This document shows, one piece after another, positions 1 through 64,000 of a DNA stretch of 64,000 nt (position 1 is the first letter of the stretch; the number at the start of each line of letters is the position of its first letter). A program made the position numbers and the translations under genes. Below the pieces are notes generated by a model, which was not told where the DNA came from, did not search any database, and saw only the letters and a program-made list of their open reading frames with translations. The DNA is from Echinarachnius parma (lineage: Eukaryota > Echinodermata > Echinoidea > Clypeasteroida > Echinarachniidae), in assembly GCA_037951105.1 (NCBI GenBank), contig JBAMJV010011027.1:1-64000 (forward strand). The letters run 5' to 3'.

Positions 1-2063
1 TTGTTTGCTCCCCAATATTTTCATGGGGGCAACCCCCCCCCCCCCCCCTCCCCTCTCCGATCGAGGCCACTGATTCTGTGACATGTCTTTACTATACCCA
101 TCACTATATTCGTTTCTTTTTTATGTTCGAATTATGACGCTAATTAACAATGAACCTTCTCCCAACGTTACATTTGTAATTAACCCGATCCCGATAATTA
201 ATATATGTGGGCACCAACTCGAAGCTTTAAATGACAATTAGATATTGTTAACTGCGATAATACATGTATATAGTATTTATAATATGCACACCATGAAAAG
301 ACAAATGATTAACAAATTTAATAACAGCAATTATGTCTAACTTGTATAATCCACTTTAATCCGACCGTTTCATTTTTCGTTGATAAGTTAAAAGTAACTA
401 AACCTTAATTTACTTAATTTCAGAAAGAACGTTAAACTTTACAAACTACAATAAGGGTATAGACGACGAAACATTCTTTATTATACCCAGCTACCTTAGC
501 CACAGTAATACTGCATATTGCATTTTAAAAGGTGATACAAAATTTCCAATGCCAGAATATTCTTAAGTAAATCTTTACCATGTTAATATCAACATTTTCA
601 CAATTTTGTATTTACAACCACTAATTATGACATAAATACTTACTTCATACATTATTTCTTGCTTATATAATAAAATTGTAATCATTCGTATTTTAATATT
701 TGAATAATGAGGCATAAATGTGTCTATTATTACATTTTCACAGAAAAGTTTGTGTTTACAATGATGAGTATCAAGGGAATTAAAAGTAATTTAGGCGTAC
801 ATATATACACATTCGAGTGGGCATATAGTTTGTCATGAGATGTACATTATTTACAGACAGAGAACATTCACTAGTTATACAAATGTATTGACAGTTTTAA
901 GGCCATTGTAATTTATTTACGCCTTCTCATGTGCTGTCCAATGTACCAATGTAATTGGAAGTGCTTTCTGACAACTAGTTTCCTTAATAATGCATCCAAC
1001 GTGTGTGACAGTGTCTTACATGTGTCTACAAATCAGATATAAAGAAATAGTGTGAATACATAATTCTCTTTTGGAAATGCCTTACAATGAGCTGGTCATG
1101 TATTCATAAAGTATCTACCTAAATGCATCCATCATTTGTTTAGTACACAAGTACAAGAGGAATATGCAGGTTTTTTCCCAATCGCTGCGAACTTAATTTC
1201 CATGTTCGGTGTGAAATTATGTTCACACATACAACACAATAAAGTATCATAAACGGTATTTAGCGGAATACCCTTTGCAATGTTATAACATTAATCATAT
1301 TCTAAAACCTTAATCATTATTACAATTACACAAACAAGACATAGTCAGCAATCAGAATAGAACCAACCAAAAGTCGTCAATCTGAATAAAATGTATGTTT
1401 CAAACCAGTGATCATTGATTATAGAAAAACATCAAAAGCAGATTAATACAGAAGCACGACATACTAAAGACTATCATTTAAACGTATCAAACGAATTCGT
1501 ATATTGAAATATACATACTATGCATAAAAAAACATCCTCATCATGCCAAAAGTTACATTAAAAATAAACCATTATTACGAGAACAAACTTAAAGGTGAAT
1601 AAAACAGAAGCAACACATGTTCAAGTTTACATTTAAAGCTATTTAGCGTAATGCATACTATGCAAAATGCGACATATAATACAAAATATGCACAAAGTAT
1701 CATACCACGAGGAGAGGGATGTTTTAAATACTAAACAAGTGATATGAAGTGACCATTATTACGAACAAAATAAGACTATACAGAGTCAGATACGGTCATT
1801 TATCAGAATAAAGCATAATGTACGCAAGATTTAATGTATATTCATAACACGCATGAATAATAATACGAAAAATAAACAAAATATGCACAACTCATTATAC
1901 ATGTACTATCATAATTATACAAAGAGCGTTACATGAAGTGAATGGGGGAAATAATCTTAGTCACGGACAGAACGTATGGCGGAAGAAGATGCCGTTTGTA
2001 AATTTCTTTACATCTTAGATCATAATGTTGTTTGTATTTATTTCCGAAATCCATATAAACATA
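1..2063. other. AT-rich non-coding stretch
   Basis: No open reading frame of note, no splice-bounded exon and no recognisable repeat end is visible apart from a poly-C run near position 33-48. Base composition is strongly AT-rich, like the introns further right. I see nothing functional here. Confidence 0.6.
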
Positions 2064-2068
2064 CATCA

Positions 2069-2673
2069 CAGGGGCGGATCTAGCTTTTTGCTAAGGGGGG
2101 TTTGACCAATGACGATGCGGAGAATCGTCCACGAGCCGCGAAGTGGCGATTTTTTTTGGCTATTTTGAACCCCCGTAAGCATGGTAAGTGATGTCTTTTT
2201 GCTAAGAGGGGGGTTTGACCCAATGACGATGCGGAGGATCGTCCACGAGCCGCGAAGCGGCGATTTTTTGGCTATTTTGAACCCCCGTAAGTGATGTCTT
2301 TTTGCTAAGGGGGGGGGGGGGGGTTGACCAAATGACGATGCAGAGTATCGTCCTTGAGCCGCGAAGCGGCGATTTTTTTTTGCTATTTTGAACCCCCGTA
2401 AAAGTGATGTTTTCCACATCACATTTTCACTTGGCAGCCCAAGGGGGGGGGGGGGGGGGGTTAAACCCATGATGGCGTTTTTCTATGCACATCACATTTT
2501 CACTTGGCAGCCCAAGGGTGGGGGGGGGGGGGGGGGGTTAAACCCATGATGGCGTTTTTCTATGCACATCACATTTTCACTTGGCAGCCCAAGGGGGGGG
2601 GGGGGGGTTAAACCCCCTAACCCTCCCCCCCCACCCCCCCCCCCCCCCCCCCACGCCCGTAGATCCGCGCCTG
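2069..2673. mobile_element. Non-autonomous element, 5-bp TSD, poly-G type
   Basis: The ends are inverted: CAGGGGCGGATCTA on the left and TAGATCCGCGCCTG on the right. The 5-bp sequence CATCA directly flanks both sides (2064-2068 and 2674-2678). The interior is an imperfect minisatellite of about 75-110 bp units, each with a GACGATGC...GCGAAGCGGCGA core and a poly-G run. There is no transposase ORF; the proline-rich reading frames over it are artefacts of the G runs. A second member lies at 16863-17290 and supports the same boundaries and a 5-bp duplication. Confidence 0.75.
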
Positions 2674-3389
2674 CATCATATGAATAGCTCTATCCAAAAG
2701 GCGCTATATCCACTTTTCCAACTTTCGAGGATACCAGGTTTCTTTGCCCAACTTTGTACACGTGCCTATGCGAATATGAAAATTGAACTTTCTATATATA
2801 TCTTGATTTTGAGTAAGTAATTTGTCACAAAATGTGGAATCCTAGATAGCTACGTAGCTCATTAACGTACGTTTACGGCATAACCTGTGACGCACGCATT
2901 TTTAAGTACAGAGCTCAATGCTAATTTCCGCGTGCGTGCGTGAATTCTCCCTGTGTTTCGTTACGTTTGAAAGACCTGAAAAAAAAACTCACCTTAAAGG
3001 GTACCACCACCCAAAAATAATATTCTTATTATAGAAAGGTACCATCTTTAGTATTCCATTCCTTCAACAAGTTCACAAAAATATGTTTTCAGAAAAATAT
3101 ATATAATTGGAAAACGCATCACCATTCTCAACCATGCGTTCATGCGGTCTGAATTGCGTAGACTATATGCGTGCAGAGCCAGAGCGCACTATGCAGAGCG
3201 AATGAATCATCCGGAGATAAATTGACGTATGCGTGAAAGCATTGACGCTCTCGCAAATGCTTGGCCCGTATGGAACCAGGAAATAGCATTGGTTCCGTAA
3301 GTGGTGGACATTAATTGCTTTGTTTATGAATTACACAACCCTTTGCAAAATGTTGGGTATCTATTTGATATCACAAAACGGTACCAAAA

Positions 3390-5770
3390 CATATAATAAT
3401 GTGTTGTCCTTTGTCTGGTGGTCCCCTTTAATCCTGAAATATATAAAATTGAATAAATATAACCATTCATTTTACTTTTCAAACTTGAAGCAGGCTAAAT
3501 AAATTTGTTTAGAATAAAAATCACATCTTTGCCCATTTTTCAACACTTAACAGAAAACAGTACACAAGAATCTACGTATGGGGCCGTTTTGTTTTCAACA
3601 AAAGCCCCGATACGAATATTTGCATTTTTGTTAAAATCCGAAAATAGATAAAAAAATAAATTAAAAAAAATGTGTCTTATGTATATGAGATGTCCATTAT
3701 GATTAATTCAGAGAAAACATTCATGACTTCGAGCCAAATTTCCCGTGAAAACAAGTTTCAAATGTGACAAATGCACGAAGGTCTATATGACAACAGGCAA
3801 TATCGATATTATTGGTACAGTGAATTTTCGTCTCAGAAATTGGCGCATGCGCAATTTGTAACTACGAACTCCCTTATTTGTATAGAAAGTGGATTAAACG
3901 CCTTTTTGGAACTGAGCTCTTCATATTATACAGACTGGAACATTACACATGAAAATAAAATAAATTAATATGTAAATTATAGATAAATGGTTGGATGCCA
4001 ATTCAGGACCGTTTTCAAAATGGTCATGTTCTTCCATGGGGTCCCAATCAAACTATATCGTGTTAATTTGCATACACTATCAATGTTCAATGAAAGTAAT
4101 TAACTCATGCACTATCCCACTTCTAATCATGGCATTGAAGGGATATTACAGTTTATTGGGTCAAACACAATTACATTAACTAAAACATTCTAAACTAATA
4201 GTTATAATTAAATGATGCTTGAATAGTAGTAGATAATATAAACGGTTGAAGTTACAGGGCTGTTTTAATGCAAAAAGCAGCTGTTAACACACAAGGGCGC
4301 CCTCCAGGCACATCATGTTCCAACTACTTTTATTTAAATAAAAACGATTGTGTCGTTATTTGAAATGATTATTCTATAGAGAGATCATCACAAACAATTT
4401 TAAACGATGTTGGTTCGATCTTGGTTCGTTGTGTTTTCACAATTTTAGTAACCAAAGCCTGCAACATAACATTACAAACGATACCAAATTATAGTTATAA
4501 CTCTTCCATGTTCAAAAGGTATACAACATTCAAACAAACTTAGTAAAAAGCCTGTTATCATTCAAAAAGAGCCACCTCTACACAAGAGGGCGCGTTCTAA
4601 ATACGCATTGGTTTCAACCATTTAAATAACTAGATGGATCTTCGACTGCGCGCAGTCGAAATTTATGCCTCCGCTATCACGCGATTTTAATATCAAGCCC
4701 AAATTAACATGCATGGAATTAATGTTTTAAAAATATTTGTCATATATTTTGAGTGACCATTTGTGTGACCTTGACCATGACCCCAAACTTTGATGGCTAC
4801 ATTGGCTCCCTAAGAAACATTCAGGTACCAAGTACATTTAGCTCAGATTGAGATTTTGCCATTACAAGCTTTTTAAAATGTATAATGAGTCCTGTGACCT
4901 TGACCTCAACCTCATGACCCCAACATGTTATGGCTACGTTGACTCTTTATGATACATTCAGGTACCAAGATTTATTGAAATCTGACATTCAGTTCTTGAA
5001 ATTTTGCAATTACAAGCCATTTTCGCATATATATGGAGTCCTGTGACCTTGACCTTTGACCTCATGAACCCCAAATCTAATCAGATCATTGCTACCCCGA
5101 TATGTACACTCATACCAAGTTTGAAATTGATCCGCTAACCGGTTCTTGAGATATCGCAAGAACGAGGCATTTTTACACATATATTGAGTCCTGTGACCTT
5201 GACCTTTGACCACATGACCCCTAAAATCTAATCAGATCATTGCCACCCCAATATCTACACTCATACCAAGTTTGAAATTGATCCGTCAACCGGTTCTTGA
5301 GATATCGCGAGAACGAGGCATTTTTGCATATATATTGAGTCCTGTGACCTTGACCTTTGACCTCATGACCCCTAAAATCTAATCAGATCATTGTCACCCC
5401 AATATGTACACTCACACCAAGTTTGAAATTGATCCGTCAACCGGTTCTTGAGATATCGCGAGAACGAAAACGGGACGTACGGACGGACGGACGTACGGAC
5501 GGACGGACGTACGTACGTACGGATGGACGGACAACCCGAAAACAAAACACTGTGCATGGGATGATTTGTTAAGATAATGACTAAATAGAGAGACCAACAA
5601 CAACTGTTATTTTTTTTAAATAGATTCCGTAAATTTTGAAAATAAAACTGTTTTATTTTTTTCAACGGCTGGTTCAAAATTAAAGAATTATTCAAGGCCC
5701 CACAATAAATACAAATTGTTAAATTTATAACCTCTTTTGATTAAAAAAAGGGTTGATTCTGTCCTTAGAA
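3390..5770. repeat. 2.38-kb direct tandem duplication, unit 1
   Basis: The unit starts at CATATAATAATGTG and ends at CTGTCCTTAGAA. It is repeated head-to-tail as 5771-8152 with an offset of 2381-2382 bp and only scattered single-base differences, for example TTGTCTGG versus TTGCCTGG near the start. The small reading frames inside (65, 62 and 67 residues) occur identically in both units and look like chance frames. The right breakpoint lies inside a repeat element, so this unit carries a truncated copy of it. Confidence 0.92.
4891..5530. repeat. 150-bp tandem repeat plus GGAC/GTAC microsatellite
   Basis: CCTGTGACCTTGACC recurs at about 4891, 5041, 5191 and 5341, giving a 150-bp period, with a more degenerate copy near 4765. 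Each unit holds GTTTGAAATTGATCCG and CGGTTCTTGAGATATCGC. The array runs into a GGACGGACGTAC microsatellite at about 5472-5530. The same array is present at about 7273-7912 in the second duplication unit. The minus-strand frames across it (runs such as SVRPSVRP) are translations of the repeat, not proteins. Confidence 0.85.
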
Positions 5771-8152
5771 CATATAATAATGTGTTGTCCTTTGCCTGGT
5801 GGTCCCCTTTAATCCTGAAATATATAAAATTGAATAAATATAACCATTCATTTTACTTTTCAAACTTGAAGCAGGCTAAATAAATTTGTTTAGAATAAAA
5901 ATCACATCTTTGCCCATTTTTCAACACTTAACAGAAAACAGTACACAAGAATCTACGTATGGGGCCGTTTTGTTTTCAACAAAAGCCCCGATACGAATAT
6001 TTGCATTTTTGTTAAAATCCGAAAATAGATAGAAAAAATAAATTTAAAAAAATGAGTCTTTTATATATGAGATGTCCATTATGATTAATTCAGAGAAAAC
6101 ATTCATGACTTCGAGCCAAATTTCCCGTGAAAACAAGTTTCAAATGTGACAAATGCACGAAGGTCTATATGACAACAGGCAATATCGATATTATTGGTAC
6201 AGTGAATTTTCGTCTCAGAAATTGGCGCATGCGCAATTTGTAACTACGAACTCCCTTATTTGTATAGAAAGTGGATTAAGCGCCTTTTTGGAACTGAGCT
6301 CTTCATATTATACAGACTGGAACATTACACATGAAAATAAAATAAATTAATATGTAAATTATAGATAAATGGTTGGATGCCAATTCAGGACCGTTTTCAA
6401 AATGGTCATGTTCTTCCATGGGGTCCCAATCAAACTATATCGTGTTAATTTGCATACACTATCAATGTTCAATGAAAGTAATTAACTCATGCACTATCCC
6501 ACTTCTAATCATGGCATTGAAGGGATATTACAGTTTATTGGGTCAAACACAATTACATTAACTAAAACATTCTAAACTAATAGTTATAATTAAATGATGC
6601 TTGAATAGTAGTAGATAATATAAACGGTTGAAGTTACAGGGCTGTTTTAATGCAAAAAGCAGCTGTTAACACACAAGGGCGCCCTCCAGGCACATCATGT
6701 TCCAACTACTTTTATTTAAAAAAAAACGATTGTGTCGTTATTTGAAATGATTATTCTATAGAGAGATCATCACAAACAATTTTAAACGATGTTGGTTCGA
6801 TCTTGGTTCGTTGTGTTTTCACAATTTTAGTAACCAAAGCCTGCAACATAACATTACAAACGATACCAAATTATAGTTATAACTCTTCCATGTTCAAAAG
6901 GTATACAACATTCAAACAAACTTAGTAAAAAGCCTGTTATCATTCAAAAAGAGCCACCTCTACACAAGAGGGCGCGTTCTAAATACGCATTGGTTTCAAC
7001 CATTTAAATAACTAGATGGATCTTCGACTGCGCGCAGTCGAAAATTATGCCTCCGCTATCACGCGATTTTAATATCAAGCCCAAATTAACATGCATGGAA
7101 TTAATGTTTTAAAAATATTTGTCATATATTTTGAGTGACCATTTTTGTGACCTTGACCATGACCCCAAACTTTGATGGCTACATTGGCTCCCTAAGAAAC
7201 ATTCAGGTACCAAGTACATTTAGCTCAGATTGAGATTTTGCCATTACAAGCTTTTTAAAATGTATAATGAGTCCTGTGACCTTGACCTCAACCTCATGAC
7301 CCCAACATGTTATGGCTACGTTGACTCTTTATGATACATTCAGGTACCAATATTTATTGAAATCTGACATTCAGTTCTTGAAATTTTGCAATTACAAGCC
7401 ATTTTCGCATATATATGGAGTCCTGTGACCTTGACCTTTGACCTTATGAACCCCAAATCTAATCAGATCATTGCTACCCCGATATGTACACTCATACCAA
7501 GTTTGAAATTGATCCGCTAACCGGTTCTTGAGATATCGCAAGAACGAGGCATTTTTACACATATATTGAGTCCTGTGACCTTGACCTTTGACCACATGAC
7601 CCCTAAAATCTAATCAGATCATTGCCACCCCAATATCTACACTCATACCAAGTTTGAAATTGATCCGTCAACCGGTTCTTGAGATATCGCGAGAACGAGG
7701 CATTTTTGCATATATATTGAGTCCTGTGACCTTGACCTTTGACCTCATGACCCCTAAAATCTAATCAGATCATTGTCACCCCAATATGTACACTCACACC
7801 AAGTTTGAAATTGATCCGTCAACCGGTTCTTGAGATATCGCGAGAACGAAAACGGGACGTACGGACGGACGGACGTACAGACGGACGGACGTACGTACGT
7901 ACGGATGGACGGACAACCCGAAAACAAAACACTGTGCATGGGATGATTTGTTAAGATAATGACTAAATAGAGAGACCAACAACAACTGTTATTTTTTTAA
8001 AATAGATTCCGTAAATTTTGAAAATAAAACTGTTTTATTTTTTTCAACGGCTGGTTCAAAATTAAAGAATTATTCTAGGCCCCACAATAAATACAAATTG
8101 TTAAATTTATAACCTCTTTTGATTAAAAAAAGGGTTGATTCTGTCCTTAGAA
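5771..8152. repeat. 2.38-kb direct tandem duplication, unit 2
   Basis: Near-identical second copy of 3390-5770, joined without spacer. After position 8152 the sequence continues into the natural end of the embedded repeat element (to 8264), which unit 1 lacks, so unit 2 carries the intact right side. The high identity means a recent duplication, or a false duplication from assembling two haplotypes. Confidence 0.92.
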
Positions 8153-8264
8153 TTGAGTGTTCTTCCAAATTGTACACTATATTACATTACATATTACATT
8201 ATATTACCTCACAAAAAAAATTTTTTTTTTGAAGCGCCCTCTATGCCAAAACTGAACTATCCCT
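6523..8264. mobile_element. TTAA-type non-autonomous element, long variant
   Basis: The right end AACTATCCCT is followed by TTAA (8265-8268), exactly as in the compact family member at 36364-36908. The left end begins AGGGATATTACAG and lies in a TTGA context rather than TTAA. Shared internal blocks with the 36-kb copy include AACTAATAGTTATAA, GAGGGCGC and AACGGCTGGTTCAAAAT. The 150-bp array and GGAC microsatellite are extra in this copy. A truncated copy (4141-5770) sits in duplication unit 1. Confidence 0.65.
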
Positions 8265-8406
8265 TTAAATTATTCTAATTATTAGAAGCTGGTCCCAAAC
8301 TTTTGATTCCAATCGGATATACATAAAGTTGGTTAGAAGTTAAGTGTTGTGATGTGGTATACTTATCATTCAACCTGTACATTTTGTGCATAATTTTGAA
8401 TCACAA

Positions 8407-8484
8407 TTACCCGTTCCCTGCGAGTTTGTGAAATCCCCATTGACTTTGTACACAACCCACTCGGTTCCCGTGGTCAAGGGGTTA
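8407..8484. mobile_element. 80-bp hairpin MITE, copy 1 (ACCCGTTCCC family)
   Basis: Short element with inverted ends built on TTAACCCGTTCCCT and AGGGAACGGGTTAA, with a GACTTTGTAC centre. Related copies are at 41836-41917, 48977-49056 and 54176-54256. This copy is the most diverged at its ends. Confidence 0.6.
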
Positions 8485-8660
8485 ATCACGGCCACTAATG
8501 TAAAAGGTAGAAAAGGCTGTGATTGTTTATTTTTGCACTTGTTTATACCACATCATGTTCAGTATTCAACATTGTATATAAGTGGCATGATGTGTGTTTT
8601 AACACTCTACAGTGTAAAATAAAAACATAAGACTTTACACACAAATCATATGATAACTAA

Positions 8661-11093
8661 ACCCCTCAAAAAAAGTTCGGAAACTCAACTTTGATCGAAT
8701 ATATCACTCTTATTGTCAAATTGTATTTTTTTTATTTTAGTGTCATTGCAATGCATGATGATTTCCCTTTAAAATGGTACATTATTTGTCATTTATTTCA
8801 AATCAGGGAATACGCAGTGCGTTTCAGAATGGAGGAAGGTCAGAAGTCAAATGTCGCAAAATGGGCCGAAAGTATTCAATTGGGAAATTTGACTCTTGTG
8901 TCATATTTTTTAAGGTTCAAGTTGTATCGAGGATTGTAGCGTGTTCAAAGGATTTAAACTTATCAAATTTGGTATCATTTTAAAGCCCTGGGGAGGGCCG
9001 AAAGTGAAATGTTGCAAAATGCATTTCATTTTGTGAAATTGAAGGCGTTGCATGGAAAAACGACTATTGGAGGAGATGTTTTGGGGGTTTACATTGCATA
9101 ATCATCAGTAAATTTCACATCATGTGAAAGCGTGTTTATTTTTCCTTAAAATCATGTCTCACCTGTAATAATTATGTTATTGGGGTGTGTGCAGTAAAAC
9201 CGGATATGGGGGTCTATTAATGCTATGAATTTAAGACCGTGGCTTCTTGTTTCAAGATTCCGGTAAGATATTGTTGTATTAATCATAACTCTATCATCAT
9301 TCCGTGTTTCACTATCGGAAAGCTCGTTAATTTATCTTTAATATGATATCGCATTTGCAATGAGTATGCGGAATGTGAGTGTGCAGTACAGGAAACTCAC
9401 AAACTTTATGTATTGAAAATGCATCAAATTTCTCTAAACCTACGCAAACTGGCCAGAACTGGCATATTAGCGCCCTCTTTGACCGTGGAGGTATGCCCTT
9501 ATTACCACGTATTAAATGGTAGAAGTTCGACATTGCAACGTGTCATTTTGAGTCCCATACATTTAGAGGTACTACACACACCTAAATCACATAACCACTA
9601 TTAATGTGTCATTAATTTTTTGACAAATTAACACGCTGTTGAATTTCATAATGATTATGTAAAGTAAAGTACTAGCTGTTAATTTCGCGAGGGTTTTATT
9701 TTCGCGAATTTCGCGAATCACTACCAAAGCGCGAAATTAACAACACGCGAATATATTGGCATGAACTCATGTCAACTTTTGCCACGATGAAATAAGAACG
9801 CAATTATTACCGAACGCTGTATTTTGCGCTACCCAGCAACGGAGACAGTACCAATCCATTGATACTATAGATCGGTGCATCACACCATGTGATCACTAGT
9901 ATCCACCGATTTAAAAATAAATGGAATCAACATAAACTCAAGATGGCGGCATATTCACGTCATACTCGCGCCTGTCTTGTCCATTTGTAGTTCACAAATA
10001 TGCTATGAATGTAACATCCATTGAGACTAAATATCGGTGGATAAACACGCGCACGTATTCATCGCGCGCTTTCTCCGTGCGCTCTAATATCAATACTCAT
10101 TGACTTTCGTGCTTGAATCAATTATGTTTGCATGTTCCCGTCAGCGGCACGCTGCCCTGCGATGCCATCTACATGGTCTATGACAGTAGCTACAGATACA
10201 GAGCGCAATACAGACAATGCGTAACCATAGACTTGTACAGTATTCAGCCCTATGCGAAACTCATTATTTATTAGTACGAGAATCACCATTCACGGGACAA
10301 TGCTTCTAGTTACTATAAAGCTTATGAATCATATTTTGACCGAAACTGAGGTAACATTTGTGTACATTTTAACAATATTTCCGTAGAAATTATATTATGT
10401 TATGTCGCCGTTATGATAGAATACACAATTGTTCATTTATTAAAAGGATTTTCTCGTGCAAAGCACACATCATTTTTGTCATATTCTAATTTCTGTGCGA
10501 TGCTATTTTCTCACAGGGCCGGCAGATCGTGAAATTAACAACTCGCGAAAATGTCTGAGACCCTCTCATTCGCGAAAATATCTGTACGCGAAAATATTGG
10601 CGTATACAGTACTAAAATATCCCCACAAAAAGTCATTTTTGGATGCAACGCCTTCAATTTCACACAATCAAAAGCATTTTGTTTACATTTTGATGTCGAT
10701 CTTCCCCAATATTCACCTTTATTGTGCCTACCCGGCTTTCATTGGAAAGATAATTAAACAGGCTTTTTTTCTGATACCGTATTCAACAGCATCTCTTCAT
10801 TGTCAAGATATCCATCGTCGAAAGAATTTGAACTTGAGAAAGAGCGTGATATGGGTGTCAGACCTTCCAACTGAAGTTTTTTGGCGCCATTTGTGACTTT
10901 TCACTTCTGTCAATCCCCTATTCTCAAATATATTGCGCATACCTCGTGCTCGTGCTGCTTACGAATTTGGTATAATTTTAAAGAGGTATACACACTCTTT
11001 CAAGTGATACCAAATACAGTATAACCATTATGATTTCATAAGAACATAGATATAATCGATCAAACTTGAGTTTCCGAACTTTTTTTGAGGGGT
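8661..11093. mobile_element. 2.43-kb inverted-repeat element with TAA target duplication
   Basis: The left end ACCCCTCAAAAAAAGTTCGG and the right end match as an inverted repeat over about 45 bp. TAA flanks both sides (8658-8660 and 11094-11096). Further pairing occurs inside: GTGAAATTGAAGGCGTTGCA near 9037 pairs with TGCAACGCCTTCAATTTCAC near 10645, so the arms extend several hundred bases. No transposase ORF is visible. A 3-bp TWA-type duplication fits PIF/Harbinger-related elements, but the family assignment is inference. Confidence 0.75.
9669..10614. mobile_element. TTTTCGCGA-rich element nested in the 8661-11093 element
   Basis: Both ends carry inverted clusters of TTTCGCGA and its complement (CTGTTAATTTCGCGAGGG on the left, CGCGAAAATATTGGCGTA on the right), starting and ending with AGTACT. 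The interior is AT/GC mixed and has no coding sequence. It sits between the long inverted arms of the enclosing element. Boundaries are approximate to a few bases. Confidence 0.6.
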
Positions 11094-11295
11094 TAACTGC
11101 GATGTATACATTTGTACAGTTACATAAACCCGTAATAATGTAAAACATAATGATATGGAAAAACATCTCAACTTTAATATTTCACAATATCATGACTTGT
11201 GTAATACTGTATTGGTCAGTGCATGATTACGCTGTCTGTTACATTCAACACACACACACTTATAAAACAAATATACACAAGGCCATGATGAATAC

Positions 11296-11876
11296 CTCCT
11301 AAACCGAACACAAAAAGTAACTTCACCCCTAAGCAATTGCCCATAATTTCATAACTCATTATTGTTTCAAGATTTCATCTTACCACAATATTGGCACAGT
11401 TGTTATGTTCGATATGTGCGAAAACCAGAGATATTCATTACTTTATGGCTGAATGAGCACAGATTATAGACAAAATGGCCCAATTCAAAAGTCACAAGGT
11501 ATTGCGTGTGCCTGTACATTGTTGTGAATCCGCACATGTGGCGGAATGCATTGATCATGGTTTATGAAACAATGCTGTTTGATATTCCATTCATTTTGAT
11601 TTGTTGATGGCACATGCATTAACTACAATTGTAAAACAGTGCATTTTTAAATTTTCAAACTCTCAATAATTTGTAATGATGATAATACTTTTGCGAATTT
11701 TGAAATATGACTATTTTTTCTGTAATGTGTGCTCACTCAACCATGGATTAATGGCTACCTCTTATTTTTACACATTATTTTCCTAACTACCATATGGATA
11801 TATATATGAAACGATTCTTGGTTATAAAATTATGGGCAATTGCTTAGGGGTAAAGTTACGTTTTGTGTTCGGTTTA
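11296..11876. mobile_element. 580-bp MITE with about 50-bp terminal inverted repeats
   Basis: The left end ACCGAACACAAAAAGTAACT continues through CACCCCTAAGCAATTGCCCATAATTT and is mirrored at the right end (GGGCAATTGCTTAGGGGTAAAG to TTGTGTTCGGTT). Left flank TAA and right flank TTA could be a slightly decayed TWA duplication. No ORF. Confidence 0.75.
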
Positions 11877-12645
11877 TATAGTTACAGGGATGGGTGGGGG
11901 AATGGGGAATGTGGGGGGGGGGGGGGGGGGGGGGAGGTGGACAATAACCCCATTCACCAATACGATTGTGATACGATCCCTCCACCTGAGGTCATCATTG
12001 GTAATTATGTATCAAGTCTATACGGATTTCAGTAACTGCCAGCAAGCATGAATAAAAAAACACAGGTACCGACACAGACGGCTCCGATATGAAATTGCTA
12101 TACTTGTTCATGTTTATAGACATAATGCATGTAGATAACATCTTGGCGAACGATTGACGAATACTTCAATAAACGGTTTGCAATGACACAAATGGGACTA
12201 TTACAGCAATCATGCCAACTTCACATGAAAGTACAGAATGTTGCCAAATGCTTGATTTACCAGAATATACCTACCAAAACTTTCAAAAAAATGAATTGAC
12301 AGAAATAAAAGGATACAAATTATAGCGCAACATATTTCAATGTGTATTTTTTCAATGCATTCATTCTTAAATTTGAGCCATTTTGAAGCCTTTTTATTTT
12401 CCAAAATATTGCAAAATGAAAACAAAAATAATCAGCAATTACATTTGGGTAATACATCTGCTTATATGATATTTACATTCATTTGGGTATGGCTGAAATA
12501 ACCGAATCTATAAATGAACTTTGCTAATTATGAAAATTATGAAAGTTATACACATTTAAATAATTAGATAGTCATAAACGTCTTTATGTATCAATGTGGG
12601 TAGGTGATCCGTTACTAATTGAGATACGCATATGGTATGTATAAG
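11877..12645. other. Non-coding stretch with poly-G run
   Basis: Contains a long poly-G tract at about 11915-11935 and otherwise unremarkable AT-rich sequence. The glycine-rich reading frames here are poly-G artefacts. No gene seen. Confidence 0.55.
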
Positions 12646-13122
12646 CAGTGGAGTACCCAGGATTTTTTAAAGGTGGAGGGGGGGGGGGGGTTGGCTCAGA
12701 AAAAATGTCTGTCAGCGTCAGCGGGGAGGGGAAGTAATCGTAGAAAAATTTTGAAGCCGAGGCCAAGTATCTTCAAAATTTTCGAGACCGAGACCGCGGA
12801 TTTTCGAGACCGAGACCAGGTCCGGTCCACAATTTACGAGGCCGAGACCAAAATTTGTTGACAACTTCGAGGTCGAGACCACGGTTTTTGACATTTTTGA
12901 GGCCGAGACCCCGGTTTTTCAACATTTTCGAGGGCCGAGACCACGCTTTTTCGCACTTTTCGAGGTCGAGACCATCAAAAATGACAGTCGAGACCGCTAA
13001 AATTTGGTCTCGAGACCAGTTAAAATTTGAAAAGGGGGTGTTCAAACCCCCCAGAACAGTCATTTTTTGGTCAAAGGGAGGGGGGGGGGGGTTGAACCCC
13101 CCCCCCCCTGGGTACGCCTATG
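12646..13122. mobile_element. Poly-G/GAGACC minisatellite element, copy 1
   Basis: Starts CAGTGGAGTACCCAGGATTT and ends CCTGGGTACGCCTATG, an imperfect inverted pair. Inside are poly-G or poly-C runs next to both ends and an array of about 31-bp units built on CGAGGCCGAGACCACGGTTTTTCGACATTTT. The apparent arginine-rich ORFs on both strands follow the array and are not genes. Copies at 20962-21592 and 22094-22340 share the ends. Confidence 0.75.
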
Positions 13123-13436
13123 ACCCTTTTGTATTCTTCTCTTACCATAAGCTAAACAACACGATAAAATAATTGTTTATGTTTTGTATTTTTTATTAAT
13201 CTAAATAGTTGGTGTAATTGTATATGATCGACATAGTCATTTAAAATGGAAATCAAGTATGTAAAGATCTTAAAGGGAAAGGCCAGTAGTGGGAAATAGC
13301 TTTATTGGTCAAACTAATTGATTATTATTATTGAAATAACATAAAAAGGAGCATGTGTGGAAAAATATGAACCGTACTATCGTCAAATGCAGAAAAATCA
13401 GTGAAAACGTTTATGAAAGCCGCTGATGACATTGAG

Positions 13437-13629
13437 CAGTGGCGTAGACAGGTTCTTACACCTTGGGGGGGGGGGGGTGATTTGCCGTTCATCGGACCAA
13501 GACCAATTTGTTCACGGCCGAGACCACCTGCCGAAATATTTCGAGACCAAGACAATTGCTTGAAAGTCCTCTCAGTGGAGGGGGGGGGGGGGGGGGGGGG
13601 GGTAGATGTTAAGATGTTAAGATCGTGAC
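13437..13629. mobile_element. Fragment of a related poly-G element
   Basis: Begins CAGTGGCGTAGACAGG, followed by poly-G runs and scattered CCGAGACC motifs like those of the 12.6-kb family. No clear right end before the next element starts at 13630, so it may be truncated. Confidence 0.5.
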
Positions 13630-14590
13630 CAGGCGGGCCGGAAGCAGTTTTGGATTTTGGGGGGGGGGGGGGGCAAAAACCTATGGGGGCTCACGATGTT
13701 GTGTGTGTGTAGGGGCTCATGCCCAACCACACTCACAGTGCTGCCAACTTTGAGTCAGATGTGGGAGTGAGACATTGCAAGGAGCGAAGCGACCAAGCCC
13801 GAGAGAGCGAAGTGACTGAGGTGGGGGAGGGTGTCCCCCCTCCCACGGTAGGAAGCTTTTGCATTTTTGGACTTGAAATTGTGCAATCTGGTGCTTACCT
13901 AGATAGGAAATTCGGGCTAAACATTGACTGTATCTGGGAAAGCGTGTTATGATTTGATCGACCAGAAATGTTAAATATATTTTCACGAAGAAAACAAATA
14001 ATTGACACTAATGAATATGCACCCCAACACAAACACAAATATTGTATTTATATTTAGCGTCATACACAGTTCCAACATCACCATATACCATATTATATAT
14101 ATATGTATGATCCAACAACTCAGCCTGTTGCCAAGAATGAGTCCCGAGGGGCGAAGCTACCGAGTGCTGGGGCAGAGCCAAATAGGGAGGGTTTGAGAGT
14201 GGGTATCCCCCTTCCACGGAGAAGATTTTGCATTTATATAATACTTGAAATGGTGCAATTTGGTGCACGTTACACAAGCAGCCAGAGCAATGCCAGCCTA
14301 CACTGGAACTACGTGACCCGGTAAACAGAAAAAAAGTACCGGTACTCACCCCAGACCATACGCAAGTTACACAACAAACTGAGATAATCTGTACGCGCGC
14401 GAAGCGCGCAGCGAAAATTGAAAGTTGATGACAAATTACTTAGCTCAGTCTTAGTCTTAGCTCATACAACTAATTTTTCTTTCCCACTCGTATACAGATA
14501 CACACACAAAAAATAAATCCTTCCCTAAAACCTGGGGGGATGATTGTACATGTCATCCCCCCACCTTGCGAGGTGGGGGGGGGGGGATTT

Positions 14591-15009
14591 CCCAGGTCGA
14601 AAAAACAGTTGAAACCAGTTGAAACCAGTTGGAAATTCAACTGTTTTTTTTTACTGGTTTTAACTCATCAAACGGTAGCAGTTAAAATTCCCGGTTCACA
14701 GTAAACATAAATGGACAGATGCATCAGACCAGTAGAAATACCAGTTGAAACCAATTCAAAATACCAGTTGAAACCAACTACTTTAACTGGTCCTCATGTA
14801 CTGGTTAATCCCACTACTGGTTTCTTAATGGTTTCAACTGGGTTTCTTACTGGTCAGCCTAACTGGGTTCTTACTGGATTCTTACTGGTTGTTCCAGTTG
14901 ATTCCAGTTGATTCTAGTTGATTCCAGTGTACCAATTTCCACATTGAAACCAGTTGGTATCAACTGGTACCAGTTGGCAACTTATTTTCAACTGTTTTTT
15001 CGACCTGGG
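14591..15009. mobile_element. TIR-bounded CAGTTGAAAC minisatellite
   Basis: The ends are exact inverted copies, CCCAGGTCGAAAAAACAGTT and AACTGTTTTTTCGACCTGGG. The whole interior consists of degenerate CCAGTTGAAAC / AACTGGTTTC units on both strands. It looks like an element whose subterminal repeats have expanded to fill it. The 66-residue frame inside is repeat-derived. Confidence 0.75.
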
Positions 15010-15049
15010 TTAATATAGCTCATTTGTCATTTGGTTGCCTTTTATTCAT

Positions 15050-15178
15050 AAGCGCTCATAGGCGCCGGAAGTGGGGGGGCAGGGGGGGCGGCCGCCCCCC
15101 CAATCCAAAAAGTGGGGGGGCAAAACGCAATTTTGCCCCCCCAAAAAGCCCCCCCCCCCCCTCCAAAAAAAAAAAAAA
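15050..15178. repeat. Poly-G/poly-C element fragment
   Basis: GGCGCCGGAAGTGGGGGGGC is followed by alternating G7-8 and C7-10 runs and a poly-A stretch. The GCCGGAAG motif resembles the ends of the enclosing 13.6-17.6 kb mosaic, so this may be another internal fragment. Confidence 0.5.
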
Positions 15179-15698
15179 AGAGTGGGAAAGACACAATCAA
15201 ATGTATGAGCTAACGTTTAAAAACTAGTTTATACATCCATTTTCAATTTTCGCTGCGCGCTTCGCGCGCGAACAGATTATCTCAGTTTGTTGTAAACATC
15301 TGATGAGCATGGACATTTTATTATTTTTTTTAAAACTCGGATTCTAAATTTCCTTCACAGGTATGGCATGCAGTGCACCATTTCAAGTATATAAATGCAA
15401 AATCTTCCCCGTGGGAGGGGGATACCCCCTCCCAAACCCTCCCCCTCTGGCTCTGCCCAAGCCCTCGGTCGCTGCTCCCTCGGGATTCATCATTCAACCC
15501 AGGCCATGTTGTTGGATCATACATGCGCCATAATTATGGTTTATGTTGGAACTATGTATGACACTAAGTACAATATTTATGTGTGAGTTTGGGTGCATAT
15601 TTATTAGTGCGTCAATTATTTGTTTACTTCATGAAAAATATAGCAAATTATAACACGCTTTCCTAGATACAGTTAATCTTAAGCCCGAATTTCCTATA

Positions 15699-16585
15699 CA
15701 CCGTGTCCCAGAAAAAACGAAACCGGGTTTCATGGCAGAAATTTTATGTTATAATGAATAATTTCCTTGATGATATATATATGTCTGAAAAGCTATGTGT
15801 CTCTTCTTTTATTTGATATACAACTTATGGCACATAATTCACGCATGACTGAATTAGAACGATAGAAAATGGTGTTACCAAAATTCAATTTGCGCGCAGA
15901 AATTGCAAGTTTGGGTGATGTTTTGGGGAGAGTTTTAAGAGTAGTAAACGTACTTATTTTGAAAAAGGACAGACACCGCATGAAAATTCATAATTCTATC
16001 TTTTATATGACAAATCATGATTAAAAAATAAATTATATATGCCAGAGAACGAATACAATGAAAACATGCTTGATTCCAGCCCAAATGAGTAACTTTCCTG
16101 ATATAGCCCGTTTCCTGATCCCCATGTTTGTGTAAATTCACTCATGCATCAAAGTCCATTGTCAGCTGCTAGTCAGGAAAGCTGAGCGACTTCTTACTCA
16201 ACTTTCACTCATTCGGGCAGAAATCAGGCATGTTTTCATTGTACTTGTTCTCTGGCATAAATCATTATTTTTTTTAGCATGAGGTGTCATGTAAAAGATA
16301 AAAATGTGAACTTTTATGTGGTGTTTGTCCTTTTTAAAAATAAGTACGTTTACTACTCTTAAAACTCACCCAAACTTCAAATTTATGCGTGCAAATTGAA
16401 TATTGGTAACACCACTTTCCATTGTTCTAATTCAGTCATGCTTGAATTATGTGCCATAAGTTGCACATCAAATGAAAGAAGAGACACAGAGCTTTCCAGG
16501 CATATATATATCATCAATTAAATTATTCATTATGACAGAAAATTTCTGCCATGAAACCCGGTTTCGTTTTTTCTGGGACACGGTG
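15699..16585. mobile_element. Near-complete palindrome, foldback element with TA/TATA target site
   Basis: The left arm from CACCGTGTCCCAGAAAAAAC is mirrored by the right arm ending GTTTTTTCTGGGACACGGTG. Pairing continues for about 400 bp on each side, with shared blocks AAGTACGTTTACTACTCTTA and ATTATGTGCCATAAGTTG. The flanks are TATA on both sides. Related monomers at 13.9 and 17.34 kb carry the uninterrupted TTTCCTATCTAGG site, showing this is an insertion. TA duplication plus long TIRs is compatible with a Tc1/mariner-type MITE. The family is inference. Confidence 0.8.
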
Positions 16586-16862
16586 TATAGGTATGCACCA
16601 GATTGCACAATTTCAAGTCCATAAATGCAAAATCTTTCTTACCGTGGGAGGGAGATATCCCCTCCCAAACCCTCCCCCTCCCTCCCTGCCCCAGCCCTCA
16701 GGCGCTTCGCTCCCTCGGGACTCATTATTGGCTGTGTGTTGTTGGATCATACATAATGTTGCATAATTATGGTTTATGTTGTTGTGTGTGTTTTGGGGTA
16801 AACATTTATTAGTTTGTCAATTATTTGTTTTCTACGTGAAAAATATATTAAAACTTCCTGGT

Positions 16863-17290
16863 CAGTGGCGGATCTATGGGGGGGGGGGGGGGAGGGTTTA
16901 GGGGTTTAAACCCCCCCCCCCCCCCCCCTTGGGCTGCCAAGTGAAAATGTGATGTAGAAAACATCACTTACGGGGGTTCAAACTAGCAAAAAAATCGCCG
17001 CTTCGCGGCTCGTGGACGATGCTCCGCATCGTCATTGGGTCAAACCCCCCCTTAGCAAAAAAGACATCACTTACGAGGGTTCAAAATAGCACAAAAAAAA
17101 TTCGCCGCTTCGCGGCTCGTGGACGATGCTCCGCATCGTCATTGGGTCAAAACCCCCCTTAGCAATAAGACATCACTTAAGAGGGTTCAAAATGGCAAAA
17201 AAAAATCACCGCTTCGCGGCTCATGGACGATGCTCCGCATCGTCATTGGGTCAACCCCCCCCCCTTAGCAAAAAGCTAGATCCGCCCCTG
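16863..17290. mobile_element. Non-autonomous element, 5-bp TSD CTGGT, second copy
   Basis: Inverted relative to the copy at 2069-2673. The ends are CAGTGGCGGATCTA and TAGATCCGCCCCTG, and the interior repeats GCTCCGCATCGTCATTGGGTCAA. CTGGT flanks both sides (16858-16862, 17291-17295). The opposite palindrome arm keeps the unoccupied site (ACCAG at 13961-13965) with matching flanks, which fixes the ends and the 5-bp duplication. Confidence 0.88.
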
Positions 17291-17590
17291 CTGGTCGATC
17301 AAATCATATCCCGCTTTCCCAAATACAGCCGAATTTCCTATCTAGGTATGCACCAGATTGCACAATTTCAAGTCCAAAAATGCAAAAGCTCCCTACCGTG
17401 GGAGGGGGGACACCCCCCTCCCACACCCTCCCCCCGCTCAGTCGCTTCGCTCCCTCGCAATGTCTCACTCTCACATCTGGCTCAAAGTTGGCAATCCAGA
17501 GTGTGGTTGGGCATGAGCCCCTACACAGACAAATGGTGAGCCCCCTTGGGGTTTTGCCCCCCCAATCCAAAACTGCTTCCGGCGCGCCTG

Positions 17591-18563
17591 TAAGCGCTGT
17601 ATACGAAATTTCACGTCCGTGTATGACACATCACGGTGTAACGATGTGTGACAAAATAACCGAAGATGCAATATGCTCAAACTAGTATCATACGATGCCC
17701 AGAACTCCAAGGAAGACCTCCGTGAAACAACAAGCTTGTATCACCATACATTGTGATGAAATTGCGCAAAATTTGTGACTGTGTCTTCATGACCCCTAAT
17801 TAAAGGCTGATACACACTATTTAGCTGCATTAGGGGTGTTTCCAGTAGCTTATTGGCGGGGTAGGCCACATAGGTTGTGTTCCTAGAAGGTCCTAGAAAC
17901 CATTTCTGGTGGCCAACCTTTTACAGCAGCCCATGTCTGAAAACCCCCTTTTGCCCTAATAATAAGGCAATCAAGTAAGGTCCATGCATGTTGGTTCTTG
18001 TTAAGCCCATTAGTTTTAAATATTCAGAAAACTAATTTTGGGGAAAAGAATATTATTAAACACGGTTGAAAGCGTCTATATACGTTATAAATCACTCGTC
18101 GATACTTCCATAATAAGGAAGACATTGAAGGAATCGAATCCCTAACCCTTACCATAAGAAAAGAAGATTGCGCGAGAAAATGTAAAATCTCCAAATTTAA
18201 TAAGTTAATACATCACTTTCAGTATCCTTCCTTCAATGTATAATTCAAACTTACCAATGTGAATGTATCTAAACTTCAAAAGGATGTTGTTTACAGCTGT
18301 CCTCCGTTGTTATCGTTAACTCGTAAATCACTGTAAATGTTCGAATCGATGCAGCATTATAGTCCTAGACACGTGACATGCAGCATTCACACTGCCCACT
18401 TGTCCCATTTATATAGCACATTCCTCTGTCAGTAGGTTTAAACAGTTTGCGTCAAGTATAAAGTTAGTTGCAACTAAAACACACCTATACCAAAATTGAT
18501 TTCAGTCATTACACATGTTATCCTTACACGATATGAAGAAGCATCGATGTGATATAATCTTAG
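17591..18563. other. Non-coding stretch
   Basis: No credible exon or repeat terminus found. Sequence is moderately AT-rich with no long open frame. Confidence 0.5.
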
Positions 18564-18567
18564 TTAA

Positions 18568-18766
18568 AGTGGCGCGGACAAGGCAAATAGAGGACGCTAG
18601 TCATAATTACGCGCGCTACGCACGAGACGCGCCGTCTGTACAAACTAATGGTATCCCCTTTTAGCAGCACGTTCGTTCTAGCCTAGTTGACTGTCATGGC
18701 GCGGCCCAATGCGGGCGGCTGAGTAATTTTTTTCCCCGGCCCTCTATATGTCTTGTCCGCGCAACT
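18568..18766. mobile_element. 199-bp MITE with TTAA target duplication
   Basis: The left end AGTGGCGCGGACAAGGCA is mirrored by the right end GTCTTGTCCGCGCAACT. TTAA lies directly outside both ends (18564-18567 and 18767-18770). The TTAA target is characteristic of piggyBac-type elements; the short GC-richer interior has no ORF. Confidence 0.82.
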
Positions 18767-18770
18767 TTAA

Positions 18771-20961
18771 GAGGTGACTCTCAATACTTTGAAGAATTAA
18801 ACTCAGTTGCACTGATTGTCTGATTTATCTTAATGGTCCTCACACAGTTGCCGCGCGAAGTTGAATGAAGACAACACATCAAACATGGGGCTTTATCCCC
18901 TGGAAAACAATCATTGTGGACACACTGCACTTGAACAATATCGAAAACCATGCATAGTATATTATGTAGGCGGTACCGGAAAAGGACCCTCCAGCACAAT
19001 AAGTGACGCCTAGCCCTAAAGTTTTATGTCAACCAATAAGCGTTGGGTTTTCGTGGGACAAAATACCTTACACAAGTTCCAAACGCTTATGTGCCACTGA
19101 CTTTTTCATGATGTGATCACGTATAGATCTATATATGGACAATGATCGAACAACATTAAAGAAAAATTACAGTATTGGGAAATCTTCCGAAAACATCTAG
19201 CCTATAGGCCTATATTGGCCAAAGTAATGGACAATATTGTTTAATTAGTTTTTAAAATGGCATGTGTGTTGAAATCCGAATCTTAGTATCGTTAAATGTA
19301 GGAATAATGGTAGAACGTCAACTAACGCCATCAACACGCCAGTGAAATTTGGCTTAAATTCACGGCCCATCCGCACCACAACGCTGGGATGGACATCGGC
19401 TCGACAAGGCCGATATGCCGTGCACATGTGAGCTCGGATAGATTATTTCATATGGCAGATGATTTTACCATGTTCTTCAATTATTGGTGCGTGAGGCGTT
19501 TCAAAATACTATCATTTGGCTTTAACTCTTATTAGGCCATTCATACATAGTTATATAGAGTTCTACACCCTCGGAAATGGTTCATCTATCGTCCATTTAT
19601 CTTACGAAGAGAATAACGTGTAAGAGTTAATATCAAACTCGGACGATACCATGAAGTTCTTCTAAAAAAACACCGTTAAAACAAAATGTATACACAATTA
19701 AAAGCTGTTATTTGTTGGCAAGCGTATCCAAAGCTATGATCATCTAGCGAAGGAAATAACAACCGGACATGTTATTGGTCCATGCAACATGGTATTTGGA
19801 TTAAGTAATAAAAAGACAAAGTTTTATAAGAAATTTCCCACGAGTTAAATCCCTAATTTGTTTAGCTGCTGCCCTCATGACCTGGGACCCATAATTGCAA
19901 CGTTGCAATGTGTATAATTGCAAGGATCGAAATCCTCAAAACTTACGTTGAACTCTTGTGGTTCTTACATACCTCGTTGTATTTGAAGGGGCAGTTTTCG
20001 TTTTTTTTTTTTCGATCATTAGGTTATAAAGATATTTATAAGAGGGTTCAGATGTATAATTATATATTATAGATCATAACCGTGCAGAAAGTCGGTGCAA
20101 TGAGTGATAGCACATATCACTCGCACTGCAGTTTCGCTCATTACTCGGTCACATGACATTCATTTAACATTGAATGCTCTCAAATCACTCAGATGATATA
20201 ATTATCTAGGGGTGTATTCTGAAAACCAGTACGATATATTGCATATTACTACTAGTCCTCAGAAAAGTTAACCGAAATGGGTCTGCATTGGAGCGAAGAT
20301 GGGTACTCAAAGTTCGATTCATATCAAGACATGCATAACAGTTAAACAACCATCTTGCACATGTCAACAAGGTGACTAGATCCCTTTAAGAACAAGAAAA
20401 AACACATCGGTAGATGTATTCTTAATTAGCGTTATAAGCGTTGCGAAATTAGTTTATTGTGAATGTATATTTAATTTCCCTTATTTTGTTCTCTTAGAAA
20501 TTAAATTGAAACTTAAAACTTGATCCCAGGTATAGTGTATTTTCCACCGGATGTTCACAGTCACGCGATCGTTATTTTTTTCTCGTAAACATAATTATCT
20601 GCTGGTAGTCAGGCCCTGGATCCTGATTGTTGTTATCCTTCGTTAAAGGGGACAACCACGCGAAGAACACCAGAGGGTCATAACAATAATACAAAAATTC
20701 AATTTTTATATAGCGCTTTTTACAATTAAGTCACAAATATGTTGTACTAGCTTGGCCTTATTTAGCCGACCAGCATTATTCAAGCGCTCAAGAACGTACC
20801 ATCCCCTGACACCACAGCGGTATACAGTCTACAGGCTACGACTCAGAACACTAAATTTCAATCGTGTATAGTTGGCTCATGGTTAATGGTCATATTTGTT
20901 TGTGTTCTTTATAGCAGCCTTTATTACTTGATCGAAAGTACAAAAAGTGATCAGGGATACG
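18771..20961. other. Non-coding stretch
   Basis: Only short random frames. I see no splice-flanked coding exon and no complete repeat element in this 2.2-kb interval. Confidence 0.5.
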
Positions 20962-21592
20962 CAGTGGCGTACCCAGGATTTTTTAAGGGGGGGGGGGGGG
21001 GGTTTCTTCAGAAAAAAATTCTGTCAGCTAGGAGGGGGGAGGGGTATTCGTAGAAAATGTTTGAAGCCGAGACCAAGTACCTCTAAAATTGCCGAGACCG
21101 AGGCCAGGTCCGGTCCACAATTTTAAAGGCCAAAACCAAGACCCAGTGGTTGAGAATCCGAGGGAAGGGGGGGGGGGGGGGGGGTAGTCGTAGAAAATTT
21201 TTGAAGCCGAGACAAAGATTTGTCGACATTTTCGAGGCCGAGGCCACGGTTTTTCGACATTTTCGAGGCAGAGACCAAGTACCTTCAAAAATGTCGAGAC
21301 CAAGACCACGAATTTTCGAGGCCGAGACCCTGGTTTTTCGACATTTTCAAGGCCGAGACCACGGTTTTTCGACACTTTCGAGGCTGAGACCAGGGTTTTT
21401 CGCACTTCTCGAGGCCGAGACCATCAAAAATTACGGACGAGACCGCTAAAATTTGGTCTCGAGACCAGTTAAAATTTGAAAAGGGGGGGGGAGTTCAACC
21501 CCCCCCCCAAAAAAAAGAGTAATTTTGGGGTCAAAGGGGGGGGGGGTTAGAACCCCCCAACCCCCCCCCCTCCCCCCCTGGGTACGCTTATG
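20962..21592. mobile_element. Poly-G/GAGACC minisatellite element, copy 2
   Basis: The left end CAGTGGCGTACCCAGGATTT and right end CCTGGGTACGCTTATG pair as inverted repeats. Long G runs follow the left end, C runs precede the right end, and about ten units on the CGAGGCCGAGACC theme lie between. Two frames of 99 and 125 residues run through the array on opposite strands, which marks them as repeat translations. Confidence 0.8.
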
Positions 21593-22093
21593 TGTGTAAG
21601 TACAGTATTATAATATAGGGTTAACTGGCTAAAACTACCCACCAAATAGCTGTAACGTGTAGATGAACTCAATTGCTCGAAGAGAGTTTTGAAATATAGA
21701 AGGCACGGTGAATTAGTTAATATCCCAGAGGAAGCGTTATTTATGGTCATTGGTAGTAGTTATATCAGTTCGAACAAACGATGGCTTCAATATGGTCCAG
21801 ATTTTGTAGTGTCATTTACTGGTTCGGTTGGCTTGGTACGGACAGTCACGTCACGTTCACGTCACGTCACGTGAAGGTTCTGTACCTTTTGTGAAACAGG
21901 TCACCCAAATCTACGAAGTGTTGGGTAACGTGACCCAACAGTTTGTAGATATACTATATGCAATTCATGAAAGCTCACGTAAATTGGCGCTTGCGTAAAA
22001 CAAATTAATGTAAATTGTCGTTGAGAAGAGACTAATTCTAGGTAAATTTAATCGTGAACGAACCCGTCCTACCTTTACTGTAAATACCAATTA

Positions 22094-22340
22094 TAGGCGT
22101 ACATAGGCCTGGGGGCAGAGGGATGGACACCCCCTACCCCCATCCCCACCCCCTTACATAATTCAAGAAATGTCTTGGTCTCGGCCTCGAAATTTGTGAC
22201 CGGTCCTGGTCTCGTCCTCGGCTGCGGTCATTTTCTACGGACACCCCCTACCCACACTCCCCCCGCTTACTTCAATTTGTCTGACGAAATATCCCCCCCC
22301 CTACACCCACCCCTTGAAAAAATCCTGGGTACGCCACTGC
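22094..22340. mobile_element. Poly-G/GAGACC element, short inverted copy 3
   Basis: Starts TAGGCGTACATAGGCCTGGG and ends AAAAATCCTGGGTACGCCACTG, the reverse orientation of copies 1 and 2. It keeps only a couple of TCTCGGCCTCG units, so it is a contracted member. Confidence 0.7.
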
Positions 22341-22519
22341 CTACAAGTAGCTAGTTCGAATGTCAAATACATTAATTGATTTATTTAATATTGATTGGTT
22401 GGTGTGATTGTTTCATTATAATGATTGACTGATTAATTGATAGATTGACTCGATTCAATAACCATAAATAAACACTATTAATCAAATCATTGTTTTATTA
22501 CTTTTAAACTCATTGATTT

Positions 22520-25500
22520 GTAAGATTTGTAAGATTTTATTTACTCTATCGACCCCCTTCCGGGGTATGAGAGTACAAACTTTTTTTAACAATATACAAC
22601 AATTCAAAAACAAAACATGCAACAACAATGTAACATAAACATATATCTACAAATTCAGCCTTTCTGGGCAATTTACCCTTCTGCCACTTCGTGTCAATAT
22701 TGGTGCTCTATTTCTCATATCATTAACGAGACAATCCTCATCAAAATATGTTTTCAAGCTAAATTTTAACATAATATCTCTAACAAAATATGCTAACTTC
22801 TTTAACTGGCAAGTATTAAGCGTATTAAAAAGTGATTTCATATACAAAGCACACGGAGTACAATCATACAGTTTCTTTGGTAAATACATTTGTCTTTCAT
22901 TATTAAAAAATGGACAAATAAAAAGATAGTGATATTCATCACCAATGCCTTTTAAGGAGCATAAAGAACATTGCATTTCATCTACTACAGTGACATCAAA
23001 TCTACTCTTATTAACCGGAAGATTGTGTGTTCTACATCTAAATTTACACAAGGAAATTAAATCTTTTTGAGGCAATACATTCAAATAACGTTCATAATTG
23101 AGACTAATTTTAAATATTCTATAATTAGTACAAATACGGTTTGACCAAGTAGTAGATTGCCACTCCTGAGCAAAAATATCTCTTAATCTACATTTTAAAG
23201 ACGACACAACCCAATCAATACTATGACCTTCACCTCGAGTAAGCCAAATGTTCCCTAACCCTGACTTATCCAGTAGCTTCTTAATAAATACCAACCACTG
23301 TGATTTGTATCCTAATAAGTTCTGCTCATCAGATAACATGTACAAAATCATCCTATATAAAATGTATGAGTATTTAGTCTGTTTTCCTTTAACTAATCTC
23401 AACCAAAATCCAATCATTCTACATTTAATATAATTCAAAATCACAGTCCGACCAGTTTCGCCATACACCATGCAGTCTGGTGTACAATTATTAACACGCA
23501 ATATCATTCTTAAGAATTTCCTATGAAAAATTTCTATCTTATCAATACATTCAAAGCCCCAAATCTCACAGCCATACAATAAAACTGGCAATACCAAATG
23601 ATCAAACAAATGGCACTGTGTTTCAATGGATAACTGTAATTTTTTGGCTCTAATTAACATACTAAACATTGCTTTCCTTGCCTGACTAAGTTGTTTTAAA
23701 ATTGCCTTCTTAAAGGTACCATTATAATTAAAGATAACTCCCAAATAAACATAGTCATCCACAACTTCAATTCTTTCTCCAGCAAGACTAAATTCTGGAA
23801 ATCTTTTAACTTTGCCACGAGAGAAAATTATAACCTTAGTCTTACTAACATTAACTGTTAAATGCCACAAACCACAATAATCATTCAATGCATCAAGGGC
23901 TTTTTGTAATTCATTTGGATTTTCTGCCATTATTATTGTATCATCAGCATATAACAATGTTGAATACTGGCTCTTAAAAATACTTCCATTGTTCCCTTCA
24001 AAATTCAGTGAATCTAAAATAAATCTATCTAACAGCGGCAGTCCACTATACGAGTCCCTTAAAAACTCTTGAAAATCATTCAAATAAATAGCAAAGAGAA
24101 GGGGGGATAAATTTTCACCTTGTCGAACACCTACATTACAACTAAATAAATCCGAAATCCTTCCATTTACAGAAATACAAGATTTTGCTGAATCATATAT
24201 GTTTCTAATAACTCTAAATATTTTACCGTGTATACCAATCTTCAACATTTTAAACCATAAAGAAATTCTATCAATTAAATCGAAAGCCTTCTTAAAGTCT
24301 ACAAAGGCACAATATAATCGTTTTCTATTAATTAAATAAAAATCTATAATGTTTTTCAAAACAAAAACATTATCAAGAGTTGAATATTTTGGACGAAACC
24401 CAGTTTGTTCTTCACCTAACAAGTGACCATCTTCTAACAAAGTAGAAATTCTATTATTCAAAATTGAAGTAAAAAGCTTGCCCAAACAACTAAGCAATGT
24501 TATACCTCGATAATTATCAGGATTTGTATTCTCACCTTTATTCTTAAATATAGGAATAATTATTCCAATACACCATTCTGTTGGCACAACACCAGTATCT
24601 AATATAATATTTAAAAAACGTACTAACACCTCAAGCATGTCAACTGAGCAACTTTTAAGATACTCATTTCTTACTTTATCTATTCCACAAGCCTTAGAAT
24701 TTTTCAATTTCTTTATCATCAACTCAACCTCCTCTAATGTAACAGGAAAATCTAAATTATCATCATTTCTTAACATATCTAACTCTCTCATTTCATCAAA
24801 TGAGTCATTAACATCTTCTCTGTTCCCCAACTTACTAAAATGCTTTTCAAAATCAGCCAATGGAACATCTATATATTTTCCTCCACACTTATTCTTATTA
24901 ACTTTTAACAATTGCCAATACTCCTTGGGATTAACATAGCGCAAAGACCTCAATGTCCTATTTAAATTTCTATAAAATAACCTTTTCTTATACCTCAATA
25001 ATTTTTTGTATCGCTTACCAGCATCCTCATAATCCTGAGAATCCCTATTTATAACAGAGTTCCTTATAAGTTTAAACTTCCTTTTCCACCTATTTTTAAT
25101 ATTCATATAAGCCTGGCGAGCATCATGACACTCCTTATCAAACCATGGTTGATTACCTAAATTAGAATCTTTCTTTTTATTTACACTAGCCGTCTCCTTC
25201 GAATAATGAACATATTTACAAATACCAGTATCTTCGGCGGCATTAATAAAAACATCACCTAAATGCTTATAAAAAACATCAACGCTACTTTGATTAACAT
25301 TATCTTCTAGCTGATCTAAGTGTCCACTCAAAATATTAACAGACTCCTTCACATGTAGCCCAAAAACCAAAGGACTTTCAGCTTTCCATTTGAATACACA
25401 CTTCTCAATCCTCATATCATCTAAATCACAATTTTTATTTCCACTAAAATCCTGAACATTTTCAACATTATATTCCTTTTGCAAAGTTAAACTAATGGGG

Positions 25501-26330
25501 CAATGGACATCAGATAAAAGTTTATCAAAAACATCAACAGCAAAATCCTTCACACGTATAAAAATGTCTCTAGAAATAATTGCATAATCAATTGTACTAC
25601 AGCCACCATTCTTATTATAACAAGTATAATTTCCGATCTGCTGATCTTCACCTACTCTGCCATTTATAATCGTTAGATCAAAACTTTGGCACATTTCAAT
25701 TACTTTCTTACCATTATTATTTACAATTGCATCTTTATTTATACGAACTGGAATACAAGAGCTGGATCCAAGATCATCATCTAAGTCAATGAAGTCAACA
25801 AAATCATCTACTTCTAAATAATCTTTCAATAATCCTGTCCGGGCATTAAAATCACCCAACAGGCAAAATGGCGCACGGAACCTACTTTTAATATCAACTA
25901 TGTCCTGAAATAAATCATCAAATACTTCTTGACCATAATAAATTGAGCCCTCACATGGCAAATAAACTGCTCCCAAAATTATGGGAAAACCTAGGATATT
26001 ACTATTCAATTTAATCCAAATTACAGACTCAGATGCAGTTGGCTTAATCCGCTCAACATTATTACAAATGTGTTTTTTAATCAAAACTGACATTCCATGA
26101 AAACCACCAAACTTCCCCTTACCCGTGCGCATATTATAACAAACAAAATCTTCCAAAAGGGAACAGGAAAGGTCTGGCAAATTGGTCTTAGTTTCTGTAA
26201 GGCATATAATATCATAATTAACTAAATGTTGGTCCAAGATTCCTTGAGACAGGTTATACAAGTTTTGCAAACAAAAGGCAAAAATAACTGTACTAGACGT
26301 AGCTGTAGTAAACAAAAAAATCAATTGCAT
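22520..26330 (-). mobile_element. Non-LTR retrotransposon (LINE), near full length
   Basis: The body is the long endonuclease-reverse transcriptase ORF. On the minus strand a 3' region of about 125 bp follows the stop and ends in a short tandem repeat (ATCTTACAA repeated about twice, then ATC) rather than a long poly-A. The 5' side has no upstream ORF1; an in-frame TGA lies directly before the ORF, so the copy may be 5' truncated just outside the endonuclease. Endonuclease, reverse transcriptase and a C-terminal CCHC-like zinc motif place it in the broad jockey/I/CR1-like assemblage; I cannot assign the clade. No target site duplication was identified. Confidence 0.85.
22647..26330 (-). CDS. 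LINE ORF2: endonuclease-reverse transcriptase
   Basis: Uninterrupted ORF of about 1,227 codons from the first ATG (26330). Residue numbers count from the GTG at 26339. An APE-type endonuclease occupies roughly residues 15-285: ICLTETKT near 50, LLGDFNART near 160 and SDVHCPISL near 276 are the usual metal-site and catalytic motifs. The reverse transcriptase spans roughly 500-830 with DNYRGITLL, FVDFKKAFD, GVRQGENLSPLLF and the catalytic YADD at 797-800. A C-x2-C...H-x4-C motif lies near 1120-1140. The protein would nick target DNA and copy its own RNA. No internal stop or frameshift is visible, unusual for an old copy, so the insertion may be young or still capable of movement. Lysine and AT content resemble surrounding DNA. 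Confidence 0.9.
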   Translation of the reverse strand: MQLIFLFTTATSSTVIFAFCLQNLYNLSQGILDQHLVNYDIICLTETKTNLPDLSCSLLEDFVCYNMRTGKGKFGGFHGMSVLIKKHICNNVERIKPTASESVIWIKLNSNILGFPIILGAVYLPCEGSIYYGQEVFDDLFQDIVDIKSRFRAPFCLLGDFNARTGLLKDYLEVDDFVDFIDLDDDLGSSSCIPVRINKDAIVNNNGKKVIEMCQSFDLTIINGRVGEDQQIGNYTCYNKNGGCSTIDYAIISRDIFIRVKDFAVDVFDKLLSDVHCPISLTLQKEYNVENVQDFSGNKNCDLDDMRIEKCVFKWKAESPLVFGLHVKESVNILSGHLDQLEDNVNQSSVDVFYKHLGDVFINAAEDTGICKYVHYSKETASVNKKKDSNLGNQPWFDKECHDARQAYMNIKNRWKRKFKLIRNSVINRDSQDYEDAGKRYKKLLRYKKRLFYRNLNRTLRSLRYVNPKEYWQLLKVNKNKCGGKYIDVPLADFEKHFSKLGNREDVNDSFDEMRELDMLRNDDNLDFPVTLEEVELMIKKLKNSKACGIDKVRNEYLKSCSVDMLEVLVRFLNIILDTGVVPTEWCIGIIIPIFKNKGENTNPDNYRGITLLSCLGKLFTSILNNRISTLLEDGHLLGEEQTGFRPKYSTLDNVFVLKNIIDFYLINRKRLYCAFVDFKKAFDLIDRISLWFKMLKIGIHGKIFRVIRNIYDSAKSCISVNGRISDLFSCNVGVRQGENLSPLLFAIYLNDFQEFLRDSYSGLPLLDRFILDSLNFEGNNGSIFKSQYSTLLYADDTIIMAENPNELQKALDALNDYCGLWHLTVNVSKTKVIIFSRGKVKRFPEFSLAGERIEVVDDYVYLGVIFNYNGTFKKAILKQLSQARKAMFSMLIRAKKLQLSIETQCHLFDHLVLPVLLYGCEIWGFECIDKIEIFHRKFLRMILRVNNCTPDCMVYGETGRTVILNYIKCRMIGFWLRLVKGKQTKYSYILYRMILYMLSDEQNLLGYKSQWLVFIKKLLDKSGLGNIWLTRGEGHSIDWVVSSLKCRLRDIFAQEWQSTTWSNRICTNYRIFKISLNYERYLNVLPQKDLISLCKFRCRTHNLPVNKSRFDVTVVDEMQCSLCSLKGIGDEYHYLFICPFFNNERQMYLPKKLYDCTPCALYMKSLFNTLNTCQLKKLAYFVRDIMLKFSLKTYFDEDCLVNDMRNRAPILTRSGRRVNCPERLNL

Positions 26331-27824
26331 TATCACCACTCAATCAATTAAACAATAAAAACAACAGTAATGAACTTTTACATAATATTTGGCCAATCAA
26401 CGACGTGCAAGCAACTTGTACATTATGAATATTCATATTTCTATTGAAGATGACGTAATATTTACATTGTTATTGTACGTAATTGAATCGGCGTACTTTG
26501 ACCCCTCCGATCCGCGTATCGTGCACACACACGGTTACTAGTATGCCGGTGACTCACTTTTTCACCGGGCCAGGCACGGCTCGAAGGCTCGCCAGTTTAT
26601 GCTAGTGCTACGTTACGTTCATTGCTATTGACGTCGACTCGTGACAGCTGAGCTGAGTCAAGTCAAATATTGAGGGGCAGCTGCTTTTTTAGGTTACCTC
26701 GGCTACTGAATAACGGAGGGTGCATGGGAGAGAGAGGGGACTATTTTAAGCCACCCACGCAATCTGACTTGTACTTGTTTTTCTCTGGACCGAGTTCACT
26801 GGAAATGGCTTTGCCAATCGGATTCTGTCCTCATAAAAAGAGGCGAAATTCGAATGGCGCTGTCACTGGCACTGGCAGACAGTCACCGAGCGGGACACCG
26901 GCTTAATTCACACTCACTCTGCAACTTGTTCAATTCAATTCAAGCAATGAAGAAAAGAGGTGACATGGTCATGTGCACATACACTATGCAGCGAAAGTGT
27001 TAATTGTTACTGCATGATTATCCTGTCGATCCTCGGCCTAGTCTTGTTCTTTATTATAATCTACTTTGGAGTTTTTTGAGCACCTTGTTGACAATCCGTG
27101 TTGTATTCAGCAATAGAAGAGAACCTTGGTTGTTCTGTGATAAAACTTAAAAGCAACTTGATATTAAATCAGATTGAAGTTTTGAACTTTGAATCACTCA
27201 ATCAGGTTGATGCTTATTATTATTTAACTTTGCAACTTTGTCAGAAGAGAGCATCTGATCTATACTATAGCCTGTTACTAGACTACACAAAAAAACATTA
27301 TTGAAAATATATTTTGTGTTGCTGACTGATGACTATTTACTAGTACTATTGACCTTGATAGATCAAATCCTGCCAATTATTGAAAGACATTCACCCAGTT
27401 CCAGTACTCGTCTTTTACAAAGTTATCCAACATTTATGAAGTTCATTTCCGTTGAGCTCAACTTCAAGTTCTGTATTGTAGGAAATAGAAACTGTTGACC
27501 ACGCCTTCCTTGTATCAACGAAAAATGAATGAACAGACGTTTTCGTCGTCATATCCTGGATCTGCACAAAATGAAAACAAAACGAACCAAAATGATCGAC
27601 AGGAGATAGAACACTGTTGCTGCCCAACACGAAGGCGTGCTTTATCTCTAGATTTGCTCGGAAATGAAGTTGGCTGCATCACGGGATTCCGAAACAAGAA
27701 GACTATTCAAATCGTGGCGTTGCGAGGGAACGTTGCTTCACCGACTTCGTCGTCATCCGTGAGATTGGGACGTAGTCCTTGGTGCCCCTTTCATAGAAGA
27801 AACGAGAATGATAATAACGTGACC
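26331..27824 (+). promoter_or_regulatory. Upstream region of the p67phox-like gene
   Basis: Interval between the LINE 5' end and the proposed start codon. No core promoter motif can be asserted. The coding frame is open upstream of the chosen ATG back to 27495 (with an ATG at 27525), so the 5' leader or an N-terminal extension could start here. A GC-richer stretch with direct repeats of ACTGGCACTGGCAG lies near 26865-26880. Confidence 0.35.
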
Positions 27825-30800
27825 ATGGAAGGAATTGAAAAGACGTACAAGGAGGTGATCATGATTTGGAACGAGTCAGCGGAGCACGCAAAGCGCGAAA
27901 ACTGGGACGATGCGTACAACGCGCTCCTCGAGATCATGAATTACTCCGCCAAGATGCGTTTCAATCTGGGTCAAATTGCTTGGGCCCTCCAAAATCCAGG
28001 TTTAGCGAAAGAGGTAAGACCTTTAAAATTAGAAAAGTACATCAAGTCAGCTACTGCTCTTCAGAAATTCTATAGCATGTCTTAACTCTAGTGTATCATT
28101 GTACAGTCCACGCAACCCACATTTACTGAGCAAAAATTGAACTTTAAAATAAATTTTTGAAATGTACCAAACCCATTCTTGTGACTGAAATTGGTTATAA
28201 TTAATTTCTGATTAAATTTATTTCATTATTGCAGATCATGAACTGCTTTTCTTGAATCTTTTGGAATATGTTCTAAGTTATTTTATTTTACATTTTAATT
28301 GACATTGTTAGTATATTCCAGGATGCAGTAAAGCAGAATGAGCCACTTTTATCCCAGAAATAGTGTTCGCTTTGAAATCTCACAGACTCGGACCAGTTGG
28401 CCACGTTTATCCCTCGTGAGAAAATTTGGGAAATCCCCCATCTTGTGTTTTCTTGTAGACTTTGGGATCATAAAACAATTAACCTTAATAGAGTAGGCCT
28501 ACAAAGTACTGCAACAGCAAACTTCACAGGGAGTTGACCCAACCCACTAATTAGCAAAGATAACTGAATTAACAAACTAGGATGTCCCAATTCCCATTGA
28601 GTCTCTTTTATTAACTCTTCCCTGAATGTGCATGGTTATTACCAAGTTGATAGAAAATAACAACAACAAAAACATCTTTGTAAACTGAGCCCTTCAACCT
28701 TTATGCTTATTGTTAGGGCATGACTAAGATTCCATGGCAACCAAAACAAGGTATGTCAGTCACACAGTCACAGACCCTGTCTAGCGGCGGTCTAGCACAA
28801 ATATTGACACTTTGGTTTTCTAGGAAGTACCACCATCAAAAGGACCTTCCCTTGAGTTGTGGCTCTATTGTTTTAGAGCACTGATGACTTTCCTCCCTAA
28901 TGTTTGTTTGCACTAATCCCTATTGATTTGTACACATTAATAGGGATTACTGCAGATTACTGCAGTGATGTGGAAAGTTTATTTTGACTTAAAAAATACC
29001 AATCTGGAAGTCTTTCGGGTACAATTCTCTTCAAAGCCAATTCTCTTTGCTCATTTTAATTTTATTTCTAAAGGTGATATTTTCATTTTATTTAGTCAGA
29101 AAATGGTTCTCTGTAGCTCAAAACATTTTAGCTCCATCTAGTCATTCCAGACTGTAAATGTTGGTTCCAAATGTTGTATTAAATGCAATAAATCTGTATT
29201 CTGACATCTTAATTTGGAAATTTGTAATTAATCTAGTCAATAAGTTTATGCAATGTTAGTTAAATATGACAAATTCATAGTTTATAATATCACAGACAGG
29301 TTGAATAGTTCTGAAAATTTCTTTGTCAATCGAACAGTAAACAAGTTCATGTACAATGCAGTGCCATTTTGTTCAATAGTTGAGTATTGGTCATTTGAAC
29401 TTAACTTTAGTTTACCCAAAACCTGCATTTGATCATTACGGAACAAACTAATATTTATATCTCCACCATGCTCGAAAGGTATACACAATTACAAACGACT
29501 AGGTAAAAACCTGGTTATCATTTTTTTTAAAGGTGCCATAACAACTCAAGAGGGCGCTCTCTAAAAAATCATCGGTTTTAGCCATTTTTTCATACAAAAT
29601 TTTGCATTTAATGTTTTGTTAAAATAATGATTCAATAGAGATATCATCAAAAACTATTTAAAAACCTAGTTAGATCTTTTTCAAAGAAGTCTATAATTAT
29701 TATAAGCATTTTTAAAATTTTTGTAAAAAGTAAAAATGTCCCCTGGCCAGTAGACTTATAAATTAATAAAATATCTTGATATCAAATTTTTCAACTATGA
29801 GAGCATTTGAAAGGGAATGATTCTCATTTTACATGTTTTATTCAAGGAACTTTCAAATGGAATTAAAACCAACCAATTTAGTGTCAAGGGGCATTTCGGG
29901 AAGTACCAATACTCAAGTGTACCTTTAACTGCCAGGGATTGCTTCCCTTCCACAATTAAATAGAACTCCCCATTGTCCTTCCAGATCCTGGTACTTTAAT
30001 TTAGAGACAATTCCTATTTTGAGGAGGGTATATGCGTGTTATAACTATAATTATAACAGGCAGAAATTGAAGGAAAAAAGAACCAAAAGGGGTGGGGGGA
30101 AAGAGGAAGTTTGTCTAGGCTTCATACACGTGTAAACTCTTGAACCCTGCACAATAGCACTTAATTCAAGCGTGAGTAATGATCAAATGCAAAGAAAAGG
30201 TCTACCAACATCAGCATTGGACTTTGGTTAGCGTAATAATGTAATGATGTATATATTGCATGTAGGTGGCTTTAATATGATAATTCATGATATAATTTTC
30301 ATAACATTTTTTTCGTAGATTTCTGAGCAAATTGTATTTGGGTGCAATATTGGCATTGGCAGCCATGCATCATTGAATCCAGGAATTCTTTTATTGTTGT
30401 ATTCAAGACAAATGTATCTACATGTATGTGGACTCCAGCCCGAGTATTTCCGGAACTACATTGTAGTCCCGAATGGTCTATTTGCAGGGATCCATTTTCG
30501 GAATTCCTCATTAATGTTTCTTTCATTTTTTGTTTGTATTCGTTTTGGAAATTACTGGTTTAATTATATTGACATTGTATAATTATCAATTCATCCTCAT
30601 GATATCCTTGACCTCATTGTGAGTCAATGATCAATCAATTGGCTTACTTATTATGGCTTCTTTGAAATTAAATACTGGGAAATGCATAAATCATCATGAA
30701 TAATCTTTTTACAATTTACATAAAGTGCCAGGAGAAACATTTTTTGTTTTAAATATCTAGAGTATTCATAGTATTCCTCATTTAATTTGCAATTGAGTCA

Positions 30801-33800
30801 GTCAATTGGCTTTTATACGGTTTCGTGGAAATGAAATACTAGGATTTTGGGAAGTGAGAGAGAGGGAAGGTGTGATTAAAAAAGAAAATATATTTAAAGA
30901 GACAGCAATTAGGATAATCTTAAATCTGTATCATGGACTTCAGTCCTTGGCAGAAGTAACAAGTTTGTTATCTAAAGTATAGAGTATTCATATTCCTTGT
31001 TTAATTTGCGTTTGAGTCAGTGAATTGGATTAGTTATTTGTAAAGTTTCTTGGAAAATGAAATATTAGGAATTTGGGAAGTGAGAGAGAGGGAAGGTGTG
31101 ATTAAAACAAATATATGAAGAGATAGCAATTAGGATAATCTATATCATGGACTTCAGTCCTTGGCAGAAGTAACAATTTTGTCATCTAAAGTATAGAGTA
31201 TTCATATCCTTGTTTAATTTGCATTTGAGTTAGTTATTTGTAAAGTTTCTTGGAAAATGAAATATTAGGAATTTGGGAAGCGAGAGAGGGGGAGGTGTGA
31301 ATGATTGATGGGTTCGACTACTAACAGGAATCCACTGATTAGCTCAATTGGCTCGGCAAATGTGGAAGTTTGGAACCGAGGTCTACGTGCAGGGAAGGGG
31401 GTGTCCGGGATTCCGTAGTCATCTTAAAATAGCAATTACTTCATTCAGAAATATGCATGCACTCGTCATATTATTATTCACCCTTTTAACTAAGAATAAA
31501 TTGTATTTTATACAAGTTTATACTCAGATCTGCATTCACTTGTTAAAGAATCAAGATTGATATCTATAATCTAGCCATTATATAATCCCCCTTCATGAAA
31601 TATTAATTTCAAAGTTTAAAAACAGTCTCAGTTTTAGACAATATAATTTACAGACATGTGCGCAAAATATACATTTTCTAAAATCTATTTTCACATTTAT
31701 GTTTGATTGTTTTGTTTATACTCTGCATAATCTTGTACATAAAGGTATAATTTAGGGAAAATCAAAGTTTAGATTGAGATAACATTGTATTTCTTAGGAC
31801 TTAGTGTATACATAATACATACATGTGAGAATCTTCAAGTATGTAATAATCTTCAAGATTGAAGGACACAGGTCTACCCCGAAGAAGAAGAAGAAGAGAG
31901 TGTCTCCCTAGAAAAAAACAACAACAGGAAAAGGGGATTTATTACTCACTACATTGGAAGGTCCTACTCCCTCGTTGGATATCCCTCTTAATTGACTTGT
32001 TTCAAGTTTGGGTCAGGGGGGAGTCAGAGACCATCAGACTTATGCACCTTGGAGAGTAAATACATTACGTTATATATTAGTAGATCTATTTCAAACTTTC
32101 TCTCACTCGGCCCTGCAAGGCCAGAGCCATTAAGTTGGAATGGTTGATTTCATGCACTGAGCCCTTTGCGGCTTTGCCTATAGGGCTGCTGTCCTGGGGC
32201 CACTAATCATTAGTCACAAATGACAAATGTATTCATGAATGTAAAATGTTGCTTGCCCTAGAGGCTATGGGGCCAACAACAAAAAACAGAATCTTACTCA
32301 TGTTTTCCTTCTTTCTTTTTTTTTTCGGGCGAAAACAAAATTTGATTTATAAAGTCGCTGATTTACTTTGTCAAATGTGCTACATACATGTACACTAGTA
32401 CCAGGAAAAGAAATATTTCAAGCCCAGCAAAGTGTTTCTTTTTTATTAGAAAACTGCTCATGAATGTATTATTTTATTTAAAATAAATTATTGAACACAT
32501 TCAACACAGTTTTGTACTGCAACAATTGTAGTTCTGGAAGGGAAATGAGTTTCTCTTTAAATTGATTCAATTTCCTTCTGTATTGTTCGCCTTCCTTTGT
32601 TTTTATCACTTTCTCTTTCAAATAAATTTGTCATTAATTTCTGGTGTACATAATTGGCATACATTTATCACATTTATTGAGGAAAGAAACATGCAATTTT
32701 ATTATTCTTAAAAAAAAAACTTTGCAAGAAGGCCTTTTCTATTTTTAACGTGCCAACAAGGAATGTTTTGTTGCAATCAAATGAAAGTGGTTGTAAAAAT
32801 AACTTTGCAGTGAAACTTTTTTTCTAGTCTTACTATAAAGTCTAGTGGAATTTCCTGGAGTGTGTAAAATGAAACTCATTTTAGTTTCTAAGTATGGACT
32901 AGTACTGGTTGTTCACACAAATTAATACCATATAAATTAGGTTATAAATTGTGGTTGAGATTTTTCTGTTCACCTTGATTTCTATACATGTAATCATCAT
33001 TTAATGTAGATTTATGTTGTATTTTACAATGGTATCTCCAGATTTGGGTTTTAAGTTTTAAATGTAGTAATCATTGAAAATGTATTTGGCAGACTAAAAT
33101 AAAATGCAAATTGTGCAAAAATAATTCAAAATATTTTTCTTTTCTATAATTTTGAAAATATTTATAAACAAAATCTACATGGAGATCTCACTAATTGGAA
33201 AGATTTTGTTTTTCTTCTTCAATTTGCAGAATCGTTTAATTTATGAATGCAGCAATGATTGAAAATTAATGAATTTTTCTACTGATCTTTTTTTCTTTCT
33301 TTCACAATTAACAGAATTTCTTGGTGGCCATTGAAAAGGACCCACACATGGCCCTGGCCCACTTTCAGCTGGGCATGGTCAACTATCGGCTGCACCGATA
33401 CAACGAGTCCCGGGGCAGCTACGACAAGGCCAAGACGTGTCTCCGGGGTAACAAGTTCATCGACTACCGCCAGCTCGGTTTCGTGCACAAGCTCTATGAA
33501 TGCGAGGTACGAGAAGTAACACAAATTTAATTGTTAATTACACCCTTCCATTGCTTCAACTTAATAATAAGGGATTGGTTTATTTGGCATTGTGATCAAT
33601 TTAGAAATGATTTTGTGCAAATTCATTCAAGCAATTATGTACTTAGTCAATGCTCGAAATTAGCATAGGCCCGATGGCCCGGGGCCACCAAAAATTGCTG
33701 TCGGGCCAGTAAAAAACTTTTTTTTTTTTTTTTTTTTTTTTTAAAGATACCCTGTAGTCATGTTTAGTCCTGTCTAGGGCATGACAAGAGCTTGCTTTTA

Positions 33801-36800
33801 AATGTAGCATTCAGCAACTTATACCCTTTTCTCACATACAAAATATTGGACTAATTGGTTAGTTAAAAATTGGCAAGTTAACTGAGCAAGTAACACTGCT
33901 GCTAATGAATATTCATACATTCTTGAGCAGCAGTACTCATTTTCTAACCAGTTGTTATAAAAAAAGTTTCATATTAAAAATCGTTGTTAGTAATTTCAGT
34001 TATTTTGCGTATTTTGCATATCTTATGAGCATCATGAATATTCATATATGCTGCTCATGAATATTCATATGTATTATATTACTACTATATATCACAATTT
34101 AAAAATATGTCTTTTGTCTAAGGTGTTCAGACAACACTGCACAGAATTTTGAGGTCAAATTTAATTTTCTCTTTTTCTACCATTTTTGTTTTGTCACCTA
34201 GACCCTGACTATGTATGACTGGTGAAATTGTCACTCGTGTGAATATGCAATCGCTGTGATTTTTTGATGAAGACAATGAATAAAAAGACATGACACACAC
34301 ACTGAATCCTAATTCATGTTTATTTAATTCATCTTACAATGAAACAAAGGGGAATGAAAAATAAAAAGTATTGCCTAGTACCCTGAAACTATTCATATGG
34401 TTATTGTATTAATTTTACTTTTTTTTTTCCTTTTTTTTTTCGGGCCAGTAGTTTTTGGTTTCGGGCCACCAAATTTGGAAAAATACTAATTTTACTGGCC
34501 CGACCGGGCCACCAGCAAAAAAAGTTAATTTCAGGCATAAAAGTCTTAGTTTTTATCCTCACTTTGATTTCACTTTCAATTCTACACATTTTGAACAAAG
34601 AATTATTTTGTATTATTCTATTGAAACAATGTTTTCCCTTTGAGCATGAAAACTTAAAAAAATGTTTCAGAACTTTTTTAAATGGAAGATTAATCATTAA
34701 AACTTGAGAAAAGAGATCAATGTAAGTAGATCAATAGATTTATCTTAAATTTTCTTTTCTTAAAAGGTTTTGTACAACTTGGCGTTGACATACGCTACCA
34801 TGATGAACAATTCAGAGTATGGGCTTGAATTGCTGGAGGAAGCCAGCAAAGTTGCGATAGAATCGCGCCACGCTCCTATGATTGAGAAGGCACAAAAGCA
34901 GCTAATGGTGAGTACTAAATTGAATTGAATTTATTTATTTACCAATTTAACAAAATCATATGGTATAAAATGTACAATGTTTACAAATTTCTCATCAATT
35001 GGTAAAAAGGACTAGAAAATAGCATATTATGATGCTAGTCAGATTAGCCCTTAAACAAGAGATCATTTGAACAACCAAAATTAATCAAAATATACGAGTC
35101 AATCAATCAAGACTATATATATATATCTAGATACAATTACAGTAACGCAGACTCTTTCAAACATACATTTTTTGTAGAACATGAATTAAATGTGTATTAG
35201 ATATTTCTTATATTACAATGAACAAAATCTATATCGTGACATTGTAATTTTTGGACAATTTGGGGGATTTCCTCAAAAGAGGTAGTTTTGATTGTGATTG
35301 TATTGTGTTTTGATGGAATTTCGCTCTGAATGAAGATAAATCTTGGAAATCAGAAGAATACATACTGTGCCTTTTTTTATGTCTACAAATGAGTTTGTTT
35401 GGAATGTGATTGTATTGTGTTTTGATGCTTTTCGTTTAGAATGAAGATAAACTTGATAATTAAAATAATGCATGCATGACCTTTTATGTCAATTTTGTGA
35501 CATGCTGTTCCTCTTTTACTTTAGGCACACAATATGTAATATAGGTCCATTCTCATTTAATTGACACACACGTTTGTAAGCAAAATATGAAATGCCTTAA
35601 ATTGTTAGCAAAATGTGCAATGCATTTTACAGTACTATTAAACACAGTTAAACGCATACCTCATTATGCACACCATCGTTTAACGATCCGCATGTTTTCT
35701 CTGCAAATCCTACTTATATGTCCTGGGGGGTGTTTCACAAAGATCCTAAGTTGAACTTAACTCTAAGTTGGACTTAAAATTTATGGAAAGCCTTTTGTAG
35801 CCTTGGAATAAAATATATTAAAGAGCAAAAATATAAGTATTTTAGACTTTTCATAAATGTTACATTAAAAACATGAAATCTCCTTGGAAATAGAAAATAT
35901 AAATGATTTGAAATTTGAATCAACATTTTATGCCTTTTGAAAGAAATTTTACAAAACTGTTTCAAAGAAATTAATGGCTTTCCATAGTTTCTATGTCCAA
36001 CTTAGGATCTTTGTGAAACACCCCCCTGAAGTTATCCTAACAACTGATTGCATGGGTGGGCATGGATAATAGTTGTTCAGCGACCATTCACTGACAGAAA
36101 TACATTTATTTGATTAACCCTAGATAAATCCTTTTGTGATTCAGACTGCGGAGTAAATTGCATTTCAGCACAGTATGTGGTGTTGTATGCGTTTGTGTGT
36201 GTGTGTGTGAAGTTGTAGCCTTTTACAAAGAATGGCAATTGAAGCACAAATAAAATGTCGAACAGAAAAACGGAAACTAGTAGCCCCGATGGATGTTGCT
36301 CAATTGTATAGAAGCCCTTGAAAGCGAAAGAAAACCATGTATTAAGTACTGTCTAGACTTTAAAGGGATAGTTGAGTTCTGGTATTAAGGAGAGTACAGT
36401 TTTGGTGAAACTGAATTTTAGTAACCAAAACCTGCATCATTACATTACAAACTAATAGTTATAACTAGAAAGGAACACAAAATTACAAATGACGTGTTAT
36501 CATTCAAAAAGAGCCGTTAAAACGTAAGAGGGCGCTCTCTAAACACTCATCGGTTTCAACCATTTTGAATAAAATATTGTGCATGTGATGCTTTGTTGAA
36601 ATAGTGATTAGATAGAGAAATAACCAACAACTATTTAAATACCTATTTTGTAACTTTTGGAAAAGAGGAAGCATTTTTTTGAATTTTTAACGGCTGGTTC
36701 AAAATTCTCTAATAAACCTGGGGCCCCAGGTTTATTACAAATTGTTATATTTATGGATATTTCGGCCGTCTCTGAACCGATTTTGATCAAACAAAGATGA

Positions 36801-39800
36801 TTTTATTATTTAAATATTATGCTCTTTCAAATTTTACACTCAGTTTTTCATTACCTCACAAAAAAATAAGTAGTCTAGCGCCCTCTCTACCAAAACTCAA
36901 CTATCCCTTTAACTGTGTCTGAAAAGGTGAAGGTTTCTTTTTCACTAGTGTTTTGTAATTATGCAATTTAAACTTCATTTATTCTCCAAAGAAATAATTG
37001 ATTCCCAAGTCGTATTTACAATGTAGGTGCAAAGACAAAATTTGCAGGGGTATACATACATGTATAAAAAACATCTGAGAACAAAATGAACACTTATTGA
37101 ACTATTTCGGGGAAGGAGTGTTCATGTGACTGTATTTGGTAATATGCATATTAAACTTCATTGTACAAAGAAAATATTTCAAAATCTTCTTCAGATGCGA
37201 ATCAACATTGGTGAAATTTACATCTAAAAAACACCCTAAAAGTTCAATTAATGATTATATATTCCCTCTGTTTTGGGGGCAGAGAAATGTGTTGTTTGAG
37301 CTGTATATATCCTACCACACAATCGGCTAAAAGATTCTGCCCACAAAACAGGAAAGAGCTTATATCACCAGTTGCTTATTATGAAGAAAAAGTATGCCTT
37401 TTAAAATTTTGTGTTCAATAAAGAAAATGGTAAGGCATTTGTTTCCCTTATGCACAGTTTTTGTTTTCTTTTTGTATTTTGCAGAGAATGAGTTGTATGA
37501 GCCGTACGTCCTACCAGGCAATCAGCTCTTCCGACCACCACAGAGTAAAGAGCTAATATCACTAGTTGCTTATAAAGAAAAATGGAAATTAATTTGTGCC
37601 CTTATTTACAGTTATGTTCATCTTTTTGTATTTTGCAGAGAAATGAGTTGTATGAGCGGAACGTCCTACCAGGCAATCAGCTCTTCCATCCATCAAAGAG
37701 TAAAGAGCTAAAATCACCAGTACAATAACGAAAAACTAATTTGTTTCCCTTATTTACAGTTATTTTCTTTCTTTTTTAAAAATTTTGCAGAGGAATGAGT
37801 TGTATGAGCCGTACGTCCTACCAGGCAATCAGCTCTTCCGCCCACCAAAGAGTAAAGTGGACAATCTCAAGAGAGTTGACTATCTGGGGAAGCACAAGGT
37901 GGTCAGCGAGCTGCCCGAATCAAGAAACAACAACAACAAAGATGTAAGTACCCATTGCCAGAAATTAACTCTCTTTTTTTTTTTATAGTGGCCCAAATTT
38001 GGGCGAGTCAAAATTTGGTTTATTACATTTTGCTGGCCCTGGAACAGAATTGAGTGGCCCCATGCAAACAAAGAAAACCATTAAAACAAGGTTATGAATT
38101 TGGTTGCCCAGTTAATGGGCAAGTAACATTTGACATGATCCTTAATACAATGTAAATGTAAATGGCCTGAAGCTTATTTCTGGTGGCCCCGGGCCAGTGG
38201 GCCTGTGCTAATAATATTGAGCCCTGGAGTATCTAAATATGTTTGAATTTACATGTTTAACCTGGAATTCACCATGAATGATACATGTTTGTGTCGATTT
38301 TACCAACTATTCAAGTAAAAAACTTCAGCATCATGATTGTTTTTTTATTTTTTATTTTTTGACTTCATGTTTTAACCAGAGAGTCACTGTAAATGATTCA
38401 GGTTTGTGGCAATTTGCCAATAATTCAAGTAAAAGTTCTATAAAAAAAAAGCATTGTGATGTTTTTTGTTTTGTTTTATGTTTGGTAAATTGATACTAGT
38501 ATTGGCTACTGTTTGGTTCTCCCTGTATTTGATCATTACACCATCTGGTTAGAACTATTTTTACCTTTCTCTGGTTCGGAGCACAGTTCCTACCGAACCG
38601 TCTTAGGCTATTTCCATTGTGCTCTGTAAGCTGAAGTTCATGGGAAAGTTTCAAGGTCTAGCTAAACAAATTCTGTATTGTGGAAGTAGAAGCTGTTTTA
38701 TTGTGAAAATAGAAACCATTATTTTTTTAATGATTGTATAAATACTTTCACATGATATTTTAGAACTTGTTTAATGGTGAGTGCACGCGGTGGCACAAAT
38801 TAACCCTCAGCATGTGAGCGTTTGTGTTTTTGATTTAATTGAAACGAATCAAAACTGTCTTGCTGGTTAACTTACTCATGATAGAAATTAAACCTGAGGC
38901 TCAGCATGCACAGATGCTTACAAGTAGTTTTTATTGTGGTTTTAATTATAGCTAATGGAAACTGACTCGACCACAAAACAAAAAGGAAGGATACAAACAT
39001 TTTATGCCGACTATGGTAGAATAAACCTGATCAGCAGTCGGCGGACACATGTTAAATACAATTTTTTAAAATTTTTATTGAATCTGATTATGGACCTACA
39101 TGTAACTAATACTCTGCCCATCAGTAGCGTAGCCTGGTTGAAGAAATTGGGAGGGCACGCACGCACATTTTATTTATTTATTTTTTGGGGGGGGGGGGGG
39201 GGGCACTCCTTATGTATTTCTTCATTTTTCACAGATGTTCACCTTAAGTTTGTTATTGCTTTTTTCAAATCTTGGGGAAGGGGGGGGGGGGGGGGGGGGG
39301 GGCACACGCCCCAAGTGACCAGCGTAGCTATATAAATACATGGGGGGCTGAGGGCGACTTTGCCCCCCATTTTTCGAAATAGCCCCCTAAAATCAGTAGG
39401 TAGCCCCTGAAATTACCATCTATAGGGTATTATGTGAAATATGTTGCAATATCCATCAGATTGAAAAAGTAGCCCCCTAAAATGAAAAATCAATTCTTTC
39501 CTTGATGCCACTGTTCATGCCTGTGATCGGATGGAAACTTATACAAATATGTATTAACCCGAACCGCAAAAAGGCGGGAAAAAGTTTGACAGAAAGAGAG
39601 AGAGAGAACAAAATGATAAAACAGACGTCAAGCATTAGAAGTCTTGACCTTGTGTTCCCGTTCAATTGCATTAATATTTGTGGTTTATATAATAACCCTG
39701 ATTTCCAGTATGTGGTGAATGGTACAGGTAGGTCCCATTCATGATTCATACAAAGCGTTGGCGGTAATTCTCTTTTAAAACCTGCACGTAGGCGAGACGA

Positions 39801-42800
39801 CTGGTGGGTTCACACCAGAACATTGTTTAATAGTTTATAATCACTATTCGTATTATTCTTGGTGCTAAAATCTTCTTCTTTTGATTGATCACACATTTTA
39901 AAGGTTTATATGAATTGCTTGATGTATTTATAATCTGTATTTTGTGTGTGCGCTTTCAATTCAATTCAAGGTATTTTTTATTCAACTATTTGTAGCCAAA
40001 AGGCGAAATTACAAGTGAATTTACAAGGTAAAACACATTTAAAATGACATACAAATTAAAAGGAAATATACAGAATATTATACCAGTACAAGACATAAAT
40101 AATGATGCAAGTGATTATTATATAATAGTGGCAGAATTTAATTAAATATTGCCTATCAAAATATGAGGAATAACAAAAAAGAAAAAAAGTATCAATATAA
40201 TATCAACTTGGTGTTAATCAACTATTAAATACGTAGAATAAAAATTAAAAGCTTTTCATAAAGTAACTTAAGTTATGTTCAATGATAAAAAGATGTAATA
40301 GTTAGGTAATGGTTATAAACTAATTATAAGAGCGTTTAAAGCATTTAAGGTTTCCTATTAAAATTAATAATTAATAATAATATACCAACAAATGCAAACA
40401 TTGATTATAATGACTAATCGAGTAAGAATTACAAGCATAGCTTTTAGTGGTAATTGTACCCTAACCTCAATTTCAGTGAAACAGTGAAACACCCCACTGA
40501 TCTATGTGTGAACAGCCCTTATTTGTTCTGAGTGGTCATGCCTGGCACGGATGTTCAATTTTTAATAAATTTGTAATAAATTAAATGCTACTTTGTGTTG
40601 ATGAATGTTTTCATTCAGCATATTTGGTACTTAAAGGAACTGTGATGAGCTTTATGAATAGCAGTGTGATTTAACAAAATATTTTGATGATTGTGTTTGA
40701 GCATTTCTTTGCGTCTGGTCAATGTCATACCTGATACAGATGACTGGTATGACTTTAATTCCATAAATTGATTAAAACTTATTTGGGTTGATTAATGTCT
40801 TCATTTGGGCATATTAGGCATTTAAAGGAAATGTCATAAAACGTGTGCATGAGCTTTTTGAATAGGAACACATTTTCGAGTTTGCTAGCTGCAAACATTT
40901 AATTGTGTTGGTCTTTGGGGCTGGTCATGCCTGGTACGGATGCCTGGTACGGATGACCAGTTTGACTTTAATTCCATTAATCAATTCAATCTTTATTTGG
41001 GTTGATAAATGTTTTCACTTTGCTTATTTGGTATTGTAAGAAAACTACTCACTGTCTGTACCTTGAGTTTGCTCAATGCAAATATTCAATTGTGTTTTTC
41101 TCTGGGGCCGGTCATGCCTGGTACGAATGACCAGTTTGACTTTTGTTCCTTTATTAATTCAATCTTCATTTGGGTTGATAAATGTTTTCATTTGACATAC
41201 AATGCATTCCGCAAATGATAGGATGTGTACTCTTGACTATTGTAGGTAAAACATAAATTGTTGAATCAATTTTGATTAAGGTCCAGTTGGCAGATGATGA
41301 CTTGATTAATTTCAGGGTACTACATGTACATTATGTAAATGCACCTGTAATTTTAATAGAGGTCATTGTAACTTTTGAATAACTGTATTTTGGGTGTTGG
41401 CATGAATTGCTGTTTGGTTCTTGTCGTGGTTTGAAACCAGTAAGCCTAGTAAGGCCTATGTACATGTAATTAACCCATGTGTCAAAGTACAAAACAAACA
41501 TACCGTTTACTATTTGAAACAAAAGGCTAGACTTTAAAAAAAGGCAGAATTGATCTTTAGCTCATCAGCAAATTTAGTTGACATTCTGTCATTATAAATG
41601 ACCTGTGCTACCAAACCGTTAATTTGAGTGTATACAGTTTGTAGTGCTATGGTAAACAGAGTGTGCAAATAAGGCTTCTGATAACATCTTGCTCCATTCC
41701 CCTTTAGCCCTTTAGCCCTTTAGCCCTCTAGCCCTCTAGCCACCCTAGCCAGCACCTCCTATGACATATATAGGTGTTTTCATATACACACATGTATGTA
41801 AATATATAATTGATGAAGATGATAAGCAAATTGAATTAACCCGTTGCTTACAGGAACCAGGTGAGCTACAGGTACAAAGTCTATGGAGGTTTTAGAATCT
41901 CGTAGTGAACGGGTTAAATGCAATCGGCGTTACATAGATTTAAGGAATGCAGTTCTACCATTGATGATGGTGTTTTAAGGTTGCATCTTCCACCAAAAAA
42001 AAAGAAGAAAGGAATGCCTCTGATTAAACATGATGACATGAACTATCCACAAGAAGGCAAACAACTATTGTTACATGGCCTAGGAAATGAATATTGGATA
42101 CAAATATTTTGTGTCTAATTCACTTGTTTTTAATTGTCCATGTCTAAACGCTACCTCCTCATTCACATAATGTTATTTTAAACAATGATTTAATACAAGA
42201 CCACAAACAGCCTGGGAATGCCCATGACGGAAGCTGCTTCCGCTCAATCAACGATGACTTCTCCTCAGACATGGACAGCCTCTCGCTAACCCCCAACTCT
42301 TCATCCTCTACCTCTTCCATGGTTACCAAGATGCCCCATTAAGATCTTGAAAGCAATCTTTAAACAATTCTCAATCATTTTGTATCCATCCTTGCAGGAC
42401 TTCAAACTGCCCGGTAAACCCGGCGACCGAAACACCTTCCGTCCAATCAACGATGATTTCTCCTCGGACGAAGACAGTCTCTCTCCAAACTCCAGCTCCC
42501 CGACGCCCTCTATGGTCGCCAAGATGACCCACAAGGACACGTTGGCGATCTGGCATGAGGGCGTGAAGGCGTTTGACAAAGGGGACCTCTCCGGTGCTCT
42601 GGACCAGCTGAACGGGATCGTTGATCCTTCGGCCAAGATCCTCTACAACATCGGTATCCTGCAGAAGGCACTGGGACAGCTGGACGATGCACTTTCGGTA
42701 TGTTGAATTTGTTTTGATTAAATCAAGCCTTAGTTTCATTTTCAGTCCCATTTGTTTTCTCTATTTATATTTGTATTTGATAAGCTTTCTTGAATTTTCC

Positions 42801-45800
42801 TGAGGACGCATTTCTCTTTCTGAAGTAAATGTACAGAGCTACTAAATCTGTAACTTTTAATGTTTTTTTTCTTCTTCAGTCTATATACGCAGATTAGGCC
42901 CTACTCTTAGACCTAATTTTTCTGGAAAAGAAAATTCATAATAGCTTCAATATCTGTTTAACCCTATGGCTTTCCTTCTTACAGGGGGTATTGGAAAGGT
43001 AACCATACCTTGCTGTTGGTCACAGTGCAAAGAAGCAAGGGCGGAATTCAGCAAAACTAAAATTTGAATTTGAATATAAAGATATTTATCCCTTCTGCAA
43101 TAGCTCTAATATGTTGCATTCCTGGTCATTTGTACTTACAGACATTTAAAGGAGTGGTGGCCAGCGATCCATACCTAGCCATCGGTCACTTCCAGCTGGG
43201 GGTTGTCTACGGGCAGCTTCAGCAGTGCAACGAAGCGTGGGAGGCATTCGGCAAAACCCAGGAGGTACTGCGCGGAAACAAGATGATCGACTACAAGCAG
43301 CTGGGGCTACAGTACAAGCTGCACAAGTGTGAGGTACGTAATAATGCCAGGGTAGGAAATACTCTGTGGCTGAGCCGCTGAGGGCAATTTTGCCCCTTAA
43401 TTTTTCAAAATACCCCCCTGAAATCAGTAGGTAGCCCCTGAAATTACCATCTATAGGGTATTATGTGAAATTTTGTGTGATATCCATCAGATTGAAAAAC
43501 TAGCCCCCAAATTAAAAATGTATTCCTTCCCTGAATAATGCTAATGGTGATGATGATAATGGGTATAGTTTATGTAGTACCTAGTATGAAACAGTGATTG
43601 TATGCGGTTTATTTTAGTGGGGGGGGGGGGGGATGATCTCTTCATTCACCTTCCGTGAGCAAAAGAAACTTCAGCAACTCTATGCCAGTGATTGATGCTG
43701 AAGATGATGATGATTATAATCGTGGCGCTGGCGAATGGTGATGGCGATGATGACGATGAGAATAATATAATTCTCACAAAGGCTGTTACCTCCTATCTGG
43801 TACCCACTTATACAATATACACCAGAGTAGAGAGCAGCAATGTGAAGTAAAATATATATATTTTGTTTACTCTTCATTCCAAAGCAAGCAGAAAACTAAC
43901 CCGCTCGTTTCCCTCCCTTTTTGTTCTCCTTAGGTTTTGCACAACGAGGCATGGACGCACAATGAGCAGAATAGTCGTGACTGGACACAGAAGCTCTTGG
44001 ATGAAGCCCTGGCTTGCAAGGCTGATGCCAGACACGACAAGATTGATGAATCTAAGAGGAATTTCTCAGTAAGTTAAATAATTTTCTTCTTCTTGTTTGA
44101 GAATTGATATCTTCTCTTTACAATGATGTTGCATTTGTGGTTGGTTATCTAATGGATTGTTTCCTTTGAATACAAGTATTTGATGAAAGAAAATATACTC
44201 TATGATCTCATCAGTAAATCTTACTATAATTTCTCAATAAGTTTGTCAGTGAAGCTTGCATCTTTTTTGGTTTCATTCAGGGAAAAAATTAATATTTTTA
44301 TTTCGGGGGCTACTTTTATAATTTCTATTTTTTTTTAATTTCAGGGGCTACTATTTAGCTCTAATGCTGTATTAGTGATCATCTAATTGGCATTCGATCA
44401 CGATCTTGGGGTTACTTTTTTTTTTAGGGGGCTCTTTTTGGCATTTCGGGGGCAAATTCGCCCACCGCCCCCGTGTATTTTTTCCCTGGTTTCATTACAA
44501 AAAGTAAATTTGTTTGACCTTTACACAGCGGAATAAGTAGATACATATGACTGTGTGTGTGTGTGTATACAATCAAATTAATATACCATCATCCTACTGA
44601 ACCCTAAATACTTTATTAAAATGCATTGATACTTATATTATAGTCTCATGATTTACATGTGCGTTTGTTCTTTGTTACCACAGAACGGGTATTCATTCCA
44701 GCTGTTTGAGCCCTCAAAGCCGCTCCTCTTCCGACCGCCAAAGTCCAAGATTGACAACCTGGAACGGAAGGACTACCTCGGAAAGGCCAAGATTGTAGCG
44801 AAGCTACCCAGCCATAGAGGGGTAAGATGTCTGTTTTTCTTTTAATATTAAGCTTTTCCAGAAAAGGATTTGCTATCATTTTAAGAAGCTATAAAATATC
44901 TGTGACAATTTGTTGAACAAAATTGGGCAAAAAATAAAATAGCGATACTTTTTGATAGTTTGATCAGTTGGGCTGAAATGACTAATAATTTAATCAATGT
45001 AATGGATAATGTCTCAATCACATCTTCAGCTATGTTTAAAAGCTTGAAAATAAACTGTATTTTAACCCGATCCCTACTAGATTTGGTAATACTCGGAGAG
45101 TAAGAACATAGCCCACCATGTTCCTGTAGGAAATGGTTTAATTAAATACAATTTAAAATTGTAACCAGAGCATATACCACAATGAACAGAACAACTGATT
45201 ATTAAGTTTTTTTTTCCATGTTGACATTGCAGGGTTCTTCCACTCCACCCCCAACCTCCAACACCAGAACCAGCCTGGGCATCTCAGTACTACCCCCTCG
45301 CAGCAAGACCCCTACACCTGCCTCCTCGGGACAGAAAGCTCCACCACCGTCCAAGCCTCCTCCAGTCAACGGAACCAGTTCCAGTCCAGGTCCTGCGCTG
45401 CCCGCTAGACCAGCTCCTCTGCAGACCAGCATATCTTCATTAGCTGCCTGGAAGACGCCAACTGTGACGGTAGATGCAGCAGGACCAGCTCTGCCGCGAA
45501 GGCCCCCACCATCAAAGTCCCCTAGTTTTGATCTTGCTCCACCGGGCCATGATGCCCCTGATGGCTCATCGTCACCGACTCCAGGCGGGCGTCTAAGTCC
45601 AGTTCCCACAAGACCCCTTCCTCAGAGGATTGACGGCCAGCGTTCTCCTCCGCCCAACAGGCCACTGCCATCTCTGAACCGTACTAGTCCCATCCCAACC
45701 AGGCCAGTGCCATCTCCCAACCGTACTAGTCCCATCCCAACCAGGCCAGTCCCACAGAAACCCATTCCCTCTGGTCCTGGAGACCCTTACTCTGGACGCA

Positions 45801-48440
45801 AATTGAGCGTAGATGTTCCTCCTGGCAGGTCACTCCCCTCGCCAAATCGCACTAGTCCAATTCCAGACAGGCCCCTACCACAAAGGCCTAGAGACAATGC
45901 AGATGCACCTCCAGCTAGACAATTACCCTCACCCAATCGCTTCAGCCCCTTACCAGATCGTTCAAGTCCTTTACCAGATAGGCCGCTACCTGCCCCTCCA
46001 GGTAAAGCCATGAGCTCTGACTTACCAGATAGGGCTCTGCCCCAGCCTCCCAAGTCTAGAGTGTCTGACCTACCCAATAGACCTCTACCAGGTTTCCCAA
46101 CTTCTGATTCAGGTGATCTGGCTCAAAGACCCGTGCCTCCTAGACCTGCAGCTGGGGTAAGGGATCTTCCAGGCAAGGCTTTTCCACCACCACTAGTCAC
46201 AAGAGAAAGTGACGTCCCATCAAGATCGTTACCACCTGCACCCAAAACGGATTCCAGGAATGATTCCAATGACTCTCCTCCAGATTTACCCAGCAGACCT
46301 CCCCCGATGAAGTCAAAGATCAGTTCCATGTCATCAGGTGTTGGGAAAGAAGAGACGGATTCGCCAAATGATTTGCCATCCAGACCCATCCCGCCTGTCC
46401 CTAGAACAAGCAGTAGCAGTCCTACTTTCCTGTCAACCCCTGCATCACCACCAGCTCCTCCTTCTCCCAAGCTTCCTGCCAGGCCTTTCTCAGTGCCAGC
46501 ATCCAGGACTGCCTCCAACTCAAGTTCATCGTCGTCGACAGCTTCTGAAGATCTTCCCTTCAGGCCAGTTCCGGCTCTGCCAGCATCCGCCACAAACGAC
46601 GAACCACAACTGCCTCCCAGACCAACACCCGCTGCGCCTAAGCTGCCAGAGAGGCCTTCCCTATCAGGATCTGCAAGTCCATCGCTACCGGACAAGCCTC
46701 TGCCAAGGCCTCCTGGTGGTGTCAACAACGAAAGGAGAGCTTCCAGTCCAGGGCTTCCTGACCTACCACCTCCTCCTCCTCCTCCGTCCATCAGCAAGGC
46801 ACGATCTCCCGTTGTCCCACGCAGGCAGATCCCCAGCCAGGAAGTCTCTGGTAGTGGTGGGGACAAGAAGGCTCCGGGACACAAGGCCAAGCTGGTGAAG
46901 ATCATCACTGACAGCCCGCCGGTCCTGAGGAAAGCAGCTGCTGTGACTGTTGTCCAGAAGGAGGTTAGTATTTTTGGTGGAGTTGCTTCATTGTTGTATG
47001 TTAAAAATTTAAAAAAACCTAACTTGGTGTGGAGATTGGATGTATGATATGGTTTTAGCACCCCTTTTAAAGATATCTCAACAATATCTTGTAGATGAAT
47101 AGTGTAGATTTAATTTCTCTTACAGAATTTAGGATTTGTAGGCCTATATTTAAACAGTCCTCTTTATTTAGAAAAGGGAATACCTGTCAGATAAAACATT
47201 AAAACTTGTATTGAAAAACTTGATTATTCTCAGAGTAAGCTACATATTAACTTTTCTGTTCAGTGAAGTAGTCTTGCGAGATGGTTGTAGATGGTTGTAA
47301 ATTTGCACTTTTATTTTTTTCGATCCTCATCAATTGTTTTTTGTTTTTGTTTTTAATTCAGAAGAGTCCAGCAATCCCTACAAGACCCGGGAATGGTGTC
47401 TCCAACGGCAAGCCAACTCTGCCAGCCAAAAACAAGCCAGCACCAGCCGGAAATAAGCCCCTCCCTGCAGGTAACAAGCCAACCCCTGTTGCCAACAAGC
47501 CAGCACCTGCCGCCAGCAAACCACCACCGATTCATGCTTTCAAGCCCCAGCCCAAGCCGAACGGAGGGGCGGGAAAGAAGAGAACTGCGCTGGTGATTGC
47601 AGCTCATGAAGCCAGTGGTGACGGAGAAGTATCTGTTTCTGAGGGAGATCTGATCTCGATAACTGGGGAAGGTGAGTAATAATAATATATTCTGTTTATA
47701 TAGCGCCTAATATGTACAATGTTTTCCATCATGGCAGTTAAATAATGATACAGTGAAACTTCATTATACTGAGCACCTTGGCCCATTGAATTTACCTTGT
47801 TATATCAGATATCTTGTTGTATCAGGTCTTCAAAACAATTGATTAAACAGAACCTGGACCTGTTAAATTACCTCCCTATATCAGGTACCTCATAACAGAG
47901 CTCGTTATAAAGAGGTTCAACTGTAATGATAATAGGTTAGATTTATATAGCGCCTAATATACAATATCATCTCTGAGCGCTTTACCCTAGTTATAATGTA
48001 CAATGCCATTCCAACATCTTTGAAAATAAGATCTTTCTAATGTTTGAATCCTGAGACAAGCTTTAGATGGTCCTCCAAATTATTAGAATAAACCTCACTT
48101 TTGGTGGGTAAGAGTACCAGCTAGGGTTTTGTTATATCACAGTTCTTCATAATAAGTTTACAGTGTACTGTTTGACATCATACTTTGGAATTTTCATTCG
48201 AAAAAGAGAGAATGATTCAATTGTACTGTGGACTTTTGAGGTCTGTTGATGAGATTTCATAATGCCAATTTATTTCTTAATTTGTTGACATTTGTAATAT
48301 ATTCTAATTGTTTTTTAATTCATTTTGTTCTCACAGATGCTGGCTGGCTGGAGGTCGAGGTCAAAGGTGAGAAGGGTCGTCTTCCGAAAACGTGCGTCAA
48401 GAGCTTCAGCAAGCCTGACATCCAGGTCAACTTTCAGTGA
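27825..48440 (+). CDS. NCF2: p67phox/NOXA-like NADPH oxidase activator with duplicated TPR module
   Basis: Eleven exons: 27825-28013, 33315-33506, 34767-34907, 37791-37943, 42398-42697, 43142-43333, 43934-44068, 44684-44821, 45233-46963, 47362-47671, 48337-48440. All junctions are GT/AG; they are phase 0 except the last (phase 1). The product is 1,194 residues, more than twice human p67phox (526). Order: TPR/activation module 1 (1-225), Ser-rich linker and module 2 (226-480), proline-rich exon (481-1057), SH3 (about 1130-1187). The family binds Rac-GTP and switches on NOX2-type oxidases in the cytosol and at membranes. The start at 27825 has a strong ACCATGG context and aligns with the human N-terminus; an upstream in-frame ATG exists at 27525. 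No PB1 or central SH3 is seen. Whether one transcript spans both modules is inferred from splice phases. The symbol marks the closest family, not proven orthology. Confidence 0.88.
29377..29735. mobile_element. Fragment of the TTAA-type repeat family
   Basis: Shares AAAACCTGCATTTGATCATTACG, ACTCAAGAGGGCGCTCTCTAA and CATCGGTTTTAGCCATTTT with the copies at 36364-36908 and 6523-8264. The ends are missing. Confidence 0.65.
30750..31300. repeat. About 220-bp intronic tandem repeat, 2.5 copies
   Basis: Units starting near 30750, 30973 and 31188 share GAGTATTCATA, GGGAAGTGAGAGAGAGGGAA and TCATGGACTTCAGTCCTTGG. The third is cut off after the GAGAGAGG block. Confidence 0.85.
33656..34530. mobile_element. 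GGGCCACC-bounded intronic repeat
   Basis: Intron 2. GGCCCGGGGCCACCAAAAATT at the left is echoed at the right by GGGCCACCAAATTTGG and CTGGCCCGACCGGGCCACCAG. The element carries a poly-T tract after the left end. A related shorter element occurs at 37966-38226. Confidence 0.5.
35726..36030. mobile_element. 300-bp MITE in intron 3
   Basis: The left end GGGGTGTTTCACAAAGATCC is mirrored by GGATCTTTGTGAAACACCCC at the right. Inverted pairing continues through TAAGTTG / CAACTTA and GGAAAGCC / GGCTTTCC. No ORF. Confidence 0.8.
36364..36908. mobile_element. 545-bp TTAA-type MITE in intron 3
   Basis: Ends AGGGATAGTTGAGTTCTGGTA and CCAAAACTCAACTATCCCT are inverted. TTAA flanks each side (36360-36363, 36909-36912). 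It contains paired AGGGCGCTCT / AGCGCCCTCT subterminal motifs. This is the compact, best-bounded member of the family also seen at 6.5-8.3 kb and 29.4 kb. Confidence 0.85.
37275..37735 (+). pseudogene. Three decayed copies of p67phox-like exon 4
   Basis: Three partial repeats precede the genuine exon 4 (37791). One near 37279 is badly decayed. One at 37485-37555 has an intact TTTTGCAG acceptor and 20 recognisable codons but lacks one base near its start. One at 37639-37728 has an intact acceptor, is in frame and ends in TAA. The copies keep the acceptor-proximal half of the exon and lack the activation-region half and the donor. Between copies the intronic flank (CCCTTATTTACAGTTAT) is also repeated, so the duplicated unit was intron plus exon start. 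Confidence 0.85.
37966..38226. repeat. GGCCC-bounded intronic repeat
   Basis: Intron 4. GTGGCCCAAATTTGGGC and GGCCCCGGGCCAGTGGGCC frame the copy, related to 33656-34530. Confidence 0.45.
39122..39335. mobile_element. Poly-G element in intron 4
   Basis: Starts CAGTAGCGTAGCCTGG and ends CAGCGTAGCTATA, with two G runs of more than 15. Related in style to the elements at 13437 and 52434. Confidence 0.55.
39336..39510. repeat. TAGCCCCC interspersed repeat, copy 1
   Basis: Shares ATCAGTAGGTAGCCCCTGAA, ACCATCTATAGGGTATTATG and ATCCATCAGATTGAAAAA with 43376-43530, in the same orientation. A more diverged reverse copy lies near 44275-44490. Confidence 0.75.
40535..41260. repeat. About 190-bp tandem repeat, four degenerate units
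   Basis: Each unit contains GGTCATGCCTGG(C/T)ACGGATG, GACTTTAATTCCAT and TTGGGTTGAT(A/T)AATGTTTTCA. Units start near 40535, 40725, 40920 and 41105. Intronic, no coding potential. Confidence 0.8.
41836..41917. mobile_element. 80-bp hairpin MITE, copy 2
   Basis: TTAACCCGTTGCTTACAGG at the left and GTAGTGAACGGGTTAA at the right pair as a hairpin, with TACAAAGTCTATGGA between. Same family as 8407, 48977 and 54176. Confidence 0.75.
42199..42342 (+). pseudogene. Decayed copy of p67phox-like exon 5 start
   Basis: Aligned in frame to the first 48 codons of exon 5 (42398): it keeps SINDDFSSD and MDSLS and then reaches TAA at 42340-42342. The phase-0 AG|GAC acceptor is lost (CAAGAC instead), so it is unlikely to be spliced normally. 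It sits 199 bp upstream of the genuine exon. Confidence 0.85.
42398..44821 (+). other. TPR/activation module 2 (exons 5-8)
   Basis: Residues 226-480, from exons of 100, 64, 45 and 46 codons, all phase 0. Exon 5 starts with a Ser/Asp-rich linker (DDFSSDEDSLSP) followed by TPR1 (LAIWHEGVKAFDKGDLSGAL). Exon 6 carries LRGNKMIDY with R369, N371 and D375 in the Rac-contact register. Exon 7 begins VLHNEAWTH. Exon 8 carries LFRPPKSK and then DYLGKAKIV near 464. Exon boundaries fall at the same alignment positions as exons 1-4, showing an internal duplication. An ATG in exon 5 (MVAKMTHK) could be a relic start. Confidence 0.88.
43376..43530. repeat. TAGCCCCC interspersed repeat, copy 2
   Basis: Second copy of 39336-39510, located just after exon 6. 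A TGATGATGATAAT-rich stretch and a poly-G run follow. Confidence 0.75.
45233..46963 (+). other. Giant proline-rich exon 9
   Basis: A single 577-codon exon (residues 481-1057), low complexity and rich in Pro, Ser and Arg. The core motif is LPxRPLP/RPxPxxP, repeated dozens of times (for example NRTSPIPTRPVP twice in direct succession). These are classical SH3-ligand patterns, so the region is likely a scaffold for several SH3 partners. It replaces the SH3-PB1 segment expected here in vertebrate p67phox. Opposite-strand and +1 frames over this exon are long because of its composition and are not genes. Confidence 0.85.
47362..48440 (+). other. Exons 10-11: second proline tract and C-terminal SH3 domain
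   Basis: Exon 10 (47362-47671) encodes PAGNKP/PANKP-type repeats and then the start of an SH3 fold (RTALVIAAHEASGDGEVSVSEG). Exon 11 (48337-48440) completes it with GWLEVEVKGEKGRLPKTCV and ends at TGA. The acidic SxxEGD turn, the GW Trp and the LP proline are kept. The ALYDY tyrosines are replaced (ALVIA) and the last tyrosine position is Cys, so peptide binding may be altered. The domain corresponds to the C-terminal SH3 of p67phox. Confidence 0.82.
47751..47923. mobile_element. TA-flanked MITE, copy 1 (CAGTGAAACTTC)
   Basis: In intron 10. The left end CAGTGAAACTTCATTATA and right end TTATAAAGAGGTTCAACTG are inverted, with TA on each side. Ends and TA duplication resemble pogo/Tigger-type Tc1-mariner MITEs. 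Further copies are at 51569-51753 and 51914-52093. Confidence 0.75.
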
Positions 48441-48449
48441 ACGGTGATC

Positions 48450-48890
48450 ATGTCCCTGCTAGTGTTTCCCTTCCGAGGCAGCAGATATGCGAAGGGTTGT
48501 GACTTGTCTTCCGACAACATGCGCCAAGAACCTGGCATCATCAATTTTCAATGATGATCTCGTCCTCGACAGTGATTCCCTTTCGAGAATATGGGCCAAA
48601 CAATTCTGCAACCCGCCACCCCCAGGTCAACTTTCAATGAATAATGATCATGTCCCTGCTAATGATTCCCTCCCGAGGCAGCAGATATGAGATGGGTCGT
48701 CTTCCGAGAACATGCGACAAGAACCTTGCATCATCAATTTTCAGTGATGATTCCTTTTCAAGAATAAGCGCCAACAAATTCTGCAACCCCGCCACCCCCA
48801 GGTAAACTTTCATTGAATGATGATCGTGTTCCTGCTAATGATTCCCTCCCGAGGCAGCATGGGTTGTCTTTCGAGAACATGGGTCAGGAA
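48450..48890. repeat. Degenerate tandem copies of the terminal exon and its flank
   Basis: The block around the stop (GTCTTCCGA, CAAGA, CCAGGTCAACTTTCA(G/A)TGA, ATGATCATGTCCCTGCTA, TTCCCT, CGAGGCAGCAGATATG) recurs at about 48495, 48620, 48690 and 48795 with drift. No intact frame is kept, so these are non-coding echoes of the last exon in the 3' UTR. Confidence 0.8.
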
Positions 48891-48976
48891 CTCTTCACTG
48901 GGGTCGAATGGCAGTGCCCCTGTGGAGTTATGGACACAATGCTATACATGTAGATGTCATGCATGCATCACTGCTA

Positions 48977-49056
48977 TTAACCCGTTCCCTTCGACATTAT
49001 CAATTTTCCATAGACTTTGTACATGGCCCAACCGGTTCCTGTAAGCAATGGGTTAA
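48977..49056. mobile_element. 80-bp hairpin MITE, copy 3
   Basis: TTAACCCGTTCCCTTCG at the left and GTAAGCAATGGGTTAA at the right, with ATAGACTTTGTACATGG between. It lies in the presumed 3' UTR. Confidence 0.75.
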
Positions 49057-51568
49057 TAAGCATGTCTCTTTAATAGGGCTACAAGCCCACATTGGGGCTC
49101 GTTTGCGTTTAACCAGCTGGCCCCTGTGGCCCTGTTAAGCATGCTAGTCTAATCGGTGCAGGGCCTAGGTGTTTGGGTCCGGTACATGTATGCACCAAAT
49201 ACGATTTTCTGGTGAGACCTTTCAGGACAACCTGTCTGTAAAGACCACTTTGGGGGCAGTTTCTCAAGAACACCTCCTTACAAGAAACCATTTTGTGTAG
49301 GCTTTTAGAGGTATATAAAGACTGGTTTGACTAGTAATGAAATGATTGTCTTCGTCTATATTTTTGTCTGCAATGATTTTTTATTTTATTTGTTGGTAGA
49401 GTAGGATTGGCATATGATGCAACTGTGTGTGTACATATTGTGTGTACATATTTTCCAGAAGGTTCCTAATTTATTAATTTAATTGGCCATTAGGTTCTGC
49501 ATTTTATATAATTGTGTCACAATCAGTATCATAATTTATTGTCACTCCACTAGATGTGCTGTAAGTGAGCATTCCATGTCTTGTTTTAGAAATAATGATA
49601 ATGGAAAGGAAAATCATGTCATGTGATACTTTGGAAGAGATTTATAATTTAAAAACAAGTCTCTATGTGTATCTTGTTTGATGTCATTTTAAATTATTCA
49701 AATAAAGACTAATTATTACTCTACAGTTGCACTTGTGCATATTTGGCCTGTAATTCCAAAAATGAACGATGAAAGATAATTAAATTTAAAATTGTGCTAT
49801 CTTTCTCTTTATCACAGACATTATAATTATATGCTTCAATTGCTTCACAATAACGTATCTGTTTTTATAAAGAACTTTTTGTCTTAAGGAAAATAGTATC
49901 ATTACAATTGGTCTTACCTTTAGATTAATGTACATGTATTGAACATAGAAGAATGAATACCTTTAGATTAATGTACATGTATTGAACATAGAAGAATGAA
50001 TTGCATGCTGTAGGTGTAGATCTGCTGATAGTGGTGTATTTGTAATAATCAAATGTGTTCGTAAAATTATAAACATGGTTTATTTCAAAATCCTTTATCG
50101 TGGCAGTACAATAGGTGCCTCATGCTTTTCACATTATTAAAACAAGACCAAATCCCATGTATACCTCTTGGCTACGTGAAAAGGATTAATTTGAGAAACC
50201 CATTCTACAGATATTGTCAGTAATTTCATGTGGTGAAGTGTGGTCATGGATGTAAAACAGTACAATACATATTTCAACTGAAATTTTTTTTTTTATTTCC
50301 TCGTTTGTCAATGTATGTATATATTTTGCCTGCCGTATTTAAAAAAGAAGAAGATGCGATGCTATTTGCGGTGTACATACGGTATCTCTTGATTATTCTC
50401 GATTATCTCTTGATTGTTTGTAAATTATGTGTAAAATTGTAAATTGTGTATTTTTTGAGGCCTAATAATTGTGAAGGATTTTATCCATTTGCCTCAACTG
50501 TAAATGTATTCTTCATGCCAGAGCTTTTTAGCCAAAGATATTTCTACTTTTTACAAATCCGTTTTTTTAAATGGAAAAGATTCTTTTCTGAAGAGAATCA
50601 AGTTAATAATTGAATGTATATATATTTGTAAATTATTCGCATATTGCACCATTATTGCTTGTAATTTGATAAGAGATTTGTATTTGAGGTGGTTTGTCTA
50701 GTTCCGTGTTGCTGTAATAGATTTGAACAGTCACTTACTTTTATACAAAGAGAATTTTCTACTTTTTATATTCAGTGACTCGTTTTATACAGGCGCATGT
50801 ATACATGCCGATATTTTAATTATGTGAATGAGTATGAAATTGTTTTTGTATTTTTATTCTTCTAAAATAAAAATAAATATTTTGACAATATTTGTGTTTT
50901 TCTGATGCTTTTACACTTTGTATGTTGCTTAAAATAACTGAAGTCATAGTGCATATCATTATGATTTACAAGAACCAATATGGCTTATGAGAAATTCTTG
51001 TTCCATTTTAACAACTTTACTTTTGCTTGAATGCCTATTTGTAATGAAACTATGGAATTATTGTGGTATTTAAGTCACAATTATTAAAAAACAAAATTTT
51101 GTTGTAAATTTAGGGAACTGTGGATAATACACTAAATAGTGCGACATTTTAGCTTTATTTCATGAAGTATTGGTTCACTTTAAAAGTATGGTTAAGGGGG
51201 TAAACATTTTAATTGCTACGTTTATACAAATCTTAATTGATATCATGCATTATTATACTTAATTTAGAAATACATAAGGGCACAAGTTAAGTTTTATATA
51301 GGGTTTTGAATATGGCTGCCCTGTTAGTACTAGTGTTATGCATTTTTAAAATGTAATGTAGTGTGTGATCTAAGATGAGTGTTGGTACGTTTTTTTTAAA
51401 TTCACTGAGGGATTTGCAATAAAATCATTTTATAAAATTCACATACTGTGACGATTGTTTTATCTATATCATTTGTTTGGATTTAATTCTGAATTGTTAC
51501 ATGTAAATTGTGTGTGGGTGTGTTTATTTTTGTAAGGTAAAATGTTGCTTGAATGGTGTAGAGTATTA

Positions 51569-51753
51569 CAGTGGAACCTCGTTAAGAGCTCCGATATAAG
51601 AAAACCATCTTAAAACAAGGTAATATTGCCTGACCAAGCACGTTGTATTCTTGTGTTTTTACCCGGATAAAACGAAATACATATACCTGATATAACAAGA
51701 TAATTTTTATAATTTCATAATGCCAAGTTTCTTGTTCTAACAAGGTTCCACAT
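51569..51753. mobile_element. TA-flanked MITE, copy 2
   Basis: The left end CAGTGGAACCTCGTTAAGAG and right end TAACAAGGTTCCACAT, flanked by TA on both sides. Interior TACCTGATATAACAAG is shared with the neighbouring copy. Confidence 0.75.
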
Positions 51754-51913
51754 TATTAGGGGAATATTGAGACAACTTAACGAAACAAAAAAAAGAGGGC
51801 AATTGGAAATGTAGAAGTAGATAAATACTTTATTCCAATCCATCCATAATTTTTCAAAGGCAAAACATATATTCACAATACATAATGAAGGATATGTTGT
51901 GTTGAAGTAACTA

Positions 51914-52093
51914 CAGTGGAACCTCTTTATAATGAGCTCTGTTATAACGCGATACCTGATATAGCAAGGGAATTTCACAAATCTCTGTTTTATGTATTGT
52001 ACTGTTTTCAAGTCATGATACAGTGAGATATCTGATATAATGAGGTAAATTCAATGGACCTATAAAGGTGCTCATTATAATGAGGTTTCACTG
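51914..52093. mobile_element. TA-flanked MITE, copy 3
   Basis: 180 bp, with left end CAGTGGAACCTCTTTATAAT and right end ATTATAATGAGGTTTCACTG and TA duplications at 51912-51913 and 52094-52095. Best preserved copy of the family in this window. Confidence 0.85.
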
Positions 52094-52127
52094 TATTCCA
52101 TTATTGGCAATTCATCCCATCACAAAT

Positions 52128-52285
52128 GGCCTAGTCCCATTGCACCATTTCTCCTCCCGTTTCCTATCCGTTTGACATCCAGAAGGTACTCGCAGGAAAC
52201 AAAAAGATGTGGACCAAGTCCAGAATGGACTAGTATTTTGGTCGGATATGAAACGGAAGGAGAAGGAGTGCAGTGGGACTAGGCC
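52128..52285. mobile_element. 157-bp foldback element
   Basis: GGCCTAGTCCCATTGCACC pairs with its reverse complement at the right end (CAGTGGGACTAGGCC). Pairing continues through CTCCTCCCGTTTC / GAAACGGAAGGAG. It would form a long imperfect hairpin. Confidence 0.75.
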
Positions 52286-52433
52286 ATAATACTTTTCCTT
52301 CAATTCATGTTGTTCTATCTTCTGGCATGTCTTGCTGTTCTAACAAAAGCATCTATTCCCTTCACTTTTGCCAACATATTGAAATTTCATGCACATCCCA
52401 ATGATGATGGCTGTTCCTCGTAAACTAATAAGC

Positions 52434-52590
52434 ATGGCGTAGCTATGGGGGGGGGGGGGGACATGCCCCCCCCCCCCCAAAAAAAAAAATAATAATAAAA
52501 AAATAAAAAACAATATAGAACATTAGGGTACCATTTTGTACAAAACAAAGAAATAAATGAGGTGTGCCCCCCAATACGATACGCCACTGC
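52434..52590. mobile_element. Poly-G/poly-C element
   Basis: GGCGTAGCTATGG is followed by a G14 and C14 pair, an A-rich centre and ATACGATACGCCACTGC at the right. Same style as the poly-G elements further left. Confidence 0.55.
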
Positions 52591-53325
52591 TGAAAAGCTT
52601 GCTCCAGGTTTCCCTGACACAGCAACAACCAACAAATGCAAGGGAGGATTCCAAAGTTTGAAAAGTTCTTGTTAGAAACAGGTTAGTTGAACAGCTCGCC
52701 TTTAGGTAATTGGGCAAGGAATGCGCATAGGTTTGAAGAAGTTAAGCTCAAAGCACAAAGAGCTGACTCGATCCGACTGGTTTTCAGTTGGACCAGGTCA
52801 GTGTGTGTTGCCTCATGAATCCCATTGTGCCAGTTGGAAGCCAGTCAGGGCCAATTCAACATGTTGAATGGCCCTGGCTCATAATAATCGACTCTAGCTT
52901 GGCTGAAAACTAGTCGAATCGGGTCAATTCTGCTTTTGTGTGCACTGGGCTGCAGTGAACCAGTGTCTATTTTGATTATATAATATAATTCAATCTCCAT
53001 GTCCCATTAATGAACCTCTTTCATGATTCATAATATCTATCTAGCTCTTCAATCAATTGCTTTTACTCCTCTTTCGACCACAATTTCCAATTCATTTTGT
53101 TTTCAGTTTTCATCTGCTTAATTATGATCACGTTTTCTTTTCTTGCTGTTCACTCGATGGACAGTGGCCATCACATTGGACTGCCACTTTTCATACTGTT
53201 CCAACAATAACCTGTCTGGCTGTTCAGTCATCGACAATTACCCCCTCCATCAACTACAAATCTGACCTCCACTCCAAGGGAGTTCTATCTTGCTGTTCCA
53301 TCAATCACTATTCCACCCTCCACTT

Positions 53326-56300
53326 TCAACCTCCATTTCCCACGCCCTCCATGATCTTTATCGCTTCCCTACCCTGACTGACGGGTACGAGTTCCGAGGG
53401 CTTGATTAACGGTCGGCACTGCTCGATGGCCGCAGTGATTTCGTCGAGCTTCCAGTGCTTACGGAGGAGTGCGTGCTCTAGAGAGAACGGCCCATCCACC
53501 GTTCTCCTCACTTGCAGCGCGACTGCCGAAGATTTGAGCTCCTGGCCGATGTCGTGAACAAGTTTCCGCAGGTACTGGGATGTGTCTGCATAGCTGGTAA
53601 TCTCTGTGATGAGTAGAAGTTTTTTTAAAAGGCGATTGTAGTTGTTTTGTGATTTGGAATGACAATTCGCTTTATTTCAAAAGCTTTATAATAGGGCTGT
53701 GTTCGCACAGAAAAATCAAATACAGACAATTATAGTACAATTCATAATCATCTGGTGAATTATAATTGCAGTGTGGTTGACATCTCTATAGAAGCCAAAA
53801 GCTTGACTCAATATTGCCACTTTTGCCCAGACAAATCGCCACACATCATAATTACTGTGGCACAGGATGGGAATTCATATACTAGCAAGGAAAGGGGTAT
53901 TCACCTTGTTCAAAGTGTGGAGGCTCGAACACGGTGGATCTGATGTCCATTAGCAGAAGGTTTGTCCTCCCTTCGGGGTACAGGAGCCCCCTGTAATTGT
54001 TTGGCTTTCAATGATTTACCTAGTTCAAAGTGTGGACTGTGGAGGTTCTAACATGGTACCACTGATCTGTCAATCGGAGGAAATTGTTATAAGATGGTTT
54101 TGTAACATCAGAGCTATTTATGCCATTTCTTGGAGGCTTTTGGTGGATTCTCTGTATAAAATCTATGTTTTAGCTTTAACCCATTGCCTATGGGAACCTG
54201 GTTGGCCTTGTATTAACTATATGGGGATAGCAAGATCTGGTAGGGAACTGGTTAAATGATTTATTTACCTAGTTCAAAGTGTGGAGGCTCAAACATGGTG
54301 CATCTGACATCCGTCAGTAGTGGGTTTGTCCTCCCCACGGGGTGCAGGAGTCCCCTGGCTGCCAGTTCGTACGCCTCTTGACTCTGGATGTCGACGCCCG
54401 ACTGGCGGATCATCTCGCGCTGGTAGCTGAACTGGATGCGGGAGGTGATGCGATCCAGCTTCTCCATGGTGATGTGGTCTGGAGGAGAGAGCAAGACACC
54501 ACATAGATCAATGGGGACAAAAATGTGTTGGGTCCACACATCAGTACAGCCTCTAAAATGGCAAGAAAGCCCTTTGAAAGACATATAAAGCCCCTTCAAA
54601 TTAATCAATACATACCATAATGAAATGTGCAAGTTTTTCTAGTCGGTAATGATCTCGGCTAATTAGCGCTGGCTATGTTTTCATATATTGAAGAAGAAAT
54701 TTGTCAATATAATCTTAATGGTTTAGACAACGATTTACACTATATAGCCTTCTCTGTCAATTCAAAGCATTCTAGCACTAATATAATAACATTTTCATTT
54801 TCAAATCTTGAACGAGTACTAGTTACACAAGATTTTTCAGATAGGTTTCAAGATAGGTTACAAATGTGGCCAATTATTAACATTTTCTGTCGCTACAACC
54901 AATCCTACACAGTAGTAACCTACCATATGTTGTTCTCTGCCACACTTTCCCATCTCCGTCATGTGTATCTGTAGCAAATCCGAAGCACCCTCTTACTGTG
55001 TACTGCCTGGGAAGCCTTGCACTCTGGTACTGGTTTAGGAGCTGGTTGCCTCCCCTAACGGATAAAACTAGAAAAAGATATTTATAACAAAAAGAAACAA
55101 ACACTAGCATACAAAATCATTTCATTACAACTTAAAGAGAAAGATAATGTTTTTCAAACTTACTCTAGTGGCGCAAACAATGTGTGTTATCATTGAAAAC
55201 TACTGTTAATGATTCTACCAAAATGGTAGAAAGATATCCTTTAACGTCTCACTCTAGACCCTGTTTTCATTTCATTTAAAAACAGCATTTAACACAAAAG
55301 GGGGGCTATTCAGCCACTTGGAAATTTTGACAATTTATTTTTAAAAATTGTGAATGTCAAATGTGAGTTTATTAAATTCTTCAAATTGTAGATAGTGGTA
55401 TCAGTATGTGTCAAATAATGTACCCAGAGCTTGGAGGCATGTCTATGCATGTGTTTTGCTCTTACCTAGAACTCCACAAGCTTTTGTATCCAGACCCATG
55501 GACACTACCGATAAGGTGATGCTTTGGTTAGCTGGACCCCGCACCAGAGGGAGGTCCGTAAAGGTGGGTTTCTTGACAATCAACAAAATATTAACCTTTT
55601 GAGTAATTATTTCTCAAAATTTAAAATTTAGTACTGAGAACTTGGGAGCATGTAGGCCTATGTGTGTTCCTTCTTCTTCTTACTTACCTAGAATTCCACA
55701 AGCTTTTGTATCCAGACCCATGGACACTACCGATATGGGGATGCTTTGGTAAGCGGGGCCTCGCACCAGAGGATGGTCCGTAAAGGTGGGTACCTCATTG
55801 ACTTTGAGGGCGCTAGGGCTTGCAGTTGTCAGTCTCGTCTCTGTATCTGCTTCAATCTTCACGAGGGTCTTCTGTGGCCGCTGTTCTAAAGCATTCAACT
55901 CTGTTGATAAATAGAGAGAAAGGATTAATTAGGGTTAGAGTTTATATCAAAGATAATATTAATTTGCATTCTCCTGGCTTCACAGTTCAAAGACGGAATA
56001 TTCAACATGGTTCACTGTTAAATTCCTCTACAATTTGTCAAGACTCTATAAATCTATTTGACTGCCTAGGCAAGTGAAAATTGGCGTTGGGCAAGTACAG
56101 TTTGACGTCACTTTCCAGACCAGAGCACACTATGTTATTCTTTATTTCAAAGAATCGTACCCAAACGTTTTTATTGTTTTTGTCACATTATTGTGGTGGG
56201 CAGGGGGGTTATATGGTTAGCACTTAGCACTGTGTGTGCCTAATAGGCGACTGACTGGAATACTCCGTAATGGAGTTGAAAATGTGGACTTTACACGCAG

Positions 56301-56558
56301 GAATGCTTGCAGGGTATATCCATTGATCGGGGTAAATTTTAAGCGCAATGATACTTGCATGAGTATCACTACATCTATTATAGATCTTTCATACTTTTGT
56401 TCATAAATATAATGAGTGTTACCTTCCAGCAAGGAGGTCCTGATGATGTGGCGAACTTTTCTTGGAGATATTCCCGCCGGTTTGTAGACGGCAAACATCC
56501 CATTGAGTGCCCGCCATGCCTGGTGTGCAAACTTAAAACCCTTCTCTGATGATGACAT
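53326..56558 (-). CDS. TRUB2: TRUB2, mitochondrial pseudouridine synthase
   Basis: Five exons on the minus strand: 56558-56423, 55900-55688, 55067-54924, 54478-54269, 53603-53326. All have GT/AG borders and consistent phases and give 326 residues, close to human TRUB2 (331). Family hallmarks in order: GMFAVYKPAGIS near 20, HPLVRGPAYQSI, the catalytic-loop Asp109 in MGLDTKACGIL, RQYTVRGCFG, TTYDHITMEKLDRI, QEAYELAARGLLHP and LRKLVHDIGQELKSSAVALQVRRT. The family isomerises uridine in mitochondrial RNA and supports mitoribosome function. The third exon must start at 55067 (after TTTCTAG), not at the nearer TTAG, to keep frame and homology. Partial copies of exons 2 and 4 lie in its introns. Confidence 0.95.
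53893..53998 (-). pseudogene. Partial copy of TRUB2 exon 4, outer
   Basis: In intron 4. TTCAAAGTGTGGAGGCTCGAAC, GATCTGATGTCCATTAGC and TTTGTCCTCCCTTCGGGG match the 3' half of exon 4 (54269-54360). The donor side reads CACCTTG instead of ACCTAG, and downstream codons have drifted. Confidence 0.8.
54015..54080 (-). pseudogene. Partial copy of TRUB2 exon 4, inner
   Basis: TTTACCTAGTTCAAAGTGTGG repeats the exon 4 donor and last codons exactly, followed by a short insertion and a decayed match. The intact donor without an acceptor suggests it is not spliced. Confidence 0.75.
54176..54256. mobile_element. 80-bp hairpin MITE, copy 4
   Basis: TTTAACCCATTGCCTATGGGAACC at the left and GGTAGGGAACTGGTTAAA at the right. 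It sits between the TRUB2 exon 4 copies and exon 4 itself, ending 13 bp from the splice donor. Confidence 0.75.
55466..55567 (-). pseudogene. Partial copy of TRUB2 exon 2 including catalytic loop
   Basis: Lies in intron 2. It aligns to the last 34 codons of exon 2 and remains fully open (VVSMGLDTKACGVLG is kept, including the catalytic Asp), with an intact GTAAG donor. Changes include HPLVRGPAYQSIPI to LPLVRGPANQSITL. No acceptor equivalent is visible at its 5' edge. It could be a decaying duplicate or a cryptic exon. Confidence 0.82.
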
Positions 56559-57091
56559 CTTTATGGCTTAAATATGAGCTCATCTAGGTGTGATGTAATC
56601 TCTGCTTGAATCTGAAACTGATAAAGAGAAAAGATGATTCAAGCACATATCATAATTTATTCATAGTTTGTTCAAATGCAGTTTCATACGCCACCATTTT
56701 TATCACATTTTCTAGTTCTATGATAACACTCATCAACACCTGTTCAGCATCTAGATGAGGGTATCGGATGTGGATATTTTATCAGGCCGACAGTGTAATA
56801 GACAAACAGTAAATGTAAAACTAAAAGAGGCCCTGAAAATGACAAATTAATTTGTCTGTGTGCAGCGAAACCGCAAGCTCAAAACACCTTTTGACAGTTA
56901 ATTAAATGTTTTCTTCCCCTCTGGCAATAAATCCAATTGCATCGGGGTACATGTGGGAGCTGGAGGATCAAGCCATCATCATCATCAATTATCATCATCA
57001 TCATCATCAATTATAATTATCTCCGTCATCACCATTGATCATCATTATCACCATCAATTATCATCATCATCAATTATCATCATCATCATCC

Positions 57092-57184
<93 letters not shown>

Positions 57185-60134
57185 CGATCAATTATCATCA
57201 CTGTTGTCATCCTTGACCTTAATAATTTGTTGTCGTCTTTGACTTTGTCATTCATTACATTTATTGTCATTAATCATCGTTGTCATTGTCGTCATCATCA
57301 TTATCATCAATTATCATGATCGCTGTGTCGTCATCCTTGACCTTGTCGTCGTCTTTGTCATTCATTACATTTATTATATTTATTATAATTGCTGTCATCG
57401 TCATCATCATCGACCGTCAATACTCAATCATCATCACTGTTGACTGATGAAGTTTTTTGAAGTGTTAATTATCGTCCTTGGCTTTTTGCAAAGGCGAATT
57501 ACATTTTGTCATCATTACAATTACAATCGTCATTGTCGTCGTCGACGACGTAGTCATCATCATCATTATTATCATCTTTATAAACTTGCGCTTTTTGCAG
57601 GCTCAGGCTCATCAGCTCTCAAAGCCAATGCAAGGGAGCCGTCGCCGCCGCCGCCGGCCGCCGCCACCGTACCACCGAGCGCAAGCGCCAGCGCCATCGG
57701 CCGCCGCAGAAGCTACTCACGTGTAAACGAAGAAGTTGTCATCCGTTTTATCTGCCTTACAAAAAGTCTTTCACTTCAACTCCAAGACTCTGCACTGGAT
57801 ACCGGGCGGACGCTACTGGAGGTGATATTTCGGGGTGAAAATAGAGGTGAACATTTTTGTCTGAACACTCAATTCACATGATATTTGATTGGGAGTAAAA
57901 GTTAGTTTGCACCCAAACCAAAAGTGTTCGACCGTAGAATTATGTGACTGTTGTTGTGCCGCTTAAAACTTTCGAGATGCTGGTGTATTTTATGTAGCAC
58001 TGTTGCCGCACAGTCAATGGTTAGGTGCGGTTTCAAATAAGTAATGCAGTGTATATCAAGCAACATTTCGGAACCGAACTGGGCCTCGTATTTCGCTGAG
58101 CCAGTTGGTGTGTCGTAATGTACATCTTATACCAATATGAAGTCGTAAGCGCATTAAATAAGTCAATGAAAGTCACTTGGAAGTATAGCTTTACTTTTTA
58201 TATGATTCCACTGACAAAAACGAGTAATGGTCCCATGCATTGAGATTTTTGTACTCCTTTAGCTCTGGCCCTTTTTGTTCTTCTTGAAGTCTTCCGTACT
58301 ATAGTGACCACAATCAACTTGCTGATTATTATGTTACTTTAATTTTGTTGTAAATGTGATCTGCAGCCTGCAGCGCAGTATGTGATTTATGATGCGGTGT
58401 CCAAATATTTCCCCCCTAATTTTTAACAACCAATACGATATCTGAAAAACTATCTTTGAGTTTGAGTTTGACTTTGAAGAAGCTACAAAATTTGTCAAGA
58501 ACGAACTTCAAATGAAGATGAAAACAATGTCATACCTTATTTGCCGACTGCGATCGTAATTGTCCCGTAATGGCGATTTGCATTTATTTGCGTTAAAAAT
58601 ATAAAAAATCACATTGAAAGAGGGTGCCTTAATATGGCCCCCCTGGGCCACACATAGGTACATTACAGTAGCATTGTGTGGAGATCACCTCTTCCGCCTG
58701 CTGCACTATCCAAAACATAAACAATTTTTGTCGGCCGATTTCTCCCTAAATTTACCAGCAAATGAAAAAAAACTTTGTTTATGTGATCCCTAAGTCATAT
58801 ATATACTTTGATAATAATTACCAACTTTGTTGTTTTGAAGATTGCAAAATGTAGAAAAAAAACGATTATTTCCCGTCTGTTTTCATTACCGATGCATCCT
58901 AACACACAACGTTCAACTGATGAACGGTACAGTGTATGAATAGGCAGTATGGTAATCTCCCGTGTATTACCATATATTGCGTGTAAATGGTCCACCTAAG
59001 TGGACCATATACTTTGTAGATGTGCCCTAGGCCAGGGCCTATTTAAAAGGTCTGTTTTCTTTGAAAAATGATAAACTTTTTCCAATGAAAGTGCCATCAA
59101 AGTCTTCTTAAAATCTTCAAGATTACATTTATCCACAAAATATTTGTATAAACTTGACAAATCTGCCTAATCTGAGCCGATTCTGAAACGATGTCATTTA
59201 TTCCCCTGTGGCTGTGCAAACAAATTTCCCATTCATTGACTACGAGCGCGCAGAAGATGTTTTTTGCTTGCGCGATGAGTCTTATTGCACTTAACCACAA
59301 AGGAAAATAGATGAGCAAAAGAAGTTCACTGCGCGGAATTATCTGCGTTATTATGCGCTTAATCAGCTGGGGCCATATTACAGCACGGGCCATATTTGGT
59401 AGCCTGATCATACTACTAGTTACTAGTCAACCGGGTTACCGTTATTTTTTTAACACTCTATTCTTTTTGTGCATCAGAATGTGAGTGACTGTCAGTAGCC
59501 TACTCAGTGCAGTGTCACTGTCTGAAGACGAAGTGTCTCACTTTCACACACACATGACCTCCATTTATTGTCCTATCCGAGGAACAAAGTGTTTTTCATA
59601 AATCCTATCATGCGTTAGAAGGACAGGGCCAGGGGAGGCCGTTAACACATAACGAGAGTAAGCTCGAATTTAATGCATGGACAGGTAAAAGACGCCTCGG
59701 CTCAAGTGTCCAATGGTATTCGAATTGGGGATCCTATGCATCTAAGACTAAGAAGAGTAAGACTTAGTCTTAACTTAAGTCAGACGCGCTCCCAACTACT
59801 ACTGTACTCCCTTCCAGGTCGTAATGCACTTTTTACAAATCTACATAATTGGTTTGTAACACTCACTAAATTGTTTTATTATCCCTTGAGTCTTGACTCG
59901 AGGGCCTTCTGTCCAAATTGATAATTTTGAGCCATTTTTTAACAATTTTACTCAATTGAATAATATGGGCTTGGCCCGGTTAGGATTTATTAGTTATTAT
60001 GATTTTGGATGAGCGTGCAGCGCTCTGTGTATAAAAGTGTACCCATGACATATATTATATATTCATGACAAAAAGAACAGATGCTCTATATTTCTCAGAG
60101 CATCTGTCAATTCCGACAAACAACCTACTACTAA
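56559..60134. other. TRUB2-MED22 intergenic region
   Basis: Divergent spacer between TRUB2 (minus) and MED22 (plus). It contains the ATC microsatellite and a GC-rich CGCCGCCGCC stretch at about 57640-57710 that follows a TTTTTGCAG acceptor-like site. That stretch could be 5' UTR, promoter or a chance frame. TGGTCCACCTAAGTGGACCA near 58988 is a short palindrome. No coding gene is supported. Confidence 0.5.
56975..57185. repeat. (ATC)n microsatellite
   Basis: Nearly pure ATC runs, longest at about 57062-57183 (about 40 units). It is preceded and followed by degenerate ATCATC/ATTATC sequence to about 57435. It yields artefactual poly-Ile, poly-Ser and poly-Asp frames. Confidence 0.95.
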
Positions 60135-60673
60135 AGCCATGGTCTCATCCGACCCACGTAGGCGTAGCGCGGGATCTACGTAGAGATTTTGGGGTGTAAG
60201 TGATCCTACGTGGATGGCCCGCGCGCACTACGCACGTAATTTCAAGCTACCTGACCCTCACGTAGCCTAAATTTTCCTTCGTCGAGACAAATTGACATGC
60301 ACAATTTTTGGTCTGCGATGATTTGTTGCAGCTACCGCGTGACTGGTGAGTGGGTGCTTGCGTGCGGGGCACGTGGGGGGCACGTGCGGGGGTCGTGGGT
60401 AGTACTTGATCATTTTCTTAGTTATTTGCAGGGAATAAAAGCTAGAGAAACACCCACGTAGCCCCTGTGCGCCACGCACGTAGCACTCACGTTCTACGCA
60501 CTCACTACGCACTCACTGCCCACGCGATCACCACTCCCCCCTCGCCATGCACACGTAGCACCTTCGCGCTACCCACGTAGCACCCACGTACTACCTACAC
60601 ACTGCCCACGCGAAAACCTTGATTAAACGAATTTTCTACGTAGACCAGGCGCAGATGATACGAACAATCCCAG

Positions 60674-60945
60674 CCATGGTCTCATCCGACCCGCGTAGGC
60701 GTAGCGAGGAGTCCACGTAGATACTTTGGGGCTGTGCGCGGCCCCTCGCGGGTGGCCCGTGCGCACGACGCAAGTAGTTTCAAGATACCTGACCTCCGCG
60801 TAGCCTTAATTTTTCTACGTAGAGAAAAATTGGACATGCACAATTTTTGGTCTACGATGATTTGTCGCGGCTACCGCGTAGCTGGTGCGTGGATGGTGCG
60901 TGGGGGCCACGTGGGTAGAATTTGCGATTTGTCTTCGTTATTTTC
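60674..60945 (+). repeat. Internal duplicate of the Harbinger left end
   Basis: AGCCATGGTCTCATCCGACC recurs here with CGCGTAGGCGTAGCG, TTTTTGGTCTACGATGATTTG and the following block. It copies 60135-60400 in direct orientation and lacks a TAA flank, so it is an internal duplication rather than a second insertion. Confidence 0.8.
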
Positions 60946-61004
60946 AGGGTATATAGTGGTGAAGTGTGATGTCATAAATGATGTCATAAATATTCTTTTA
61001 AGAA

Positions 61005-61400
61005 TTGTCAAGGCACCGAAAAACATCATAACTACCAAAAGGTTTTCTCGATTGTGCTGCTTGCGGTAGTAGATGCCAGCTGCAAGTTCATATGCATGGG
61101 CGGATGTCAGGTCTGAGGGATCGGCTTCAGACGCGGGCATTTTAAATTATAGTAGGGCGCACCGGCCTGACATGGGGGAGGATCTCCTGGGGTTTCCTGA
61201 TCCTGAACCACTGCCGGGAGATGAACATGACCTTCCTTTCTTTCTGGTGGGGGATGACGTATTCCCCCTTTTGGAATCCTGGCGCACTGCTAGCGTGTCA
61301 TGGCGTGTCCTGCTCACTATTATTCAGTTGGCCCCCGGGGTGCACGCAAGGTCACCTCAAGCTGCTTGATTCTGCACAATCTGATGCGGACGCGCTACCC
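61005..61400 (+). pseudogene. Harbinger (DDE_Tnp_4-like) transposase remnant
   Basis: Joined only by changing frame: KAPKN and HNYQKVFSIVLLAVVDASCKF (about 61008-61091), then WADVRSEGSASDAGILNYSR with the second catalytic-type Asp region, FPDPEPLPGDEHDLPFFLVGDDVFPL (to about 61276). After a gap in homology, SCLILHNLMRTRYPGLQ (about 61355-61405) appears in another frame. The segment between VFPL and the C-terminal LILHN, which should hold the catalytic Glu, is missing. The gene is dead by frameshift and deletion. Confidence 0.82.
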
Positions 61401-61729
61401 TGGTCTTCAAAAGCCAACGATGAAGACCAGGAGGATGCCCAAGGAAATCTCATTCCCGGAGTGCGGCGTCAGCATGCAATGGAAGAGGCCAACCAGATCG
61501 GAGGCCCCCAAGTCACCAATGAGGGCAAGCATTTCAGGGTCTCCCTGAAGAACTACAGTAGCGAAGAAGGCGGGATGCTATTGTGTTAACTCTTTATGAA
61601 CTTGTGAACGTACGTTGGGACAATAATATCTATATATCAGGTGTATTTGGTATTGATATATTGTATTTTATATTGATATAGTGTATTTTGTATTGATATT
61701 GTATTTTGTATTGATGATTTAAATCATGT

Positions 61730-62145
61730 TTACATCACAGTGATTATACTGCCTTGCTTTTACACGCAAACTGTGATTACAATCTTGTTTCTGGAGACGT
61801 ATCTGTCAATCAAACAAGGAAACACTAGTATTACACTGCATGACTGCATTCGAAGCGAAGAGCGCCCGGTTTACACTACCGATTCGCACTGTGATTTGAC
61901 TGAATCATGATTAAAAAACACCTCTGGACCACTATTCGAGTTTCGCGACTCGTGATTCTAGTTTGCGTTTACACGGTCAAAAATACAATGATTGGAGTGA
62001 AAATGACTCCAATCGTGATTGCAGTCACCCCAAATAATACTTGTAAAAGCACTCCTTGATTGATTGACAGATACGTATCCAGAAACGCGATTGTAATCAC
62101 AGTTCGCGCGAAGTCTTTTTCAACAGAATCACCGTGATTTTAAAA
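61730..62145. mobile_element. Inverted-repeat element nested in the Harbinger copy
   Basis: The left arm ACTGTGATTACAATCTTGTTTCTGG...GATAC/CGTATCTGTCAATCAA pairs with the right arm TTGATTGACAGATACGTATCCAGAAAC...GTAATCACAGTT. Boundaries are approximate. The centre holds degenerate CGTGATT/AATCATG units. Confidence 0.6.
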
Positions 62146-62463
62146 ATGATTCCAATCATGATTGCCATCACTCGTGTAAAAACGATCTTAACTAAATTGA
62201 CCCCTCATCTTGCCCGCCTAGCACCTGCGCGTCACCCACGTATCACCCACGTACTACCCCCGCATTGCCCACGCGAACAAACAAATGAACTTTCTACGTG
62301 GACCAGACCTAGGTGGATGTGACCACTCCCAGGTAGAATTTGCCCACGTAGAGAACAGGGGCGCATATGAAAAATTACTGCTCTACGTGTGCGCTACGCC
62401 TACGTGGGTCGGATGAGACCATGGCTTAAGTATGTCAATTTGTAAAACAGTTTTTCTTCTTCT

Positions 62464-62600
62464 ATGTCTGATTTTCAGTTTCTAAAGGTTATGTCTTCTA
62501 GATTTCCTAAGGATCATGCTGCAAGGGCAGCCGGGACAGCCGCAAGGTCAGAAGTCTCTGACGCAAAGCAAAGACATACAGCTCACACTCACATGTCAAT
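62464..62600 (+). pseudogene. Partial copy of MED22 exon 1
   Basis: Matches the leader and first 23 codons of MED22 exon 1 (GATTTCCTAAGGATCATGCTGCAAGGGC...). It has an ATG giving MLQGQPGQPQGQKSLTQSKD and then loses homology. The flank after it (CTATTAAAGTATGTCAAA at about 62620) repeats the flank around the Harbinger insertion. Confidence 0.85.
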
Positions 62601-62734
62601 TCCTATGTACAAACAATCTACTATTAAAGTATGTCAAATTTTTTCAAGTAGTTTTCTTTCATCTGTATATCCATTTCCAGAGTTCCAAAGATAAAAATCT
62701 AGAGTACCCTAGATTTCCTGTAAAGCCTAGGATC

Positions 62735-64000
62735 ATGTCGCAAGGGCCGCCGGGACAGCCGCAAGGTCAAAAGTCTCTGACGCAGAGCAAGGACACACAG
62801 CTCAAGTCCTACAAGCGCAGATTGCGGGATGACACCCAGTCCATACTGGACAACTTCACAGAGATCCTCAAGCTTGCAAGAGTTAGTACAATTTACTATA
62901 TTTCTCAATTTTTGACAAGATTTTGTACATTTGGCAATAATGTTTAGCTTTCAAAGTTTTCATTGTAAATGTAATTGTTGTAAAAATTGTATTTTTTAAT
63001 GATGGTCTGTAGGTGACGTTGCTGAGTTACCAACCGTCTAGAGTTTTGGGTTTGAGTAACTTATCTTAATGGAAATTCATGATAATACTTTTGTTTGTAT
63101 TGTCTTCTCATCACTATGGTAAAAGAGTTGCGGATGAGACCCAAGCTGAGACAAGCTGAGGGAAAACAAAGCCGAACAGAGAGAAGCTCAAGACATTTTT
63201 GGACTGATTTAGAATTATATTCAAAGAACTCTAGTTCAATATTTTAATTGTTTAATATTTGTATGATCATAAATGGATTATCAAGGGTTGAGTGAAATTC
63301 ATGGTATTTAATTGTTTATTTTCTTTCCTTTTCATTACTATGGTAACAGGTAGAGGATGAGACCCAAGTGTCGAGACAAACTCAGGGAGAACAAGACCAA
63401 ACAGAGATGCAAGTCAGGGCTTGTAATATTGTAAGTTCACCCCCCCCCCCCTCCTTTCCCCTCATGCTTGTGAAAATTCAGACAGTCTCTCTCTTCACCA
63501 ACTTTATTTTTGAAGCAAGTAGTTATGTACATTTGTGTGTATTTATTTAGGAAAAACACTTCTAAAACAGAATGAATGTTAAGTTACAAAAGTAACATTT
63601 GTTTGTGAGTCTTATCATTTCTAAGGAACTATTTTTCAAGCACTTTGTAGTATTATTTCATTTCTTGTTGAAGCATGCTGCTTCTCAGTGATCCAACCTA
63701 TGCATTGATTTTTTTCTTCCTGTTTTATGTTTTTACTATAAACAAAATTCTTGTGTATTTTCAGAAAGAAAAAAATCAAATTAATTCAAAGAATATCTCT
63801 GTACATACAACTTAATGTTTTCTTTCCGTTTTGCTCTGGCAGGTGAGAGCAGGGGAGTCCCTCATCTCCCTGGTCGCCGACATCAAACTCTTCCTCATCC
63901 TCAACGACTTCCCGCTCGCGAACGAGAACATCGAGAAGAGGGCGCGATTCCTCGGCAACCTGCAGAGCAACGTCGACGGCAAGATCGTGCAGCTGCGCGA
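62735..64000 (+). CDS. MED22: MED22, Mediator head subunit (5' part, runs off the edge)
   Basis: Exons 62735-62881 (49 codons), 63350-63430 (27 codons) and 63843-64000 (52 codons plus 2 bases, continuing beyond the window). Borders are AGA|GTTAGT, ACAG|GTAGAG, ATT|GTAAGT and GCAG|GTGAGA. The protein reads KSYKRRLRDDTQSILDNFTE, then VEDETQVSRQTQGEQDQ, then NI-VRAGESLISLVADIK and FLILNDFP, a close match along vertebrate MED22 (Surf5). MED22 is a coiled-coil subunit of the Mediator head, which links transcription factors to RNA polymerase II. The N-terminus is Gly/Pro/Gln-rich and slightly longer than in vertebrates. The start at 62735 is the only in-frame ATG after the leader. Confidence 0.95.
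63117..63200 (+). pseudogene. Decayed copy of MED22 exon 2
   Basis: GATGAGACCCAAG...GAGACAA...CTGAGGGAAAACAA...AACAGAGAG matches exon 2 (63350-63430) with indels. The acceptor TAACAG has become TAAAAG and the frame is broken. Also repeated is the preceding TCACTATGGTAA flank. Confidence 0.8.

Follow-up and report, generated by a model that had tools for sequence, protein, structure and literature searches.

A Nox activator of the p67phox type that carried its TPR domain and activation region twice in one polypeptide could offer Rac two binding sites, and the locus described here raises the question of whether one gene of the sand dollar Echinarachnius parma encodes such a protein and, if so, whether the arrangement is new. 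The locus lies in a window of 64,000 nucleotides (contig JBAMJV010011027.1, positions 1 to 64,000), which is the whole stretch of DNA that was analysed. The p67phox-like gene occupies 27825-48440 on the + strand, and its 11 exons splice to a frame of 1194 codons with one terminal stop, with an acceptor AG at exons 2-11 and a donor GT at exons 1-10 (Table 1). The order along the protein is TPR plus activation region, a linker, a second TPR plus activation region, a proline-rich stretch, and a C-terminal SH3 domain, where module 1 is formed by residues 1-225 (exons 1-4) and module 2 by residues 226-480 (exons 5-8). An earlier note on this DNA had paired the exons of the two modules by size (63/100, 64/64, 47/45, and 51/46 codons), had placed exons 1-8 all in phase 0, and had joined the end of exon 4 (GAT, then the donor GTAAGT, at 37943) in frame to the start of exon 5 (GAC, after the acceptor AG, at 42398). 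The sizes are exact, the phases hold in the spliced frame, and the sequence at both ends is as claimed, within the 1194-codon frame. We propose, with a probability of about 0.82, that the locus specifies one NOXA1/NCF2-type Nox activator, the ortholog of a protein of the sea urchin S. purpuratus, with two tandem modules, a proline-rich region, and an SH3 domain.

Table 1. Features of the p67phox-like gene and of the partial exon copies within its introns, in window coordinates.
Feature	Position	Strand	Support
Exon 1, module 1: first ATG and TPR, 63 codons	27825..28013	+	PDB match; residues identical on second contig (C1236)
Exon 2, module 1: TPR with LRGN Rac-contact motif, 64 codons	33315..33506	+	PDB match, residue alignment
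Exon 3, module 1: TPR, 47 codons	34767..34907	+	PDB match
Exon 4 copies: two, partial, upstream of the exon, beginning at 37487 and 37642	37487..37705	+	
Exon 4, module 1: activation region DYLGKHKVV, 51 codons, phase-0 donor	37791..37943	+	
Decayed partial copy of exon 5 start	42199..42342	+	On both contigs
Exon 5, opening 38 codons: linker peptide before internal ATG (MVAKM)	42398..42511	+	Coding-type evolution
Exon 5, remainder, module 2: TPR	42512..42697	+	PDB match
Exon 6, module 2: TPR with LRGN motif	43142..43333	+	PDB match, residue alignment
Exon 7, module 2: TPR	43934..44068	+	PDB match
Exon 8, module 2: activation-like region DYLGKAKIV, Ile at Val-204 position	44684..44821	+	
Exon 9: proline-rich region, 577 codons, without Pfam domain	45233..46963	+	
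Exon 10: end of proline-rich region and first part of SH3	47362..47671	+	Pfam, solved SH3 matches
Exon 11: end of SH3 and stop codon	48337..48440	+	Pfam, solved SH3 matches

Both modules resemble human p67phox to an extent that rules out chance, since the matches to PDB 1hh8 reach E 1.8e-37 for module 1 and 4.2e-37 for module 2. Aligned with residues 5-208 of the human protein, each is 37% identical (76/204 positions in module 1 and 75/201 in module 2), and the two share 39% identity with each other (84/214 aligned positions), which makes the module duplication an old one. The Pfam model TPR_2 scores over its curated cut-off in module 1 (33.9 bits), and no Pfam TPR model does so in module 2, the best being TPR_1 at 22.7 against 27.8. 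Each module starts with an ATG close to the human start position, and alignment to human p67phox places equivalents of Asp-67, Arg-102, Asn-104, and Asp-108 in both. A TPR domain with Asp-67 and Arg-102, a trait of the p67phox/NOXA1 Nox activators, is therefore found twice; Asn-104, Asp-108, and other positions beyond these two we take to be Rac contacts as well, as in the structure of the Rac complex. Human Ser-37 is replaced by Ala in both modules, and the modules differ from each other at positions 69 (His in module 1, Tyr in module 2), 106 (Phe and Met in modules 1 and 2, against Leu in human), 196 (Val and Lys, respectively), and 204, where Val, another trait of these activators, is found in module 1 only and module 2 has Ile. 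The likeness to human p67phox (NCF2; PDB 1hh8, 1e96, 1wm5, and 8wej) thus takes in the TPR fold as judged by sequence, the Rac-contact residues, the DYLGK region, and a C-terminal SH3. The human protein differs in having one module, a central SH3, and a PB1 domain, according to PMC2121648, whereas two modules are present here and Pfam finds neither of the other domains.

Whether the tandem order is real, and whether both modules are maintained, can be judged from a second contig, C1236, which was found by searching the assembly (1.2 billion bases) and is colinear with the window across the gene and its flanks. Colinearity and the level of divergence point to C1236 as the other haplotype rather than a recent segmental duplicate. 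All 11 exons are present on it, with order and frame kept and GT/AG intact. A second contig for the region could raise the suspicion that two alleles or paralogues were wrongly joined in tandem during assembly, but the same exons in the same order on C1236 make such a join very unlikely, and modules that are just 39% identical are far past allelic divergence, so that we give this explanation almost no weight. A third p67phox-like locus was likewise rejected: genome searches by module gave 14 matches in one case, all on the contig of the window or C1236, and 17 in the other, all on these same two contigs except for two weak matches (E 2.4 and 5.7).

Between the two contigs, nonsynonymous sites differ at 0 of 537 in module 1, 1 of 596 in module 2, and 5 of 1566 in the tail, against 3 of 138, 11 of 169, and 10 of 576 synonymous sites, respectively; the codon split across exons 10/11 is excluded from the test. 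Within the tail, exon 11 is without sign of constraint, with 3 differences in 81 nonsynonymous sites and 4 in 21 synonymous ones. Outside the exons, the gene has 17,031 positions; 3,366 without an aligned partner were dropped, and of the remaining 13,665 the contigs differ at 375. In an unconstrained module 1, about 15 nonsynonymous differences are expected, and the Poisson chance of seeing none is near 4e-7, a value that is approximate because divergence is uneven along the locus. Since none is seen where about 15 are expected, module 1 is, by this comparison of two contigs, under selection as a protein, and the idea that it is a pseudogene is ruled out by the absence of nonsynonymous changes against the 375/13,665 non-exon differences. 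The two complete TPR/activation modules that the earlier note had described are thus upheld, as both match human p67phox and both are constrained between the contigs.

As to what connects the modules, the opening of exon 5 is informative, as the exon begins 38 codons ahead of its first ATG. Upstream of it lies a decayed partial copy of the same stretch, which has CAA in place of the CAG acceptor, runs into a stop after MVTKMPH, and is 4 bases longer on C1236. Over 43 codons through MVAKM, with two extra codons of the copy omitted, the exon 5 start and the copy differ in the frame of the gene with Ks 1.09 and Ka 0.23, and in the other two frames of the exon 5 start Ks/Ka is 0.38/0.35 and 0.20/0.42. 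When sets of 36 changes were simulated 2000 times under neutrality, in a simple model in which half were transitions, the synonymous count never came up to the observed one. The linker itself is identical on the window and C1236 (0 differences in 114 bases against about 3 expected, which is weak alone). Judged by this pattern of substitution, the stretch ahead of the module 2 ATG is one that evolved as coding sequence and was translated during its history, and translation would therefore begin in an upstream exon. That exon fits exon 4, the phase-0 donor of which is identical on both contigs, though another exon is possible. We infer a splice junction between exons 4 and 5 (37943 to 42398), and both modules are most likely present in one protein.

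The coding history of the exon 5 start bears directly on a different arrangement, two neighbouring genes, in which module 1 would be a truncated gene, or a pseudogene, with a normal p67phox gene of one module behind it. Such a pair would be in keeping with the ATG that each module has close to the human start position, with the 4,454-base intron between the modules and its 14 AATAAA/ATTAAA motifs, and with the stop that is reached 14 codons into a read-through of exon 4. The strong constraint on module 1, the exon 4 donor that is intact on both contigs, and an exon 5 start that evolved as coding all argue against it, and tblastn searches of the window with the whole spliced protein, taken to E 0.1, did not find the tail (exons 9-11) a second time. 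We consider two separate genes very improbable. The same search bears on the claim of the earlier note that, decayed copies aside, no terminal exon of module 1 is to be seen before exon 5: a hidden terminal exon was rejected in so far as it would resemble the known tail, and that part of the claim stands, but an unrelated terminal exon may exist. It should be noted that a stretch of the inter-module intron at 39448-39882 is 99.8% identical between the contigs, against a difference of several percent over much of the intron. This quiet stretch (about 39450-39900) was discarded as evidence of an exon because other introns show similar ones.

A second alternative keeps a single locus but has its modules used one at a time, either by splicing of exon 4 to exon 9 or from an internal promoter before exon 5, to give single-module isoforms that share the proline-rich/SH3 tail. 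Indeed, with the junctions of exons 1-9 in phase 0, splicing of exon 4 to exon 9 would keep the frame and skip module 2; module 2 carries an ATG of its own close to the human start position, which makes an internal promoter possible; and the tblastn search with the whole spliced protein did not turn up another tail in the window for module 1. An isoform started at that ATG would, however, have no need of coding history ahead of it, and the published sea urchin protein is described with both modules (PMC2121648). We therefore hold exclusive use of single modules to be unlikely, while single-module isoforms and the fused form can coexist.

Exon 4 has been copied in part on its upstream side. In the window there are two tandem partial copies, with an acceptor-like site on each, and C1236 has one upstream copy that is more diverged (81% over 98 aligned columns).

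The two-module protein proposed here continues into a tail in which residues 481-1128 are 26% proline with 53 PxxP motifs, and a Pfam search of exon 9 alone, taken to E 1, gave no match. The C-terminal SH3, a further trait of the p67phox/NOXA1 activators, scores over the Pfam cut-offs with SH3_9 (32.8 bits) and SH3_2 (24.8 bits), and SH3_1 is under its cut-off of 22.9 at 21.6 bits. Among solved structures, CIN85-type chains match this SH3 best and p47phox next, and no p67phox chain is among the 34 matches. A PB1 domain and a central SH3, which mark vertebrate p67phox, were not found, in that exon 9 has no Pfam family (E up to 1) and exons 10-11 only SH3 families. A 79-base repeat is present in three spaced copies at 48422-48876, the later copies being 87% and 70% alike to the first, which starts within the last coding exon and spans the stop codon.

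The arrangement is not without precedent. The earlier note had credited the known p67phox and NOXA1 proteins with one module each, but a p67phox-like protein of S. purpuratus with two TPR and activation domain (AD) sets was in print in 2007 (Kawahara & Lambeth, PMC2121648). In that paper, both TPR domains of the protein are described as keeping two key Rac residues; in the second AD-like region, isoleucine takes the place of Val-204 and residue 196 is basic, which it is not in the other p67phox-like ADs; and the protein, from a single-copy gene, has a C-terminal SH3 and proline-rich regions and is without PB1. The E. parma protein shares this layout of two modules, proline-rich region, and C-terminal SH3 without PB1, as judged from the published description, and it shares the diagnostic residues, with Lys at 196 and Ile at 204 in module 2 and no basic residue at 196 in module 1. 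No difference from the S. purpuratus protein emerges from that description. The new architecture announced by the earlier note thus gives way to a layout already known and not new in kind, and the gene is, on these sequence features, probably the ortholog of the S. purpuratus two-module protein. The mitochondrial contig of the assembly agrees with an echinoderm source: in COX1, the codons AAA, ATA, and AGA stand at positions of Asn, Ile, and Ser, respectively, and the order of rRNA and COX1 genes resembles the arrangement in sea urchins or sea cucumbers. In the same text, vertebrate NOXA1 and the Ciona p67phox-like protein are also described with TPR and activation region, PB1 is present in vertebrate NOXA1 and absent from the Ciona protein, and a second module is mentioned for S. 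purpuratus only (PMC2121648). No further paper on the two-module form was found among the matches listed in our literature searches, which covered titles and abstract openings. The S. purpuratus protein was identified through BLASTP searches for predicted proteins (PMC2121648), and its two-module form may for this reason itself be a gene model. With selection acting on both modules and a coding history in the stretch that joins them, the two E. parma contigs lend genomic support to the view that the two-module p67phox of sea urchin is a genuine gene structure, and they raise the fair question of why two Rac-binding activator modules are kept in one protein.

Based on analogy with p67phox, we put forward the following hypothetical mechanism. 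Rac-GTP would bind each TPR module, and the activation region would promote electron transfer in a Nox2-type oxidase. Rac binding by both modules is plausible from the sequence, with the equivalents of Asp-67 and Arg-102 kept in each. The principal part in activating this electron transfer would fall to module 1, which has Val at 204. Module 2, in which the Rac contacts are kept but position 204 is Ile, may act as a weaker additional activator or else provide a further Rac/membrane anchor. We infer that module 1 is the likelier activator from the residue differences at position 204, at His-69, which it keeps, and at Leu-106 (Phe against Met); module 2 would then be a weaker activator or a further site of Rac contact. 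Docking to a p47phox-like organiser would be the role of the proline-rich region and SH3, as was proposed for the sea urchin (PMC2121648). It may also be that the modules have been kept since an old duplication for different jobs, either one for each Nox2-type oxidase or to bridge two Rac-loaded oxidases, with alternative splicing of the phase-0 exons setting their use. The distance between the two modules is about that of either from human p67phox, and S. purpuratus has two Nox2-type oxidases, Nox2A and Nox2B; we nevertheless regard such a division of labour as a doubtful, speculative extension of the mechanism.

Two observations concern other sequences. A 105-codon frame on the minus strand (L039, G000:C214:97124-97318) matches the p22phox family over the cut-off (PF05038, E 4.5e-10) and includes KPPENPPPRPP, which resembles the proline-rich motif of p22phox. 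According to Kawahara & Lambeth (2007, PMC2121648), p22phox was not found in S. purpuratus. Upstream of the p67phox-like gene, a 1230-codon open frame on the minus strand (22647-26339) is a LINE-type retrotransposon, with Pfam matches to the reverse transcriptase domain RVT_1 (E 2.8e-32) and the endonuclease domain Exo_endo_phos (1.8e-7).
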